This document shows positions 1 to 64,000 of a DNA stretch of 64,000 nt, piece after piece. Source of the DNA: Kordia aestuariivivens. GTDB lineage: Bacteria; Bacteroidota; Bacteroidia; Flavobacteriales; Flavobacteriaceae. The stretch spans positions 124,001 through 188,000 of the forward strand of contig NZ_JACGWS010000009.1 of the NCBI RefSeq assembly GCF_014397005.1, read 5' to 3'. The notes beneath the pieces are model-generated. The model was not told the origin of the DNA. It did not search any database and saw only the letters and a list, made by a program, of their open reading frames with translations. Numbering within the stretch: the first letter of the stretch is position 1; each line of letters opens with the position of its first letter. The translations under genes were made by a program, and so were the position numbers.

Positions 1-2
1 CT

Positions 3-1310
3 AATAATATTATTCTTATTAATATTCAAGCGAAGAATAATTTAGGAGCTGTAGCACTATATCTTGATAATTTAAAGAAAATTGAAAGTTCCAATAACCA
101 GGCATTTAAAAACACGAAGCTTCGTATTTACCAAGGTTTGACCAAGGCGTACATCAATTTAGATAAATATGAAGATGCTGCTTTGTATTGTAATCTAGGC
201 TTGGAAATGAGTAAGCAAATAAATTCTATAGCTTTTCAAGGATATTTCCGTGTTTTTTTAGGTGAAATTGCTTCCAATAATGGTCGTTATAAAGAAGCAC
301 ATGATTTATTTAATAAAGCTGAAGAATTGATTAATAAAGCTGGTGGAGATAAAATTATGGATATTTTTTTAAAACTGTATGTTGGAAAAACGTATGCTTT
401 AGAAAATAAACACAAAGAAGCAATTGACGAATTACTGAAAGGCGAACAGTTATTAGAAGGAAATGATGTTAGTTTTTTGAGTATTCAAGAACTGTATGTG
501 AATTTGGCAAAATCATATTTAGCACTCGATAACATTCAAGAAAGTACTAAATATTTTGAAAAAGCACACGATATATATGCTAAGAATGAGAAAGCTAGAG
601 CAATCATAAATTCTCGGATTACACAAGTCACCTATAGTAAGTTTAAAAAACAAATTGATGCTTTACAAAAAAAGTCTGAACAAACTAAATATATATATGC
701 GATAGGAATAACGTTTTTGTTTTTTGTAATTATTGGTTTAATTCTTTACAATAAGAAACAACAGCGAAAAAATAAAAATCTTTTTAATGATTTGATGCTT
801 CAATTAGAAGAAAAACGTCAACAAGAAAAGCTTCGTCAACAAAAGTTACAGCAAGAAAAAGAAACTTCAAACCTGAAAGAAACAATCTCAGAAAAACGAG
901 AAGCTATTGAAGAAGATGTAGCACAAACCGAAACAAAAGTACAACTTACTGAAATTGACAGTAAAGATGCCGCGATTTTAAAAAAGCTAACCGAATTTGA
1001 ACAAAAAGAACAGTTTTTAAGTAAGGAAAGCACGTTGGTAGAAGTAGCTAAAAAAATACATACAAACACCACCTACTTATCCAAAGTAATCAATACACAC
1101 AAAGAAAAATCGTTTACAGCATACATTACCGACTTGCGTGTCGATTACGCCATAGAGCGATTGTCTCATGATCGTAAATTTAGATCGTTTACTATTGGTG
1201 CCATTGCGCAAGAAATTGGCTTCAAACGATCGGAATCATTCTCAAAAGCATTCAAGGTAAAAACTGGATTGTATCCTTCGTATTTTATAAAAGAGGTTGA
1301 GAAACAGTGA
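3..1310 (+). CDS. TPR / transmembrane / AraC-family regulator, 5' end outside window
   Basis: The frame is already open at base 3, so the true start lies upstream and only the C-terminal ~435 residues are visible. The visible part begins with TPR-like helical pairs. A single membrane segment (YIYAIGITFLFFVIIGLILY, bases about 694-760) follows, then a Q/E/K-rich coiled coil, and finally an AraC-type helix-turn-helix domain (FTAYITDLRVDYAIERL through GLYPSYFIK, bases about 1105-1295). This layout is typical of Bacteroidota membrane-anchored regulators, where the TPR part is periplasmic or membrane-proximal and the HTH is cytoplasmic. It is a clear paralog of the protein at 1902-3704, with nearly the same HTH. 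A small RiPP-like precursor gene follows it, which suggests it may control that peptide; this is inference. The signal it senses is unknown. Confidence 0.88.
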   Translation, partial: NNIILINIQAKNNLGAVALYLDNLKKIESSNNQAFKNTKLRIYQGLTKAYINLDKYEDAALYCNLGLEMSKQINSIAFQGYFRVFLGEIASNNGRYKEAHDLFNKAEELINKAGGDKIMDIFLKLYVGKTYALENKHKEAIDELLKGEQLLEGNDVSFLSIQELYVNLAKSYLALDNIQESTKYFEKAHDIYAKNEKARAIINSRITQVTYSKFKKQIDALQKKSEQTKYIYAIGITFLFFVIIGLILYNKKQQRKNKNLFNDLMLQLEEKRQQEKLRQQKLQQEKETSNLKETISEKREAIEEDVAQTETKVQLTEIDSKDAAILKKLTEFEQKEQFLSKESTLVEVAKKIHTNTTYLSKVINTHKEKSFTAYITDLRVDYAIERLSHDRKFRSFTIGAIAQEIGFKRSESFSKAFKVKTGLYPSYFIKEVEKQ

Positions 1311-1325
1311 GTTGGTGATTTGTAA

Positions 1326-1351
1326 TAGTCGTTATTTATAAATTACGACTA
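1326..1351 (+). terminator. Possible weak hairpin after the first regulator
   Basis: TAGTCGT and ACGACTA form a 7-bp inverted repeat with a 12-base loop, 16 bases after the regulator's stop codon. Only a broken T-rich stretch follows, so termination is uncertain; it could equally be a regulatory palindrome in front of the peptide gene. Confidence 0.3.
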
Positions 1352-1381
1352 GCTATTTTAACACTCAACTTTATTTTCTAT

Positions 1382-1389
1382 TATATTTG
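1382..1389 (+). promoter_or_regulatory. Promoter -7 box for the 61-aa peptide gene
   Basis: TATATTTG matches the Bacteroidota -7 consensus TAnnTTTG exactly. It lies 126 bases upstream of the peptide ATG, giving a leader of about 120 nt that contains a short hairpin (ATGTAG/CTACAT, 1422-1439). The same TATATTTGA box precedes the second peptide gene at 3770. Confidence 0.5.
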
Positions 1390-1515
1390 AAACCACATTA
1401 AAACAAACAAAATTTAGGATGATGTAGTTTGTGCTACATTACTTAAATCGATACCAAGCGATGTGTTGTAAACCAAGTTACATCAACCCTAAATGTAACA
1501 ATTAAAAAAAACTGT

Positions 1516-1701
1516 ATGAAAAAAGAAAGAAAATTAAAATTAGAAGTGAGCAGAGTAAGTGTTTCAAAATTAAATCATATTATTGGATCAGGTCCAAAAA
1601 TATCAATAGAACTTTGTGCACTTACGACTCAATGTGATACAAATATTGACGGAGATTGTAAAACCTATATAACCGTTTTAGGTACAGTAGATGGATGTTA
1701 A
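1516..1701 (+). CDS. RiPP precursor peptide, class I lanthipeptide-like, 61 aa
   Basis: This is a small peptide with a basic N-terminus and a leader of the pattern LKLEVSRVSVSKLN, like the leaders annotated as class I lanthipeptide / natural product precursor in Bacteroidota. A GSGP segment near residues 25-28 is the likely cleavage zone. The putative core that follows contains four Cys and many Thr/Ser residues (CALTTQC ... CKTY ... VDGC), as expected for a peptide modified by dehydration and ring formation. It sits alone between two TPR-AraC regulators with its own promoter box and a strong terminator. No LanB/LanC, radical SAM or peptidase-transporter gene is in the window, so any modifying enzymes are elsewhere or absent. 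The assignment rests on leader pattern and core composition only. Confidence 0.65.
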   Translation: MKKERKLKLEVSRVSVSKLNHIIGSGPKISIELCALTTQCDTNIDGDCKTYITVLGTVDGC

Positions 1702-1723
1702 TCTATTTCAAAATATATTTTAT

Positions 1724-1755
1724 AAAACTCCTAAGAACTTCTTAGGAGTTTTTTT
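1724..1755 (+). terminator. Rho-independent terminator after the 61-aa peptide gene
   Basis: Stem ACTCCTAAG / CTTAGGAGT, extended by flanking A/T pairs, with loop AACTT and a run of seven or more T. It begins 22 bases after the peptide stop codon. Confidence 0.9.
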
Positions 1756-1849
1756 GTGTATTATCTTTCGTGTTCTGTTATTTAAACTTATCTGTATTAC
1801 TTCTGAAAAATAGCGTTATAAACTATACCCAAATTACAAGTAAAACCCT

Positions 1850-1857
1850 TATTTTTG
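1850..1857 (+). promoter_or_regulatory. Promoter -7 box for the second TPR-AraC regulator
   Basis: TATTTTTG fits TAnnTTTG and lies 44 bases upstream of the ATG at 1902, so the regulator appears to have its own promoter downstream of the preceding terminator. Confidence 0.5.
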
Positions 1858-1901
1858 AGTAAACACCTACCCAAAATATATTAATACAAAGAAAACTGTA
1901 T

Positions 1902-3704
1902 ATGTACCTCCAAAAATGTACAGCGTTATTGCTGCTTATTATTTCTTTCTGTTTTAGTCAACAATCTTTTGCAACTACTAGTTTTCAAGACACAATTCAA
2001 GGTTTTGACAAAGAAAAATTTATTACATCTTTAAAAGAATTACCTCCAAAAGAATTTGCACGCCACTTTGCGGAACAATACTCACAAGATTCTATAAAAT
2101 CAATGTTGAGTATTTCGCACATAAAAGCAAATATGCTAACATCTGAAAATTTGGAAGTGCAGTTTTGGGGATATATTGGTTTGGCGGAATCGCAAAATTA
2201 TAAGACCGATTTTAAAGAGTCAATCATCTATGCTAAAAAAGCTGCAAAAATTGCAAAAACGATTGGTGATTCAAATTTATTGCTGAATAATTATATGTTT
2301 CAAGGAAAAATCTATTACGATTATGGCAAGTACCAAGAGTCCATGGAAAATTATTTGAATGCCCTAAAATATGGAAAAGAAATAAAGCTTGTAGGATTAA
2401 AATTAGTTGTATCCAAAAACATTGGGTTATTGAAAATTGAAGTAGGTGATAATAAAGGTGCAATCGATTTGTTAGAAGGAACGCTAAAAATTCTAGAAGA
2501 AGAGCATTCAGGAAAATTCAAATCATTGCATGTCAGTTTATACATTGCACTGACAAAATCATGTATGCGTGCGAAAGAATATGAAAAAGCCGAGTATTAT
2601 GGTAATAAAGGAATTGATCTTAGTAATAAGTATGAAGATGAAGACGCAAAAGTCTATTTCTATAATTTTCTAGGAGAGACCGATATCTTTAAAGAGAATT
2701 ATGCAAAGGCAGCACAATTATTAAATAAAGCATGGAATAAGGCACATGAAATTAAAAGCGCGCAATCACAATTACCTTTTATAAACCTCAACAAGGCAAA
2801 AATATATTATCATAATGGTGATTATAAAACAGCGATTGATCTTTTAGAAAAAATTGAAGCTAATGAAAAACAAAAAAACACAAATTTCTTTAGTCTAGAA
2901 GATATGTATAAATATTTAGGGAAATCGTATAAAACGATTGATACTAAAAAGAGTTTATATTATTTTGAAAAGGCAAACGAAGTGTATACAGAAAATGATA
3001 AAAAGCAAAATGAAATTGGTGTCGAAATTATAAAAAAATATGACCTGCAATCTTTAAAAGAAGAGTTAAGTCAGGCAGAAAAAACTTCAAAAAAAACAAA
3101 AATAATTTTATATGTAAGTGTTTCATTAGCTGCTATTGTTGTTGTAGGATTAATTTTTTTTTATAAAAGACGCGAAAAAAGCAACCAACGTAAATTTGAA
3201 GCCATTCTAAAAAGTTTGGAAGAAGAAAAAGAAGAAATTGCAGAAAAAGTTGATGAAGTTGAAAAAGTAGTCGTCAAAGAAGTTGTTCAAACAAAAGCTG
3301 CAAAAGGTAAAGAAACGGATCCAAAAGAAGTTGAAATCATAGACGAAACAAAAGAACGATTATTACGAAAACTACAAAACTTTGAAGCGAAAGAATCATA
3401 CTTGAGCAAACACAGTAGTTTAAATGAAGTTGCCAAAAAATTAAAAACAAATACTTCCTATTTATCAAAACTAGTAAATGCCCACAAGGGAAAATCCTTT
3501 ACTGCATACATTACTGATTTGCGTGTCAACTATGCGATCAAACGTTTAAAGAATGATAAAAAATTCCGTTCCTATACCATCGATTCTATTGCGCAAGAAA
3601 TTGGGTTTAACCGTTCTGAGTCGTTTTCAAGAGCGTTTAAAAACAAAACAGGTTTATATCCTTCATATTTTATAAAAAACCTTGATAATCAGGATATTGA
3701 ATAG
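1902..3704 (+). CDS. TPR / transmembrane / AraC-family regulator, 600 aa
   Basis: This is the complete paralog of the truncated gene at the window start. It has an N-terminal signal peptide (residues 1-25, ending near QQSFA), then TPR-type helical repeats over about residues 50-380, a membrane helix at about 400-420 (IILYVSVSLAAIVVVGLIFF), an acidic/basic coiled coil, and a C-terminal AraC HTH (about 526-596, KSFTAYITDLRVNYAIKRL ... GLYPSYFIK). The signal peptide places the TPR sensor in the periplasm and the DNA-binding domain in the cytoplasm, so it is a one-component transmembrane regulator. It is followed by a second RiPP-like precursor gene, repeating the regulator-peptide order seen just upstream. 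The target genes are not shown by the sequence; the adjacent peptide is the natural candidate. Confidence 0.9.
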   Translation: MYLQKCTALLLLIISFCFSQQSFATTSFQDTIQGFDKEKFITSLKELPPKEFARHFAEQYSQDSIKSMLSISHIKANMLTSENLEVQFWGYIGLAESQNYKTDFKESIIYAKKAAKIAKTIGDSNLLLNNYMFQGKIYYDYGKYQESMENYLNALKYGKEIKLVGLKLVVSKNIGLLKIEVGDNKGAIDLLEGTLKILEEEHSGKFKSLHVSLYIALTKSCMRAKEYEKAEYYGNKGIDLSNKYEDEDAKVYFYNFLGETDIFKENYAKAAQLLNKAWNKAHEIKSAQSQLPFINLNKAKIYYHNGDYKTAIDLLEKIEANEKQKNTNFFSLEDMYKYLGKSYKTIDTKKSLYYFEKANEVYTENDKKQNEIGVEIIKKYDLQSLKEELSQAEKTSKKTKIILYVSVSLAAIVVVGLIFFYKRREKSNQRKFEAILKSLEEEKEEIAEKVDEVEKVVVKEVVQTKAAKGKETDPKEVEIIDETKERLLRKLQNFEAKESYLSKHSSLNEVAKKLKTNTSYLSKLVNAHKGKSFTAYITDLRVNYAIKRLKNDKKFRSYTIDSIAQEIGFNRSESFSRAFKNKTGLYPSYFIKNLDNQDIE

Positions 3705-3769
3705 TCTATTTTATGCTCGGAATTTATGAATTTCTAGATACATTTTACTAAAAATAACAAGTGTGGATT

Positions 3770-3777
3770 TATATTTG
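3770..3777 (+). promoter_or_regulatory. Promoter -7 box for the 93-aa peptide gene
   Basis: TATATTTG, an exact TAnnTTTG match, lies 27 bases before the ATG at 3804. It is identical to the box in front of the first peptide gene. Confidence 0.5.
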
Positions 3778-3803
3778 AGGATAACTTAGTAAACCAAAGT
3801 ATT

Positions 3804-4085
3804 ATGAAGAAAAGAGAATTCACCTCCAAATTGCAATTTCAAAAAACAACTGTTGTATCATTCAACAAAATGTTAAACGTTAAAGGCGGAACCTTACAAA
3901 ATGTTGATACACGCGTTGTGAGTTTAGACGGATATATGTGTTTAACAGGCGCATGTGTTACAGATAGCCCAACGACTGCTATAGATAATACTTGCCCGCC
4001 TCCAACAACAAGAACTGATACTGACACAATTTACTGTGGAATAGATGTTACTAAAATAGATTGTCTTGAGACAAGAAAATGCTAA
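3804..4085 (+). CDS. RiPP precursor peptide with GG-type leader, 93 aa
   Basis: The N-terminal leader has the pattern KLQFQKTTVVSFNKMLNVKGGT, matching the LxLxKxTIxxL style of Bacteroidota class I lanthipeptide precursors. A double-glycine cleavage site lies at about residues 28-29. The following ~64 residues are rich in Thr/Ser and contain six Cys (MCLTGACVTD, NTCPPP, YCGID, DCLETRKC). It is unrelated in core sequence to the 61-aa peptide upstream but has the same leader logic, the same promoter box and the same regulator-then-peptide placement. No tailoring enzymes or exporter are nearby. It could instead be a secreted Cys-rich peptide without modification. Confidence 0.65.
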   Translation: MKKREFTSKLQFQKTTVVSFNKMLNVKGGTLQNVDTRVVSLDGYMCLTGACVTDSPTTAIDNTCPPPTTRTDTDTIYCGIDVTKIDCLETRKC

Positions 4086-4108
4086 CACATTAAAACCACC
4101 ATATTTCA

Positions 4109-4138
4109 AAAGAGTTTACAAGATGTAAGCTCTTTTTT
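4109..4138 (+). terminator. Rho-independent terminator after the 93-aa peptide gene
   Basis: Stem AAAGAGTTTACA / TGTAAGCTCTTT (one G-T wobble), loop AGA, followed by a T run. It starts 24 bases after the stop codon. Confidence 0.9.
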
Positions 4139-4189
4139 TATGTTCAAAAAATTCAAAATATAATGTATCTTAGATTTTTAAAGTACATT

Positions 4190-4537
4190 ATGAATCCCGC
4201 AGAAGCATACATTTTAAAACAACCAGAACCGTACAAATCAATTTTATTACAACTGCAAGTTGTCTTTGAACACCTATTTCCTGAAATTGAATTAAAATAC
4301 AAATACAGAATTCCGTTTTATTACCTAAAAGGAAAACCATTCTGTTACTTAAACGCAAGTCACAAAAGACAATATGTAGATGTTGGTATTGTAAAAGGCA
4401 ACCAAATTTTAATTCATAGTGAACATTTAGTCACTGAAAAAAGAAAAGTAATGGCTTCATTGCGTTACAAAACGCTGGAAGATATTGACAATGGTGTTTT
4501 AATTGAAGTGCTAAAAAAAGCCGCTAGTTTATACTAA
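4190..4537 (+). CDS. DUF1801-family protein (YdhG-like), 115 aa
   Basis: The sequence MNPAEAYILKQPEPYKSILLQLQVVFEHLFPEIE opens a small alpha/beta protein of the DUF1801 / YdhG-like family. The family's central pattern (KYRIPFYYLKGKPFCYLNASHKRQYVDVG) is present. The biochemical function of the family is not established. An in-frame ATG at 4163 would add nine residues (MYLRFLKYI), but the ATG at 4190 fits the usual N-terminus of the family better. The gene's last codons form one arm of a hairpin that probably terminates transcription from both sides. Confidence 0.75.
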   Translation: MNPAEAYILKQPEPYKSILLQLQVVFEHLFPEIELKYKYRIPFYYLKGKPFCYLNASHKRQYVDVGIVKGNQILIHSEHLVTEKRKVMASLRYKTLEDIDNGVLIEVLKKAASLY

Positions 4538-4544
4538 CGGCTTT
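4511..4544 (-). terminator. Bidirectional terminator overlapping the DUF1801 stop codon
   Basis: AAAGCCG-TAGT pairs with ACTA-CGGCTTT around a TTAT loop, with one C/A mismatch. Read on the minus strand the stem is followed by seven T, making it a good terminator for the kdsA transcript; on the plus strand the T run is weaker. Confidence 0.65.
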
Positions 4545-4627
4545 CAACTATTTTATATAAATTAGAAATCTAAACTTCGATTTCGCTCTGTTGCCTTGTC
4601 TAACAAAGTCCAAGCAGTCCAATAATT

Positions 4628-4647
4628 AAGAAGTCTAACAATCTAAG
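4628..4647. repeat. Dispersed 20-bp repeat, copy 1
   Basis: AAGAAGTCTAACAATCTAAG occurs here and again identically at 28602-28621. Both copies are intergenic. Copy 1 lies in the A/T-rich spacer downstream of kdsA and DUF1801, among further GTCTAA-type words. Confidence 0.7.
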
Positions 4648-4662
4648 AAAGTCTAAGTACGT

Positions 4663-5499
4663 CTACAAAGAATTAATCGTTTTACGAATCTTTACCAAAT
4701 TAGTTAGCAAGCGTTCCAAATGATCTAAATGAAGCATATTTGCGCCATCGCTTTTTGCGTTAGCCGGATCAAAATGTGTTTCAATAAACAAACCATCAAC
4801 ATTATTCACAATCCCAGCACGTGCTATGGTTTCAATCATATCAGGTCTTCCGCCAGTTACACCACTAGATTGATTTGGTTGTTGTAACGAATGCGTCACA
4901 TCCAAAACTGTTGGAGCAAATTGTTTCATCGTTGGAATCCCACGAAAATCTACAATCATATCTTGATAACCAAACATGGTTCCACGATCGGTAATCCAAG
5001 CATTCTGGTTTCCAGAATCGTGTACTTTCTTCACGGCGTGTTGCATACTTTCAGGACTCATAAATTGTCCTTTTTTCAAGTTCACCACTTTTCCCGTTTT
5101 GGCAGCAGCCACCACTAAGTCTGTTTGGCGCACTAAAAAAGCAGGAATCTGTAATACATCAACATATTCTGCAGCTTTGACAGCATCTGAAGCCTCGTGA
5201 ATGTCAGTAACAGTTGGCACGTCAAAGGTCTCAGAAACCTTTCTAAGTATCTTTAAAGCGTTTTCATCACCAATACCAGTAAAACTATCAATTCTACTAC
5301 GATTCGCTTTTTTAAAGCTTCCTTTAAAGATGTAAGGAATTTCTAAAGCATCCGTAATTTCGATCACTTTTTCAGCAATGCGTAATGCCATATCTTCACT
5401 TTCAATAGCGCATGGACCTGCAAGTAAAAAGAAATTATTAGAATCGGTGTGTTTTATTTTTGGAATAGAACTGAGTTGCATACGTTGTAAATTTTGCAC
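4663..5499 (-). CDS. kdsA: 3-deoxy-8-phosphooctulonate synthase (KDO-8-P synthase)
   Basis: KdsA condenses arabinose-5-phosphate with phosphoenolpyruvate to give KDO-8-phosphate for the lipid A-core of LPS, in the cytoplasm. The 278-aa length is normal. Family signatures are present: FFLLAGPCAIES near the N-terminus, IPYIFKGSFKKANRSR, GQFMSPESM, ITDRGTMFGY and TGGRPDMIE, covering the PEP and A5P binding loops. Met7 (5481) could also be the start, as the first six residues are not conserved. The gene is last in a minus-strand run, 9 bases after the ABC permease, and is followed by the hairpin at 4511-4544. Confidence 0.96.
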   Translation of the reverse strand: MQNLQRMQLSSIPKIKHTDSNNFFLLAGPCAIESEDMALRIAEKVIEITDALEIPYIFKGSFKKANRSRIDSFTGIGDENALKILRKVSETFDVPTVTDIHEASDAVKAAEYVDVLQIPAFLVRQTDLVVAAAKTGKVVNLKKGQFMSPESMQHAVKKVHDSGNQNAWITDRGTMFGYQDMIVDFRGIPTMKQFAPTVLDVTHSLQQPNQSSGVTGGRPDMIETIARAGIVNNVDGLFIETHFDPANAKSDGANMLHLDHLERLLTNLVKIRKTINSL

Positions 5500-5508
5500 A
5501 AAGATAAG

Positions 5509-6702
5509 TTAAATTTCAGAAGTCAATAAGCTTGTGTTTATTGCTGTCATTTGCTGAATTTTTCTATTGGTATGTTTGGTGTAATAAATAGCTAAGACAA
5601 CAAATAGTATGATTGCGAATGCGAATACATATACCAGTGAAAATGAACTACTTTCAGATTGTAAGATGGCTAAATACGGCGCAAATGTAAATTTGCAAAC
5701 TACCGCAAGTAAAAAAGCGATTAGGATAGAAATCCCTAAAATTTTATATGATATTTGATGGTATACTTTGGCAATCTGCGCTCTTGAAAAACCTAAAAAG
5801 TGCAATTGACAAATGGTTTGTTTGTTCTTTAAAATTAGCAAATTGATATTTGTAATGACCAGCGTAATAGATAATACAGTAATCAAAATTCCAATTCCAA
5901 GGACAATCATTAAAATTAATTGTAGAAAATAGCTAATTCGAGAAGTCTGTACATCATTCTTCAAGTATTTGTAATTGTTTGAATTTAAAAAATCCAATAC
6001 GTTTGGGTCAGAAGGGTTTGTAACGTCTAAAATGATTCTGGAAACTTTGTTTACTTTTTCAGGACTTAAGGTTTGGTTTGTATACTTCAAGAAAGATTCA
6101 GGCACCAGAATAGAATTTATTTTTTCGGAAGCAGCTAAGATATATGCATTGTATTCTTCACGTTTAGACGAACCAATCAGCGTCAATTCAATAGGAATTT
6201 CACGAATAAGATTTTCATCAATCTGTTTCATTCCTGTGCTTGCAGCATACCCAAAATTATACAGATTAATGTAATTTTTTGGAATGATAATCGGCACTTC
6301 TTTAGCGCCGGGTTTCCATTTCCATTCAGGGCTTTCGATGTCGATAAAATTATCAGGAATGGCTTCCAGAAACATCTCTGTGGAAATTCCGGAGTAATTT
6401 GCAATGGAAACACTCGCCACAACACGATACGTTCCGTGTGTAAAACCACCAACTTTTTTGACAAAATCTTGTTGTGTTATGGTTGAAATTTCTTCTGGAG
6501 TGAACGCATTATTGCGCCCTAAATCTTTGTAAATGATTAAGTTTTGGTTGCCCAATAAATCGTTAGATGTACTAAAAAGCGATTGTGTATCAATAAAAAG
6601 TTGAAACGCTACCAATAAAATTCCCAATCCAAGGCTAGAAGTCAACGCAAAAAATAATAATTGCGAAAAGTGGATCTGTTTGTTTAATAAGGTGCGAATC
6701 AC
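5509..6702 (-). CDS. ABC transporter permease, FtsX/MacB type
   Basis: This 397-aa membrane protein has one N-terminal helix (about residues 14-37), an extracytoplasmic domain of ~220 residues, and three C-terminal helices (about 258-292, 318-337, 352-373). That is the fold of FtsX/MacB/LolCE-type permeases. Its start overlaps the stop of the ATPase gene by 4 bases, so the two are made together and should form one transporter. Such permeases usually act by mechanotransmission on periplasmic or outer-membrane partners rather than by classical transport. No MacA-like adaptor is adjacent, and the substrate cannot be told. Confidence 0.85.
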   Translation of the reverse strand: MIRTLLNKQIHFSQLLFFALTSSLGLGILLVAFQLFIDTQSLFSTSNDLLGNQNLIIYKDLGRNNAFTPEEISTITQQDFVKKVGGFTHGTYRVVASVSIANYSGISTEMFLEAIPDNFIDIESPEWKWKPGAKEVPIIIPKNYINLYNFGYAASTGMKQIDENLIREIPIELTLIGSSKREEYNAYILAASEKINSILVPESFLKYTNQTLSPEKVNKVSRIILDVTNPSDPNVLDFLNSNNYKYLKNDVQTSRISYFLQLILMIVLGIGILITVLSITLVITNINLLILKNKQTICQLHFLGFSRAQIAKVYHQISYKILGISILIAFLLAVVCKFTFAPYLAILQSESSSFSLVYVFAFAIILFVVLAIYYTKHTNRKIQQMTAINTSLLTSEI

Positions 6703-7331
6703 AGTAAGAAGGTTTTTGTGTAATCTATATCGTAGCTATTGCCCAAACTAGCAATAATGAGTGTTGCTTTTCGTTTGGCAACTTCTTCCGTGATTAATTG
6801 TGTTGCATTGACAATTTGTGCATCATCAATATGACTAAAGGGTTCATCAAGCAATAACAATTCAAAGGGTTGACACAACGCTCTGACAATTGCAACGCGT
6901 TGTTGTTGTCCGTATGATAAAGTTTCTGCTTTTTTGTGCGCGAGTTCAACAACATTCAACTGTTTCATGTACGCTAAAATTTCCGTTTCGGTTTTGTAAT
7001 TGGTCAATTGGTTTTTCAATTGAATATTCTCTAAAGCCGTTAATTCAGGGAACAATCGCAATCCTTGAAAAACAATCGAAACTTTTTCTCGTCGCAAAGC
7101 TGTCCAATCGATTTCTGTGTACGATGAAATATCTGTCGCATCAAACAAAATTGTACCAGCGTATTTATTATTTAAACCGTATAAAAAATTAAAAAAAGAA
7201 CTTTTACCACTTCCCGAAGCTGCTTTCATCAAGTACTTTCCGTCAGCTATTAATTCAAAATCTTTACTCCAAACTTCCGAAGAAGCAGGAGTAAAGTATG
7301 TTGGAATTATAGAAGTGATGTTAATGTTCAC
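6699..7331 (-). CDS. ABC transporter ATP-binding protein with atypical motifs
   Basis: This 210-aa ATPase pairs with the overlapping permease. The Walker A motif reads AASGSGKSS (residues 37-45), with Ala in place of the first Gly. The signature is LSYGQQQRVAIVRAL rather than LSGGQ, and Walker B is LLLLDEPFSHID. The usual switch histidine after Walker B appears to be missing: the strand ATLIIA is followed by SLGNSYD instead of the normal TH motif. This leaves doubt about full ATPase activity, although the P-loop Lys/Ser and the Walker B Asp-Glu are intact. The N-terminal A-loop region is short. Family placement is firm; catalytic competence is not. Confidence 0.88.
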   Translation of the reverse strand: MNINITSIIPTYFTPASSEVWSKDFELIADGKYLMKAASGSGKSSFFNFLYGLNNKYAGTILFDATDISSYTEIDWTALRREKVSIVFQGLRLFPELTALENIQLKNQLTNYKTETEILAYMKQLNVVELAHKKAETLSYGQQQRVAIVRALCQPFELLLLDEPFSHIDDAQIVNATQLITEEVAKRKATLIIASLGNSYDIDYTKTFLL

Positions 7332-7349
7332 AAGGCAATTTAAAAAGTA

Positions 7350-9020
7350 TTAGTAAGTACTTTGCATTGCGTCCAGTTCTTTAGCCATAGCGGCATAGTA
7401 TAACATTACGCGAGTTAGTGAGTTTCCTTCACCTTTTACGTATGTTCTTGTTTCTATACCATCAACATCCATAAAAATGTGATTATCACTAAAATATTCA
7501 CCATATAACTTTGAAGTATTTTCTGTGTATGTATCCAATCCTGGAACACCAGCACCTGTGAATGATTTCATAAGATCCGTAGTCATTTCTGAAATATTAG
7601 AACTCATGTACACGTATCCTGAATGTGATAAATTTGATTTGTATTTAAAGTCAGAAAGGTTGTTCGCTAATTTTCCGTTTGCGCTAATTTCATCTGCTTT
7701 TGATTCATGATTTGTAATAAAAAGTAAATCATCAGTAACCACAAGTGAAATATTATCTGGAAGAAGGAAATGATTTTTAGCTTTGGTTTTTAATCCACCT
7801 TTAGCTGAAGCAATATTCATCAATATATCAAACTTTTCTTTGTCTTTCAATGCAATTGCTCCATACATGTATGGCATTTTTTTATCTACAATTGTGTATG
7901 GCTCTTCATCATCTTCACCACCATTGTAATATCTTGCATACGGATTGTAAACGGTATCTTTTACAGTGATTCCTTCCGTAATAGCTACCATCATAGAACC
8001 TTCAAAAATACCCACAATATCTTCAGCGGTCATTCCAGTTTCGCCTTTTAATCCTTTATTCATATCACGAATGCTTCTTTGCAAATGTTTTCTTGCATCT
8101 GGCGGAATTACTTTATTATTTTGCATTCCTTCAAAATGTTCGTAAAATGCTGAAGGGCTGATAGAAAGTTTCATCAATACTGATGGATCGTTCGGTAAAA
8201 CATCTAACATCGATTTGCTATAACCTGTTGTCATCCAATCTTTATATCCTAATAATCTGTCGATATCTTTATTCAATGTAGCTTTTGTTTGTGTAAATAC
8301 AAACTCATCATCAAAATTAAGGTAGTACGATAAATTGTTGTTTTCTAAATCAACGTCTATTCCAGATGACATTGTCATAAATGAAGTTAAAAGCTGAGCC
8401 ACAGGTGTAGAAGTAACGTGCATTCCCATGTCTTTACTAGCGTCAAAGAAACCTTTGTAATAATCTGTTGCATACACACTTTTAGATTTGTCTAGCTCTG
8501 TAAGATCTGTCAATTCCGTTGCTGCATAATCTTTAGCACCAATAATCAATGCAGTTTTTCCGTCCCAACCAATAGCTAATTGATCTGAAGCATATACAGT
8601 AAATGCTTTTCCTTTTCCAACATTTTCCATTTTCTCCATTGGTGGAGCTTTGTCCATAATTGGTTGAATGAATTTTTCAAAAGCTTCGCCACTTTTAATA
8701 GGAAGAATAAATCCGCCCATACCAGACATACGGTCTATAGTGACAAACCCTAGCATAAATTCTTTGCGGAATGTATTGTCCAAATTTTCTTTGGACATAA
8801 TTTCAGTAATCATGTCGCCAAAATCTCCAGGAGCTTTCTTGGCAAAATCTGAAATACCTAATTCATTATAATTAATCTCACTACTTTTCTTAGCAAGCGA
8901 TTCTATATTAACATACATAACAGCAATAGCGTCCTTAGGGATGTAATACGATTCAGAACTTTTTTGACCACAACTTGCCATTAAAACAGCAATTGTGAGT
9001 AAGCATACAATTTTTCTCAT
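7350..9020 (-). CDS. DUF4836-family lipoprotein, 556 aa
   Basis: The protein starts with a clear lipoprotein signal, MRKIVCLLTIAVLMASCGQK, with the lipobox ending at Cys. A longer open frame begins at 9116, but the ATG at 9020 gives the signal peptide and sits downstream of a good promoter. The body (YYIPKDAIAVMYVNIESLAKKS, then long alpha/beta segments) matches the DUF4836 family of Bacteroidota outer-membrane-associated lipoproteins of unknown function. It is the first gene of the minus-strand run that continues through the ABC transporter to kdsA, 18 bases before the ATPase gene. Confidence 0.85.
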   Translation of the reverse strand: MRKIVCLLTIAVLMASCGQKSSESYYIPKDAIAVMYVNIESLAKKSSEINYNELGISDFAKKAPGDFGDMITEIMSKENLDNTFRKEFMLGFVTIDRMSGMGGFILPIKSGEAFEKFIQPIMDKAPPMEKMENVGKGKAFTVYASDQLAIGWDGKTALIIGAKDYAATELTDLTELDKSKSVYATDYYKGFFDASKDMGMHVTSTPVAQLLTSFMTMSSGIDVDLENNNLSYYLNFDDEFVFTQTKATLNKDIDRLLGYKDWMTTGYSKSMLDVLPNDPSVLMKLSISPSAFYEHFEGMQNNKVIPPDARKHLQRSIRDMNKGLKGETGMTAEDIVGIFEGSMMVAITEGITVKDTVYNPYARYYNGGEDDEEPYTIVDKKMPYMYGAIALKDKEKFDILMNIASAKGGLKTKAKNHFLLPDNISLVVTDDLLFITNHESKADEISANGKLANNLSDFKYKSNLSHSGYVYMSSNISEMTTDLMKSFTGAGVPGLDTYTENTSKLYGEYFSDNHIFMDVDGIETRTYVKGEGNSLTRVMLYYAAMAKELDAMQSTY

Positions 9021-9075
9021 ACTAAATAAAATGATAAATGTTTTACAAAATTTTTTGGTGATCGGTGGAGGAATG

Positions 9076-9107
9076 CAAAAATAACAATATCTACCTTTTT
9101 TAAGCAA
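9076..9107 (-). promoter_or_regulatory. Promoter for the DUF4836 to kdsA run
   Basis: On the minus strand a TTG at 9107-9105 and TATTTTTG at 9083-9076 are 21 bp apart, fitting the Bacteroidota TTG / TAnnTTTG pattern. The predicted start of transcription near 9070 leaves a leader of about 50 nt before the ATG at 9020. Confidence 0.55.
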
Positions 9108-9217
9108 AAAATACACAATAAAGAATAACTATTTTTACAACTGATACCCAAATAGGTAGGTAGAAAAACAGAAACGTTACACAATCATAACTAAAACTTT
9201 ACATAGATAAAAAAGAA

Positions 9218-9445
9218 GTGGTACAAATAGAAGAAATTAAAAAGTGTACAAAAAGCGAACTTCGGTTTACTTTTTATAAAAATCCATACGATGATTTTAT
9301 CGTTCAAAAGAATATAAACTTACCAAGCCATGCGTTGGATATTCCTGTGATAATGTGTGATATGCCTGATAATTATTGCTTCTTGCCTCCAAATAGTGCT
9401 TTGCGAATCTGCAAAGCTTTCTTTAAAATAATTGATGTAGTTTAA
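9218..9445 (+). CDS. Small hypothetical protein, 75 aa, GTG start
   Basis: An open frame begins at GTG 9218 (no ATG available; the frame is closed upstream at 9188) and reads MVQIEEIKKCTKSELRFTFY and onward to CDMPDNYCFLPPNS. It has four Cys and a mixed, protein-like composition, not the repetitive look of a shadow frame, and lies alone between the DUF4836 promoter and typA. I do not recognise a family. It may be a real small protein or the remains of a larger gene. Confidence 0.4.
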   Translation: MVQIEEIKKCTKSELRFTFYKNPYDDFIVQKNINLPSHALDIPVIMCDMPDNYCFLPPNSALRICKAFFKIIDVV

Positions 9446-9613
9446 GTAAGAATGCAATTAAAAATCATCACAAAATATCAAGAAAACAGGATGAGCATTC
9501 TATTTTAAAGTGAAAGAATTAGCATTTATACCCTTAAATTATATTCAAAAAGCAGCAAGTTTATTGCTCATAAAGCATTAATTTACAGATTACTATGGAA
9601 AAACTTATGAAAG

Positions 9614-9645
9614 TTGCATTGTCTAATAAATAAACAGTACATTTG
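9614..9645 (+). promoter_or_regulatory. typA promoter
   Basis: TACATTTG at 9638-9645 fits TAnnTTTG, with TTG at 9614 (21-bp spacer) or at 9619 (16-bp spacer) as the -33 element. The leader would be about 16 nt and ends with AGAGG before the ATG. Confidence 0.6.
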
Positions 9646-9667
9646 CACGCTTAAAATAAAGAGGTAA

Positions 9668-11467
9668 ATGGCTTCAATAAAAAATATTGCAATTATTGCA
9701 CACGTAGATCACGGGAAGACTACATTGGTAGATAAAATTATGTATCACTGTCAACTATTTCGTGAAAATGAAAACACAGGAGATTTAATTCTTGATAACA
9801 ACGATTTAGAACGTGAGCGTGGAATTACGATTACCTCTAAAAACGTTTCTGTAAACTACAAAGGAACAAAAATCAACATCATTGATACACCAGGTCACGC
9901 CGATTTCGGAGGAGAAGTAGAGCGTGTACTAAACATGGCTGATGGAGTATTACTATTAGTAGATGCTTTTGAAGGTCCAATGCCACAAACGCGTTTTGTA
10001 CTTCAAAAAGCGATTGACTTAGGATTAAAACCATGTGTGGTTGTTAATAAAGTTGACAAAGAAAACTGTACGCCAGAAGAAGTATATGAAAAAGTATTCG
10101 ACTTAATGTTCGAATTAGGTGCGGAAGAATGGCAGTTAGATTTTCCAGTAGTATACGGTTCTGCAAAAAATAATTGGATGTCAGATGATTGGCAAAATCC
10201 AACAGACAATATTGAACCTTTATTAGACATGGTTATGGAACACATTCCATCACCAGATTTTAAAGATGGAACAACACAAATGTTAATTACATCTTTAGAT
10301 TTCTCTTCATTTACAGGACGTATCGCAATTGGTCGTTTACAAAGAGGAACACTAAAAGAAGGAATGCAAATTGCTTTGGTAAAACGTGATAAAACGATTA
10401 TCAAATCAAAAATCAAAGAATTATATACATTTGAAGGACTTGGTAGAAAGAGAGCTACTGAAATTCAAGTGGGAGATATTTGCGCAATTGTAGGTTTAGA
10501 AGGATTTGAAATTGGTGATACCATCGCTGATTTAGAAAATCCTGAAGGATTAAAAACAATCGCAATTGACGAGCCAACAATGAGTATGTTGTTTACAATT
10601 AACGATTCACCTTTCTTCGGAAAAGATGGAAAGTATGTAACATCACGTCACATTAAAGATCGTTTAGAAAAAGAATTAGAGAAAAACTTAGCACTACGTT
10701 TAGGAGAAACTGGAAGCGCAGACAAATTCTTAGTATTTGGTAGAGGTGTATTACACTTATCAGTACTAATTGAAACAATGCGTAGAGAAGGATACGAATT
10801 GCAAATTGGGCAGCCACAAGTAATTATCAAAGAAATTGATGGTCAAAAATGTGAGCCAATTGAAGAACTAACAATTGATCTTCCTGAAAATGTATCAGGT
10901 AGAGCTGTTGAGTTCGTAACGCTTCGTAAAGGAGAAATGTTATCAATGGAAGCAAAAGGCGATCGTATGGTATGTGAATTCATGATTCCATCAAGAGGAA
11001 TTATCGGATTGCGTAACCAATTGCTAACTGCAACTGCTGGTGAAGCTATCATGTCACACCGTTTCAAGGAATATCAGCCAGTAAAAGGGCCAATTCCAGG
11101 ACGTATCTCAGGATCTTTAGTATCTATGGAGAACGGAACTTCAATTCCATATTCTATTGATAAATTACAAGATAGAGGAAAGTTTTTCGTAGAACCAGGA
11201 GAAAAAATATACGAAGGACAAGTAATTGGTGAGAACTCTCGTCAAGATGATATGACCATCAACATTACAAAAGCTAAAAAGCAAAGTAATGTACGTTCTT
11301 CAGGAGCAGATGACAAGGCAAAAATTGTTCCTGCAATCAAATTCTCATTAGAAGAAGCATTAGAATACATTCAAAAAGATGAATACGTAGAAGTTACACC
11401 AAACTCTTTACGTTTACGAAAAGTACACTTAACAGAAGTAGACAGAAAACGTAACAAAATCATCTAG
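9668..11467 (+). CDS. typA: Ribosome-associated translational GTPase TypA/BipA
   Basis: TypA is a ribosome-binding GTPase of the EF-G superfamily that helps ribosome assembly and stress adaptation. All G motifs are visible: [10 protein letters not shown] (G1), RGITI (G2), [16 protein letters not shown] (G3), NKVDKE (G4) and a G5-type segment near GSAKNNW. The EF-G-like domains follow, with the TypA C-terminal signature [40 protein letters not shown] and the basic end [16 protein letters not shown]. Its 599-aa length is normal. It is monocistronic, with its own promoter and a strong terminator. Confidence 0.98.
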
Positions 11468-11489
11468 AAAATACGATTCACATCGAAAA

Positions 11490-11527
11490 AAAAGGTTTCA
11501 TTGTTACGCAGTGAAGCCTTTTCTTTT
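11490..11527 (+). terminator. typA terminator
   Basis: A 14-bp stem AAAAGGTTTCATTG / CAGTGAAGCCTTTT with two G-T wobbles, loop TTACG and a T-rich tail, 22 bases after the typA stop. Confidence 0.88.
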
Positions 11528-11653
11528 GAAAAATAATGACTTCTCGATATAAAATTTCATACTGAATAGCTTTGCTAGGTATTTTCAATCAAAATATATT
11601 TTGATCTCAAATAATACTCGAAGTGACTTGCTATTAATAAAAGATTTATTTTT

Positions 11654-11701
11654 CTCATAAACTCATAAACTCATAAACTCATAAACTCATAAACTCATAA
11701 A
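11654..11701 (+). repeat. Six tandem copies of CTCATAAA next to a start codon
   Basis: The 8-base unit CTCATAAA is repeated six times without change and ends one base before the ATG at 11703. The array fills the place where the ribosome-binding region and 5' leader of the following gene should be. Because the unit is not a multiple of 3 but is noncoding, slippage would change leader spacing rather than reading frame. Confidence 0.95.
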
Positions 11702-11702
11702 C

Positions 11703-11942
11703 ATGGAATTACTAGGAATCACAGGAACAGAATGGATCGGATACTTAGCATCGCTCGCAGTATTAGTTTCATTCACGATGAAAGACTTAAAGAACTTGCG
11801 AATGATCAACGCAATTGGTTGCTTACTATTTGTTGCGTACGGTTTTTTAATGCCAACATTGCGTGTAGGTTTGCCAATTATCATTACCAATTTTGCAATC
11901 TTAGGGATCAATATCTATCATTTGACTGCGCGTAAAAAGTAA
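11703..11942 (+). CDS. Small polytopic membrane protein, YgjV-like, 79 aa
   Basis: This short hydrophobic protein has three likely membrane helices (WIGYLASLAVLVSF, MINAIGCLLFVAYGFLM, GLPIIITNFAILGINIYHL). The pattern of a small residue-rich first helix, a basic loop (KDLKNLRMINAIG) and a final helix with NFAILGINIY resembles the YgjV/PQ-loop-like small membrane proteins common in Flavobacteriia, often mislabelled uroporphyrinogen decarboxylase in databases. No transport substrate is shown. It is preceded directly by a six-unit tandem repeat. Confidence 0.7.
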   Translation: MELLGITGTEWIGYLASLAVLVSFTMKDLKNLRMINAIGCLLFVAYGFLMPTLRVGLPIIITNFAILGINIYHLTARKK

Positions 11943-12019
11943 ATTTGTTACATTGCTGCGATTTATCTAACAATACAGATCTTTAAAAAAATAAAGAAAC
12001 GTTGCTATTCGCTCACAAA

Positions 12020-13480
12020 ATGCTACAAAAATTCCTTAAAAATAAATGGAGCTATCTCATCATATCAGCCGTAGCTTCTGGTTTGTATGCAATTATACAT
12101 ACGTATGGAATAAACTTTTTACTCATAAACTCTTGGACTCAATTTGGAATACTACTATCGCTTTACATCCTATTGCCAATCCTAATATTCATACTGGTAA
12201 CAGGAATCGTAAAGAAAATTTCAAAGTTAAAAAAGTTTCAAGTGTACGTCATTCCAATACTAAATGCTGCGTTTTTTGCTTTTTTCATCATAGGTAAAAC
12301 CTACGGATTCAATGCGCGGAGAATGGTGGTTTTGGGGATTTTCGCTGCAATTTGCATCGCGATTATGCTCACCAAACATTACAAAAAAATAATCATTCTT
12401 CAATTGGTATTGGCACTCGTTGCTTTCGTGAAAATTCCGCCAATACTCTATGAATACGCAACACAATCTAACGAATGGTTGGAACAACCAGACGCAATCG
12501 AAACTGCAAAATTTAAAAAAACACCCAACATATATGTCATTCAGCCAGATGGTTATGTAAGCTTTTCTGAACTAAAAAAAGACCTGTACAATTTTGATAA
12601 TAGCGAATTTGAAACCTATTTAGATGAAAAAAACTTCAAACTATATTCAAATTACAGAAGCAACTACGCGTCTACGATATTATCAAACAGTTCTATGTTT
12701 GCCATGAAACATCACTACAAAGGCGAACAATTATTTAATGCACGCGAAGTGATTGCTGGAAACAATCCTGTGATTTCTACGCTGAAAAACAATGATTACA
12801 AAACTTTTTTACTGTTAGAATATCCATACTTATTATTAAACCGACCAACAATTTTGTATGATGAATGCAATATTGAGTACAGCGAAGTTCCGTTATTTGG
12901 TTTAGGCGCTTTCAAAAATAAAAAAGAATTAATCGCTCCATTAAAAAAGGCAATTCAAAACAATCTAGCAACCCGAAACTTTTTCTTCATAGAAAAAATA
13001 GCGCCAAGTCATATTGCTACACAAAAAAAACATTCGGCGGGCGTAGAAGGTGAAAGAGATAGTTACATTCTTAGGCTCAAAGAAGTAAACAATTGGCTTC
13101 GAGAAATAACGGATGTAATCGTGGAAAATGACCCAAACAGCCTGATTGTTATTGTGGCTGATCATGGTGGTTACATTGGTCTAGAATATACATATCAACT
13201 CAAAACAAAGTTAACAGATAGCGATTTAGTACATGCTGTTTTTTCTTCTGCTTTAGCCATCAAATGGCCAAACAATACTGCGCCTGTCTATGATTCAACA
13301 CTGAAAACGAATGTGAATTTATTCCGAACCTTATTTGCTTATTTAAGTGAAAACGAAAACTACTTAAAACACTTAGAAAAAGATCAAAGCTTTTCACTCA
13401 TTGAAAAAAATGCACCAAGCGGCGTTTACGAATACATTGACGATGAAGGAACTGTAGTCTTTAAGAAGATTGAAAAATAA
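12020..13480 (+). CDS. Sulfatase-like membrane protein (alkaline phosphatase superfamily), copy 1
   Basis: This 486-aa protein has an N-terminal membrane part of about five helices followed by an extracytoplasmic hydrolase-like domain. Visible motifs include NIYVIQPDGYVSFSEL, the metal-site-like segment VIVADHGGYIGLEY, and a C-terminal SGVYEYIDDEGTVVF. The layout recalls LtaS/phosphoethanolamine-transferase-like enzymes that modify cell-surface glycans. The usual nucleophilic Thr/Ser is not obvious, so catalysis is unproven. A TTG at 12002 would add six residues, but the ATG at 12020 matches the start of the paralog at 15171-16649. The two paralogs are similar along their whole length and flank a small membrane protein and a methyltransferase. 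Confidence 0.8.
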   Translation: MLQKFLKNKWSYLIISAVASGLYAIIHTYGINFLLINSWTQFGILLSLYILLPILIFILVTGIVKKISKLKKFQVYVIPILNAAFFAFFIIGKTYGFNARRMVVLGIFAAICIAIMLTKHYKKIIILQLVLALVAFVKIPPILYEYATQSNEWLEQPDAIETAKFKKTPNIYVIQPDGYVSFSELKKDLYNFDNSEFETYLDEKNFKLYSNYRSNYASTILSNSSMFAMKHHYKGEQLFNAREVIAGNNPVISTLKNNDYKTFLLLEYPYLLLNRPTILYDECNIEYSEVPLFGLGAFKNKKELIAPLKKAIQNNLATRNFFFIEKIAPSHIATQKKHSAGVEGERDSYILRLKEVNNWLREITDVIVENDPNSLIVIVADHGGYIGLEYTYQLKTKLTDSDLVHAVFSSALAIKWPNNTAPVYDSTLKTNVNLFRTLFAYLSENENYLKHLEKDQSFSLIEKNAPSGVYEYIDDEGTVVFKKIEK

Positions 13481-13590
13481 TTTCAAAAAAACAGTTCCTC
13501 AAAACAAACATAACAATCAGCGAAATTAATATCTAGTACATTACAATGTGTAAAAAGTAAATTTTTCTATCTTTACCAAAATCTAAAATT

Positions 13591-13803
13591 ATGCACTTTC
13601 TTTATTTTGACGCTGGATTAGGAGCGATGTTGATTCAAGCAATAGTTGCAGCTGTAGCTGGAATTGCATTGTTTTACAAAAGCATTAAATTTAAAATAAG
13701 ATCCATCTTTGGATTGGACAAGAACGCGTCTGAAAATGAAGTGTTTGACGATATTAATATAGACGATTCTAAGATAGAAAACCCATCGAAAGATGACAAC
13801 TAA
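13591..13803 (+). CDS. Small single-pass membrane protein, 70 aa
   Basis: One membrane helix (AMLIQAIVAAVAGIALFYKSI) is followed by a basic stretch and a strongly acidic tail (ENEVFDDINIDDSKIENPSKDD). No family is recognised. Its end overlaps the start of the methyltransferase gene by 11 bases, so it is probably co-translated with it. A TATCTTTA box at about 13568 lies shortly upstream and could drive the three-gene unit 13591-16649. Confidence 0.65.
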   Translation: MHFLYFDAGLGAMLIQAIVAAVAGIALFYKSIKFKIRSIFGLDKNASENEVFDDINIDDSKIENPSKDDN

Positions 13804-15181
13804 TTCCCGACATGCTTCTTCATATCGTGATCCTAGCGGACATGTATATATTGAAAATAATTTGATCAAAAGAATCATATTTCCTAGTTACTTTCCGCAA
13901 TACGAAGCCCTAAAAAGTTCAGGTTTCTTCGAAAAAGCATTTCAACATAAACTGTTGATTCCGCATGAAGAAACAGAACGTTCAGCAACTCAAATTTGTA
14001 TTCAACCAGAGCAAATTCCGTTTATTACGTATCCGTACGAATGGAGTTTTCAGCAATACAAAGAAGCGGCTTTATTGACGTTAAAATTGCAGAAATATGC
14101 CTTGCAAAATGATTTTTCACTCAAAGATGCAACCGCGTATAACATTGCTTTCCACAACGGAAACGCTATTTTTATAGATACGCTTTCGCTAGATTTTTAT
14201 CAGGAAAACACACCTTGGCGCGCGTACAAACAATTCGTTACGCACTTTCTAGGACCGCTGGTTTTGGCAAAATATCACGGAGCTGAATTTCTAAAAACGA
14301 TGTCAAATTTCATTGATGGCGTTCCGCTCAAAATGATTGCTTCCTTATTGCCGAAAACGACAAAACTCAATCCGTTTTTATACACCAACATTCACTTATT
14401 GGCAAAATATGAAAACAAGCATCAAGAAGAAGACGTAAAAGCAAGCAAACAGGCGTCGTTGTCGAAAAAAGGATTATTCAATATCATTGATAATTTATAC
14501 AATTACATAAAAAAATTACAACTCAACGAGCAATCGGAATGGGGAAACTATTACCAAAAAACCAACTATTCTGACAACGCTTTTTCGTTAAAATCAAACA
14601 TCATAAACGAGTGGATTCAATCGCTTCACGCGAAAAAAGTCATTGATGTTGGTGGAAACGATGGAACATTTGTGCGTCAAATTACGAGCGACATAGAATT
14701 GGCGTTGGTGGGCGATATTGACAACAATGCAGTAGATCAAAATCATTATGCTGTCAAAAAAGACAAAGAAACGAACATGTTGCCATTTGTGATTGATTTG
14801 CTCAATCCGTCAGCAGCGATTGGTTTTCAAAACACCGAACGTTTCTCGTTTGTGCAGCGTGTGCAAGAATTTAAGCCAGATGTTACCTTGGCACTTGCGT
14901 TAATTCATCATTTATCCTTGACAGGAAATGTGCCTTTTGAAAATTCGGCTGCTTTTTTTGCTGCGATTTCGGAGCACCTCATCATCGAATTTCCAAAACG
15001 AAACGATTCGTATGCAACGCGTTTGCTCAATGCAAAAGCAGAATTCAAAGATCAATTCGGACATTACAATCTGGAAGATTTTGAAAGAACGTATTCGGAA
15101 TACTTCGAACTCATAGACAAAAAAGAAATCACGGATTCTGAACGCGTACTGTATTTATTCAAGAAAAAAGATGTTAAGTAA
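13793..15181 (+). CDS. SAM-dependent methyltransferase with NoeA-like N-terminal region
   Basis: The 462-aa protein has two parts. The C-terminal half carries a class I methyltransferase fold: motif I KVIDVGGNDGTFVRQI, an acidic strand LALVGDIDNN, and the post-motif LALALIHHL. The N-terminal half (SSYRDPSGHVYIENNLIKRI, then DATAYNIAFHNGNAIFIDTL) is typical of the NoeA-like / nodulation-related methyltransferases found with surface polysaccharide genes. The gene overlaps both neighbours (11 bases each side), sitting between the small membrane protein and the second sulfatase-like gene. A role in modifying a surface glycan is likely from context; the acceptor is unknown. Confidence 0.8.
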   Translation: MTTNSRHASSYRDPSGHVYIENNLIKRIIFPSYFPQYEALKSSGFFEKAFQHKLLIPHEETERSATQICIQPEQIPFITYPYEWSFQQYKEAALLTLKLQKYALQNDFSLKDATAYNIAFHNGNAIFIDTLSLDFYQENTPWRAYKQFVTHFLGPLVLAKYHGAEFLKTMSNFIDGVPLKMIASLLPKTTKLNPFLYTNIHLLAKYENKHQEEDVKASKQASLSKKGLFNIIDNLYNYIKKLQLNEQSEWGNYYQKTNYSDNAFSLKSNIINEWIQSLHAKKVIDVGGNDGTFVRQITSDIELALVGDIDNNAVDQNHYAVKKDKETNMLPFVIDLLNPSAAIGFQNTERFSFVQRVQEFKPDVTLALALIHHLSLTGNVPFENSAAFFAAISEHLIIEFPKRNDSYATRLLNAKAEFKDQFGHYNLEDFERTYSEYFELIDKKEITDSERVLYLFKKKDVK

Positions 15182-16649
15182 ATTCCGAAAATACATAGAA
15201 GCATTTGTTGCAAACAGCAAAGAATATCCAGTTGTATTCGCAATTGCCGCAGGTTTATATTCGTTTATCTATGTCTATCATTCCAACTTTATGTTGGTCA
15301 ATTCGGGGTTTCAATTCGTCATCTTCTTGTGTGCGTACCTTCTATTGCCGATCGTGGTTTTTGTAATTTCTTGGCAAATCATAAAGCGATTAAAATTTCT
15401 AAGTAAACTTCAACACTATCTATTGCCAATCTTAAATGCAGTGTTTTTTGGTTTCTACTTTATCGGAAGAATCTATGGTTTTCACGAACGAAAAATCATT
15501 TTAGCGTATCTCATAGGTTTTACGCTTCTCGCGATTTTACTCAGAAAACAATACAAAAAAATCGTTGTCATTCAATTCATCATGGCGTTTGTAGCATTTG
15601 TATGTTTATTGCCAACCTTATACAGAGCAACTTTTGATTCGGACGAATGGCAAACACAACCCGATGCAATTGTTAAAACGAAATTCAATAAATTTCCAAA
15701 CATATATGTCATTCAGCCAGATGGATACGTAAACTTTGCAGAATTGGCGAAAGATCCATATAGTTTTGACAATGAGGAGTTTGAATACTATTTAAAGAAG
15801 AAAAAATTCAAACTCTATAAAAATTTCAGAAGTAACTATACGTCAACGATATTGTCTAACAGTTCTCTGTTTGCGATGAAACATCACTACAAAGGCAAAC
15901 AATTATTTGGCGCACGTGAAGTCATTGCAGGAAACAATCCGGTGATAGAAACCTTGAAAAACAACGATTATCAAACGTTTCTATTCATTGAAAATCCGTA
16001 CTTATTATTAAATCGACCAACGATACAATACGATTCGTGTAACTTTTCTATGGACGAAGTTCCTTGGTTTGGATTTGGCGCGTTTGGAATGCGTAAAAAA
16101 CTCATTGATCCGCTAGAAGAAACCATCCGAAACAATCGCGGAAAGCGAAACTTTTACTTCATTGAAAAAATTGCGCCAGGACACATTACAACCTTCAAAA
16201 ATCAAGCGCAAACGCTTGAAGTCGAACGCGAAAATTATTTAGAACAACTAAAAGAAGCAAACCAATGGCTTCGATTCATCACGCAAGTAATTGTGAAAAA
16301 TGATCCAAACAGTCTCATTGTCATTGCAGCTGATCATGGTGGCTATGTTGGACTGAATTACACGAAAGAACTCTTTGAAAAGCAAACCGATAAAAAACTC
16401 ATTTACTCAGCATTTTCATCAGCCTTAGCGATCAAATGGCCAGACAATATTGCGCCAGCGTACGACGACCAACTAAAAACGTCTGTAAATCTCTTCCGAA
16501 CGATATTTACATATCTTGGCGATAACCCGAAGTTATTGGACAACTTACAACCCGACACAAGTCATTCCATCATCAATAAAAACGCACCAAGCGGCGTGTA
16601 TGAGTATATTGATTCAGATGGAAATGTGGTTTTTCGGAAGGTTGATTAG
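15171..16649 (+). CDS. Sulfatase-like membrane protein, copy 2
   Basis: This is a 492-aa full-length paralog of 12020-13480, with the same N-terminal membrane helices, the NIYVIQPDGYVNFAEL motif, VIAADHGGYVGLNY, and the SGVYEYIDSDGNVVF end. The two copies share many identical blocks, which points to tandem duplication of the gene on either side of the methyltransferase. It is likely an inner-membrane enzyme with its active domain in the periplasm that transfers or removes a phosphate-, sulfate- or phospho-alcohol-type group on a glycan. It is the last gene of the overlapping unit and meets the restriction-modification island tail to tail, 6 bases away. Confidence 0.8.
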   Translation: MLSKFRKYIEAFVANSKEYPVVFAIAAGLYSFIYVYHSNFMLVNSGFQFVIFLCAYLLLPIVVFVISWQIIKRLKFLSKLQHYLLPILNAVFFGFYFIGRIYGFHERKIILAYLIGFTLLAILLRKQYKKIVVIQFIMAFVAFVCLLPTLYRATFDSDEWQTQPDAIVKTKFNKFPNIYVIQPDGYVNFAELAKDPYSFDNEEFEYYLKKKKFKLYKNFRSNYTSTILSNSSLFAMKHHYKGKQLFGAREVIAGNNPVIETLKNNDYQTFLFIENPYLLLNRPTIQYDSCNFSMDEVPWFGFGAFGMRKKLIDPLEETIRNNRGKRNFYFIEKIAPGHITTFKNQAQTLEVERENYLEQLKEANQWLRFITQVIVKNDPNSLIVIAADHGGYVGLNYTKELFEKQTDKKLIYSAFSSALAIKWPDNIAPAYDDQLKTSVNLFRTIFTYLGDNPKLLDNLQPDTSHSIINKNAPSGVYEYIDSDGNVVFRKVD

Positions 16650-16655
16650 TAGATT

Positions 16656-18263
16656 TTATTTCCCTCTGTTTAGCCTTCTATTTGAAAGTTTTTTCCAGAT
16701 ATTGTTAGCTAATTTTATGTCAGAATCAGAAAGACCATAATTTTTTTTCAGTATTTTTTGATTTGTTATTTTTAAAATTTCCGAAATATCTTTTTTTTCT
16801 CTTATCATTTTATCAATAACAGAAAGTAAATCAGCGTTGTTTTCATTATAAGGTAATAGAACTCTTTCTACTTCATTTGGCATTAATTCTAAAACTCCTC
16901 CTCCGTGACTTCTTCCGCAGATTTCTGTAAAGGCTAATGATAAAGAATTATAATAACTAGCTGTCAGAGCTTTTAGTTCAACGTTTGGTTTTGCTGTAAC
17001 ACGATGCATTGTGTCTGTTGTAAAGGCTTTAGCTTCATTGATAATTAATTTCGGATATTTATTGTTTCTACGAATGAAAAGAGCTTCAGAAATTCTTTGT
17101 GATGGTACAATTTGCCATTCATCTCTTATCCTACATTTATAGCCTTCATTAATTTTTTCTTCTTCTCCCCAAGCTATGTAGTCTCTTGCTCCAATAGAGC
17201 CATTTAAATCTGCCATTTTTGGAAAAGACAGAAAATGAGTTCTAGCTTCTTTATCTCGATTTCTATTCCAATCTTTAGTTGTGAAGATTGCACTTGGAAC
17301 TTGTACACTTCTACCAACTAATGGTTTTGCATATTTCTCTAGATTATAGAATTTGACTGTTGAAAGAGGAACTGTGAAAAAAGGATTTGAGCCAGTAGTG
17401 ATTCCAACTTCTACTTTTGCAAACTTTCCTAATTGATTGAATTTTTTGTCAGACTGAAGTCTTTCTAGAAAATCAATCTCTTCTTGCTCAAGAAAGTAAA
17501 AAGTCCATTTGTTTGATTTGAAATCAATCTTCTTTTTTGGACTTTTTAATTTTGAAACATCTAATTTTTTAAGCTCTTCCGCATCTCTTAACTCTAGATG
17601 TTCAATTAAATGAGAATTAGAGATGTTTTTCTCGCAAAGCAACAAAACTACTTCTTGTTGAATATTTGGAAATACAAGTTTCTCAAAAGAAACAATATTT
17701 ATTTTGTTATAAAAATGAGCTAAAAACTCTCTCAAAGGTTGGGCGTATGAAACTTGAAGAATTTCAGCTGGTAAAACGAATCCAATTTTACCTTCTTTTT
17801 TTAAAAGTAAAGAAGAACCAACCACAAAAGAAACCCAAGCGTTCGTTAATTTTGAATATTTTAAACTTGCTTTATTAAAAATATCAGCTGCATATTGTTG
17901 TTGTTCTCTATCAAAATATTGATATCGAATGTATGGTGGATTTCCAACAATTAAATCAAATTTTCTCTCTGTATTAATACAATATTTATGAAAATCTTCA
18001 TTAATTACAGACGATTTATTTAAACCAATAGTTTCTGACTTTTCTGCTTCAACTTCATCAAATTCAATTGCAGTAACTGAATTGTATTCGTAGTTTTCTT
18101 TTTGAATTTCTTTTAAAAAAACACCATCTCCACAACTTGGTTCTAAAATGTCTAATTCTTTATTTCCATTAAAAGCCCATTTTAAAATAAATGCAGCAAT
18201 TGGTTCAGGTGTATAAAAACCACCTCTTAATTTTTCATCTGATGCTTCTTTAATTAATTGCAT
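16656..18263 (-). CDS. N6-adenine DNA methyltransferase of a restriction-modification system
   Basis: The 535-aa protein contains LRGGFYTPEPIAAFIL, the SAM-binding motif ILEPSCGDGVFLKEI and the catalytic motif IV as GNPPYIRYQ, the NPPY form of amino-methyltransferases acting on adenine (or cytosine N4). The C-terminal half is a target-recognition type region. It should protect host DNA at the site cut by the nearby PLD-type nuclease. It overlaps the stop of the small XRE regulator by one base, so those two form one transcription unit behind the promoter at 18604-18611. The target sequence cannot be read from the protein. Confidence 0.88.
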   Translation of the reverse strand: MQLIKEASDEKLRGGFYTPEPIAAFILKWAFNGNKELDILEPSCGDGVFLKEIQKENYEYNSVTAIEFDEVEAEKSETIGLNKSSVINEDFHKYCINTERKFDLIVGNPPYIRYQYFDREQQQYAADIFNKASLKYSKLTNAWVSFVVGSSLLLKKEGKIGFVLPAEILQVSYAQPLREFLAHFYNKINIVSFEKLVFPNIQQEVVLLLCEKNISNSHLIEHLELRDAEELKKLDVSKLKSPKKKIDFKSNKWTFYFLEQEEIDFLERLQSDKKFNQLGKFAKVEVGITTGSNPFFTVPLSTVKFYNLEKYAKPLVGRSVQVPSAIFTTKDWNRNRDKEARTHFLSFPKMADLNGSIGARDYIAWGEEEKINEGYKCRIRDEWQIVPSQRISEALFIRRNNKYPKLIINEAKAFTTDTMHRVTAKPNVELKALTASYYNSLSLAFTEICGRSHGGGVLELMPNEVERVLLPYNENNADLLSVIDKMIREKKDISEILKITNQKILKKNYGLSDSDIKLANNIWKKLSNRRLNRGK

Positions 18264-18580
18264 TATTTGTTGGCTTTATTTTTATTGTAATAATTGATTT
18301 TCTCTTCTGCAACTTTTAAAACTTTAGTTGCTAATTCTTCTTCTAAAATTGAATATGCAACTGTGTCACTTAAATGAGCTACAGTTAGTAAGTCTTCATC
18401 AATGTTAAATAAAATTGAAATATCCTTTATGAATTGTTTTGATGGATTTCGATTATTCTTTTCAATCTTTCCAAGCATTGAAGTATCAATTTTTAAATGC
18501 TTTGCAACTTCTCGTAATGTTAGATGATTTTCAATACGTAAATCTTTAATTGTTTCTCCGAATGATTTTTCTAATTGCAT
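18263..18580 (-). CDS. XRE-family regulator, controller-like, 105 aa
   Basis: An HTH_3 domain is visible (FGETIKDLRIENHLTLREVAKHLKIDTSMLGKIEKNNRNPS), followed by a helical tail. A longer frame starts at 18664, but the ATG at 18580 is preferred: it begins just before the HTH domain, and the region upstream holds a perfect -7 box overlapped by an inverted repeat, the expected arrangement for an autoregulated controller gene. It is directly coupled to the methyltransferase gene. It probably sets the level of methyltransferase and of itself. Confidence 0.8.
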   Translation of the reverse strand: MQLEKSFGETIKDLRIENHLTLREVAKHLKIDTSMLGKIEKNNRNPSKQFIKDISILFNIDEDLLTVAHLSDTVAYSILEEELATKVLKVAEEKINYYNKNKANK

Positions 18581-18586
18581 AATTTT

Positions 18587-18611
18587 TTTGGACAACTTCA
18601 GTCCAAATATA
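18587..18611 (-). promoter_or_regulatory. Promoter with overlapping operator for the XRE-methyltransferase unit
   Basis: On the minus strand TATATTTG (18611-18604) is an exact Bacteroidota -7 box. It overlaps one arm of a perfect inverted repeat TTTGGAC-N7-GTCCAAA (18587-18607). The other arm covers the predicted transcription start, and the ATG at 18580 follows 7 bases later. A protein bound here would block transcription, which fits self-repression by the XRE protein. Confidence 0.65.
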
Positions 18612-18650
18612 CAAATGTCATTCGAACTAGCTACGTTTTTTTTAGATTTT

Positions 18651-19844
18651 TTATACAATATCAATTAAGAAGTCTTTATTTACTTCATATAAGTTTAATG
18701 TCTTACCTGAAAGACTACTTTTTTGTAAAACAGGAATAACAGTTCGTCCCCAATGAAGCCAAGTAGGCGTATTACCTTGTCCTGCTACTCTAGAAGAATC
18801 GTGGCTTAATTTTAATGTGAATTTCCCAATAGATTTTCCAGAAATTGAAATGTCAAATACACCAAATGTTTCTTCGTATGTAGCACTATGAGGTTTTGTT
18901 TTTACCCAAGTTAGTTTATTAAATACTTGATTTCTAAAATAAGTCTTTTGATCAATTACTTTGGTTCCTAATTTAAAACGTGCTTGTGCTAATTTTAAAT
19001 TTCCTGTTATTGCAGTACCTGCAGGTACATCTTGAGCATCACTATTGCTTAGCTTTAATTTTTTCCAAACTAAATGCTTACTTGTTATAGTAGTTGTTAC
19101 TGGAACAGTTGGTGAAATTGGTGCAACTGGAACGACAGTTGTAGGTTTGGATTTTTTACTTTTACTTGGAAATATACTTGAAGGTACTTTTGAAACACTT
19201 CTTTTAGGTACTTTTGATTTTTTCGACTTTTTTCCAGTTGAAGAAGAAGTGCCTTTTGAGTAATTTCTTTTTCTTGTTGCCTCGTCAGGGACAATTCCAT
19301 CAAGAAAAAAATCATTAATTACTTTGTTATCTATTTTAAAAATATTTGGGTCAGAAAGATTTAAAAGTGACTTATAATATGTCTTTAATTCTGACAATAA
19401 AGCCAATCCATCTTTATCAGTTTGATTAAACTCTACAAGAAGTGAACTTTCTATATTTGTGAATAATCCAGTTCTAGTTAAGTTTGATGAACCTAGTATT
19501 ATTTTAACGTCATTTGGTCCTTCAAATAAATAAAATTTTGGATGGAATATTGGATTTTCTTCTTGGTAGAAAATATAACTTTTAATATTCAAACTTAGAA
19601 TTTCTTCAAGAGCTTCTTTTGAAGTTCCGCCTTGGTCAATTCCAACAATAATGGTTAAATTTTTAAAGTTCTTTTTAGCAGAATTTATGTGACCTGATAA
19701 ACCATATATTCCAGCCTCACTTGCAAAAGCAGAAAAGCCAGTAAATGAATTGAACTTTTTTTCTTTTAAAAATTGAACTAATAAATTCCCAACAGCATTT
19801 TTTGATGTAGGTTCTATTCCTTGTCCTAAAAACGAAATTTTCAT
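18651..19844 (-). CDS. PLD-superfamily restriction endonuclease, NgoFVII/BfiI-like
   Basis: The N-terminal third is a phospholipase D-type nuclease domain: FTGFSAFASEAGIYGLS, then HPKFYLFEG and, 17 residues on, ILGSSNLTRTGLFTN. This gives one HxK...N active-site half, so a dimer is needed, as in BfiI/NgoFVII. A Lys/Ser/Pro-rich linker (about residues 190-245) leads to a C-terminal domain that probably recognises DNA (KFTLKLSHDSSRVAGQGN, TWLHWGRTVIPVL). It lies between two XRE genes and near an N6-methyltransferase gene, so restriction is the best reading. Its stop is downstream of the internal promoter for the methyltransferase unit. It overlaps the upstream XRE gene by 4 bases. Confidence 0.8.
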   Translation of the reverse strand: MKISFLGQGIEPTSKNAVGNLLVQFLKEKKFNSFTGFSAFASEAGIYGLSGHINSAKKNFKNLTIIVGIDQGGTSKEALEEILSLNIKSYIFYQEENPIFHPKFYLFEGPNDVKIILGSSNLTRTGLFTNIESSLLVEFNQTDKDGLALLSELKTYYKSLLNLSDPNIFKIDNKVINDFFLDGIVPDEATRKRNYSKGTSSSTGKKSKKSKVPKRSVSKVPSSIFPSKSKKSKPTTVVPVAPISPTVPVTTTITSKHLVWKKLKLSNSDAQDVPAGTAITGNLKLAQARFKLGTKVIDQKTYFRNQVFNKLTWVKTKPHSATYEETFGVFDISISGKSIGKFTLKLSHDSSRVAGQGNTPTWLHWGRTVIPVLQKSSLSGKTLNLYEVNKDFLIDIV

Positions 19845-20071
19845 TGATGTATTTTATTTAATTTTTCAAAAATTAATTTCATAGATACATCAAGTCCTTT
19901 TGACAATTTTTCAATACTTTCAAGAGTAATATTTTTTTCTCCTCTTTCAATCATTCCAATATAAGTTCGGTGCAGATTCGATCGAAAGCCTAGTTCTTCT
20001 TGAGAAATATCTTTTCCTTTTCGAAGTTCTCTAATAATTTTACCGAAATCCAGTGATAATTTTGTATTCAT
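19841..20071 (-). CDS. XRE-family regulator ahead of the nuclease gene, 76 aa
   Basis: This is a minimal HTH_3 protein (SLDFGKIIRELRKGKDISQEELGFRSNLHRTYIGMIERGEKNITLESIEKLSKGLDVS), the size of restriction-modification C proteins. A frame seven codons longer starts at 20092, but that start would lie on the operator-like repeat; the ATG at 20071 is more likely. It overlaps the nuclease gene by 4 bases, so nuclease and regulator are made together, as is usual for C-protein-controlled R genes. The direct repeats at 20077-20137 are its probable binding sites. Confidence 0.82.
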   Translation of the reverse strand: MNTKLSLDFGKIIRELRKGKDISQEELGFRSNLHRTYIGMIERGEKNITLESIEKLSKGLDVSMKLIFEKLNKIHQ

Positions 20072-20076
20072 TGAGT

Positions 20077-20137
20077 ATACTATAGTTAGCACAAAGTAAG
20101 TTTATACTTTTGTTCTTGCTACATACTAAAGTTAGCA
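20077..20137 (-). promoter_or_regulatory. Paired operator-like repeats before the XRE-nuclease unit
   Basis: ATACTATAGTTAGCA (20077-20091) and ATACTAAAGTTAGCA (20123-20137) differ at one of 15 positions and start 46 bp apart. They flank the probable promoter of the minus-strand XRE gene; a TTACTTTG between them is only an approximate -7 box. The proximal copy ends 6 bases before the ATG at 20071. The layout fits a controller with two sites of different strength. Confidence 0.6.
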
Positions 20138-20270
20138 TTTTAGCGTTGAAAAATTTTAATTCTTTTGGTTTTTAGAGTTCAGCCTAAGTGCTCACAAAAA
20201 TATTTTTCAACACATCTATATCAACTCACATTAAAATTAGTAAATTCACTTTTTCTAAAACAAACCTAAC

Positions 20271-21212
20271 ATTTACACACTAACCAAATATACAAGTGAA
20301 CATCAAACGCTTTGGGACAACTTTGTTTCCACAGCAAAAAATAGTTCATTTCTGTTCTATCGAAACTTTATGGAATATCATAAAGACCGATATGAAGACC
20401 ATTCTTTGCTGCTTTTTAAAAAAGACAAGTTAGTTGCTTTGTTTCCTGCAAATCAGCAGGAAAACTGCTTGTATTCGCATCAAGGACTCACATTTGGCGG
20501 TTTGGTATTGCCAAAAAATATAGGCGCAGACGAAGTGAATCAATTACTGCTTTCTGTGATGGATTACGCGAAAGCGGAAAACTTTCAAGAACTGATTGTA
20601 AAAACGATTCCTGAAATCTATCATACGCAAAAAACGAACGAATTGTTATATTTTTTAAGCTTGCAAGGAAAATTGCAATCACGAAATCTCGTTTTAGCCA
20701 TTGATTACAGTCAAGAAGTTCAACTTCATAAAACAAAACGAAAGCATTTTGATAAAAATCATGTGCTAGGTTTTGAAATTGAAGAAAACGGAAGTTTTCC
20801 TGAATTTTGGAACGATGTTTTAGCGCCAAAACTAGATTCAAAATACAGTGCGAAACCTGTACATTCGTTAGCCGAAATTACCAAATTGGCAACGCTTTTT
20901 CCATCAAACATCATTCAATATAACATAAAGTTAGAAGGTGAAATCCTAGCAGGAATTACCATTTTTAAACACAACAACGTTGTTAAATCACAATACGGAG
21001 CCAATACGACAAAAGGTGCTTCGTTGCGTGCGTTGGAATATTTATTTATCTATCTGATTGAAAAATTCGAAAAAGAAAACATGCAATATTTCAGTATGGG
21101 AACCGTTGATGCAGACAACGAACAAGGCTACAATTCCGGATTACTCAAACAAAAAGAAGAATTGGGTTGTGTTTGCTTTACGCAAGATATCTTTAAAATT
21201 TCGCTCACATGA
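20271..21212 (+). CDS. GNAT/FemAB-like acyltransferase of the glycan cluster, no canonical start codon
   Basis: The protein ends with a GNAT/FemAB-type fold ([59 protein letters not shown]). The first ATG is at 20370, but protein-like sequence continues upstream in frame ([20 protein letters not shown], then FYRNF just before that Met) and is typical of the N-terminus of this family. The frame is closed at 20256, and between there and 20370 the only possible initiator is ATT at 20271, which gives 313 residues, a normal length. Either an ATT start is used, or the original start was lost when the restriction-modification island arrived next to it; translation from 20370 would then give a shortened, possibly inactive 280-aa protein. 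It is followed by the aminotransferase with a 4-base overlap. Confidence 0.75.
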
Positions 21213-22312
21213 TCAAGTTTTTAGACTTACATATACTCAATGCACGGTTTGAAACTGAATTTCAGGAAGCATTCAAAAACTTTTTAGATTCAGGGTATTA
21301 CGTGTTGGGAAACAATGTAAAAGCGTTTGAAAAATCGTATGCTGACTATTGCGGAACGGATTTTTGTGTTGGAATAAGTAACGGTTTAGATGCGTTAATC
21401 TTAATTTTAGAAGCGTATAAAATTCAAGGAAAACTCAAAGAAGGCGACGAAGTTATCGTGCCTGCAAACACATACATTGCCAGTATTTTAGGAATTACCA
21501 AAGCGGGATTAATTCCTGTGTTGGTTGAACCCGATTTGAGAACATTCAATATAGATTCAACTAAAATTGAAGCTGCCATTACACCAAAAACGAAAGCTAT
21601 TTTGGTCGTACATTTATACGGTCAATTGGTTGAAATGATGGAAATTCATTCCATAGCAAAACAACATGATTTATTAGTCATGGAAGATGCTGCACAAGCG
21701 CACGGTGCAAAAAATAAAGACGGAAAAAAAGCGGGAAATCTAAGTGATGCAGCAGGTTTTAGTTTCTATCCAACGAAAAACTTAGGTGCGTTGGGCGAAG
21801 CTGGCGCAGTGACGACAAATGATTCAAATTTAGCAGAAATCATCACGAAATTGCGCAATTACGGAAGTTCTTCAAAATATGTAAATCAATACAAAGGTGT
21901 CAACAATCGGTTGGATGAAATTCAGGCAGCTTTTTTACGTGTAAAATTGCCAAAGTTAGATGCAGATAATGAAATTAGAAGAAATATTGCAAAGCGTTAT
22001 TTGAGTGAAATCAACAATCCGTTAGTAATCTTGCCAAGCTATAAAAACGACGAATCGCATGTATTTCATCAATTTGTAATTAGAACGGAAAACAGAGCTA
22101 AATTACAAGTATATTTAACCGAAAATAACATCGGAACCTTGATTCATTATGAAATTCCACCGCACAAACAAGAAGCCTACAAAGAGTGGAATCACTTACA
22201 TTTTCCGATCACGGAGAAAATTCATGATGAATGTTTGAGTTTGCCTATCAGTCCAGTTATGGAAACAGCTGATATTGATACAATTATTGCCGTACTAAAT
22301 ACATTCTCTTGA
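21209..22312 (+). CDS. DegT/DnrJ/EryC1/StrS sugar aminotransferase (FdtB/QdtB-like)
   Basis: This is a PLP-dependent aminotransferase acting on a nucleotide 3- or 4-keto-sugar. The 367-aa protein has the family start [22 protein letters not shown], the [13 protein letters not shown] cofactor loop, EDAAQAHGA and the PLP-binding lysine in [16 protein letters not shown] (Lys190). With the 3,4-ketoisomerase at 27976-28401 it could make a dTDP-3-amino-3,6-dideoxyhexose (Fuc3N or Qui3N) for the surface polysaccharide, which is the reason for the FdtB/QdtB-like label. It overlaps both neighbours by 4 bases. Confidence 0.9.
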
Positions 22313-23613
22313 AGAAACTAAAAGCGCATATTGCAAACAACTTGCTATTGAAAATAACGTCTTTCAATAGTATTGCAATACTGATCAACGTAGTTGTTGG
22401 CGTGTTGACTTCCAAAGCATTGGCAGAATTTGTCGGTCCAAAAGGAATGGCTTCCGTAGGAAATTTGAGAGATTTTCTAAAAACAATTTACGCATTGGCA
22501 ACATTCGGAATCTACTCAGGTGTTGTAAAATATACTGCCGAACATAAAAAAGATCAAACTGAACTTCAAAAAGTATTATCTACCGCGTTAGTGGTCATTT
22601 TAGTTGCCACAATTCTTGTGAGTTTCGCATTATACTTTGGCGCAACGTATTGGAATAACTTAATTTTTGAAGGAAAAGAGTTCGGCTACATCTTCAAAAT
22701 ACTAGCGTTTGTATTGCCTCTGTACGCGCTAAATATGTTTTGTTTGGGTATTATCAATGGATTTGAAAAATACAAAAAATACATCACGGTTACTATTATC
22801 GGATATCTTGTAAACCTAGTTGTAACGGTTTATTTAGTCTGGAAATATCAATTAGATGGCGCGTTGGTTGCGTTAAGTATTGTGCCGTCAATTCTATTAA
22901 TTTTTAGTTTGATATTACTCTACAAAGAACGTGTTTCGTTGCCAAAATTAAAGTCGAAAGCATTCTCAAAAATATATTTTAAAAAATACCTGTCGTACAC
23001 AATTATGGCGGCGGTTTCGGCATTTATTTTTCCTATCATTTATGTATTTGTTCGAAATCATATCATAGAAACCATTGGCGAAAATGAAGCTGGTTATTGG
23101 GAAGCCATGCAGCGAATTTCAAGTCAATATTTAATATTTGTAACATCGTTATTATCGTTGTATATATTGCCGAAACTTTCTGAAAATAAGACAATTAAAG
23201 GATTTCGGACAATTGTATTTAATTTCTATAAAACCATTTTACCTATATTCGGAATTGGCTTAATTTTGATTTATTTCTTGCGAATTTATGTGATTGAATT
23301 TGTATATAATGAAGAATTTTTAGCCACCGAAAGTCTATTTTTATGGCAACTTTTGGGCGATTTCTTTAAAGTGATTTCATTAGTAATTGCGTATCAATTG
23401 TATGCTAAAAAAATGCTGGGTCACTATTTATTTGTAGAAATAATTTCGTTAGTATTATTCTATTATTTAAGCATTTATTTAACGAATGAAGTTGGTATTG
23501 AAGGTGTTGTAATGGCACATTGTATTCGTAGTTTTGTCGCGCTTATTTTGCTGATCTTGATCTTTTGGAAATCATTATTTGGTAAAATTGACCTAGAAAA
23601 CGCAGAAGTATAA
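22309..23613 (+). CDS. O-antigen flippase (Wzx/RfbX-like)
   Basis: This 434-aa polytopic membrane protein has about 12 helices and the polysaccharide flippase pattern ([52 protein letters not shown]). It should move undecaprenol-linked glycan units from the cytoplasmic to the periplasmic face. Translation starts at TTG 22309, overlapping the TGA stop of the aminotransferase, which implies coupling. Wzy and Wzz are not in the window. Confidence 0.9.
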
Positions 23614-23645
23614 GGCAGCTTGTAGAAAATGTGTATTTTTAAACA

Positions 23646-24209
23646 ATGAAGAAATTTTTGAAACATAACATATTGCGCTTAAAAATTTGGAAATATAAGT
23701 TTCTAAGTACAAACGCACATACCATTGGAAAACCAAAACGCATACAACCGTTGCTGATAGAAGGTGATGGGAAGTTGCATTTTGGCAACAATGTGAGTTT
23801 CGGAATTTACAGAGCTCCATATTTATATAGCGGTTACAGTTACGTGGAAGCGCGCGGCGAAAAGTCGGAAATTTTCTTTGAAGCGAATGTCGCGATTAAC
23901 AATTCGTGTGTAATTACGGCAGAAAAGAAAATCACGATTTCAAAAAATACTGTGATTGGTTATAATTGTCATATCAGTGATAGCTCATTTCATAACTTAG
24001 CAACAGACATACGTCACGAAACGGATCCAAACCCGGAAGAAGTTCACATTGGTGAAAATGTATTTATTGGCAACAATGTTACCATCTTAAAAGGTGTAAA
24101 ACTTGGAAAAAATGTCGTTGTCGGAAGTGGTGCAATTGTCACCAAAAGTTTTCCTGACAATGTTGTTATTGCAGGCGTTCCAGCCAAAATTGTGAGCGAA
24201 ATATCATAA
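23646..24209 (+). CDS. Hexapeptide-repeat acyltransferase
   Basis: The 187-aa protein is a left-handed beta-helix acyltransferase: the repeated hexapeptide pattern is clear in AVINN/ISKNTVIGYNCHISDSS and VHIGENVFIGNNVTILKG, then VKLGKNVVVGSGAIVTKSF and the closing IAGVPAKIV. Such proteins use acetyl-CoA to acetylate sugars. Given the aminotransferase in the same operon, N-acetylation of the 3-amino sugar (FdtC/QdtC-like role) is possible; O-acetylation of the finished glycan is an equal alternative. It lies 32 bases after the flippase gene. Confidence 0.88.
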   Translation: MKKFLKHNILRLKIWKYKFLSTNAHTIGKPKRIQPLLIEGDGKLHFGNNVSFGIYRAPYLYSGYSYVEARGEKSEIFFEANVAINNSCVITAEKKITISKNTVIGYNCHISDSSFHNLATDIRHETDPNPEEVHIGENVFIGNNVTILKGVKLGKNVVVGSGAIVTKSFPDNVVIAGVPAKIVSEIS

Positions 24210-24270
24210 AAATCAAGTGTGCATGAACTTTCAATCGTTTCAAAATCTTTGTATCTTTAGCTAAAAAAGA

Positions 24271-24819
24271 ATGAAAAAGATATACATAATAAGTTTACTG
24301 TTCTTGACACAGTTTCTATTTGCACAACAAGCTGATGTTGACTTTGGAAAATATAAAGATGGTGATCTTTGGCGAATTACGGATGATGGCGTAATGGGCG
24401 GACTTTCCAAAGGCGATTATCGATTCTCAGATGATGGTGTTGTATTTGATGGAACAGTTTCCCTTGAAAATAATGGTGGATTTTCATCTTATAAAAGCAG
24501 GTTTAAAAAAACAGATCTTTCTTCATACACAAAAGTAATTATTCGCTATCGCTCAAAAAACTACATTATGGGTTTTACTTTTGAGATGGACAAACGTTGG
24601 TATGTTCCGTATTACAAAGTATCTTTGAAACCGACCGATTGGAAATGGGTGGAAGCAGAGATTGCTTTCTCAGAATTTGATCGATATAATATAGGAAGTA
24701 AAAGACCCGGAAGACTAACGCAAGAAGAATTAAAAAAGATTTTACGTGTTGGTTTTACTTCAAACGAAAAAAGAGCTGGTGATTTTAAGATAGAAATCGA
24801 TTATATAAAATTTGAGTAA
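24271..24819 (+). CDS. CIA30-domain exported protein
   Basis: A signal peptide (MKKIYIISLLFLTQFLFAQQ) is followed by a CIA30-type (complex I intermediate-associated protein 30) galactose-binding-like fold: WRITDDGVMGGLSKGDYRF, NNGGFSSYKS, YKVSLKPTDWKWVEAEIAF and IGFTSNEKRAGDF-like end. In bacteria the function of the family is not known. A TATCTTTA box at 24252 may be its own promoter. It does not obviously belong to the glycan pathway. Confidence 0.85.
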   Translation: MKKIYIISLLFLTQFLFAQQADVDFGKYKDGDLWRITDDGVMGGLSKGDYRFSDDGVVFDGTVSLENNGGFSSYKSRFKKTDLSSYTKVIIRYRSKNYIMGFTFEMDKRWYVPYYKVSLKPTDWKWVEAEIAFSEFDRYNIGSKRPGRLTQEELKKILRVGFTSNEKRAGDFKIEIDYIKFE

Positions 24820-24923
24820 AGTTTAGCTTTGTAAGAAAAAAAATTAAATTAAATTTGAATTCTTCCCTTTTACCGTTTTTAATTTTTGGCCGATATTAAA
24901 TCAGTAAAATACAATCAAAAGAT

Positions 24924-25181
24924 ATGAAAACAAGTGATATGGAAACATTTCGAGGGTTTATAGTTTTAATAGGTATAATTAGTGTAATTATTTCTTTCTA
25001 TTTTGGTAAAATGGAAGTTATAAGTCAAAGTGAGATCAAATACAATGTAACAACAACAACAAGTCATTCAGGAATGAATGGTGGAGCAATTGGTTTTGGA
25101 CTCATTAGTGGAATGAGTTTCATCGCAATAGCAATCACTTTTATAGGAAGAGAAGAAAATGATTATACAAAACATAGATAA
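24924..25181 (+). CDS. Small two-helix membrane protein, 85 aa
   Basis: Two hydrophobic helices (GFIVLIGIISVIISFYF and GAIGFGLISGMSFIAIAITFI) are separated by a polar loop containing TTTTSHSGMNGG. No family is recognised. Its TAA stop overlaps the ATG of trmL by one base, suggesting translational coupling. Confidence 0.6.
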   Translation: MKTSDMETFRGFIVLIGIISVIISFYFGKMEVISQSEIKYNVTTTTSHSGMNGGAIGFGLISGMSFIAIAITFIGREENDYTKHR

Positions 25182-25633
25182 TGGCATACAACATTGTACT
25201 TATACAACCTGAAATACCAACAAACACAGGTAATATAGGTCGATTAAGTTTGGCTTCAGGTTCCAACTTACATTTGGTAAAACCGTTTGGTTTTGAAATC
25301 ACAGATGCGCGACTCAAACGTGCAGGATTGGATTATTGGCAACATTTGTCAGTTCATATCTATGAAAATTTAGAAGAATTCTACGCGAAAAATGCAACAA
25401 AAAAAATGGTCTATCTCTCAAGTCATGGAAGTAAAACCTATGACGAAATTCCGTTTGAAGATGATTTATTTTTAGTGTTTGGGAAAGAATCTGTCGGTTT
25501 GCCCAAAGAAATCACAGACCAACATCCTGACGATTTATATACAATTCCAATGTTCAGTGAGCACATTAGAAGTCTTAACTTGGCAAATGCGGTTGCAATT
25601 GTTGTCTTTGAAGGAATTCGGAAGTTGAAGTAG
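25181..25633 (+). CDS. trmL: tRNA (cytidine(34)-2'-O)-methyltransferase
   Basis: TrmL methylates the ribose of the wobble base in tRNA-Leu isoacceptors. The 150-aa SPOUT protein has the family start IVLIQPEIPTNTGNIGRLSL, the SAM-knot loops LFVFGKESVGLPKEI and IPMFSEHIRSLNLANAVAIV, and normal length. It is coupled to the small membrane protein before it. Confidence 0.95.
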   Translation: MAYNIVLIQPEIPTNTGNIGRLSLASGSNLHLVKPFGFEITDARLKRAGLDYWQHLSVHIYENLEEFYAKNATKKMVYLSSHGSKTYDEIPFEDDLFLVFGKESVGLPKEITDQHPDDLYTIPMFSEHIRSLNLANAVAIVVFEGIRKLK

Positions 25634-25714
25634 TGAAATTTTAAATTACAAACGCTAAATCTTAAATGTAAAAGTAATTTTCGCTTACAAACGAAAAACA
25701 AATAAACAAATAAA

Positions 25715-26848
25715 TCAAAGCCAACGTTCCACATACTGTTTTGCAACACTTTCGTACTCGTGAAAATCTTCAATAAAAGCGCGTGCATTCTTTCCAATTT
25801 GGAGTAACTCGTCTGGATTTTCAATCAAATTACTTAATTTTTCAACTAAATCATCCACATTTGGAGTTGCATTAATAACCACCGTTTTGTCCAATTTATA
25901 AAACTCTTGAAACGCAGTTTCGGCTCCTGAAAACACTACTTTTCCTTTCGCCATTGCTTCCAAAGCATTGTATCCTTGATCGTAACCATACAGCTGATCC
26001 ATGATAATATGGGCTTCCTCGTATGTTTTAATGTATTCATTATAAGGCAAACTATATGCAGTTTTGACTTCAACTTGATTTGGATATTTTTCTGCAATAA
26101 TCTTCAAAGCTTCATCAATCAAATCGTTACCTTTCTTTAAATAATTGACTTTATTCACACCGTGAAATATGTTCACTTTTCCTTTGTAAACTAATGGTTT
26201 AAACTTCAATAACTCTACATTAATAGGAAACGGAACTAAGGGCAAAGCCTTTGGATGCTTTCGATACGCCATATCATAATCAAAATTTGCAGGAATAATT
26301 CCTTTTACATTTTCAACCACAAAATGATGTAGTTTTTCGTGCGATTTTGATAAATACTGTAATGAATATTTATAACTTTTTCGTGCGTTTTTATTTTTTA
26401 CATACGGTGTTAAAATGTGATACGGAAGCTCGGCGTTTAGAATATAATTCAGATAATAAAAGTCGTCTCCACAAGAAGATAAATACACATTTTTATTATG
26501 CTTGAAGATGTATTTTAATAATTTTCGTTCTATAAAAGGAGTCGTTGCAATTGGAAATTCATTGATCAATTGTACGGCGTCATAATCGCGAAATGATTTT
26601 CGATGTTTATAAAAACGATAGGCAATTTCTAACGAAGCAATATCAATAGTGCTCATTCGAAATAGTAGCTGGCGAAAAAGGTTTGGAATCTTTTTTTGAA
26701 AAAAAGTGGCTTCAAGCGAAATATCAATCGGGAAGTTTTTAAAGCTATCAGCGCGACCGACCAATGTAACATCGTGCTGTAATTTTTGTAGACCTTCTTT
26801 CAGCGAATTATGAAATCTACTGTATTCTCCTATCAATAATATTCGCAT
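25715..26848 (-). CDS. Glycosyltransferase, GT4-like (GT-B fold)
   Basis: The 377-aa protein starts MRILLIGEYSRFHNSLKEGL and has the two-domain GT-B look. The C-terminal half carries the nucleotide-sugar region GYDQGYNALEAMAKGKVVFSGAETAFQEF, where the usual EGxGxxxxEAMA is replaced by QGYNALEAMA. It is transcribed divergently from the second glycosyltransferase, 38 bases apart, within the surface glycan region. Donor and acceptor are unknown. Confidence 0.8.
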   Translation of the reverse strand: MRILLIGEYSRFHNSLKEGLQKLQHDVTLVGRADSFKNFPIDISLEATFFQKKIPNLFRQLLFRMSTIDIASLEIAYRFYKHRKSFRDYDAVQLINEFPIATTPFIERKLLKYIFKHNKNVYLSSCGDDFYYLNYILNAELPYHILTPYVKNKNARKSYKYSLQYLSKSHEKLHHFVVENVKGIIPANFDYDMAYRKHPKALPLVPFPINVELLKFKPLVYKGKVNIFHGVNKVNYLKKGNDLIDEALKIIAEKYPNQVEVKTAYSLPYNEYIKTYEEAHIIMDQLYGYDQGYNALEAMAKGKVVFSGAETAFQEFYKLDKTVVINATPNVDDLVEKLSNLIENPDELLQIGKNARAFIEDFHEYESVAKQYVERWL

Positions 26849-26886
26849 AAACAGTATATTTGCGTGAAAGATAGTAGGAAAACTTT

Positions 26887-27972
26887 ATGCTGCAAAATTC
26901 TAAAAAGAAAATCTGTATAATTGTCGATTGTTTGAGTGGCGGCGGCGCGGAAAAGCAAGCGGCAAACTTTTCAAAATCTTTGCACAATCACGGATTTGAA
27001 GTGTCTATTATCTCCTTAAAAGATCAAATTACATACGATTACGAAGGAACGTTGTATAATTTGGGTAAAAAGGAATCTTCTCTAAAAATCATCAAGCAAG
27101 TTCAGAAGTTTTTTGCCTTTAAAAAAGCATATAAAAAGTGTAATGCTGATATGTATATTGATTTTCGATCGCGAAGTAGATTTGTGATGGAATATTTATT
27201 GCATCGATTCATATTTGAAGCTGAAAAGATGATGATGATAATTCATAGTTATGAAATTCATTGGCACATCCCGAAAGGGAAACTATTCAAAAAAATATAT
27301 AATACTACGCATGCTGTTGTTGCGGTTTCGGAAGGAATAGAAGCAAAACTAGGCGAAATATATGATTTTGAGAATTTAATTCACATTCCAAATTATATTA
27401 CACCAAACGAGAATCAACCTGAAAATACACAAGAAATTTCAGAAGAGTATATCATTGCTGTCGGACGTTTGCGAAATGATATCAAGCAGTTTGATCGTTT
27501 GATTGAAACCTATCACGCATCTGGCTTGACCGAGAAAAATATAAAATTGTTTATATGTGGTGATGGAGAAGATAAAGAATCACTCGAAAAACTGATTTCA
27601 ACATTACAATTAAACGATTATGTGCGACTTTTGGGATTTGTAGAAAATGTGGATGAATATATTCGAAATGCAAAATTTTTAGTAGTTTCAAGTAGGGTAG
27701 AAGGATTTCCAATGGTTATATTAGAAGCATTGCAGCAAAAAACGCCCGTAATTTCATTTGATTGTAAATCGGGCCCGAACGAAATTATTCAACATAAAAT
27801 TAACGGTTTGCTTGTTGAAAATCAAAACTTTGCGGATTTGAAAGATGCAATGATACTGTTAATCGAAAATTTTGAATTGTATACGGAATGTAAACAAAAT
27901 ACAGTATCTTCAATAAATAAATTCACTGAAAAAATCGTAATCCAGCAATGGATTCAACTTATAAACGTCTAA
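26887..27972 (+). CDS. Glycosyltransferase family 4 protein
   Basis: The 361-aa protein contains the N-terminal GGGAEKQAANFSKSL acceptor loop and the C-terminal donor site SRVEGFPMVILEALQQKTPV plus SGPNEII, including the EX7E glutamates. It is a cytoplasmic, membrane-associated transferase that adds a sugar to a lipid-linked glycan, most like the WcaL/RfaB-type retaining enzymes. The ketoisomerase follows after 3 bases. Confidence 0.92.
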   Translation: MLQNSKKKICIIVDCLSGGGAEKQAANFSKSLHNHGFEVSIISLKDQITYDYEGTLYNLGKKESSLKIIKQVQKFFAFKKAYKKCNADMYIDFRSRSRFVMEYLLHRFIFEAEKMMMIIHSYEIHWHIPKGKLFKKIYNTTHAVVAVSEGIEAKLGEIYDFENLIHIPNYITPNENQPENTQEISEEYIIAVGRLRNDIKQFDRLIETYHASGLTEKNIKLFICGDGEDKESLEKLISTLQLNDYVRLLGFVENVDEYIRNAKFLVVSSRVEGFPMVILEALQQKTPVISFDCKSGPNEIIQHKINGLLVENQNFADLKDAMILLIENFELYTECKQNTVSSINKFTEKIVIQQWIQLINV

Positions 27973-27975
27973 AAT

Positions 27976-28401
27976 ATGTCTACAACTGTTGCTGATATAC
28001 AACTACTTACGATCCCCAAAATCGAAGACTTTAGAGGAAATATTTCTGTTATAGAAGGAGACACCATTCCTTTTAAAAGCAAGCGTGTCTACTATTTATA
28101 TGACATTCCCAGTGGTGCAAAAAGAGGCGGACATGCACATGTAGAGCAGCATGAAGTGCTAATTGCATTAAGCGGTAGTTTTGAAGTGATTTTTAAAGAC
28201 GGAACTAGTCAAAAACGAATTTTACTCAACAAACCCAATCAAGGTTGCTTGATTCCGCATGGAATTTGGCGCGAATTGGAAAACTTTTCTTCTGGAGCTG
28301 TTTGTTTAGTATTAGCTTCTGATGTTTTTGATGAAGACGATTACATTCGCGATTATCAAGATTATGTGATTACAAAGGAAGACATTAAGTTGTTTAAATA
28401 G
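27976..28401 (+). CDS. Sugar 3,4-ketoisomerase, FdtA/QdtA (WxcM-like)
   Basis: This 141-aa cupin matches the FdtA/QdtA family, which converts dTDP-4-keto-6-deoxyglucose to the 3-keto form. Motifs include DFRGNISVIEG, YDIPSGAKRGGHAHVEQHEVLIAL with the metal- or base-type histidines, and the IPHGIWRELENFS strand. Together with the FdtB/QdtB-like aminotransferase at 21209 it supports a dTDP-3-amino-sugar pathway. The two genes are separated by unrelated genes, so the pathway has been rearranged. RmlA/RmlB, needed to make the precursor, are not in the window. Confidence 0.88.
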   Translation: MSTTVADIQLLTIPKIEDFRGNISVIEGDTIPFKSKRVYYLYDIPSGAKRGGHAHVEQHEVLIALSGSFEVIFKDGTSQKRILLNKPNQGCLIPHGIWRELENFSSGAVCLVLASDVFDEDDYIRDYQDYVITKEDIKLFK

Positions 28402-28916
28402 TATTTTAGATTTTAGTATTGAGTATCTAGAAGTTTAAGGTAACTATTGAAGTATTTCTCGATACAATTTTTCTTCATTTTCATTACGAAAAACCATTCG
28501 AAATGACGCTAGGGAATTTTAAATGTAAAGTGTTTTTTCGAACAGTCGAATCAGCAAAAAAAACAAATCAACAAAAAGGAGCAAAGCGACTCTAATCATT
28601 CAAGAAGTCTAACAATCTAAGTAACCTGAGTTCGATATAAAATTCAATAGCGATTTTCTTCTTTTCCGCAGTATAGCAGGAATTTTTCGTTCAGAATTTT
28701 TGAAGCCACAACATTCCGAAATCTAAGTTTTCAATCAAAGATATTATATCTATTGGTGAATATTTTGAAAACAATTCTGAACTTTTAATTGCTTGTTGAA
28801 TACATTATAAAAAAACTATTTGTACGCATGAAGACTACTTCTTTATTATGGAATAGTTACATATATCGGAACAGTATATTTAAGGATGTTTGCTACTAAA
28901 CAAATATCCTAGAACA
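28402..28916. other. Gene-free A/T-rich interval with scattered repeats
   Basis: About 515 bases between the ketoisomerase and the IS remnant carry no convincing gene. The stretch holds the second copy of the 20-bp repeat (28602), and two pieces (TTTCTCGATACAA ... TTCGAAATGACG at 28456-28508, and TTCGATATAAAATT at about 28629) that resemble the interval 11540-11630 (TTCTCGATATAAAATT ... CTCGAAGTGAC). These look like debris of an interspersed noncoding repeat. Confidence 0.5.
28602..28621. repeat. Dispersed 20-bp repeat, copy 2
   Basis: AAGAAGTCTAACAATCTAAG is identical to 4628-4647 and in the same orientation, about 24 kb away, again in intergenic DNA. Confidence 0.7.
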
Positions 28917-29408
28917 ATGAAAAAACGTATTTACAGTAAGGAATTCAAATCCCAGACGGTTCAATTAAGTTATAATCGGTCTAACATTAAAGAATTCGCA
29001 GATGAATTAGGAATATCGGTACAACGGATCTACAAATGGCGAAAAGTAGCAAAAAAAGCTTCTACTCCAAAGCAAGAAACTCCTGTTGCCCAAGAACAAC
29101 TAGAAATAAAACGCTTAACAAAGCTCTTAAGGGCAAAGAAATGGAACTTGAGATCTTAAAAAAAAAGCCGTTCACATTTTCTCCAAGAGCGACGGGAAAT
29201 ATATAAATTTATAGCGAGTTATCGACACTTATATCCTATTGAGAAGATGTGTAAAGTGCTAAAAGTAAACAGGAATAGTTAGTATAGGTGGTTTAGTGGT
29301 AAGCCATTCAAACGTGTTTTAGAATATCGTTTGTTTACTAAATTAATTGAGCAAGTGTTTGAAAACAGTAAAGAACGTTATGGTTCTACAAGAATTTTAT
29401 CAATTTAA
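28917..29408 (+). pseudogene. IS3-family transposase remnant (orfA plus start of orfB)
   Basis: The first 80 codons (MKKRIYSKEFKSQTVQL, FADELGISVQRIYKWRK) are an OrfA helix-turn-helix protein of the IS3 family; the start is ATG 28917. A frameshift near 29140 ends it early. In another frame the OrfB-like text follows (IASYRHLYPIEKMCKVLKVN, RWFSGKPF, FENSKERYGSTRIL), interrupted by an in-frame TAG where a Tyr of the YYRWF motif is expected, and cut off at about 29408, long before the DDE catalytic core. It is therefore an inactive fragment. No clear terminal repeats were found. Confidence 0.85.
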
Positions 29409-29454
29409 AAAGGTAGCATAGTCCTTAGAAAAATTGTCTCACTTTTTGTTGTTA

Positions 29455-29545
29455 GTCCACCTAGCGTAAGTTTTGTAACTCGTGCCGTACAGAGTAAGAA
29501 TATAAAAACTCCAAAGTTGTAAAAAAGTATGAGGATTTTAAAATT
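29455..29545 (+). repeat. Degenerate REP-like element with decayed terminator
   Basis: CCACCTAGCGTAAGTTTTGTAACTCGTGCCGTACAGAG resembles, in two halves, the REP hairpin at 62419-62460 (GCTAGTTTGTAACTAGTGGCG, then GTACCGAG). It is followed, as there, by an A-rich spacer and a damaged version of the CTCCCAAGC hairpin (ACTCCAAAGTTGT ... GAGGATTTT). Confidence 0.5.
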
Positions 29546-29590
29546 TAAACCCTAAACTTCCCTTTTTTTAGACACATACGATAAGAATAC

Positions 29591-29619
29591 GACGCTTATA
29601 CAATATTTTCAACGCTTAT
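29591..29619 (+). promoter_or_regulatory. Direct-repeat operator, copy A (LytTR-like)
   Basis: GACGCTTAT (29591-29599) and AACGCTTAT (29611-29619) start exactly 20 bp apart. A TAnnTTTG box (29652) follows 40 bp after the second unit. This is one of four such sites in the window, with copies B 30575, C 34462 and D 43093. Confidence 0.65.
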
Positions 29620-29651
29620 ACATTTGATCCTTATTTTATTCAAAAAAAAAC

Positions 29652-29659
29652 TATTTTTG
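29652..29659 (+). promoter_or_regulatory. Promoter -7 box of the lipoprotein gene
   Basis: TATTTTTG fits TAnnTTTG. It implies transcription from about 29666, which excludes the open frame's earlier start codon at 29624 and supports the ATG at 29732. Confidence 0.5.
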
Positions 29660-29731
29660 ACTTTTAAAACAGGAAAAATTGTGGTTGCAAACATTCCTTT
29701 AAACACTTTAATATCAATAAAACGTATCTTA

Positions 29732-30421
29732 ATGAATTACAAAAACATTTTAAAAACAGCCCTATTATGTTGTTTCATATCATTTACAAGTTGTAGTAGT
29801 GATGATGAAAATGACACCAATACTCCCGAATTCAATAGTGATGATTATCTCTATTACATTTCAGGAAAAATAAACGGTGAGCCTTTTCTATTCGGACAAA
29901 GAGCAGATGCAACTGTTTTAGATTATTCAGAGCCAGGGTTTGGAAACTCAATAACAACACCATGCGCTTTTAACCCTAACAATGGAGGCTTAAATTATGC
30001 CGCTGGTATATACCCAAGTTTAGATAACGAAGCACGACCAGAAATTTATTTTGATTTTGTTCGTTTTTATTTATGTGATCCAAATTTTAACAACAATGCC
30101 GCAGGATCATTCAACGACTCTTTTCCAGTAAGAATGTATGACTTAGCGACAAGTAACAACAGTATATCTGGTACTACAGGAGCTGTAGCTATGTTTTATG
30201 CCCCAGATGCTACAAACAATATGACGCGATATGGTTCATTAAATACAGATCAATCGGGTAATTCTTTTGAAATAACCTCTTCTACTAATACTAGTAATTT
30301 TGCACAAAGGAAGCAATTCATAGAAGGCAATTTTTCATTCAAATTATATAATGATCTAGACAGTTCAGATATTGTAGAAATCACAGAAGGTCAATTCAAA
30401 ATAGATGTGTTTTTTGATTAA
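29732..30421 (+). CDS. Hypothetical lipoprotein under operator A, 229 aa
   Basis: The start at 29732 gives a normal lipoprotein signal (MNYKNILKTALLCCFISFTSC, lipobox before Cys) followed by SSDDENDT, a usual Bacteroidota surface-lipoprotein tether. The body (YYISGKINGEPFLFGQ, GGLNYAAGIYPSL, IYFDFVRFYLCDP) is beta-rich and not assigned to a known family. It stands alone between REP-like elements but shares its upstream operator with the secretion operon and the giant RHS gene, so it may be an accessory factor or substrate of that system. This last point is inference. Confidence 0.75.
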   Translation: MNYKNILKTALLCCFISFTSCSSDDENDTNTPEFNSDDYLYYISGKINGEPFLFGQRADATVLDYSEPGFGNSITTPCAFNPNNGGLNYAAGIYPSLDNEARPEIYFDFVRFYLCDPNFNNNAAGSFNDSFPVRMYDLATSNNSISGTTGAVAMFYAPDATNNMTRYGSLNTDQSGNSFEITSSTNTSNFAQRKQFIEGNFSFKLYNDLDSSDIVEITEGQFKIDVFFD

Positions 30422-30434
30422 ATACAAACTTAAA

Positions 30435-30495
30435 GTAGTCTGTGACTCCGTGGTTCTATAATATCAAATTATGAATTAAAAATACAGAAGTATAG
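30435..30495 (+). repeat. Diverged REP-like head
   Basis: AGTAGTCTGTGACTCCGTGG resembles the REP core AGTTTGTAACTAGTGGCG and shares GTCTGTGACT with the element at 63222. Like the other copies it is followed by a spacer and the CTCCCAAGC-type terminator. Confidence 0.4.
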
Positions 30496-30532
30496 AACTC
30501 CCAAGCCGTAAAAAGGTTTGGGAGTTTTTTTT
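30496..30532 (+). terminator. Terminator after the lipoprotein gene
   Basis: Stem AACTCCCAAGCC / GGTTTGGGAGTT with loop GTAAAAA and a run of eight T. Nearly the same hairpin occurs at 62486 and 63296, and a decayed one at about 29507. Confidence 0.9.
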
Positions 30533-30574
30533 AAATTAAAATTCTCTTTTTTTATGCAAAAAGTATAAAAACAC

Positions 30575-30603
30575 GACGCTTATACAATATTTTCGACGCT
30601 TAC
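30575..30603 (+). promoter_or_regulatory. Direct-repeat operator, copy B
   Basis: GACGCTTAT (30575-30583) and GACGCTTAC (30595-30603), 20 bp apart, stand about 80 bp before the first gene of the secretion operon. The 19 bases from CGACGCTTAT onward are almost identical to copy A. A -7-like TATCGTAA lies near 30632 but is a weak match. Confidence 0.6.
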
Positions 30604-30682
30604 TAAATATCATTGGCATTTTTGAGGTTTCTATCGTAATATGCGGTGATAATTAAATTAGAAATCCCCATAAACGCATATA

Positions 30683-31282
30683 ATGAAATTTATACTCACT
30701 GCATTTTTCATCCTTATCTTATTACCTCAGAAACGAATTATTAATGATCAAAACTTTGATTACGAATTCTATATTTCTCAGGAGAAGATTAAAAAACCAA
30801 AGTCTGACAGAATTTATTATTGGTATCGATCTGGAGAAATTCACCAATCTACTTCGGCAATAGGCGGCGATATATTAGTGGATAATTATCAAAAATTTTA
30901 CAAAACAAAACAACTTGCCGAAAAAGGAAATTTCAATGATGGTTTGAAACATGGAACTTGGCAAAATTGGTTTGAAAACGGAACGCTTCAGCAAGTAAAA
31001 GAATGGAAAAAAGGAATTCCTCATGGAAAATTTGCCCTTTATACTACTGATGGAAACAAAATTGAAGAAGGAAGGTATAAAAACGGGCAAAAACAGGGGA
31101 CTTGGATTGATTATATCAAAAAAGATACGCTCCACTATTCATCTGGAAAAATTATTCCTAAAAAAGTAAAAGATACCCTAAAACGTGAACCGTTTTTAAA
31201 ACGAATCTTTAAAAGGAAAAAGAAGAAATCTTCCGAAAATAAAGATTCTAAAAAAGTCAATAAAGATGTTGAAACAACTTAA
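30683..31282 (+). CDS. MORN-repeat exported protein, first gene of the secretion operon
   Basis: The 199-aa protein starts with a hydrophobic signal/anchor (MKFILTAFFILILLPQ). It contains MORN/YwqK-like repeats (KGNFNDGLKHGTWQNWFENG, KEWKKGIPHGKFALYTTDG, GRYKNGQKQGTWIDY) and ends in a strongly basic tail (FLKRIFKRKKKKSSENKDSKK). The MORN repeats form a beta-sheet surface for protein contacts; despite the YwqK 'antitoxin' name in databases there is no sign of a toxin partner here. It overlaps the next gene by 17 bases and belongs to the same transcript as the pseudopilins. Its exact part in the machine is unknown. Confidence 0.75.
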   Translation: MKFILTAFFILILLPQKRIINDQNFDYEFYISQEKIKKPKSDRIYYWYRSGEIHQSTSAIGGDILVDNYQKFYKTKQLAEKGNFNDGLKHGTWQNWFENGTLQQVKEWKKGIPHGKFALYTTDGNKIEEGRYKNGQKQGTWIDYIKKDTLHYSSGKIIPKKVKDTLKREPFLKRIFKRKKKKSSENKDSKKVNKDVETT

Positions 31283-32495
31283 AGCATCTTCGCTATTACA
31301 CGCAGTTTTTGCCTGTTTACTAATTGCTCTTGTATGTTTTGGGATGCTTTTACTAGCGAGTTATACTTCTTTATTTCAGCATAGAGCACTTGAAAAAACA
31401 CAGTTGCAACTCACGAATGACTCAGCGCTAGAATGGCAACTTTCAAAAGATATTTTTAATCAAGAAGAAGTACAGTCAATTTCAGTTTTCAATGATGATA
31501 TTGAAACTAGAACTAAAACTCTAGATTGGGGGTTTTATAAAATAATTAACACAAAAACCTATCACAATCAAGATACGATTCGTAAATCAGTATTGGTGGG
31601 AGAAATTACTTCCGATAAAACCGCGCTATATATTACTGATTATGACAAAATTCAAAGTGTTGCTGGAAGCGTAAAAGTTATTGGAGCTATGAGTATCCCA
31701 AAGGCAAGGTTCAACGAGAAAAATATGCAGGGTGAAACTACAGCAATTTATATCAACGGAATCACAACGCCTTCGGAAGATAAATTGCCAAACCTTAAGG
31801 ACAGAAATTTAAAATTTTCAAACAGCTATGATGATGAATTTAGCATAGATAACATTTCAAACAAAATACTATACATACATTCTTTTGATAAAAAAACAGC
31901 GCTTCTAAAGATTCCTGATAATCGTTTTTTGATTGGTAAAAAACTGAAAGGAAACATTATTATTGAAAAATTAGGCACGTTGGTCATTACCAAAAATATG
32001 GAATTAGAAGATGTCATTATAAAAGCCGATGAAATAAAGATTGAAAGCGGGTTTACAGGGAATCTTCAAATCATTGCTAAAAACACGGTTTATATTGAAG
32101 AAGGTGTGCAATTGAAATATCCCTCAAGTATTCTTATTGAAAAACCAAAAGACGCTGCTACGATTACAATTGAAAAAAACAGTGTCATCATGGGCGGAAT
32201 TGTTTTGCAAAATTCGAATAGAAAAACTACTGAAAAATCCTTGATTAAAATTGAAGAAGAAGCATTGATTGTTGGTGTTGTTTATTGTGCAGGAACACTA
32301 GAATTGCATGGGAAAATCTACGGAAGTGTGTATACAGATCGATTGATGACGCACGTAGAAAATGCCGAATATAAAAACCTATTGATGAATGTTGAAATTG
32401 ATCGTTCCAAACTTCCTGAAACATTTGTAGGCATTTCGTTATTTGATTCGAAAACAGAAAAGAAAACTGCGTATGAAGTCGTTAAAGAACTATAA
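31266..32495 (+). CDS. Pseudopilin-like protein with bactofilin-like beta-helix (possible GspK/PilX role)
   Basis: The N-terminus LKQLKASSLLHAVFACLLIA followed by more hydrophobic residues looks like a prepilin signal (compare KKLQASSLMESVIATAIIAI in the next gene), but the conserved Glu at +5 is replaced by His, as minor tip pseudopilins of the GspK type also lack it. The 409-aa length is large for a pseudopilin, like GspK. The C-terminal half is a repetitive beta-helix (IEKLGTLVITKNMELEDVII, VYIEEGVQLKYPSSILIEKP, IKIEEEALIVGVVYCAGTLE), recalling bactofilin. The gene lies at the head of a set of three pseudopilin genes with overlaps on both sides. The tip role is inference. Confidence 0.65.
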   Translation: MLKQLKASSLLHAVFACLLIALVCFGMLLLASYTSLFQHRALEKTQLQLTNDSALEWQLSKDIFNQEEVQSISVFNDDIETRTKTLDWGFYKIINTKTYHNQDTIRKSVLVGEITSDKTALYITDYDKIQSVAGSVKVIGAMSIPKARFNEKNMQGETTAIYINGITTPSEDKLPNLKDRNLKFSNSYDDEFSIDNISNKILYIHSFDKKTALLKIPDNRFLIGKKLKGNIIIEKLGTLVITKNMELEDVIIKADEIKIESGFTGNLQIIAKNTVYIEEGVQLKYPSSILIEKPKDAATITIEKNSVIMGGIVLQNSNRKTTEKSLIKIEEEALIVGVVYCAGTLELHGKIYGSVYTDRLMTHVENAEYKNLLMNVEIDRSKLPETFVGISLFDSKTEKKTAYEVVKEL

Positions 32496-32838
32496 AAAAT
32501 TGCAAGCTTCATCATTGATGGAATCTGTGATTGCGACAGCAATCATCGCTATTTGTGTGATCATGGCAACCATTGTTTTTGTAAATGTATTTAAAACAGG
32601 ACATTCAACCGCATTTTTTGAAGGTTCGCAAGAAATTCAGACGATCATCCATAAGTTAAAAGAACAACAACAAGTGACGGACGATATGTATACATATCCA
32701 AATTTCACGATTGAACAAAAGGTAACAAATTATGAAAGTTTACCAAATTTAAAACATGTACAGCTAGCACTAACAGTAAATCAGAAACGAAAAATAGTTC
32801 ATTGTTTAATTAATGTAAAAGAAAATGATGTTGAGTAA
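32473..32838 (+). CDS. Minor pseudopilin, 121 aa
   Basis: The prepilin-type N-terminus KKLQASSLMESVIATAIIAI, with Glu at the +5-type position, is followed by a membrane-spanning helix and a short soluble domain. The ATG at 32473 is preferred over 32443 because it leaves a short basic leader. The gene overlaps both neighbours (23 and 14 bases). It resembles GspI/GspH-type minor pseudopilins by size and place. Confidence 0.78.
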   Translation: MKSLKNYKKLQASSLMESVIATAIIAICVIMATIVFVNVFKTGHSTAFFEGSQEIQTIIHKLKEQQQVTDDMYTYPNFTIEQKVTNYESLPNLKHVQLALTVNQKRKIVHCLINVKENDVE

Positions 32839-33307
32839 AAAATACAAAGCATTTACGCTTACAGAAACCATTTTTGGATTGATTATTTCAAGCGTATTGA
32901 TTGGTGTGATTTATACGGTATTTACCACATTCAATAAGCAATTTGTCATGTTTCAACAACAACAATTACAAAGCAATGCGTATGTTTTGTTTGATGCAAC
33001 ATTTAAGCAAGACTTATATAAAGCAAATGCCATTAGTTACAAAAGTGACCAACTCATTCTTGAGAATTATAAAGAAAAAACGAAAATATATACAGTTCAA
33101 AAAAATAGCATCATAAGAAATTTTGACGAGCATTCGGAAGTCATACTGACTAATGTACTTTCATTTGGGTATAAAAAACAGGATGCGTACCATATTATAA
33201 ATTTACAAGTACGTATCTATGATGAAACCATCAATTTGACATATCAAAAAAAGGAGAATCCAGCGAATGTTATAAATGAAGCTTTTATAGATGAAATTAG
33301 ATATTAA
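32825..33307 (+). CDS. Minor pseudopilin, GspJ-like, 160 aa
   Basis: The canonical type III signal KAFTLTETIFGLIISSVLIG (cleavage after Ala, Phe+1, Glu+5) leads to a membrane helix and a ~130-residue domain. Size and order suggest the GspJ position. A second ATG follows directly at 32828. It overlaps the GspF gene by 17 bases. Confidence 0.8.
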   Translation: MMLSKKYKAFTLTETIFGLIISSVLIGVIYTVFTTFNKQFVMFQQQQLQSNAYVLFDATFKQDLYKANAISYKSDQLILENYKEKTKIYTVQKNSIIRNFDEHSEVILTNVLSFGYKKQDAYHIINLQVRIYDETINLTYQKKENPANVINEAFIDEIRY

Positions 33308-34415
33308 AAAACATAAAGTTACGGCGACAGTTACCTCAAAAAAGGTAGTGAAATCGAAAGGTTTTAACTTTGATTTCTTTACAAAATTCTCCAATAAAGA
33401 CAAGGAAGCATTTTATAGAGAATTTGCCGTATTGATAAAATCTGGTGTAGATTTTAATCAATCGTTACAGCTATTAGCTGCGCAGCAAAAATCTGAAAAG
33501 ATTAAAAATATTCTAATAACTATAAATGAAGATGTAGTTTCTGGAAGTACGCTTTTTGATGCATTACAAAAACACAACGCATTTTCGCCCTATGAATATT
33601 ACAGTATCAAAATTGGCGAAGAAACTCGAAAACTAGCAGAAGTACTCACACAATTGCAACGCTTTTTTGCACGTAAAATAAAAATGAAACGCCAAATTGT
33701 TTCTGTAATGACGTATCCTGCATTTGTATTGGGAATTACGTTTATTGTATTGTATTTTATGTTGAATTACATCGTGCCAATGTTTACTTCTGTATTCAAG
33801 CAATTTGGAGGTGAATTGCCCGCAATTACCAAATTTGTGATTCGACTATCCGAAAACTTCAATACAATTATGTTCATAATAGTACTTGTTGTAATTACTG
33901 GGACTACGTTTCACAAACTAAACAAAAACAACAATCGTTATCGTGATATTTTAGGAAGAATTGTATTGAAAATCCCATTTATTGGCACTTTTCTAAAAAA
34001 GATATATGTAACACAGTTTTGCCAATCGCTAAGTTTATTATTATCTGCAAAAACACCTTTGATTATATCTTTAGATTTAACAAAAGAAATGATCACGTTT
34101 TATCCAATGCAAAAAGCGATTCAACAATTGAAGCTTGACATATTAAAAGGAAATACGCTTTCAAATAGTTTAGAAAAACATACCATTTTCCCCAAAAAAC
34201 TGGTTTCATTAGTTGGTATTGGCGAAAAAACCAACGAACTCGACACCATGTTTAGTAAACTCAACGATCAATACAATGATGAAATAGAACACACCACTAA
34301 AATGATTGGAACAATCTTAGAACCATTAATCATCATTATCATCGGAGGATTGGTTGGATTTATCTTAATTTCTATGTACACGCCGATGTTTGACTTGAGT
34401 AAAGTGATTGGTTAA
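33291..34415 (+). CDS. Type II secretion / type IV pilus inner-membrane platform protein (GspF/PilC)
   Basis: The 374-aa protein has two copies of the T2SSF domain (EFAVLIKSGVDFNQSLQLLA and FCQSLSLLLSAKTPLIISLD) and three membrane helices (about residues 145-165, 190-210, 345-365). GspF/PilC sits in the inner membrane and connects the GspE motor to pseudopilus growth. It closes the first half of the operon; operator C and a promoter follow before GspG. Confidence 0.92.
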   Translation: MKLDIKKHKVTATVTSKKVVKSKGFNFDFFTKFSNKDKEAFYREFAVLIKSGVDFNQSLQLLAAQQKSEKIKNILITINEDVVSGSTLFDALQKHNAFSPYEYYSIKIGEETRKLAEVLTQLQRFFARKIKMKRQIVSVMTYPAFVLGITFIVLYFMLNYIVPMFTSVFKQFGGELPAITKFVIRLSENFNTIMFIIVLVVITGTTFHKLNKNNNRYRDILGRIVLKIPFIGTFLKKIYVTQFCQSLSLLLSAKTPLIISLDLTKEMITFYPMQKAIQQLKLDILKGNTLSNSLEKHTIFPKKLVSLVGIGEKTNELDTMFSKLNDQYNDEIEHTTKMIGTILEPLIIIIIGGLVGFILISMYTPMFDLSKVIG

Positions 34416-34461
34416 AATGTACTACTTTTCTTCAAATTAGGTGTTTTTTTTGAAAAAACTT

Positions 34462-34490
34462 AACGCTTATTAACTATTTACGACGCTTGT
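34462..34490 (+). promoter_or_regulatory. Direct-repeat operator, copy C, inside the secretion locus
   Basis: AACGCTTAT (34462-34470) and GACGCTTGT (34482-34490) are 20 bp apart, upstream of the major pseudopilin gene. TATACTTTAG starts 39 bp after the ACGCTT of the second unit, the same distance and same box as at copy D. Confidence 0.7.
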
Positions 34491-34521
34491 TAATTCATTC
34501 CCTATAAAACTACATTTTTTA

Positions 34522-34531
34522 TATACTTTAG
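34522..34531 (+). promoter_or_regulatory. Promoter box before the GspG-like gene
   Basis: TATACTTTAG is identical to the box at 43153-43162 and has the same 39-bp distance from its operator. The transcription start would fall about 20 bases before the ATG at 34559. Confidence 0.65.
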
Positions 34532-34558
34532 TTTCAGAATAATAAAAATAGAATACTC

Positions 34559-34987
34559 ATGAAGAAGAAAAACCTTGCTCAAAAAAAGCAATCTTTATGG
34601 CTAAAAGGATATTCCCTAACAGAAATTCTTATTGTGTTGTGCATCATCGGAATCTTGATTTATTTGGTATTACCCAATCAAACACAAGCCGTTGTACAAG
34701 CAAGAGCCATTGAAGCAAAAACGACACTCAACTCGTTATATTCGTATCAGCGAAACTACTTTTTTACACACGCTAAATATTCTTCAAGTTTTGATGATAT
34801 CGGATTTGAAAGAGAACTCACCATTGATAAAGGTGGACAAGCAGTGTATCGTATAGAAATCATTGAAGCTTCTATTAATAGTTTCAAAGCCCGCGCAGAA
34901 TCTATTCAAGACTTTGATGGAGACGGAAACTACAATGCCTGGGAGATTGATCATAAACGAAATTTAAAAGAAGTCGTAAAAGACTAA
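34559..34987 (+). CDS. Major pseudopilin, GspG-like, 142 aa
   Basis: A basic leader ends in KG and the mature start is YSLTEILIVLCIIGILIYLV, with Glu+5 and the long hydrophobic helix, the classical type IV pilin-like signal. The body (ARAIEAKTTLNSLYSYQRNY, FFTHAKYSS) has the GspG/PilE-type layout. It ends with DFDGDGNYNAWEIDHKRN, a DxDGDG loop like a calcium site, which in GspG stabilises the pseudopilus. It is the first gene after operator C and so may be made in larger amounts than the minor pseudopilins. Confidence 0.88.
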   Translation: MKKKNLAQKKQSLWLKGYSLTEILIVLCIIGILIYLVLPNQTQAVVQARAIEAKTTLNSLYSYQRNYFFTHAKYSSSFDDIGFERELTIDKGGQAVYRIEIIEASINSFKARAESIQDFDGDGNYNAWEIDHKRNLKEVVKD

Positions 34988-34991
34988 TCTT

Positions 34992-35480
34992 GTGAAAACA
35001 CTCGTAACCATCATATTAGTACTAGTATTTGCGGTTATTATTTTTCAAGATTTCAAATACAGAGCCATTCATGCTATTACCATTATTGGTATTGGTATTG
35101 TCGCTACCATCTTAAACTACCTAGAACCAACACTTACCTTTTTTGACATGCTGCAAAGCATTAGTTTTTTAATCATTACAAGTATTGCATTCATGATATA
35201 TCAAACAATAAAACAGAAAACATTTCAAAACCCTATTGATCAATCTATAGGTTTGGGTGACCTATTATTTTTCATCGTCATTACACCATTATTTCAAGTA
35301 CATCAATACATATTATTTTTCATTGTGGGCTTACTGATTTCAGCAGGACTCTTTATGATTTCAAAATCAATTTTAAAAGAACAAACCATTCCATTAGCAG
35401 GGTATTTATCCTTTTTACTAATAATCTGTTTTGGTTTAAAAATCTTGAACATTGTAAATCCTTTTTTCATTGAATTTTAA
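34992..35480 (+). CDS. Prepilin peptidase (A24 family, short form)
   Basis: The 162-aa polytopic protein has the two aspartates of the A24 aspartic peptidases: Asp20 in IIFQDFKYR and Asp90 in the GLGDLL motif (GxGD). It lacks the N-terminal methyltransferase domain of PilD/GspO, so it is of the TadV/CpaA-like short type. It should cut the leaders of the four pseudopilins nearby. Translation begins at GTG 34992. It overlaps the GspE gene by 11 bases. Confidence 0.85.
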   Translation: MKTLVTIILVLVFAVIIFQDFKYRAIHAITIIGIGIVATILNYLEPTLTFFDMLQSISFLIITSIAFMIYQTIKQKTFQNPIDQSIGLGDLLFFIVITPLFQVHQYILFFIVGLLISAGLFMISKSILKEQTIPLAGYLSFLLIICFGLKILNIVNPFFIEF

Positions 35481-36891
35481 CAGTCAACATATCGAAATTT
35501 CTATAGAACAGCAACAAATTATCAATGCTGAACTTGCTAATCATTACAGGGTCATTCCTTTTGATGAAGATGCGAACAGTATTTCTTTTTACACTGATAA
35601 AAGTGAAGCAGCTTCTGTGAAACTTATACAAGAATTACAATTGTTATTGGATAAAAAAATTACGATTGCTGCCGCAGATACAGAAGTCATTCAGAAAGCA
35701 TTAGCAACGTATTACCGAACTGGCGATCGTGATACAAAAACTTTACATGAATTGAATCAATTGAGTACTGACTTTTTAGATGAATTGATTCAGGAAGCGA
35801 AGCTTATTAGAGCAAGTGATATTCACATTGAAATTTTTAAAGAAGAAGCACGCGTCCGATTGAGAATAGATGGTTTATTGATTGAAAAGTATAAAGTTCA
35901 AACGGAGAATTACTTAGAACTCATCAACAAAATAAAAATTCGTTCCAACTTAGATATCACCGAAAAACGATTGCCGCAAGATGGTCGAATCAGTTTTGAA
36001 GCTTTTGACATTAGGGTTTCTATTTTGCCAACACATTATGGTGAAAAAGTTGTGATGCGTCTATTAGGTCGTGATGCTTCACATCTAAATTTAAATGCTT
36101 TGGGAATGGATACAGAAGAGCAAGAAATTTATAAAACTGCTGTCAAAAAAACCAATGGAATCATTTTAATTAGTGGTCCAACTGGTTCTGGAAAAACCAC
36201 TACGCTATATGCAACTTTGAAACATCTCAATCATTCCAAAACAAACATTGTTACAGTTGAAGATCCTATTGAATATACATTAAAAGGCATCAATCAAGTG
36301 CAACTAAAAGAAGATATTGGACTCACCTTTACGTCCGCATTACGTTCTTTTTTACGACAAGATCCAGACATTATTATGTTGGGAGAAATCAGAGATGCAC
36401 AAACGGCTCAAATGGCAATTAGAGCTTCGCTCACAGGACATTTGGTACTTTCTACCATACATACGAATTCAGCATTAGGAACCATTTCTCGATTGATTGA
36501 CATGGGCGTTCCTGCATTTCTCATCGCGGAAACGCTCAATATTTCCATTGCGCAACGCCTAGTACGTAAACTTTGCGCGCACTGTAAAAAAGAAACAATA
36601 CTTCATGTGGAAGACTTACCAAAATCATTACGAACTAATAACGTAATAACGCATCAGTATACTGCAAAAGGTTGTGATTGTTGTTATTATACAGGATATA
36701 AAGACAGAACTGCAATCTATGAAATGATTGCCATTACGGAAGACATTGCTGAAGTAATTAAGCAAGAACGCATACAAGAAGCCAAAAAACATATTGATCA
36801 AGAGAAAAGTTTGGCATACAAAGCATTACAATTATTCAAAGATGGCATTACCTCATTAGAAGAAGTATATCCAATTTTATTAAACTCTTAA
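35470..36891 (+). CDS. Type II secretion / pilus assembly ATPase (GspE/PilB)
   Basis: This is the motor ATPase of the machine. It has Walker A SGPTGSGKTTT (residues 235-245), the Asp box VTVEDPIEYTL, Walker B IIMLGEIRDAQTAQMAIRAS, and the His box TGHLVLSTIHTNSALGT. A tetracysteine zinc motif (CAHC ... CDCC, about 370-405) marks the GspE/PilB subfamily rather than PilT or TadA. At 473 aa the N-terminal N1/N2 domain is shortened. The start is TTG at 35470, overlapping the peptidase gene. Confidence 0.95.
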   Translation: MNFNSQHIEISIEQQQIINAELANHYRVIPFDEDANSISFYTDKSEAASVKLIQELQLLLDKKITIAAADTEVIQKALATYYRTGDRDTKTLHELNQLSTDFLDELIQEAKLIRASDIHIEIFKEEARVRLRIDGLLIEKYKVQTENYLELINKIKIRSNLDITEKRLPQDGRISFEAFDIRVSILPTHYGEKVVMRLLGRDASHLNLNALGMDTEEQEIYKTAVKKTNGIILISGPTGSGKTTTLYATLKHLNHSKTNIVTVEDPIEYTLKGINQVQLKEDIGLTFTSALRSFLRQDPDIIMLGEIRDAQTAQMAIRASLTGHLVLSTIHTNSALGTISRLIDMGVPAFLIAETLNISIAQRLVRKLCAHCKKETILHVEDLPKSLRTNNVITHQYTAKGCDCCYYTGYKDRTAIYEMIAITEDIAEVIKQERIQEAKKHIDQEKSLAYKALQLFKDGITSLEEVYPILLNS

Positions 36892-36894
36892 GAC

Positions 36895-38811
36895 ATGTAT
36901 AAGCACTATATATTCATACTTCTATTTTTATTTTCTGGATGGACATTTGCCCAAGAAAGCAATGATTATCGTGAAAAATTAGACGCATTGTCAACAGAAA
37001 TCAACGCATATAATAAAACGATGCAAGTTGAAATTTCGGGGATTGCGTTATACGATTTTATTTCTGCAATTGCAGACGAACATAAACTAAGTGTTGATGT
37101 AGATACAGCATTAGATCAGTTAATTTCTAGCAATTTCTACGATGTTCCTGTGAAAGATGTATTGCTATTTTTGATTGGAAAACATGATTTGGAAATGGAC
37201 GTAAAAGGTAAAATATTGGTCATCCGAAAAAAAGAAATTATTCCAGAAATTCCAAAGATAATTCCACTAAAAAAAATTGATGTTAGTTATAATAAAGAGA
37301 ATGATTTCCTTTCTGTAAAACTGAAAAAAGATTCTATTGCAAAAGTTGCACAAGCAATTACAGATGCTTCTCAGAAGAATATTATTTTGTCGCCTTCTAT
37401 CAAAAAACAAACCATTTCGGCATACATACTCAATCGCCCATTTGATCAAGTATTGGAAATGATGGCAAAGTCAAACAATTTGATGATTACCAAAGATGAA
37501 AATGATTTTTACTACATCGATAAGAGTGATATTATCATAAAAGACAATCCAACTACAAAAAAATCAGGGCGAAAGAAAAGTACTCAAAAGAAAAATGGTA
37601 CGCTTACCAATAATGGGGAATATTCACTTGCCATTGATAAGAAAGGTTTTTTATCCGTAAATGCTTTTGAAGCAGACGTGCTGAGTATTTTGGTTGAAGC
37701 TGCTGAGAAATTGAATATCAACTATTTCATGTATGACAAACCTGAAAAAGTAACCACAACTTTACTTGCCACAGGAATTACATTTGAAGAATTGTTGAGA
37801 AATGTATTAAAAGGAAAAGAATATACATATAAAAAGGTTGACGAAGTATTTTTAATAGGAAAACATGATACTGACGGCATCCGAAAAACAATTTTAATTC
37901 AGATGGAAAACAGAACGATTGAGTCTGTAAAAGCTACGTTTCCAAAAGCACTGGTGCAAAAAATGGATATTGTTGAATTTGTTGAACTTAATGGTTTTGT
38001 CGTGACTGGTTCGGACATTCAAGTCAGAGCAATGCGCGAATTTTTAAGAGAAATAGACAAAGTAGTTCCCAATATTGAAATTGAAGTTATGATTGTACAA
38101 TATCAAAAAGGATATGAAATACAAACAGGTTTTCAGGCTGGATTGGATGATAACAAACGAACGACTTCTGGCGTCTTATTTCCAACTACGGATGTGCAAG
38201 CAAATGCAAATTCAGTAAACGGATTAATTGATGCGTTCAATGGACTTGGTATTGTGAATCTCGGAAAAGTGACGGAACGTTTTTACCTAAGCCTAAAAAT
38301 GCTAGAAAACAACTCCTACATCAAAGTAGAATCAACACCAAAGTTAGTCACCTTAAATGGTCATGAAGCCACAACTTCTATTGGAGAAACAAGTTATTAT
38401 TTTGAACAGCAAAATCAATTAGTGCCAACTGGCGGCATCAATAATAACATCTTACAATCAGGGACTTGGAAATCAACAGAAGCCAACTTAAGTGTTCGTA
38501 TCAAACCATTTGTATCTAAAGACGAACACGTAACACTTGAAATTTCTGTGGAACAAAGTTCATTTTTAGGAAGAGCAGGCGAAAATGCACCGCCAGGAAA
38601 AGCTACTCGAAAGTTTGAATCCATGATTCGTGTTAAGAATAATGAAATGATTTTACTTGGCGGATTGGACGAATTGGAGAATGAAAACTCAGGCACAGGA
38701 ACACCTTTCTTTTCAAGAATTCCTGTGATTAAATGGTTTTTTAGTAGCCGAAAAAAGAAGAAAGAAAAGTCAAAACTTCACATTTTAATCAAACCAACTG
38801 TTACCTATTAA
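36895..38811 (+). CDS. Secretin (GspD/PilQ family)
   Basis: A signal peptide (MYKHYIFILLFLFSGWTFAQ) is followed by N0/N1-type domains (ISGIALYDFISAIADEHKL, ISAYILNRPFDQVLEMMAKS), then the secretin pore-forming domain from about residue 390 (PNIEIEVMIVQYQKGYEIQT ... YIKVESTPKLVTLNGHEATT ... MIRVKNNEMILLGGLDELEN ... FFSRIPVIKWFF). It forms the outer-membrane gate through which the substrate leaves. Length (638 aa) is typical. The sequence differs from proteobacterial GspD but the core motifs are clear. Confidence 0.93.
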   Translation: MYKHYIFILLFLFSGWTFAQESNDYREKLDALSTEINAYNKTMQVEISGIALYDFISAIADEHKLSVDVDTALDQLISSNFYDVPVKDVLLFLIGKHDLEMDVKGKILVIRKKEIIPEIPKIIPLKKIDVSYNKENDFLSVKLKKDSIAKVAQAITDASQKNIILSPSIKKQTISAYILNRPFDQVLEMMAKSNNLMITKDENDFYYIDKSDIIIKDNPTTKKSGRKKSTQKKNGTLTNNGEYSLAIDKKGFLSVNAFEADVLSILVEAAEKLNINYFMYDKPEKVTTTLLATGITFEELLRNVLKGKEYTYKKVDEVFLIGKHDTDGIRKTILIQMENRTIESVKATFPKALVQKMDIVEFVELNGFVVTGSDIQVRAMREFLREIDKVVPNIEIEVMIVQYQKGYEIQTGFQAGLDDNKRTTSGVLFPTTDVQANANSVNGLIDAFNGLGIVNLGKVTERFYLSLKMLENNSYIKVESTPKLVTLNGHEATTSIGETSYYFEQQNQLVPTGGINNNILQSGTWKSTEANLSVRIKPFVSKDEHVTLEISVEQSSFLGRAGENAPPGKATRKFESMIRVKNNEMILLGGLDELENENSGTGTPFFSRIPVIKWFFSSRKKKKEKSKLHILIKPTVTY

Positions 38812-38813
38812 TC

Positions 38814-40004
38814 ATGTTTGAAAAATTAACACATAAAATTCCGTTACGAAGCACTTTTCAAGTGGTAGGCATTCATTTTCTTCATGAAGATGAAGTACAG
38901 TTTTGTGTATTGACAATTCACAAGAAACAGAATGAGTTTTCGGTTGGGAAACGTTTTGAATCAAATAAAATTGAAGCTATTTTTAAAGAAATTGAATCAA
39001 AATACCCTGTGTTGCTGCATTTTTCAGGCGTTGGAATTTTGAATAAAAGTGTTGAACGTGTTGCGAATTACAAACAGAAATTACTCTTTAAATCAAACCC
39101 TGATGATTTCTATTTTTATGAATTACATCAAGAACAAACAATTTTTGTATCGATGTGTCGAAAAAAGATCATTGATGCATATTTGGAACAATTTTCAGTT
39201 AAAAAATATCATGTATTAGACATTGCAATTGGTCCTTTTGTGAATTATGTATTGCGTCCATTCTTATCGAATCAAACAATAATATCAAACCTTTCAAGCA
39301 TTACTTTATCACAAAATGATAGTATTGATTTTGAAGTGTTAGATGAAGTAAATGACAACACATTATATCAAATTGAAGACTTAATGTTTACTCATAAAGA
39401 AATTGCACTTTTTGCAATGATTTTGCAATACCACATTCAAGAAGAAGCTATACAACTTGAAGCGCCATTTTTACAAAAAAATAAAACAGATTTCACTTAT
39501 TATAAAGCAACAAAACTTGCTGGGATTACAGGTGTTTTCATGCTGTTATTAGGAATTTTATTGGGGCACTTTTTATTAAATCAATATCAAACAAAAGTTG
39601 CAAATGAACAAGCAATTGTTGCGGAAGTGAAAGAAATACAGGAAAATATACAATTGCTTACAAAACAAAAGTATGACAAGGAAGAAATTATTGCGACTTC
39701 TGGGTTATTCAATCCGAAGTTTTTGACATCCTATTTTTATGATATTGGAAATTCGGTGGATAAACATACAAAGCTTTCTAGCATGGCTATTACGCCTGTT
39801 ACAAAGAAGATGCGAGCCGATACAGAAGTAGCATTTTTTAAAAATCAAATTCATGTAGAAGGACTTGCGAACAACGATACCGATTTTGAACAATGGATTG
39901 CCCGACTGAATGAAAAATTGTGGGTAAAAAAGACTGAAATCGAAGCGTATATAACAGTAAGACGATCATCACAAAAATCATTTTTAATACATATATATTT
40001 CTAA
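38814..40004 (+). CDS. GspL / PilM-PilN-like inner-membrane protein
   Basis: The cytoplasmic N-terminal ~225 residues look like a divergent actin-like PilM/GspL domain (YYVLDIAIGPFVNYVLRPFL-type segment). A membrane helix (LAGITGVFMLLLGILLGHFL, about 235-255) and a PilN-like periplasmic part with coiled coil follow. In T2SS, GspL links the ATPase to the periplasmic parts. Assignment is from architecture and position between GspD and a GspM-like gene, since sequence similarity is weak to the eye. Confidence 0.65.
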   Translation: MFEKLTHKIPLRSTFQVVGIHFLHEDEVQFCVLTIHKKQNEFSVGKRFESNKIEAIFKEIESKYPVLLHFSGVGILNKSVERVANYKQKLLFKSNPDDFYFYELHQEQTIFVSMCRKKIIDAYLEQFSVKKYHVLDIAIGPFVNYVLRPFLSNQTIISNLSSITLSQNDSIDFEVLDEVNDNTLYQIEDLMFTHKEIALFAMILQYHIQEEAIQLEAPFLQKNKTDFTYYKATKLAGITGVFMLLLGILLGHFLLNQYQTKVANEQAIVAEVKEIQENIQLLTKQKYDKEEIIATSGLFNPKFLTSYFYDIGNSVDKHTKLSSMAITPVTKKMRADTEVAFFKNQIHVEGLANNDTDFEQWIARLNEKLWVKKTEIEAYITVRRSSQKSFLIHIYF

Positions 40005-40522
40005 TGATAGCACAACTTTCATACAAACGTCGTTTTTTCTTGGTGCTGATCGTCATGATTATGTTGATTCTTGTCTTATACAAAAAAACATACAGTCCAA
40101 TTTTTCAATTGCGAAGCGAGCTTCAAGTATCTGAAAAATTAATGACAAATTCAGAAGCTTCACTTGAAGAAATTCAGGCATTACAACACGAATTGAACGG
40201 TTTGGATATGATTATTGGGAATTCGGAAAACCATGCCTTCATACAACAAAAAATATTGCGTTTTATTACAAATAGATCGTTGAATATTAGCGTAATTTCA
40301 ATGGAAGACACACATGTTTTTGAAGAGAAAATATTCACTGTTTTTACAAATAAAATTGTGCTAAAAGGAACCTATGAAAATTTATTAAAACTAATGTATA
40401 TGATGGAAAAAGAATTTGCCGCTTCAAAAATTGCAAGTGCAAAATTTGTTTCCAAGAAAGATTACAACACCAATAAAACAGAATTATTACTAGAACTATA
40501 TTTTCAAAATTATGGCAAATAA
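40004..40522 (+). CDS. GspM / PilO-like protein
   Basis: The 172-aa protein has one N-terminal helix (FFLVLIVMIMLILVLYKKTY), a coiled coil (LQVSEKLMTNSEASLEEIQA) and a ferredoxin-like periplasmic domain (FTNKIVLKGTYENLLKLMYM), the layout of GspM/PilO. It overlaps the GspL-like gene by one base, as these partners usually do. Confidence 0.7.
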   Translation: MIAQLSYKRRFFLVLIVMIMLILVLYKKTYSPIFQLRSELQVSEKLMTNSEASLEEIQALQHELNGLDMIIGNSENHAFIQQKILRFITNRSLNISVISMEDTHVFEEKIFTVFTNKIVLKGTYENLLKLMYMMEKEFAASKIASAKFVSKKDYNTNKTELLLELYFQNYGK

Positions 40523-41474
40523 CAATAAACTCTTAGGCTTAATGAGTCTTCTATTTTTTATATCGTGCGATGATATTTTAGAAGAAAACATTTCAAATGA
40601 TTTAGTTACACCAATTACACCGACTTCTGAAAGTGTAATTACAAATAATGTGATCAACTTTTCATGGAATGCTTCGGATGGAGTTGACGATTACCGACTG
40701 CAACTATTGGATAACAATCAAAGTAATTTGATTATACTCGATTCGTTGGTTTCGACAACATCTTTTCAACATCCATTAGATCCTGGAAACTATAAATGGC
40801 GTGTGCGTGGAGAAAATTTCGCCTATGAAACGGCGTACTCCTTTCCTATTTCATTTAGCGTAATTGCTTCTTCTGATTTGACCAATCAGAGTGTGATTTT
40901 GAATACACCAACGGCTAATTTATACACAAACTCTACCAATATATTATGTACATGGAATGAGTTGCCATTTGCAGATTCGTATTCATTTGAATTGATTAAA
41001 AACCTCAACGGACAAACTACCGAGGTACAGCAAACAGGAATTACAGCAACAAGTTACAGTGTAAATACAAGTGTTTTTGATGTAGATGCGGAATATATCT
41101 GGAAAGTAAAAGCTGTGAATGCAACAACGGAAACAACCTTTACATCGCGTTCTTTGTTTTTAGATCGTGAAGCGCCAAATCAACCTTCCTTAGTATCTCC
41201 TGCAGATGATGAAATTATTACGACTATAGATATCGATTTCAATTGGACACTTGGTCAAGATAACGGAAATGTGCAATCGGAAATAGAAAGCATTTTAGAG
41301 ATTTCGCAAGACGCAAACTTCAACAGTATTATAGAAACAATTACAGTAAATAATGGAAATTCTCAGCAAGTTTCTATTGAAAATGTTGGCACGTATTATT
41401 GGCGTGTTCGTGCAAAAGATGCAGCGCAAAATGTAAGTTCCAATAGTATTTCAAGATCATTTATAACTCAATAA
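40512..41474 (+). CDS. Lipoprotein with fibronectin-III-like domains
   Basis: The start NNNKLLGLMSLLFFISCDD is a lipoprotein signal. Three FnIII-like units follow (VINFSWNASDGVDDYRLQLL, NILCTWNELPFADSYSFELI, DIDFNWTLGQDNGN), each ending with YKWRVRG/YIWKVKA/YYWRVRA strands. In T2SS loci a small lipoprotein (GspS) pilots the secretin, but this protein is larger and of another fold. It may instead hold the substrate or attach the machine to the outer membrane. It overlaps the GspM-like gene by 11 bases. Confidence 0.8.
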   Translation: MANNNKLLGLMSLLFFISCDDILEENISNDLVTPITPTSESVITNNVINFSWNASDGVDDYRLQLLDNNQSNLIILDSLVSTTSFQHPLDPGNYKWRVRGENFAYETAYSFPISFSVIASSDLTNQSVILNTPTANLYTNSTNILCTWNELPFADSYSFELIKNLNGQTTEVQQTGITATSYSVNTSVFDVDAEYIWKVKAVNATTETTFTSRSLFLDREAPNQPSLVSPADDEIITTIDIDFNWTLGQDNGNVQSEIESILEISQDANFNSIIETITVNNGNSQQVSIENVGTYYWRVRAKDAAQNVSSNSISRSFITQ

Positions 41475-41484
41475 TTTTCACAGT

Positions 41485-41964
41485 TTGAAAACAAAAAAGT
41501 ATGTAAACATTGTATTAATTCTCCTAACTATTTTCATTTGGGGTGCAATTGGTTATACGTATTTCTACAAGAAAGAAACGTCAAAAACGAATACATATGC
41601 TCCAAAAATGACAACAAACGTAGATTTTACGATTCGGAAAGATACATTTGAATTGATCGCGATTAAAAACCCTTTTTCAAGCACGATGAGAGTTCCTAGA
41701 AAAGCTTCTCAAACAATAAAAAAAAATTCAAGAAAAAAAACAAACATTCCTGTAGTTGTAAAATGGCCTTCAATTTCATATCACGGATATGTGGTTCAAG
41801 AAGGAAGTTCTAAAAAGTTGGGCATTTTAAAAGTCAATGGGAAAATTACAAGAAAGAAAACACAAGATATCATTTTGAATGAATTTAAAATTAAAAACAT
41901 ATACGAAGACTCTATTCAACTAACATACAAAAACACACTCAAAACATTTCAAAAACAAAAATAA
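41485..41964 (+). CDS. GspC / PilP-like protein
   Basis: The 159-aa protein has an N-terminal membrane helix (IVLILLTIFIWGAIGYTYFY), a flexible basic linker and a C-terminal HR-like beta domain (WPSISYHGYVVQEGSSKKLG ... ILKVNG ... DSIQLTYKN). This is the build of GspC and PilP, which reach through the periplasm to the secretin. The start appears to be TTG at 41485. Position in the operon agrees. Confidence 0.7.
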   Translation: MKTKKYVNIVLILLTIFIWGAIGYTYFYKKETSKTNTYAPKMTTNVDFTIRKDTFELIAIKNPFSSTMRVPRKASQTIKKNSRKKTNIPVVVKWPSISYHGYVVQEGSSKKLGILKVNGKITRKKTQDIILNEFKIKNIYEDSIQLTYKNTLKTFQKQK

Positions 41965-41971
41965 TAAACAA

Positions 41972-42469
41972 ATGAAAACATTAAAGTTTCTTCCCTTCGT
42001 CAATCTCTGCATCTTACTTGCAGGAATCATTTTTATGGTCATACAATTAAATGATGATCAAAAAAAATACGGTTACGTAGACAATATTGTGTTGTTCAAT
42101 CAATTCAATATGGCAAAAGATTTACATTCGATGGGTTTACCTCAGTTAAACGCGCAAAAAAAGAAAGTAGATAGCCTGTATCAATTGTTGCAAACTCAAA
42201 AAGATCCAAAATTGATCAAAGAATTTCAGCAACGTGTATACGTTCAAAACAATCATCTTCAAAAAATGGACACTGAACTCAAGCAGCAAATAAATAGTAA
42301 AGCTTGGGAACGATTGAACGGTTATTTAGAAGAATTTGGTGAGCAGCAAAAAGTGCATCTTATTTTTGGGATTCAAGGTGCTGGAAACATTATGTATGCT
42401 GACGAAGCATTTGATTTAACCCAAGAAGCAATTGAGTTTGCAAACGGAAAATATGAAGGTAATAAATAA
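41972..42469 (+). CDS. OmpH/Skp-like periplasmic protein
   Basis: A signal anchor (FVNLCILLAGIIFMVIQLND) is followed by GYVDNIVLFNQFNMAKDL, helical hairpin arms, and VHLIFGIQGAGNIMYADEAF, an OmpH/Skp pattern. Skp-type proteins hold unfolded outer-membrane or exported proteins. A dedicated copy inside a secretion operon suggests a periplasmic chaperone for the substrate, possibly the giant RHS proteins downstream. Confidence 0.8.
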   Translation: MKTLKFLPFVNLCILLAGIIFMVIQLNDDQKKYGYVDNIVLFNQFNMAKDLHSMGLPQLNAQKKKVDSLYQLLQTQKDPKLIKEFQQRVYVQNNHLQKMDTELKQQINSKAWERLNGYLEEFGEQQKVHLIFGIQGAGNIMYADEAFDLTQEAIEFANGKYEGNK

Positions 42470-42476
42470 AGGATCT

Positions 42477-43064
42477 ATGAAAAAGTTAATTTTAATAATT
42501 GGCGTAAGTCTATTTTGTTTCACATCGTGTAAGAACGGCAAAAAAGAACGTGTGATCACGGAAGATTATAAGTTTTTCAACTTGGCGGTTGATGGATGGA
42601 AATCGAAAAAAATCAATCAATACATAAACGATATAAATTATACCGCGACAGAAGTTCCGTTACAGTATTATATCTTAAAAGATACTCAAGATTTTGAGAC
42701 TGAAGCGGTCGATTCTATTTTCAAACTCCACGAAAACGAGCGTGTACTCGAAGTTGAATTTCATCACAATGAAGAAAAAGACTTATTGCAAAAAGAGTTT
42801 ACTAATTTGGAGTATGACAAAGCTGTCGAATATATGGCATTTAAAATTCAAAATGATTTTAAGGTGATTACCAGTACAAATGATACCATTATATGTTCAG
42901 GTGTTTTATTTGAACGAAACTTTAAAGTGGCTCCTTTTAAAAGAGCCTTACTCTATTTTGGTAATATCAATCCGAATGAAGAAATTCAATTGGTGTATAA
43001 TGATCAACTATTTGGAAGTGGATTGATGAAGTTTAACTTCAAAGCGAAACCATTAAAATTGTAA
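42477..43064 (+). CDS. Hypothetical lipoprotein, last gene of the secretion operon, 195 aa
   Basis: Start ATG 42477 gives KKLILIIGVSLFCFTSCKNG, a lipoprotein signal; an earlier frame start at 42432 would hide it. The body (EDYKFFNLAVDGWKSKKINQ, MKFNFKAKPLKL end) is not recognised. It follows the OmpH-like gene after 7 bases. It may be an outer-membrane-attached part of the machine. Confidence 0.72.
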   Translation: MKKLILIIGVSLFCFTSCKNGKKERVITEDYKFFNLAVDGWKSKKINQYINDINYTATEVPLQYYILKDTQDFETEAVDSIFKLHENERVLEVEFHHNEEKDLLQKEFTNLEYDKAVEYMAFKIQNDFKVITSTNDTIICSGVLFERNFKVAPFKRALLYFGNINPNEEIQLVYNDQLFGSGLMKFNFKAKPLKL

Positions 43065-43092
43065 GAAAAAGCGTTGATTTTATCTTTTCTTC

Positions 43093-43121
43093 AACGCTTA
43101 TACAATATATTCGACGCTTAT
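43093..43121 (+). promoter_or_regulatory. Direct-repeat operator, copy D, before the giant RHS gene
   Basis: AACGCTTAT (43093-43101) and GACGCTTAT (43113-43121) are 20 bp apart. The repeat pair with ATACAATATATTC between them is very close to copy A, and TATACTTTAG starts 39 bp after the second ACGCTT. Confidence 0.7.
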
Positions 43122-43152
43122 TAACTATTTAACCTTTCATATTATATAAATC

Positions 43153-43162
43153 TATACTTTAG
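43153..43162 (+). promoter_or_regulatory. Promoter box of the giant RHS/Tc-like gene
   Basis: TATACTTTAG is the same box, at the same distance from its operator, as at 34522. The leader would be about 175 nt and ends in a TAAGTTT/AAACTTA hairpin (43317-43336) just before the ATG. Confidence 0.65.
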
Positions 43163-43343
43163 TACCTGTAGAATAAAAACCCACGTTGTTTCTTTCCCCA
43201 AAAGAAGCAAAATTTCCTCAAAAAAATATACCCATTGCTTCGCAACTTCACATTGGAACACTTCCATGTAAAGCTTGTATTGCATCCCCATAATATATTT
43301 ATAAAAACAAAAAAATTAAGTTTAAAATAAAACTTAGCAATCA

Positions 43344-46300
43344 ATGATGATACAACAGATTAGAACTGGAAAATTTTCTAAGGTGCTGTCTTGCTATTTA
43401 GCAATACAGTTGGTATTAACAACCATTCAGCCTACACAATTATTTGCGCTTACGGGCGGACCTTCACAACCTGAATTTACTGCTTTTACACCTATCGGAA
43501 CTTCGGATATGGTAAATATAAATTCTGGGAGTTTCAATTACAACATTCCTATTATGGATGTGGGTGGGTATCCACTCAACTTAGCGTATGATGCCGGAAT
43601 TACCATGGATCAAGAAGCTTCTTGGGTTGGACTGGGTTGGAACCTAAACGTAGGACAAATAAACCGTAACGTCCGTGGAATTCCAGATGATTTCAAAGGC
43701 GATATAATGACCTATGAAAACAGCATGAAAAAGAACAAAACGGTTGGGATGACATTATCTATTAATGGTCAGGCTTCAGGAACTGAATTTGGATTTTCAG
43801 GAAATGCTAGTGCAACATTACTCCATAACAATTATGACGGTTTCAGTTTTACACCTTCTTTTGGGGTTTCTTATAAGTTTTCAACAGGGACTAGTGTTGG
43901 AATGAATTTGTCTCCGTCTGTTGAGAATGGAGCTTCTTTGACACCAACTGCATCGCAAAGCTTTGATGGGGAAAATCAAAAAACTGAAAAAACTACTGTT
44001 TCTGGAATAAGTCACAGTATTGGAATTGGAACAGCTTTTAACAGTCGACAAGGATTAAGCTCTTTTAACATAAACACTTCAACATCTGGAAGGGTTATGA
44101 AAAATCAATATGGCCTTTGGAAATATGTCGGAAGGTCTTCTAATAGTGGAAATTTAGGAAGTTTATCATTCATTGACAACACATTCACACCCGCTAAACG
44201 AACTGCCTATCATAACGAAAATTATACATTTAGAGCTTCCTTAGGTTTCCAAGTTGCTGCATTTAGTTTTGAAGGAGGTGCTTCCGCTTTTTATTCTGTA
44301 CAAAGACTCAAAAATCAGGTGCAACATGAAAAAGCATACGGGTATGAATTTACTAGGAATGCCACACATAATGATGTCTTAGATTTTAATAGAGAAAACG
44401 AGCGTATGGTTTCCAAAAACACCACTACGTTACCAATAGTCAACTACACACACGATATCTATCACATACAAGGACAAGGAATTGCAGGGCAATTTCGTCC
44501 TTTTAAAAGTCAATCAGGCTATGTATATAACCAACGTGTAGAAGACTCTGGAGATAGTTTTAGCCTTGGGGCAGAAATAGAAGGTGGTTGGGGATTTCGA
44601 AATGGAATTGACATTCACTATTCACCAACACGAAGTCATACAGGTGTTTGGGATACACCAGGGCGTTACAGATTTCAGTCATCAAATACAAATGATATCG
44701 ACTACGAAGAAACCTATTTTAAAACGATTGGTGATTTAGGCATTGATAAAGACCAACAGGAATTGTATGAATCTGTATTATCTGCAGAAAAACCAATGTC
44801 ATTGGTGTTGACTCCTGAAGGTAAAGCTTATGGCAAGCAAGCGATGAATGTTTTTAATGTAAAAGAATATAATATAGATAATACCATTGCCGATAATTCA
44901 CAAGTAACCATTACCGAACCAATTAAAAGAAAACATCGCGAACAAAGAAATCAAGCCATTTTAAAAGTAAACAAAAAAGAAGCCTTAGTAGATCCTTTTA
45001 TCAATGCGCATACTAATTTAAAACCACATCATACCAATGGGATTAAAATTGTACAGCCAAGTGGTGCGACCTATGTATATGGAGAAGCAGCAGTAAATCA
45101 CTCTAAAGAAGAAGTGACATTTGCAGCTGATGGAATTCCAACCTTGGAAGACGGAACGATTGCTGTAAATGGTCAAGATCATCCCGGGAATACAAGTGGT
45201 ATTGATAATTATTTCAATAAAATTACAACGCCTGATTATGCACACACGTATTTACTAACTACAGTGCTTTCTAATGATTATGAAGACCTTACAGGTGATG
45301 GTGCTACCGATGATGATTTAGGTGCCTACACCAAAATGCATTACAACAATTTTATAAATGATACCGATATTAGTGGAGCTAAGATTACCTCTGTAGTTGA
45401 TGATTATAAATGGAGAGTTCCTTATGCCGCTAATGATGCTTCTTACAATCCAGGATTGTATACCAAAGAGAATGACCAAAAAGGAAGTTATGTTCGTGGA
45501 GAAAAAGAGTTGAAATATGTAACCATGATTGAGACGAAAACGCATGTGGCAATTTTCGACTTTAGTCCTCGTGAAGATGGACTAGATGCCGATGGAAGAA
45601 ATGCGTCTCTTAAGGTTGATGCTATCAGACTTTACTCAAAACCCGAAGCAAAAGCTGCAAATCTATTAGACGATGATGATTCTAACAATCAATTTGTTGC
45701 ACCTATCAAAACGGCTCATTTTACCTATAACTATTCCTTAATGCCAAACACGCCAAATAGTGATGCTTTAGAAACAGGAAAACTTACCCTAGAAAGAGTA
45801 CACTTTACCTATCGCAACTCAAACATGGGAAAATATACACCGTACATTTTTAATTATGATAATATGAATCCAGACTATCAAATAAAATCGTATGATGTTT
45901 GGGGAAATTACAAGCCTTTATTTGAAGAAGGTGTTACAAAAGTTGATACTGACAATGATGGAATTAACGATGATGTGACACTTCCAACAGGCAATATAAA
46001 TACAAGTTGTGAAGTACTATCGGATATCACAGCGCAGGAATTCCCATTTGTGCAACAAAATGATAAAGAATTGCAAGATTTGTATACAGCCGCTTGGACA
46101 TTATCCTCTGTTGATCTTCCTTCTGGTGGACGAATAGAATTGGAATATGAATCAGATGACTATCAATATGTACAAGACAAACCTGCTATGGAAATGTTTA
46201 AGGTTGTGGGTGTTAGTGACATTGCTCCTGAAAGCTTTGGTGACCTTACTACTAACTTATATACTAACGCACAACACACACGATTTTTAACCGTTGAGTT

Positions 46301-49300
46301 GCCTGAAACGGAGCAAATACCAATTGATGACTTTAAAAATAGATATTTAGGTGAATACATAGACAATCCGTTGTTTTTTAGATTTCTATTAAACATGGAA
46401 AAACACGATGTAAGTGCTTGCTCGTATGACTATGTCGAAGGTTATTGTAACATCAATCAATCGGGTGCTTTTTCAGTTTTTAAAGATCCGGATAGCGGAA
46501 AAGTCTATGGAGCCATCCCTATTCTCTTAGAAAAAAAAGAAGGTGGTGCTGATGCAAGCACTCAAGTAATTCTTGAACATCCAACAGTACAAATAGGTGC
46601 AGACACAAACCCTATTGCAAAATCAGGTTGGTTTTTTGCAAGAAAACATTTAAATCGCTATGCGCTTGGAACAGGTGACGATGAACCAAATTCACCGAAT
46701 ATTCGAGACATTTTAAATGCAATTGGAAGTAGTTTAGGAACACTAGCCGAAATATTTATAGGTCCAAATGGATACCTAGAAGAGCGTGCAATTGCTAGAA
46801 AATTCAAACCAGAAAAGTCATGGATTCGATTAAAACATCCATCGAATACTAAGCTTGGAGGCGGATTGCGTGTCAAAAAAGTTATGATGCACGACAATTG
46901 GGATGTAATGATTGAAAATGTACAAGCAAATTCTATAAATGAATACAGTAATTTTTATGGTCAAGAATATGACTATACGTTAGGAGAAAATCAAGGATCA
47001 AGTGGTGTTGCTACTTGGGAACCAAATATGAGTAAGGAAAATCCGCTCCTACAACCATTTTATGACGATTCAGAAAAATTACAAGCAAGGGAATATGTAG
47101 AAATGCCATTTGGAAAATCATTTTATCCTTCGGCAACTGTTACCTATAGTAAAGTAACCGTAAAAAATCTTGATCGAACAAATCTTGCTGAAAATAAAAT
47201 TGTCAAAAAGCACGCTACAGGAAAAGTAACGAGTACGTTTTACACCTCAAAAGATTTTCCAACAAAATCGGATCATACCAATATTGATGGCATGAATAAT
47301 TATAAAAGTAATCAAGCCAATATCCTTGACAACGTACTTCGATTAAGTGTTCGAACAGAATTAACACTTTCACAAGGGTTTTCTATTGTTACAAATGATA
47401 TGAATGGAAAATCTAAATCTCAAGAGATTCATGACGAAAACGGAAATTTCATTTCAGGAGTAGATTATATCTACAATGTTACAGAAAATGGAGAATTGGA
47501 CAACAAACTTCCTGTGATCTTAGCAGATGGAACTATTGATAAAACAAAAGAAATAGGTGTGCATTATGATGTAATTACTGATTTTAATGAAAATTACAAC
47601 TTATCAGAAAGTTACGGAGTTAATACGAATCTTACATTTTTTAACGCTGGTATTATTCCAATACTTCTAGGACAACTCCCTTTTGAATACAAAAGAAATG
47701 AATCCATACTACACACTACTACCACGACAAAAGTGGTTCATAAAACAGGAATTTTAGTAGAAAAAGTGGCACATGATTTAGGCGCAAGTGTAAGCACCAA
47801 AAACCTAGCTTGGGATGCGTTGAGTGGACAAGTATTGCTGACGGAAACTTCCAATGCTTATGAAGACAACTACTATAATTTCTCATATCCAGCGCATTGG
47901 GCGTATAAAGGCATGGGACAAACTGTTACAAACTTGGGTGTGGAATGTCGTTTAACTTCTCTTCCTGAAAACCTTTCCAGCGATTATGATGGAGATGAAA
48001 ACGGCGCATCTACTTGGTACGAAATCCAAGGAGCAACATCAACAAACAGTAGTCTTGATGAACTATTTTTACCTGGTGATCAAGTAATGGTTTTCGATGA
48101 TGAAGGCGAATCAATCTCAGATGACAATGCCTATTGGATCAGTCAAGTTGAGAATATAGGTGCTACTTCTGGTAAAAAAATGGTCTTAATTGATCGAAAT
48201 GGAGCATACTTAAATGCCTGTGGAGAAGATGTTAATCTATCTGATATTACCATTAAAATCGTAAAATCTAGTTACAGAAACTTCCAAAGTGCAGCCATGG
48301 CTTCTGTTACTTCTATGAAGAATCCAATGAGTGGAGATATCATTAATGCTAATGATTTTACGTATGATAGTAATAATGTTGAAACTGATAATCCAAGAAT
48401 CATCAACGCATCTGCTGTAGAGTACGAAGATTTTTGGTTAAATCCAGAAGAAAATATTGGAGTCCAAAGATATCCATCTGTAGCTTTTCAGAACTCAAAT
48501 CAACATTTGATAAAATATCCTGCATATCATACAACAAATCCATTTTTGTATAATATTAAAGGAGACTGGCGCGCTGTAAAATCGTATGCGTATTTAACCA
48601 CACGTTCATCTACAAGTACCAAACGAAATAGTGGGTTCTTTGAAAAATTCGATCCTTTCTATACCTACGATGCAACTACTGAAAAATGGCTACGAAATAC
48701 AGATGTTAACAATGAAGATGATTGGACCTACGCTAGCGAGGTAACACAATATTCACCTTACGGAGCAGAATTAGAAAACAGAGACGCACTTGGTAGACAT
48801 TCAGCTGCACAATACGGTTACAATTATAAACTTCCTGTTGCTGTCGCTTCCAATAGTGAGTACAGACAAATGGGCTATGAAGGCTTTGAAGACAGAGAGT
48901 CCGAAGATGTAATTAATTCACACTTTAGAATTTCAAATTATGCAACAAATACAAATGATGTCTTTGTTACAGAGGAAGAATCTCATACAGGTAGATTCAG
49001 TCTAAAAGTGGAAGGAGGAAGAAGAGCGTTTATTAATAAGAAATTATACAACGACTGTTTAGAAAGGACACAAAGGTTAGATTGTGCACCAGCATGTAAT
49101 AATGGCTGTGATATTGATGAGTATCCTGATTGTGATTGTAATGGTATGCCGACTTGTAGTTATGAAGGTATCGGAATAGTATCTGATAATGAAATTGCAA
49201 TCCCAATACTTTTAAATTATGGGTCTGATGGACCATTACCTGCGAATGAAGGATATTCTTTAGTTTTTAATTATTCGTCAGGATCAATTAGTGAGGTTTC

Positions 49301-49487
49301 TTATGACAGCCAAACAGGATTATATCTATACAAATGGATAATTCTTAACACAGGCGAATACTCAATCACTTATGTTATAACAGATAATAATGGGAATGAC
49401 CAATGTAGTGATACTATTACAATTACTAATGGAGAGTTCGCATTTAACAATGCTCCTAACTCTCAATCATTGTCTATAAATCATTAA
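43344..49487 (+). CDS. Giant exported RHS/Tc-like protein, 2047 aa
   Basis: A signal peptide (hydrophobic SCYLAIQLVLTTIQPTQLFA) leads into the conserved Bacteroidota start DMVNINSGSFNYNIPIMDVG, SWVGLGWNLNVGQINRNVRG. The body is a long beta-rich protein like the TcB/SpvB-related or RHS-associated family. Its C-terminal region contains a Cys-rich insert (DCAPACNNGCDIDEYPDCDC) and a PKD-like domain. The usual family tail (MKSFVYDKDTQRLMAELDEN, NYATYYEYDQEGGLVRVKKE) is not present here but is found in the next gene, so the protein seems split. In Tc-type systems such a protein and an RHS protein form a hollow shell around the toxin. It is under operator D, together with the secretion operon. Confidence 0.85.
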   Translation: MMIQQIRTGKFSKVLSCYLAIQLVLTTIQPTQLFALTGGPSQPEFTAFTPIGTSDMVNINSGSFNYNIPIMDVGGYPLNLAYDAGITMDQEASWVGLGWNLNVGQINRNVRGIPDDFKGDIMTYENSMKKNKTVGMTLSINGQASGTEFGFSGNASATLLHNNYDGFSFTPSFGVSYKFSTGTSVGMNLSPSVENGASLTPTASQSFDGENQKTEKTTVSGISHSIGIGTAFNSRQGLSSFNINTSTSGRVMKNQYGLWKYVGRSSNSGNLGSLSFIDNTFTPAKRTAYHNENYTFRASLGFQVAAFSFEGGASAFYSVQRLKNQVQHEKAYGYEFTRNATHNDVLDFNRENERMVSKNTTTLPIVNYTHDIYHIQGQGIAGQFRPFKSQSGYVYNQRVEDSGDSFSLGAEIEGGWGFRNGIDIHYSPTRSHTGVWDTPGRYRFQSSNTNDIDYEETYFKTIGDLGIDKDQQELYESVLSAEKPMSLVLTPEGKAYGKQAMNVFNVKEYNIDNTIADNSQVTITEPIKRKHREQRNQAILKVNKKEALVDPFINAHTNLKPHHTNGIKIVQPSGATYVYGEAAVNHSKEEVTFAADGIPTLEDGTIAVNGQDHPGNTSGIDNYFNKITTPDYAHTYLLTTVLSNDYEDLTGDGATDDDLGAYTKMHYNNFINDTDISGAKITSVVDDYKWRVPYAANDASYNPGLYTKENDQKGSYVRGEKELKYVTMIETKTHVAIFDFSPREDGLDADGRNASLKVDAIRLYSKPEAKAANLLDDDDSNNQFVAPIKTAHFTYNYSLMPNTPNSDALETGKLTLERVHFTYRNSNMGKYTPYIFNYDNMNPDYQIKSYDVWGNYKPLFEEGVTKVDTDNDGINDDVTLPTGNINTSCEVLSDITAQEFPFVQQNDKELQDLYTAAWTLSSVDLPSGGRIELEYESDDYQYVQDKPAMEMFKVVGVSDIAPESFGDLTTNLYTNAQHTRFLTVELPETEQIPIDDFKNRYLGEYIDNPLFFRFLLNMEKHDVSACSYDYVEGYCNINQSGAFSVFKDPDSGKVYGAIPILLEKKEGGADASTQVILEHPTVQIGADTNPIAKSGWFFARKHLNRYALGTGDDEPNSPNIRDILNAIGSSLGTLAEIFIGPNGYLEERAIARKFKPEKSWIRLKHPSNTKLGGGLRVKKVMMHDNWDVMIENVQANSINEYSNFYGQEYDYTLGENQGSSGVATWEPNMSKENPLLQPFYDDSEKLQAREYVEMPFGKSFYPSATVTYSKVTVKNLDRTNLAENKIVKKHATGKVTSTFYTSKDFPTKSDHTNIDGMNNYKSNQANILDNVLRLSVRTELTLSQGFSIVTNDMNGKSKSQEIHDENGNFISGVDYIYNVTENGELDNKLPVILADGTIDKTKEIGVHYDVITDFNENYNLSESYGVNTNLTFFNAGIIPILLGQLPFEYKRNESILHTTTTTKVVHKTGILVEKVAHDLGASVSTKNLAWDALSGQVLLTETSNAYEDNYYNFSYPAHWAYKGMGQTVTNLGVECRLTSLPENLSSDYDGDENGASTWYEIQGATSTNSSLDELFLPGDQVMVFDDEGESISDDNAYWISQVENIGATSGKKMVLIDRNGAYLNACGEDVNLSDITIKIVKSSYRNFQSAAMASVTSMKNPMSGDIINANDFTYDSNNVETDNPRIINASAVEYEDFWLNPEENIGVQRYPSVAFQNSNQHLIKYPAYHTTNPFLYNIKGDWRAVKSYAYLTTRSSTSTKRNSGFFEKFDPFYTYDATTEKWLRNTDVNNEDDWTYASEVTQYSPYGAELENRDALGRHSAAQYGYNYKLPVAVASNSEYRQMGYEGFEDRESEDVINSHFRISNYATNTNDVFVTEEESHTGRFSLKVEGGRRAFINKKLYNDCLERTQRLDCAPACNNGCDIDEYPDCDCNGMPTCSYEGIGIVSDNEIAIPILLNYGSDGPLPANEGYSLVFNYSSGSISEVSYDSQTGLYLYKWIILNTGEYSITYVITDNNGNDQCSDTITITNGEFAFNNAPNSQSLSINH

Positions 49488-49513
49488 AAATATTTATTTA
49501 AAAAAATAACATT

Positions 49514-50101
49514 ATGAAATACATACTTATCATAAGTGCATTACTACTAAGTAGCTTAATAAAAGCACAAACCTTTAACTCTAGTTGCTCTTCATTTCAG
49601 CCTTTACCCGGAGAAAAATACATCATCAGTGGTTGGGTAAAAGAAAGCAATAGTCAGACCAAGAAAACCTATACAAATGGCGTGTTGGAAATAAATTTTT
49701 ATAATGACACTAATGATTTTGCTCCTGCATTGCCAACCATTACAATGTATCCCAGCGGAAAAATTATTGAAGGTTGGCAACGAATTGTTGGGATTTTATC
49801 AATTCCTACAGAAGATAATAACATGTTAGAAATAAAAACGATAGGAATTAATTTATCCTGCCTAAATGCTGGAACTGATTGCTACTTTGATGACATCCGA
49901 ATTTTCCCTTTCAACGGAAGCATGAAAAGTTTTGTGTATGACAAAGATACACAACGCCTCATGGCAGAACTAGACGAAAATAATTACGCTACGTATTATG
50001 AATACGATCAAGAAGGCGGATTAGTACGAGTCAAAAAAGAGACAGAAAAAGGAGTCTACACCATTCAAGAAACACGCTCTAAAAGTAAAAAAGAACAATA
50101 A
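49514..50101 (+). CDS. Exported protein carrying the RHS-like C-terminal tail, 195 aa
   Basis: A new signal peptide (MKYILIISALLLSSLIKAQ) is followed by a carbohydrate-binding-like beta domain (YIISGWVKESNSQTKKTYTN ... CYFDDIRIFPF) and the YD-type tail MKSFVYDKDTQRLMAELDEN. In related giant proteins this block stands at the C-terminus of the same chain. Here it is a separate secreted protein 26 bases downstream, which looks like a gene split or an intentional two-part assembly. It is coupled to the next gene by a one-base overlap. Confidence 0.75.
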   Translation: MKYILIISALLLSSLIKAQTFNSSCSSFQPLPGEKYIISGWVKESNSQTKKTYTNGVLEINFYNDTNDFAPALPTITMYPSGKIIEGWQRIVGILSIPTEDNNMLEIKTIGINLSCLNAGTDCYFDDIRIFPFNGSMKSFVYDKDTQRLMAELDENNYATYYEYDQEGGLVRVKKETEKGVYTIQETRSKSKKEQ

Positions 50102-50850
50102 TGATAGTACTAAAAAACAGTTCCATGTATAGAAAACAACTACTAATCATACTATGTATGCTATGTTTTCAGACCTATAGTTTTGCACAAGATAAAACAG
50201 TTGATGAAATTCTTATGGAGTCACAAAACACGATGCAGAATTTTCAAAACATGAGTTTTGATATGAAATATAATTGGTACGAAACCTATACCGAAGAAAA
50301 ACCCTCTATTTCATATCTAGGAAGCCTTATAAAATTTGAAAAGACAACGTATTCAAAAATAAATAAAACGTTTTTTATTACGGATTCAAAGTTAAATATG
50401 GCTATTAAATGTAATGAAACTGAAAAAGCATTTATAGTCACAAACAATACTAAAGCCTCTGAAAATCAATCACCTTTAGAATTGTTGAATATCTTCATCA
50501 AGCAATTTAAAATAAAGGAAGTAAAAGATCACGGCGATCAATGGATTTGTACGTTAACCACAGATGTCATTACACAACTTCCGTATGGCAAAGTAGAAAT
50601 CTACATAAATAAAGAAACTGCCCTTGTTGAAAAACAAGTCCTTTATTTCTTATCAAGAGTTCCGTATACAGACGAAAAAGGAGAAAAAAAAGTGGGAAAT
50701 CCAAGAATGGAAATCACCCTTTCCAACTACAAAAAAAAGCTATCTGAGGATGAAAAAATCATCACAAAAATCGCTTCGTACGTAAAAAAAAGCGGAAAAG
50801 AAATAGTTCCTACCATAGCATACAAAGAATTTAAAATAAGTCAATATTAA
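50101..50850 (+). CDS. Exported protein, LolA-like, 249 aa
   Basis: The protein has a signal peptide (start at ATG 50101 or the internal ATG 50125, MYRKQLLIILCMLCFQTYSFA). The body is an unclosed beta-barrel-like pattern similar to LolA / outer-membrane lipoprotein carrier relatives (DEILMESQNTMQNFQNMSFD, GKVEIYINKETALVEKQVLY). Its place between the two giant RHS genes suggests it carries or protects a component of that complex in the periplasm. The LolA-like label is from overall look only. Confidence 0.6.
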   Translation: MIVLKNSSMYRKQLLIILCMLCFQTYSFAQDKTVDEILMESQNTMQNFQNMSFDMKYNWYETYTEEKPSISYLGSLIKFEKTTYSKINKTFFITDSKLNMAIKCNETEKAFIVTNNTKASENQSPLELLNIFIKQFKIKEVKDHGDQWICTLTTDVITQLPYGKVEIYINKETALVEKQVLYFLSRVPYTDEKGEKKVGNPRMEITLSNYKKKLSEDEKIITKIASYVKKSGKEIVPTIAYKEFKISQY

Positions 50851-50932
50851 CATCGTAGAACCATTTCAAACCTCAGAAAATCTCTGATAAAAAATAGTTC
50901 CATTTGATATCCAACACATAAAAAATTAACAC

Positions 50933-53900
50933 ATGAAAGTGATGAAATCAACATCTGTATTCAAAACCATCCTATGGATAAGTGCTCTTTGTTCTTTTGC
51001 TTTAGGATATGCACAAGGAGAAATCCCTAAAGTTCATGAAAGTGATGATTATACGCATATACAAATCAGAACTGCGTATGACAATTCACCTAATAATTAT
51101 ATTTCGTTTGTAGAATCAGTCAGCAGCGCAACAAATAGTTCCATATACAATCCTGAAGCTTATGTATTACTTCAAGTAGATAATGATTCACCTCCATTTG
51201 TGGAATATGTATTTGAATTGCAACTAAGAATTCATCCTGCTTTATCTGATGGAACAACTTTCGAAACCACAGGATACAATCAACTACTAAAAGTGGAGTA
51301 TAAACCTTTTGCAAACATTGGAAATAGTTTAGATCAAGTATATCACAGCATACAAAATAGGTATGGAGCACAAGTCTATATAGAAAATATAACAACTACA
51401 TACACAGCTACAAATACAACTGTTACTGAAGTACCTGCAAATGTAAAATTGACTTTAGGATTTAATGGAATACGAGTTCAAGATATCTCAAATAGTGCTG
51501 CGCCAGTTACCAGCACATTAGGTGACAACCCACAAAACACTGGTGAATACTTATTATCTTGGAATCCTGTAAATGGGGCTTTATCCTATGATGTAGAATG
51601 GACTTGGATTGATAATTATGGCGAAAGTATGGCAACTACTGTGAGTCCTAATCAGATTTCGTTGACAGAAAAAGAGTTTCAAAGAAACAATACGAGGATA
51701 AATACAAAAAATACGCAGTACGAAATTCCAAAAATTTATGACAAAGGCTTTATTATTTATAGAGTAAGAGCGGTAGGTCGTTTTCCTGATGACTATCAAA
51801 CCAATTTCTACGGACCTTGGAGTCAAACAGGTACTGAGAACTCAACACTTGCAAATTGGACACATGCGGAAATTGATGGACATGAAGACAACAAAAACTG
51901 GCAATTTCAAGCAAGTTATGCCGAAGAAGGTAAAAAGAAAGAAGTGGTTAGCTACTTTGATGGAACTTTAAGAAATAGACAAACGGTTACAAAAATTAAT
52001 ACCGACGATAATGCAATTATAGGAGAAGTAATTTATGATACACAAGGTCGTCCTGGTATCGAAGTCCTTCCAGCTCCTACCACAAGCAATGAATTAAAAT
52101 ATTATGAAAATTATAATATAAACAATACAGAAGGTAAAAAATACTCTCACTTAGATTTTGATTGGGACGTAATAAATGCCACAGATCCTGCAAACTGTGA
52201 TATTCCTGCCGATGGAATGAAAAATACCTCTGGAACAAGTAAATACTATTCTGCAAATTATAATGGAACTAGTGAATTTCATGATGCTGTTCCAGATGCT
52301 CAAAATTACCCTTTTTCACAAATTGAATACACACCAGACAATACAGGAAGAATCAAACGTAAAAGCGGTGTTGGTGTTACACATCGATTAGGTACTGGTC
52401 ATGAAATGAAATACTTTTATGGGAAACCTTTTCAAACAGAATTAGACCGTCTATTTGGTTCCGACATTGGATGGGATGCCTACTACAAAAAAAATACAGT
52501 CGTTGATCCTAACGGACAAGTAAGTGTGAGTTACATTGACCCACAAGGACGCACCATAGCAACTGCTTTAGCTGCGGATAATCCTGAAAATTTAGACGGA
52601 CTTGAAGATGAAGAAGATAATAGTTTACACAATCCTACTACTGAAGATTTACTAAACAAAGTAATTTCAACTGATATTGATACCGAAATTGACAATAACA
52701 TCTTATTAAATACGGGACGTTTCTCAAATCTCAATATTAATGATGGATTGAGATATAATGGCTTTAGAACAGTACCAAAGTCTGGAGTTGAACATACATT
52801 TCAGTACGATATTGATATAAATAACGCTTATACCGATACGTGTATTGTAGGTCCTTTTCCATTCGTTTATGATTTATCAATAAACATAAACGATGAATGT
52901 GGTAATAGTTTAGTGTCGGAAAACATTAACGGCTTTTCTGGTCCTGAAAACAATTCTTATTCAATAATACCACCTTTAGGTGATTTAGCCATTCAAAAAA
53001 CATTACAAGTAAACGAAGATGCACTAAACATATATGTAGATCAATACATCCAAGAAGCGCAAGCTGCAGGCTGTGTTTTAGAATTAGCTGACTTTGACAT
53101 TTCAGAAAGTATTGAAGGTTGTTTTGAAGACTGTCCTGATTGTGTTGAATCTTTAACTGATGATTATGACGGTGATGGAGATACAGATCAGGATGATTAT
53201 GTACATACTCGTGTAGACATTTATGGATTAGCAACGAATGACCCAACTAGAGATGCACTCATAGCACGATTCGAAAGAGAATATAATTTATTAGTAGAAG
53301 CATGTATGGCACCATGTAACAATGAAGCTGGTGTCGATGCATGGAGCAGTTCTGCAACACAAGGAACCAATTCCATATCATGTGCTGTTACCTTACAGAC
53401 ACTTATCAATGACATGAAACGAGTAGGTCAGTACGGAATGCAAATCAGTGAATTAAATGCAAATGATGAATATCAATTGGTAGATATTGCAGCAGAACTA
53501 AGCATTTTTAGTTCAACGAACCTTTTAAAAAATTCATTCAATACTGAACTCTATGAAAGTTTTCCAAACGCTCCTACAACACCAACCGTATTTACATGGC
53601 AAACACCATTCAATCCTAAATATAGTGATGATCCTTACCATTATTACAATAGCAATGGAGATATTATAAAAATATTAATTCCATTAGAAGGAAATACGTA
53701 TGGGTTAACTGAAGATCCTTTAAATGTTGGTTTTGGTGCCATAGAACCTCAAAATTTAACTGAAATAGACTTTCAAAACCTCTGGCAAGATCAATGGGCA
53801 GAATCATTAGTAGCGTTTCACCCTGAATACGTCTATTCGCATTTTGCAAATCAATTATGTGTGCTGACATCAACAGTAGCAACAACTTCACATGGCACAT

Positions 53901-56900
53901 TTGACGTAAATATTGACGGCTATGAAAACTACTTGAATGAATTACCAGTTACAGATGCAATAGGAGAATATTTAAACACAAATACACTTGAGAAAATTGT
54001 AACTGACGATCCTTTGTTTGCCAATAATTTTCCAACATCGATAGGATTTAGTAGCACCAACCCTGATTTTCATAAGGATATGATGCTGAGTGTTGTAAAT
54101 ATAGATTACCAAGGAACGGGTGAGCCAATGCTTCATACGGCACTCTTAACAATTGCTTGCAATAGTATTAGTACAGATTGCCCTATTGATATCACTAACA
54201 TGAGTCCCGAGCAAAAAGCAGAAGTGTGGCCTATATACAGAGGAATGTACATGTCTTTTAGAGATCGTGTAAAAAGTGTGTTGGCAAATATGTACGCCCA
54301 TACAAAAGGAGCGTATAATGGCTGTATTGGACCAGATGCCGGAAACCCAGGAGATCCATTATTAAATTTAGGAGCTTATACAGGTTTTGCTACGAATCCA
54401 CCAGCTGGAACTGATGGAAATATTTGCGGAGACAATGCAAACTTTTATGCAAACAAAATAAAACGCATCGTTTCAGAAGATGTAAACTATGACTCTAGTC
54501 AAAGCGCCGCAGAAACAGGAGAACAGTTAGAGCAACTTACCGATTATCAATACTATGTACAATCTGGTCAATGTCCAATGGGGCGCGATTTTGAAACATT
54601 TATGAAAGGTTTAGTTGAAGACAGTAATGCAACAGCCAATACACAATTTGGAGCTATTGGAGATTTCTATGGCAACTACTTAAGTATGGATTTGTTTGAT
54701 GATCTAGGAGGAACGCCAACTAGTGATACTGTTTCAAATTCAGGCATTGCAGTAACATCTGTTCCAACAAATCAAAACGTTGCAATTACGATCAATGTTA
54801 CAGCTGGACTTGGAAATCAACCTCAGGTATTTCCTACTATAAATTTAACAATCAATACGACTGCTTATAGTTGGAGTGATTACGGTACTACTTGGCAAAT
54901 TAGTGAAATTAGCCAATTCAATTATACAACGTATGACAATGCTTCTCCTAGAAGATTCTCATTTGATATGGCTGTAAAAATAGTAGCACCAGGAACAACA
55001 CAAATAATCGATGAAGTCATTATCTCAGGAAATACCATTGCCAGAATTGGGGAATGCAGCGTGGATGGACAAGAAGATGTTGCCTATGCAACAGATGGCA
55101 CTACTATTGGAGAAGAATTAGGCGATGGAGGTGTCATGAATATTGGAAATCTTGACTGTGAAGATGCTGATAATTTTGGACTAGATTTTAAAAACCTTCT
55201 AAACGAATTGGAAGAAGAAAATCTATTCTTATCAACAAATGTTGCACTAGCAAATTTATCTTCATATCAAGGCACTATACTTCCTGTATTATTTGGAGAT
55301 GCCAACGATCAGGCAGTATGGAATAAAATTGACGATGATACCTTTACTGTTACGGTCAACGGAACGGAAGTATTCAGGATTGATTTCGAGATGTTTAATT
55401 TAACTACGCAAACAGCAGTAACCATAACAGAACTACTCACCGTAGAAAATTTTGGCCTATTAGAGAATTTTAGTGCTATTGATTTCAATACCGAAACTCA
55501 AATACAACTTTCGTTTTTTAAACGGGCTTATATACATCAAGCCAATCAAATTCGACCTGTTGTTGGTCCTTTTCAAATACAAGCCACCATTACAACATTA
55601 GCCTATGATTGTTGTGCAATTGTAGCTGGAGATGATAATGGAAATAACATCGATTGTGGATCCGTAGATACCGATGGTGATGGAATTGGTGATTTATGTG
55701 ACACTACACCATGTGGAGAAGCTGTTGGAGATAATGACATCGACGGTGACGGAATTGCAAATGCTTGTGATAACTGTATCAAATTTGCAAATCCTGATCA
55801 GCTAGACACTGATGGCGATGGTATTGGTGATGGTTGTGATAATTGTGTGAATACTTACAACCCTGATCAAGCAGACTTAGATAATGACGGTATTGGTGAC
55901 GTTTGTGATGAAGACACTAATAATCAAGCTTGTATTGCAGAAATAGAAAACAACAGTACTGTTTTTAATGAAGGAATGACACAACTGTTGAACAATGTAT
56001 TAAGCACGGGTGATTTCTATACAACTCAAGTTGTAACACAACATTTCACTCCAGAGTTATTAACTTTCTTTACCAATAACGCTAGATTATTGTATAATGA
56101 TGAAACCATTACATTTTCAACAGTAGGATGGACAGCTCCACTAGCGATAAATTCTAATTTATCAAATACGATCAAATTATTTTTTGATAATCCTAACACG
56201 ATTGATCATTACTATGTTGTTATAGAACTTACCGATGCATTAATGCAAAACGGAATTGCAAACAATGGAATTTTCAATGCGATAGAACCTTATGGACCAC
56301 CTTCAAATACCTTGCCTACAGAATATGGAATAGCTTATGATTCGCCGTCTGGCACAAATGCTGTTACGGTAAGTAATATCTATCAATCACCTGATAGAGG
56401 ATTTCGCCAATTATTCCCCCTAAATTTCGATTGCGATTTAGATACGGTAAGAACTGACGGCGGAAGATATACTGCATTCAGAAATGCAGAAACAGAGATC
56501 AGAATTAAAAGCAATAACTCAGAATACGAACCATGTATTGCCTGTATTCCACAAACCATTGATCCTGTAGACAGAGAAGACATGTGGAATTCATACACTA
56601 ATGCAGTAGCAACTATTGCTAATTATAATATGCCAAGCAATTACAACCTAGAGCATTTTGATAACATGAATTATCAATACATTACAGAAGGGTATATACA
56701 ATACCTGCAAGCTTTTACGGGAACCAATGGCATAAATGGAACGGATCTGTATTTCTTAACGATATCAGAATTTGGTGCAACACCATTAAACTATGGGTTT
56801 AACGATTATACAACTGTAATTCAGGCTTATAAAACGTATAGTACAACAAACACAAATCCGTCAGGGTATTTCACAGCTGACGATGCTGACTATAAAACAT

Positions 56901-59900
56901 GGAGAGACTTTGTCATTAACTATTTAGAAGAATATCCTAGAACTTGCCCTCCGAAACCAATGTTTCCAACGATAAACCTGCAAATCAACGATCCATTAAG
57001 TGATTGTCAAGAGTTTGCCATTAACATCGCAGAAGCGTATGGTTTGGACAATTACAATTCGTACATAGAGCGTATCAAACATCAATTCAAACTAGACTAT
57101 GTGCAACAAGCAATGCAAAATGCCGTAGAAAACTTTACGCTTACGTATGATGACAAAGAATACCAATACACATTATATTACTATGACCAAGCAGGAAATC
57201 TTACTCAAACGGTGCCGCCACAAGGTGTAAAACGAATTGAAAACAACAATCTTGATGCAACAATTACTAATGCGCATAGAAACTCGAACCAAGGGAATGG
57301 AGTTATTCCAGGGCATGAACTAAAAACGGAGTATAAATACAATTCACTAAATCAATTAGTATGGCAAAAAACGCCTGATGGCGGAATCACAGTATTTGCG
57401 TATGACGATTTAGGAAGAATTATAGCTTCTCAAAATGCCAAACAACAAAATGAAAATCTGTATAAAGATTTTAGTTATACACGCTATGACGGACTCGGAA
57501 GAATTTTGGAAGCAGGCGAAATAGAACTAAACGATTTCGCATTCGATTATACAATCAACAATAAAGGAGAATTAGTTTTAAACGGAACTCCTGTAAACAA
57601 TTTTGAAGATGCCTATACAGCACTAAACAAAAGAGAAGTAACGCGTACAACGTATGATGATAGAATTGTTGTAGAAAATGATGCTAACAATACTGTATAC
57701 TCATCTGACTTATTTACAGCTTCGTTTACTGCTTTTAATAGTATCAACAGAGTAACCGCAGTTACCTATTACGATCAAATCCAAGCAGGTAAAAATCCTC
57801 ATTTTGACAATGCATTATTCTATAACTATGATGTGCATGGAAACGTAAAAGAATTAGTAACCTACATTACGGAACTTAAAATTCCTGATTGCACCCTACA
57901 ACCTGATGTATTGGATTGTGAAATACATCTAAAACGAGTGCATTACGAATATGATTTAATCAGCGGAAATGTAAAAAATGTAACATTCCAACCGCAAAAA
58001 ATAGATCAATTCATACACAAATATGAATATGATGCAGATAACCGAATCGTTGCAGCATACACTTCCAAAGATGGGTATGTTTGGGAAGAAGATGCCAATT
58101 ACAAATACTACGAACATGGTCCATTGGCGAGAGTTGAAATTGGAGACAAAAAAGTACAAGGAACAGATTATTTGTACACGCTTCAAGGTTGGTTAAAAAC
58201 CGTCAATGGAGAAAGTTTAGCCGCTACGGCAAACGATCTTGGACATGATGGAGAAGGAAACCGAAGTCACATGGCAAAAGATGTCTTTGGATACACATTG
58301 CACTATTTCAGTGGAGATTATATGGCTTCAAACACAGCCGTAAACAGTTCGGTGTTCAAATTATCAAATACAGGAACGGTTGCCACAAGCACAAAAAATC
58401 TATACAACGGAAACATCAAAACCATGATGACTTCCTTGCGCGATCAAAATGAAAAAATACTAACCACACAAGTCAATAACTACACCTACGATCAATTAAA
58501 TCGTATCAAAGGTATGAGTTCATTGGCAGTAACGGATAAGCCTTTCAATTCATTGCAAACACAGAACAGTTATGCGTCATCCTATACATTTGATAGAAAT
58601 GGTAACCTTCAAACATTACAGCGATTTGTTCCGCAAAACGGAGTGTTAAAAATGATGGATAATATTGATTATAAATACATCATAGAAAATAACAAACCTA
58701 CAAACAAGTTAGCTATTGTAAGTGATATTATCAATAGTAACCAATACGAAACGGATGCGGATATAGAAGATCAAATAGCAACGTTGGCAAGTGTTGGATA
58801 CGACTATGACGTTGACCCGAATGATACAAACAATCACAATTACATATACGATGACATAGGACAACTCATTGAAGACAAAACCGAAGGATTAAAAATCTTT
58901 TGGAGAGTGGATGGAAAAGTAAAAGAAGTACACAAACTTCCATTCCAAGCGCAAGGAATCGCAGATGTCATTGCGTTTCAATATGACGGATTAGGAAACC
59001 GAATTGGAAAATCCAAATACAAATTGGGAAATAGCAATGACAAAGCTTCCACATTCTATGCGCGTGATGCACAAGGAAACGTATTAGGTGTATACGATGC
59101 CGAATTTTCTAAAAATTCACAAGAGTTCGACTTAACAATGAATTTAAAAGAAAATCATGTATATGGTAGCTCAAGACTCGGAATCGAAAACAGAAATACA
59201 ACCATTGTAGATGAAAATTTCCAAACAGGTATTCTATCAAACAATGATGGAACAGGAGTTCCAATCTTTTTAGGAAGTTTCAACAAAAGTGGATTGCGAA
59301 CAACACCAGAAACTTATTTCTATTGGGATCACCCAGCAACTACCTCAAGCAACGAATCGGAGTTTAATGGAATGAATTTGCAAACGCAATTTAAAATTGC
59401 AACGACTGTTCAAACCAATTCCGTTTTAATCCTAAGACATAGCAACGAAAAAGAAGGAGGTTTGCAACAATATTATGAAGCAACAGTACACGTTATTAAA
59501 AACCTAACTACGGAAAAATGTGCTTTACTATTCTCTATTCGAGAAGAAAACGAGGACATCAAAAATGATGGAACTGGGTATTTCACTCGCAAACAATACA
59601 TTACACCGTATGATTTTACGGCAGATTTTTTAGCGACGAAAGGAGTGAAAATTGACTTTAATTTCTTTGGTCAAAATGCAAATGCAGTCATCAATGGTGT
59701 TGAATATGATCCAAACAGCAACACACATAAATTAGTGATTCTAACCCCAACTAATGGAAACGTAACCACTATCAATACACAAAGCAGAGGATTTGTGTAT
59801 CGCAATCCAGGGTTACAAACCTTAGATGTAGCGCATCTTAGCTATAATTTTGATATCTCAGGAGTGGATACTACTGTCATCAATTTCCCAATGTTAGACA

Positions 59901-61954
59901 CGGATTTCCTAAAAAATAACTTAGGTGAAGTGATGAAATCAATTTCTACCATAACCTTAACAGAAAGTGATTACATCATTCCAAATAGCTTCTATGCCGA
60001 TACCGATGGTGATGGTGTGGACGATTATTTGGAAGATCTCAATGCAGATGGAAACTTAGATAATGATGATACAGACGCAGACGGAATTGCAAACTACCTA
60101 GATGTAGATGATGACAATGACACCATTCCAACATTCAGAGAACATCTTTTGGGAGATACGGACAATGACGGAACTCCAAACTATCTCGATACAGACGATG
60201 ACAATGATCAATGGCTAACCGCCGCAGAAGGACAAGCAGATGATGACAATGATGGTGTCCCAAATCATTTAGACAATACACATTATGAAAATCCGGTAAA
60301 CGGACCGCTAACACATCAAAACTATGAAAATCATATTGGCGACAAAGCATACGAGCTGTCCAATCATTTAGGAAATGTACTCAGTGTCATCTCTGACAAA
60401 AAAATCTTGGCGTTTGGCACGCAAATAGTTCAAATACATGAAGGGATCACAGGTTTTCAAGCAGATGGAAATGAAGTAAGCTTAGCCATCGTAGACAATG
60501 GAAATTCCTTGCAATGTGCTACAAGTTTCAACAATACGGGAACATTCTTCAATCAAACCCTACAAGCCAACACTGAATATATCATAAGTGTCGATATCAA
60601 CAAAGACACCTATGATGCTGACATAAAAGTAGTTGTAGAAGATGCCACTGGAAACATATACCACACCAATACCATCACACAATCTGGATACAACTTCTTT
60701 ACATTCACGGCTCCTGAAACGGCGACTTACAAAATACGTTACCTAAAACAGCACGAAGATGTAGGAGATGAATCTATACAAGCATTTTATATTAAAAAAT
60801 TCTTTATATTTACCCTTGAAGAAACCCAAACAGTAAACGGTTTCCTCGCAGACGTTCTTTCATATAATGATTACTACCCGTATGGGATGCTTTTACCGAA
60901 CAGACATGCAAGTGACGAAAGTTATAGATATGGCTTCCAAGGTCAAGAAAAAGATGATGAACTTAAAGGAGAAGGGAATTCTATCAATTATAAATACAGA
61001 ATGCACGATCCTAGATTAGGTAAGTTCTTAAGTGTTGATCCATTAGAGCCCAACTACCCTTGGAACTCTCCATATGCTTTTGCTGAAAATAAAGTTATTT
61101 TGTTTATTGAATTAGAAGGTTTAGAGACTCCTCCTAATACAGCAACATCTGCAACTACAATAACAAAGCCTACACCATTAGTTAAACTTATTGATACAAA
61201 AGAACTTGCTCGACAAGCAGCATCAAGAGCTTATAAAGGTCAAGGAACAGCCGTTATTATCAGAAAAGAAGCTTCAAGATCTTTACTAAAAAAGACATTA
61301 GGCTTTGTTGCGAGTCGACTTGGTAATACTATATTTGCAATACTATCAACGTCTTCAGTACATGGCCCAAATCTTAATCATGATTACATCATGGACCCTT
61401 CTGTTTTTATTCCTACAGAACCAGATGTAGTAAAAAATTCGGAATATTGGGAAGAATATGTCAGAATTTTCAGCGCATTGACAAGATCGCAAAGAATTAC
61501 TAATGATCCAACAAAATTGTCAGATCAGGAATGTGCTGATGTAAGAATGCGAATAGAAACAGGAAATGCTTCACAACAAGATCAACGGTATGCAAAAGAA
61601 GCCTATAATAGAGCAGACAACCCTACAAACGCACCTGTAAACTCTCCTCGTTTTTTGAATTATGAAAATTCTGGTCATCATGATCCTTGCGGAGGTAGGT
61701 TACCTTATAATAACAGAAAAAGTGTATTACCAAACAATCATCTTGAATTGTGGAATTTAAGTGTTGCTGAAGAAGGTAAAGGTGACGTTAGATGGACAAA
61801 AGTAGGTAGTGGAAATAAAGCGGTCTATCATAGGTTTCAAGATGATAATAATGGTACCTGGCATTGGAATGGATCAACAAATGGAAGAACTCAAAGCGGA
61901 GTAGAGAATAAAATTAGTATTAATAATGTACCGAATAGTATAAAAAAATTATAA
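50933..61954 (+). CDS. Giant RHS/YD-repeat polymorphic toxin, 3673 aa
   Basis: Layout: a signal peptide (residues 1-28); long N-terminal beta domains; thrombospondin type 3 calcium repeats at about 1578-1662 ([24 protein letters not shown]); YD repeats from about 2075 to 2740 ([49 protein letters not shown]); a second acidic calcium-type region at about 3020-3115 ([18 protein letters not shown]); the RHS core signature at about 3307-3396 ([20 protein letters not shown] ... [20 protein letters not shown] ... [19 protein letters not shown]). After the core comes a unique ~275-residue tip, the expected place of a toxin. It ends [18 protein letters not shown] ... [10 protein letters not shown] and is His/Trp-containing and basic, which recalls small nuclease toxins; no known family is claimed. 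No T9SS sorting domain is seen at the end. The immunity-like gene starts at the last base. Confidence 0.9.
60804..61045 (+). repeat. RHS core segment, source of the duplicated tip region
   Basis: From TTATATTTACCC at 60804 the DNA is almost identical to 63360 onward, at first with only single changes over ~95 bases (GTAT/GTAC, then CCGAAC/CCAGAG). It then diverges through the RHS core, and the tips are unrelated. Confidence 0.9.
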
Positions 61955-62436
61955 TGATTGTAGGTAATAAAAGTGTTTTTGGATTTGAATATAAAGTAAC
62001 TGATGATAGTTTATTTTATGGAAATGGCAGAATATGGTTTGGAGAAAATCCTATTTGTACTTTTGAAGATGAAACTCATTTAATACATTTAGTAAACGGT
62101 CTCAAAAGAATTAGAAATTCAAAAAAGTTAAGTAATTATAATATAAGTTCAATTGATAATATTTTCGATGAATTAATGAAAAGAACAGAAAATATAGATG
62201 ATGAACAAATTTATGATTATGTAATTAGTTTTGGAGCATCATCTGATGATTTTTTAATTTTTTCATTTTCATTAGGTAATTACATTTATATCTTATGGAA
62301 AATTATAGTCAACAAAAGTGTTTTCGATGACATAAATATTTTATCAAAATCAGTTTATCATTTTAAAATAAAAAAAATGGATTATGACAAAACGATGTCT
62401 ATGATAATAACTAAAGTACCCCCCCGCTACCGCTAG
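61954..62436 (+). CDS. Immunity-like protein for the RHS tip (Imm42-like), 3' end altered by a REP element
   Basis: The 160-aa acidic protein follows the toxin with a one-base overlap, the standard place for an immunity gene. Its N-terminus [20 protein letters not shown], with YGNGRIWFGENPICTFEDET, resembles Imm42-type immunity proteins (pattern MIIGDKSxFAIEY...); this is by eye and moderate. The gene is visibly more A/T-rich than the RHS gene, common for mobile toxin-immunity pairs. The last codons (VPPRYR, stop TAG) are made by the REP hairpin at 62419, so the original C-terminus may have been replaced. The protein should bind the tip in the producer's cytoplasm or periplasm. Confidence 0.65.
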   Translation: MIVGNKSVFGFEYKVTDDSLFYGNGRIWFGENPICTFEDETHLIHLVNGLKRIRNSKKLSNYNISSIDNIFDELMKRTENIDDEQIYDYVISFGASSDDFLIFSFSLGNYIYILWKIIVNKSVFDDINILSKSVYHFKIKKMDYDKTMSMIITKVPPRYR

Positions 62437-62460
62437 TTTGTAACTAGTGGCGTACCGAGT
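62419..62460 (+). repeat. REP hairpin overlapping the immunity gene stop
   Basis: CCCCCCGCTACCGCTAG, TTTG, TAACTAGTGGCGTACCGAG: imperfect palindrome GCTAGTT / AACTAGTGGC with a bulge, preceded by a C run. A second copy lies at 62555. Both point toward, and lie just before, the RAYT transposase pseudogene. Confidence 0.8.
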
Positions 62461-62485
62461 AAAAACATAAAATTATAAACTTAGA

Positions 62486-62522
62486 AAACTTCCAAGCTGT
62501 AAAAGGCTTGGGAGTTTTTTGG
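62486..62522 (+). terminator. Terminator after the immunity gene
   Basis: Stem AACTTCCAAGC / GCTTGGGAGTT, followed by a T run. Same hairpin family as 30496 and 63296. Confidence 0.88.
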
Positions 62523-62554
62523 TTTTAAGAGCATAACAATCTCTACGCTGCAAT

Positions 62555-62586
62555 CCCCGCTCCCGCTAGTTTAAACTAGTGGCGTC
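62555..62586 (+). repeat. REP hairpin upstream of the RAYT gene
   Basis: CCCCGCTCCCGCTAGT and TTAAACTAGTGGCG: the inner CTAGTTTAAACTAG is a perfect 14-bp palindrome and the outer CGC/GGCG arms pair with a bulge, as in typical REP units. Confidence 0.8.
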
Positions 62587-62643
62587 AAAGATAAGTACAA
62601 CGAAAAGCTATGCATTACGTATAGCTTTTTGTATTTTAGAGTT

Positions 62644-63203
62644 ATGAGCAGAAATTATAAATTCCATAACAAAAGCGGTCTATATTTTGTAAGTTTTGCT
62701 ACAGTAAACTGGATCGATGTTTTTACACGACAAGTTTATTTTGATGTATTAGCAGAAAGCATAAACTATTGCAGAAAAGAAAAAGGCATGGAATTATATT
62801 GCTATTGTTTCATGCCGAGTCATGTACATTTTATATTTCGTTCAGCTAGTGAAGATATCCATCTGGACTGATTCGAGATTTTAAACGACATACTTCCAAA
62901 AAAATAATAGAATCCATAAAGAACAATTCACAAGAAAGCAGAAAAGAATGGCTATTATGGATGTTTAAGCGAGCTGGTAAAAAGAATGCAACCACAAGTA
63001 CATATCAATTTTGGCAACAGCATAACAAACCTATAGAATTATGGAGTGAAAAAGTTATTAAACAAAAAATTGACTATATACATAATAATCCAGTAGAAAG
63101 TGGTTTTGTTACAAATCTAATTGATTGGAAATATTCAAGTGCTCGAAATTATCAAGAAGATCACACTATTTTAGAGATTGATGAAATTGGTTTTTTAGCA
63201 TAA
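62644..63203 (+). pseudogene. REP-associated tyrosine transposase (RAYT), frameshifted
   Basis: The first frame (SRNYKFHNKSGLYFVSFATV ... CYCFMPSHVHFIFRSASED) holds the HUH-type His-x-His metal site; the second (IRDFKRHTSKKIIESIKNN ... YQFWQQHNKPIELWSEK ... KIDYIHNNPVESGFV) holds the catalytic Tyr. They are in different frames and join near 62866-62872, where a TGA stop occurs. The total length (560 bases, ~187 codons) is that of an intact RAYT with a one-base loss or gain. RAYTs mobilise REP sequences, and two REP hairpins stand just upstream. Unless the frame is corrected, the gene is inactive. Confidence 0.9.
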
Positions 63204-63221
63204 TCAAGAATACACGCTCAA

Positions 63222-63295
63222 TGAGGTCTGTGACTTTATAACGGTATTAAGAATGTGTAATTTATGAAATAAGTACACAAGCAAATACAACAAAA
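63222..63295 (+). repeat. Diverged REP-like head downstream of RAYT
   Basis: GGTCTGTGACTTTATAACGG shares GTCTGTGACT with 30438 and, more weakly, TGTAACT with the REP core. A terminator of the same family follows. It is a plausible fourth member of the REP-plus-terminator mosaic. Confidence 0.35.
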
Positions 63296-63333
63296 AACTT
63301 CCAAGCTGTCCAAAAGGTTTGGGAGTTTTTTTG
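63296..63333 (+). terminator. Terminator after the RAYT pseudogene
   Basis: Stem AACTTCCAAGC / GTTTGGGAGTT with loop TGTCCAAAAG and a T run; related to the terminators at 62486 and 30496. Confidence 0.85.
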
Positions 63334-63355
63334 TGTTTATAAAGAGAACATATAA

Positions 63356-64000
63356 TTTGTTATATTTACCCTTGAAGAAACCCAAACAGTAAACGGTTTC
63401 CTCGCAGACGTTCTTTCATATAATGATTACTACCCGTACGGGATGCTTTTACCAGAGCGACATGCAAGTGACGAGAGTTACAGATATGGTTTCCAAGGGC
63501 AGGAAAAAGATGATGAGCTTAAAGGAGAAGGGAATTCTATGAATTATAAATATAGAATGCACGATCCTAGAATTGGAAGGTTCTTTGCTGTTGATCCGTT
63601 GGCAGGAAAATATCCTCATAATTCTGTCTATGCATTTAGTGAAAATAGAGTTATAGACGGTATTGAATTAGAAGGTTTAGAATTCACTCCACAAATAGCA
63701 AAAGAAAAGACTAACAGACCTGTGTTTGTTAAAGGAAACGGAGAATCTAATATACAAAGACTTAACAATGCTTTATTAAATACATTTAGTTTTCTTGCTA
63801 ATAATACATATATATTGGCTTATAATGTTTCTTCAGATGCAATTAATTTTACAGGAAACTTAATCGCTGGAGAGTACAACAATGCTAATCTCGGTAATAT
63901 TATAAATGGTGGTTTAACCTCTATTGATAAAGGAACAGATGGAATTATAGATTATCATTTAAGTACCCCAATAGGAGAACAACTAAGTGATGCAGGAAAT
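63356..64000 (+). pseudogene. Orphan RHS core plus alternative toxin tip, runs off window
   Basis: An open frame from 63356 to the window end repeats the RHS core of the 3673-aa protein ([68 protein letters not shown]) and then continues into a different tip ([60 protein letters not shown]). There is no signal peptide and no start codon before ATG 63443, and a terminator stands just upstream. It is a silent, spare tip cassette that could replace the current toxin by recombination in the shared core. The tip function is unknown. Confidence 0.85.

Follow-up and report, generated by a model that had tools for sequence, protein, structure and literature searches.

The T2SS-like gene cluster of Kordia aestuariivivens and the giant RHS proteins encoded behind it probably form one functional unit (a chance of about two in three), in which an exporter resembling a type II secretion system (T2SS) and assembled from type IV filament parts would have a two-part RHS toxin as its main linked cargo. 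In the window, the whole 64,000-nucleotide stretch of DNA analysed here, a T2SS/type IVa pilus (T4aP)-like operon of 13 genes (30683-41964) is followed by genes for an OmpH-like chaperone and a lipoprotein and then by the RHS module (43344-62436), all on the forward strand. The wider reading, in which Bacteroidota would possess a distinct system that arose from type IV filaments separately from the classical T2SS, with Sec-exported two-part RHS cocoon toxins as its ancestral and main cargo throughout the phylum, is offered tentatively, as a possibility falling somewhat short of even.

The components named in an earlier sequence-only reading were all recovered at the positions it gave. The operon opens with a MORN_2-repeat protein (30683-31282; MORN_2 E=2.9e-5, below the curated cut-off), whose gene is the first of the operon in many relatives and was present at 58 of the best 80 of 567 loci. 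Minor pilins follow: a large one (31266-32495) with a pilin-like N-terminus that by eye lacks Glu5 and with a bactofilin-like region (ComGE-like N-terminus E=3.7e-4, Bactofilin E=0.003, both below cut-off), which by analogy to GspK we take to be a GspK-like tip candidate; another (32443-32838) recognised by eye from an (A)SSLME prepilin-like motif and a hydrophobic helix; and a ComGF-like one (32825-33307; N_methyl E=0.0012, ComGF E=1.7e-8, both below cut-offs). The core D, E, F, G and O genes all occur together in the window, with equivalog scores under the curated cut-offs: the GspF/PilC platform protein (33291-34415; T2SSF E=3.9e-48), the major GspG/PilA-like pseudopilin (34559-34987; PilA_Myxo E=1e-12, GspG E=1.2e-6, both below cut-off), a short GspO/A24 prepilin peptidase (34992-35480; Peptidase_A24 E=3.4e-4, below cut-off), the GspE/PilB assembly ATPase with an MshEN domain (35470-36891; T2SSE E=1e-123) and the secretin GspD (36895-38811; E=1e-34), the sole Secretin (PF00263) match of the genome. 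The L, M and C proteins gave no relevant Pfam match, and GspL and GspC alignments used as PDB profile searches returned nothing up to E 1. Of the alignments made, A1 covered 15 of the secretin loci and A2 11 of the partner loci. GspL (396 aa, 38814-40004) is assigned by its predicted fold, the GspM/PilO-like protein (40004-40522) by position, size and a TM helix, and the GspC/PilP-like protein (41485-41964) by order and size together with a conserved pattern of a TM helix, DPF and WP-x-I-x-Y-x-G. Among the best 80 of 567 loci, the genes for the large minor pilin and for the pilin at 32443 were each present at 69, those for GspF/PilC at 74, GspM/PilO at 78 and GspC/PilP at 76.

The sequence-only reading had also set apart the MORN protein, two lipoproteins and the OmpH-like chaperone as additions foreign to classical T2SS operons, and this stood in part. 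The FN3-like lipoprotein (320 aa, 40512-41474), with a conserved C-D-D-I-L-E-E motif, is encoded between the GspM and GspC genes at 75 of 76 loci; judged by this placement it is a fixed component and belongs to the machine, as the MORN protein usually does. The OmpH/Skp-like periplasmic chaperone (41972-42469; OmpH E=9e-7, below the curated cut-off) and the 210-aa lipoprotein (42432-43064), found upstream of 22 of 29 open reading frames for the RHS partner described below, tend by their distribution to be allied more to the partner and its module than to the machine.

The RHS module starts with this partner (2047 aa, 43344-49487), which by eye has a signal-like N-terminus and whose residues 544-1560 are predicted to resemble the TcB shell; a profile of 11 partner sequences gave no match to solved Tc proteins up to E 0.1. 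A small protein (49514-50101) with, by eye, a signal-like start and YD/RHS-like repeats at its end is homologous to part of larger proteins found after the partner in relatives, and is followed by a LolA3-family periplasmic protein (50101-50850; NF053579 E=4e-45, above cut-off). The 3673-aa RHS protein (50933-61954) carries a signal-like N-terminus (by eye), DUF6443 (E=1e-6), TSP3 repeats and an RHS core (Rhs_assc_core E=1.6e-10), and its C-terminal stretch, the putative toxin tip, had no Pfam match. Behind it lie a weak Imm42-like immunity protein candidate (61954-62436; 22.8 bits vs a cut-off of 27.2) and an orphan RHS core tip with a different C-terminus (63443-64000), the first of four downstream of the main gene in the genome, in an array that extends beyond the window. 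Behind every orphan tip lies a small gene with a possible role in immunity. The layout of a polymorphic RHS toxin is present, with RHS core, variable tip, candidate immunity gene and orphan tips.

That machine and RHS genes share an operator, as the sequence-only reading proposed, was borne out. The direct repeat ACGCTTA-N13-ACGCTTA has three copies in the window, where shuffled sequence predicts none: at 29592-29618 upstream of a gene (29624-30421) for a lipoprotein-like protein of 265 aa, at 30576-30602 in the promoter region of the machine and at 43094-43120 in that of the RHS module. It is kept at the same place in K. zhangzhouensis and K. periserrulae, both upstream of the MORN gene (L089:3601 and L168:3667, respectively), where the spacers within it differ in sequence, and upstream of the RHS module (L089:16196 and L168:16150). 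Sigma-70 and terminator scans gave no excess over shuffles.

The link between machine and RHS genes is phylum-wide. Among the RHS matches listed, 34 of the 44 Bacteroidota genomes sampled that carry the secretin had an RHS element no more than 40 kb away from it, with such proximity in 11 of 14 families. This count includes six DUF6443 positions chosen for their nearness to the secretin, hence that by RHS core alone is also given: 30/44 among the matches listed, with about 4.1 expected, a count taken by eye whose probability uses the same per-genome densities and whose expected numbers ignore contig ends. RHS positions are those of the strongest matches listed, and weaker RHS matches exist besides. 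At ten of the 44 secretin loci the contig showed no listed RHS match at a distance of up to 40 kb; some of these are on short contigs or near ends, but G191, G260 and G439 had flanks of 15 kb or more in both directions or a long contig in one of them, and G256 had a contig of 30 kb. Wide occurrence of the operon without RHS genes, which the sequence-only reading had named as refuting it, was looked for and not found: RHS cores (E<=0.001) were present in 43/44 secretin-positive genomes among the matches listed. In a 395-genome sample they occurred in 32/32 secretin-positives (one of them, G439, with a core below the curated cut-off) vs 112/363 negatives, and in the window's own family in 11/11 positives vs 10 of at least 30 negatives (P=1e-4).

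Closer in, a module gene lay within 10 kb at 56 of the best 80 of 567 loci, and the partner or RHS gene itself at 48; contig ends cut some flanks of the other 24. RHS or partner proteins were the most recurrent non-machine neighbour found, in 30 of 41 neighbourhoods (excluding the own genome, G000, G002, G026 and second contigs or loci of G128, G150, G231 and G391). RHS genes lay inside the machine cluster in G541, G372, G369, G315 and G258 and flanked it on both sides in G349. A hydrophobic, signal-like N-terminal segment was seen in 43 of 47 RHS-type proteins adjoining the machine and in 3/9 giant RHS proteins from secretin-negative genomes (including L243 and L244), whereas the LPKGGG motif, present in 4/9 of the latter, was absent from all 47 machine neighbours; for this comparison ten secretin-negative RHS loci were inspected, nine having long frames and two of these nine, L245 and L251, lacking a reliable start. 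Since the machine stands so often beside RHS giants across the phylum, it is suggested that it may serve as an exit route for these proteins.

The earlier description of the machine as dedicated to RHS proteins is too strong, because 11 of the 25 genomes of the phylum sample that have the partner family lack this secretin; a Cytophaga homologue moreover affects cellulose use, according to the text of PMC5553014 drawn on here. With a further 2 of 16 partner-positive genomes of the order sample (one 76% complete, one with a weak match) lacking the secretin, the idea that the partner must always accompany the machine was rejected, and there must be either further exits or a looser link. Some partner loci without the machine still have OmpH or the lipoprotein; the long neighbours at such loci were judged by eye. 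DUF6443 was likewise rejected as a marker of machine-linked RHS proteins, being found in 52/246 order genomes, many in family f5, which holds none of the 23 secretin matches of that sample. Gene neighbourhood alone is insufficient to show transport, and a folded RHS cocoon is perhaps too wide for a secretin.

These limits leave some room, at an estimated level that we regard as unlikely, for general-purpose T2SS-like secretion of many periplasmic proteins (enzymes, adhesins and RHS proteins alike), the adjacency arising from both gene sets being accessory and horizontally mobile. The cellulose phenotype of the Cytophaga homologue and its influence on the outer-membrane protein profile, as reported in that portion of PMC5553014, speak for it, as does an integrase-like family, recognised by eye, that was found close to the machine in 10 of the 41 neighbourhoods. 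On the other hand, RHS and partner proteins head the recurrent neighbours, several families have RHS genes interspersed among those of the machine, and one operator is common to both promoters.

It is considerably less probable that the machine is a type IV pilus or competence pseudopilus for DNA uptake or adhesion, with the RHS proteins leaving by another way. T4aP and T2SS sequence models do score alike (GspD 130 bits, PilQ 129 bits), the minor pilins are ComGE/ComGF-like, and the Bacteroidetes system groups with T4aP in the cited part of PMC6668835. A GspE tree by a quick method, with one E. coli GspE, long branches and supports of 80-85, did not decide between a T2SS and a T4aP origin. Against the pilus reading, the predicted model of GspL has an actin-like cytoplasmic domain, a long helix and a periplasmic domain fused into one protein, as in T2SS, and no separate PilT was found in the genome, where the single PilT-family match (TIGR01420, E<=0.001) is the GspE of the machine. 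Among 26 genomes including that of the window, 17 had just one such match, being the machine's GspE in 16 and, in G251, a protein encoded 27 kb away from the secretin gene and regarded as GspE; the other nine, of other families, have a separate PilT-like protein at a different locus besides the machine (three above cut-off, six slightly under). A type IVa pilus set of PilB and PilT with separate PilM and PilN was not found in this genome, and a classical T4aP was rejected on the lack of a detectable PilT and the fused GspL. Export of the RHS proteins by T9SS through an unrecognised signal, the adjoining machine serving another purpose, is the least probable alternative and was rejected: the genome has many T9SS substrates (98 Por_Secre_tail matches) and the section of PMC7073777 referred to puts forward T9SS as a hypothetical exit for TANFOR toxins, but all 98 matches lie outside the window, NCBIfam profile searches found no such tail in the giants, in agreement with the sequence-only reading, and the variable toxin tips occupy the C-terminal end, at which a T9SS signal would be expected.

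For the exporter with linked RHS cargo, the following course is proposed. The partner and the RHS giant would be made with Sec signals, as their N-termini suggest, and enter the periplasm, where OmpH, the co-travelling lipoprotein and LolA3 may hold or guide them. The two could assemble into a two-part TcB-TcC-like shell around the variable toxin tip. GspE would power growth of a short pseudopilus via the GspF-L-M-C platform, the filament probably not being built to retract since no PilT was found, and the cargo would exit via GspD to the surface or medium. A single putative regulator could control the two promoters by way of their common operator, and the toxin tip may be swappable with the downstream orphan tips. 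To our knowledge, how very large signal-peptide RHS proteins cross the outer membrane of Gram-negatives is not settled. If the proposal holds, the T2SS-like family would gain a role in toxin delivery, and this in a phylum for which T9SS and T6SS are normally considered.

The claim that such a delivery system would be new has to be narrowed in the light of known systems. A cluster combining T2S genes with a chaperone of the OmpH/Skp type and a pair of proteins that contain ABC-toxin domains was already described in 2018 as a 35-kb region (FPSM_02418-02439) of Flavobacterium psychrophilum CC-ST10; the account in PMC5808330, as far as cited here, concerns one species and is without the cross-genome survey, shared operator or fold. 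The putative T2SS of Cytophaga hutchinsonii (chu_3191-3202) has similar components with divergent L, M and C, and related clusters are listed in F. johnsoniae, F. psychrophilum and others; in the relevant text of PMC5553014 it is tied to cellulose use and RHS goes unmentioned. Partial T2SS/T4P parts in Flavobacterium appear in the excerpts of PMC5395568 and PMC5524665, unlinked to RHS there. The “T2SS of Bacteroidetes” was raised in 2019 as a possible novel system for protein secretion, with an origin in T4aP independent of T2SS (Denise et al., PMC6668835); in the part of that survey used here its representative is the Cytophaga system, its cargo is unnamed, and guilt-by-association gave no further proteins systematically tied to system type, which weighs against the link to RHS proteins proposed here. 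No substrate class has so far been named for it in the literature covered here, and pairing it with RHS proteins makes both this question and that of their outer-membrane crossing testable. RHS toxins that bear signal peptides and diverse tips and are accompanied by immunity genes form the “T2SS/Sec” class of polymorphic toxins, in which, in the table and text of PMC3482391 at hand, “T2SS” denotes the Sec default route and signature neighbour genes are not given. Finally, the partner shell is predicted to be TcB-like and the RHS giant with its C-terminal tip recalls TcC, as in the BC cocoon of Tc/ABC toxins (PDB 4igl and 6l7i); unlike these, the proteins described here have signal-like N-termini, include an RHS protein of 3673 aa and lack LPKGGG (47/47).

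The Kordia aestuariivivens locus combines a conserved T2SS/T4aP-like operon (the machine) with an RHS module to which it is tied by position and by a shared operator. In the window, which covers positions 124001–188000 of a 239-kb contig in a genome of 5.46 Mb, the machine operon (30683–41964) encodes, in order, a MORN_2-like protein, a large minor pilin, two minor pilins, GspF, GspG, a prepilin peptidase, GspE, GspD, GspL (with a predicted GspL fold), GspM, an FN3-like lipoprotein and GspC, and is directly followed by OmpH and a second lipoprotein (41972–43064). GspD was the only Secretin match in the Kordia genome, its closest named relatives among the matches listed being from Kordia periserrulae (83%) and K. 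zhangzhouensis (81%). The RHS module comprises, in order, the partner (a 2047-aa RHS protein with a core predicted to resemble a TcB shell), a 195-aa piece, a LolA3-family protein, an RHS giant of 3673 aa with TSP3, DUF6443 and Rhs_assc_core domains, and an immunity candidate with a weak Imm42 match. PilT was looked for in the genome and a T9SS tail in the window, and neither was found. Four orphan RHS tips, with nearly identical first residues and differing C-termini, lie 3' of the main RHS gene in the Kordia genome, each followed by a 150–240-aa gene that may be an immunity gene. Inspection by eye also revealed REP-associated tyrosine transposase-like fragments in the stretch separating the immunity candidate from the first orphan tip (L242 630–1204, in the same genome beyond the window) and, upstream of the locus, a protein of 89 aa with a helix-turn-helix that looks like a subunit of an IS3-type transposase (28890–29159).

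The direct repeat ACGCTTA-N13-ACGCTTA, a pair for which the chance expectation is none, is present at 30576 (5' of the machine), 43094 (5' of the RHS module) and 29592 (5' of a lipoprotein-like gene). A match was obtained in 3 of the 227 loci scanned, namely the window's own region (L033), K. zhangzhouensis, with three sites including one before GspG, and K. periserrulae, with two; the exact pattern was not found outside Kordia in this set. Both relatives carry the operator at the machine promoter and immediately before the partner, with different letters in the spacer. The operator looks like the footprint of a regulator common to the machine and the RHS module. The third copy precedes a 265-aa gene with, by eye, a C-S-S-D-D start (29592–30421); this gene may also belong to the regulon, as its third member.

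The association extended across Bacteroidota. In tests made without correction for relatedness, 246 order genomes included 23 with the secretin, 16 with the partner and 14 with both (Fisher P=4e-15), the corresponding values for 395 phylum genomes being 32, 25 and 14 (P=6e-11). RHS cores (E<=0.001), found in 144 of the 395, occurred in 32/32 secretin-positive (one, G439, under the curated cut-off) versus 112/363 secretin-negative genomes (P=8e-16, likewise ignoring relatedness) and, within the window's own family, in 11/11 versus 10 of at least 30, counting only the listed negatives (P=1e-4). Taking all secretin-positive genomes together, 43/44 had RHS cores; the one genome lacking them, G054 (completeness 86%), carries a partner-like fragment of 79 aa adjoining the machine at a contig end.

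This co-occurrence was accompanied by physical linkage. An RHS core, partner or DUF6443 match lay within 40 kb of the secretin in 34/44 genomes and within 15 kb in 28/44, compared with 4.1 of 44 expected from RHS density (P=4e-30); RHS cores alone, counted by eye, lay within 40 kb in 30/44 (P=1e-23). Of the 14 families, as assigned in a manually entered list, 11 contained at least one linked case, and in several distant families RHS genes stand among the machine genes, as in the orders GspE, RHS, GspD, RHS, GspC (G541) and GspG, RHS, large minor pilin (G369 and G372). Gene clustering of 41 neighbourhoods gave one big RHS group covering 35 genomes, into which single linkage mixed the FN3-like lipoprotein; in a recount based on sequence models, RHS or partner proteins occurred in 30/41 neighbourhoods, the commonest group without a machine-like look, with 10 for the next ones. 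Four genomes on contigs that were not very short (G191, G256, G260 and G439) had no RHS element closer to the secretin than 40 kb, the nearest RHS in G191 being 142 kb away. The sequence-only reading, which had proposed a T2SS-like machine dedicated to the RHS locus, pointed in the right direction, but “dedicated” was too strong. Separately, one RHS core match lies inside an extremely long open frame of 23293 aa (G150:C98, near 68950), and five Flavobacteriaceae genomes (L021–L025) have a second secretin form of 712–742 aa, similar mainly in the C-terminal half, with a DUF6443 RHS gene within 17 kb in four of the five.

Across the named loci compared, which were the best 80 of 567, the gene content of the machine was very constant, with GspD and GspL in 80/80, GspE in 79/80, GspC in 76/80 and GspF in 74/80. 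The 320-aa FN3-like lipoprotein (77/80) and MORN (58/80) were also frequent, the former flanked by GspM and GspC in 75 of the 76 loci having both, with C19, D21 (the second D) and E24 (the first E) of its C-D-D-I-L-E-E motif invariant in 40 sequences. The 210-aa lipoprotein (36/80) and OmpH (33/80) were rarer than the machine genes and tended to accompany the partner on either strand; upstream of 29 partner ORFs, several of them fragments, they were found in 22 and 17 cases, respectively, and together in 16. The genes previously regarded as extra to a classical operon therefore divide, by conservation and position, between the machine and its cargo.

As to the type of machine, Denise et al. 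group the Bacteroidetes system with T4aP, and they put forward the possibility of a secretion system derived from T4aP (PMC6668835). In 17 of 26 secretin-positive genomes there was a single PilT-family match, which was the machine's own GspE in 16 and lay 27 kb from the secretin in the other (G251). The nine genomes with a PilT-like protein at another locus belong to other families; in three of the nine this protein exceeds the curated cut-off, and PilB-like proteins are present elsewhere in the genome. A GspE/PilB tree set the machine GspE apart from the PilB of those genomes, which a branch with SH-aLRT 92 separates off, and did not firmly place E. coli GspE. The machine likely works like a T2SS. 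RHS proteins would enter the periplasm through Sec and be chaperoned, the cocoon would assemble, and the cargo would exit through the secretin.

The novelty claimed for such a delivery route is partly anticipated in print, in passages of PMC6668835 and of a report on Flavobacterium psychrophilum CC-ST10, in which a cluster holding two proteins with ABC-toxin domains alongside T2S genes and OmpH/Skp was suggested to have a dedicated translocation role (PMC5808330). Other papers describe a Cytophaga T2SS required for normal cellulose use, with the machine genes also recorded in F. johnsoniae (PMC5553014), and list “T2SS/Sec” as the default export route, for which no signature neighbours are given (PMC3482391). 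A phylum-wide link between machine and RHS was not found in the open literature, as covered by titles, abstract openings and passages among the matches listed, with most subscription papers and bioRxiv outside.

The cargo was characterized in 47 machine-neighbour RHS/partner proteins of at least 900 aa whose start lay within the fetched piece. By a simple hydropathy test, 43/47 have a hydrophobic N-terminal segment, as in Sec signals, and none (0/47) has the LPKGGG motif, which we take to be SpvB/Tc-like; the values for giant RHS proteins of secretin-negative genomes, two without a reliable start, were 3/9 and 4/9. These counts suggest that the machine mainly accompanies a periplasm-bound kind of RHS, a kind also present without the machine. 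Some partner loci without secretin (L208–L218) keep OmpH or the lipoprotein, and a long neighbour is often present, its end resembling, by eye, a T9SS tail in L213, L214 and L216; this possibly reflects an alternative exit. At five secretin-negative loci (L245–L249) an LPKGGG-type RHS protein, split over two frames in L245, adjoins another gene of 2209–2843 aa, and this pair resembles, by eye, a Tc A-B/C-like arrangement.
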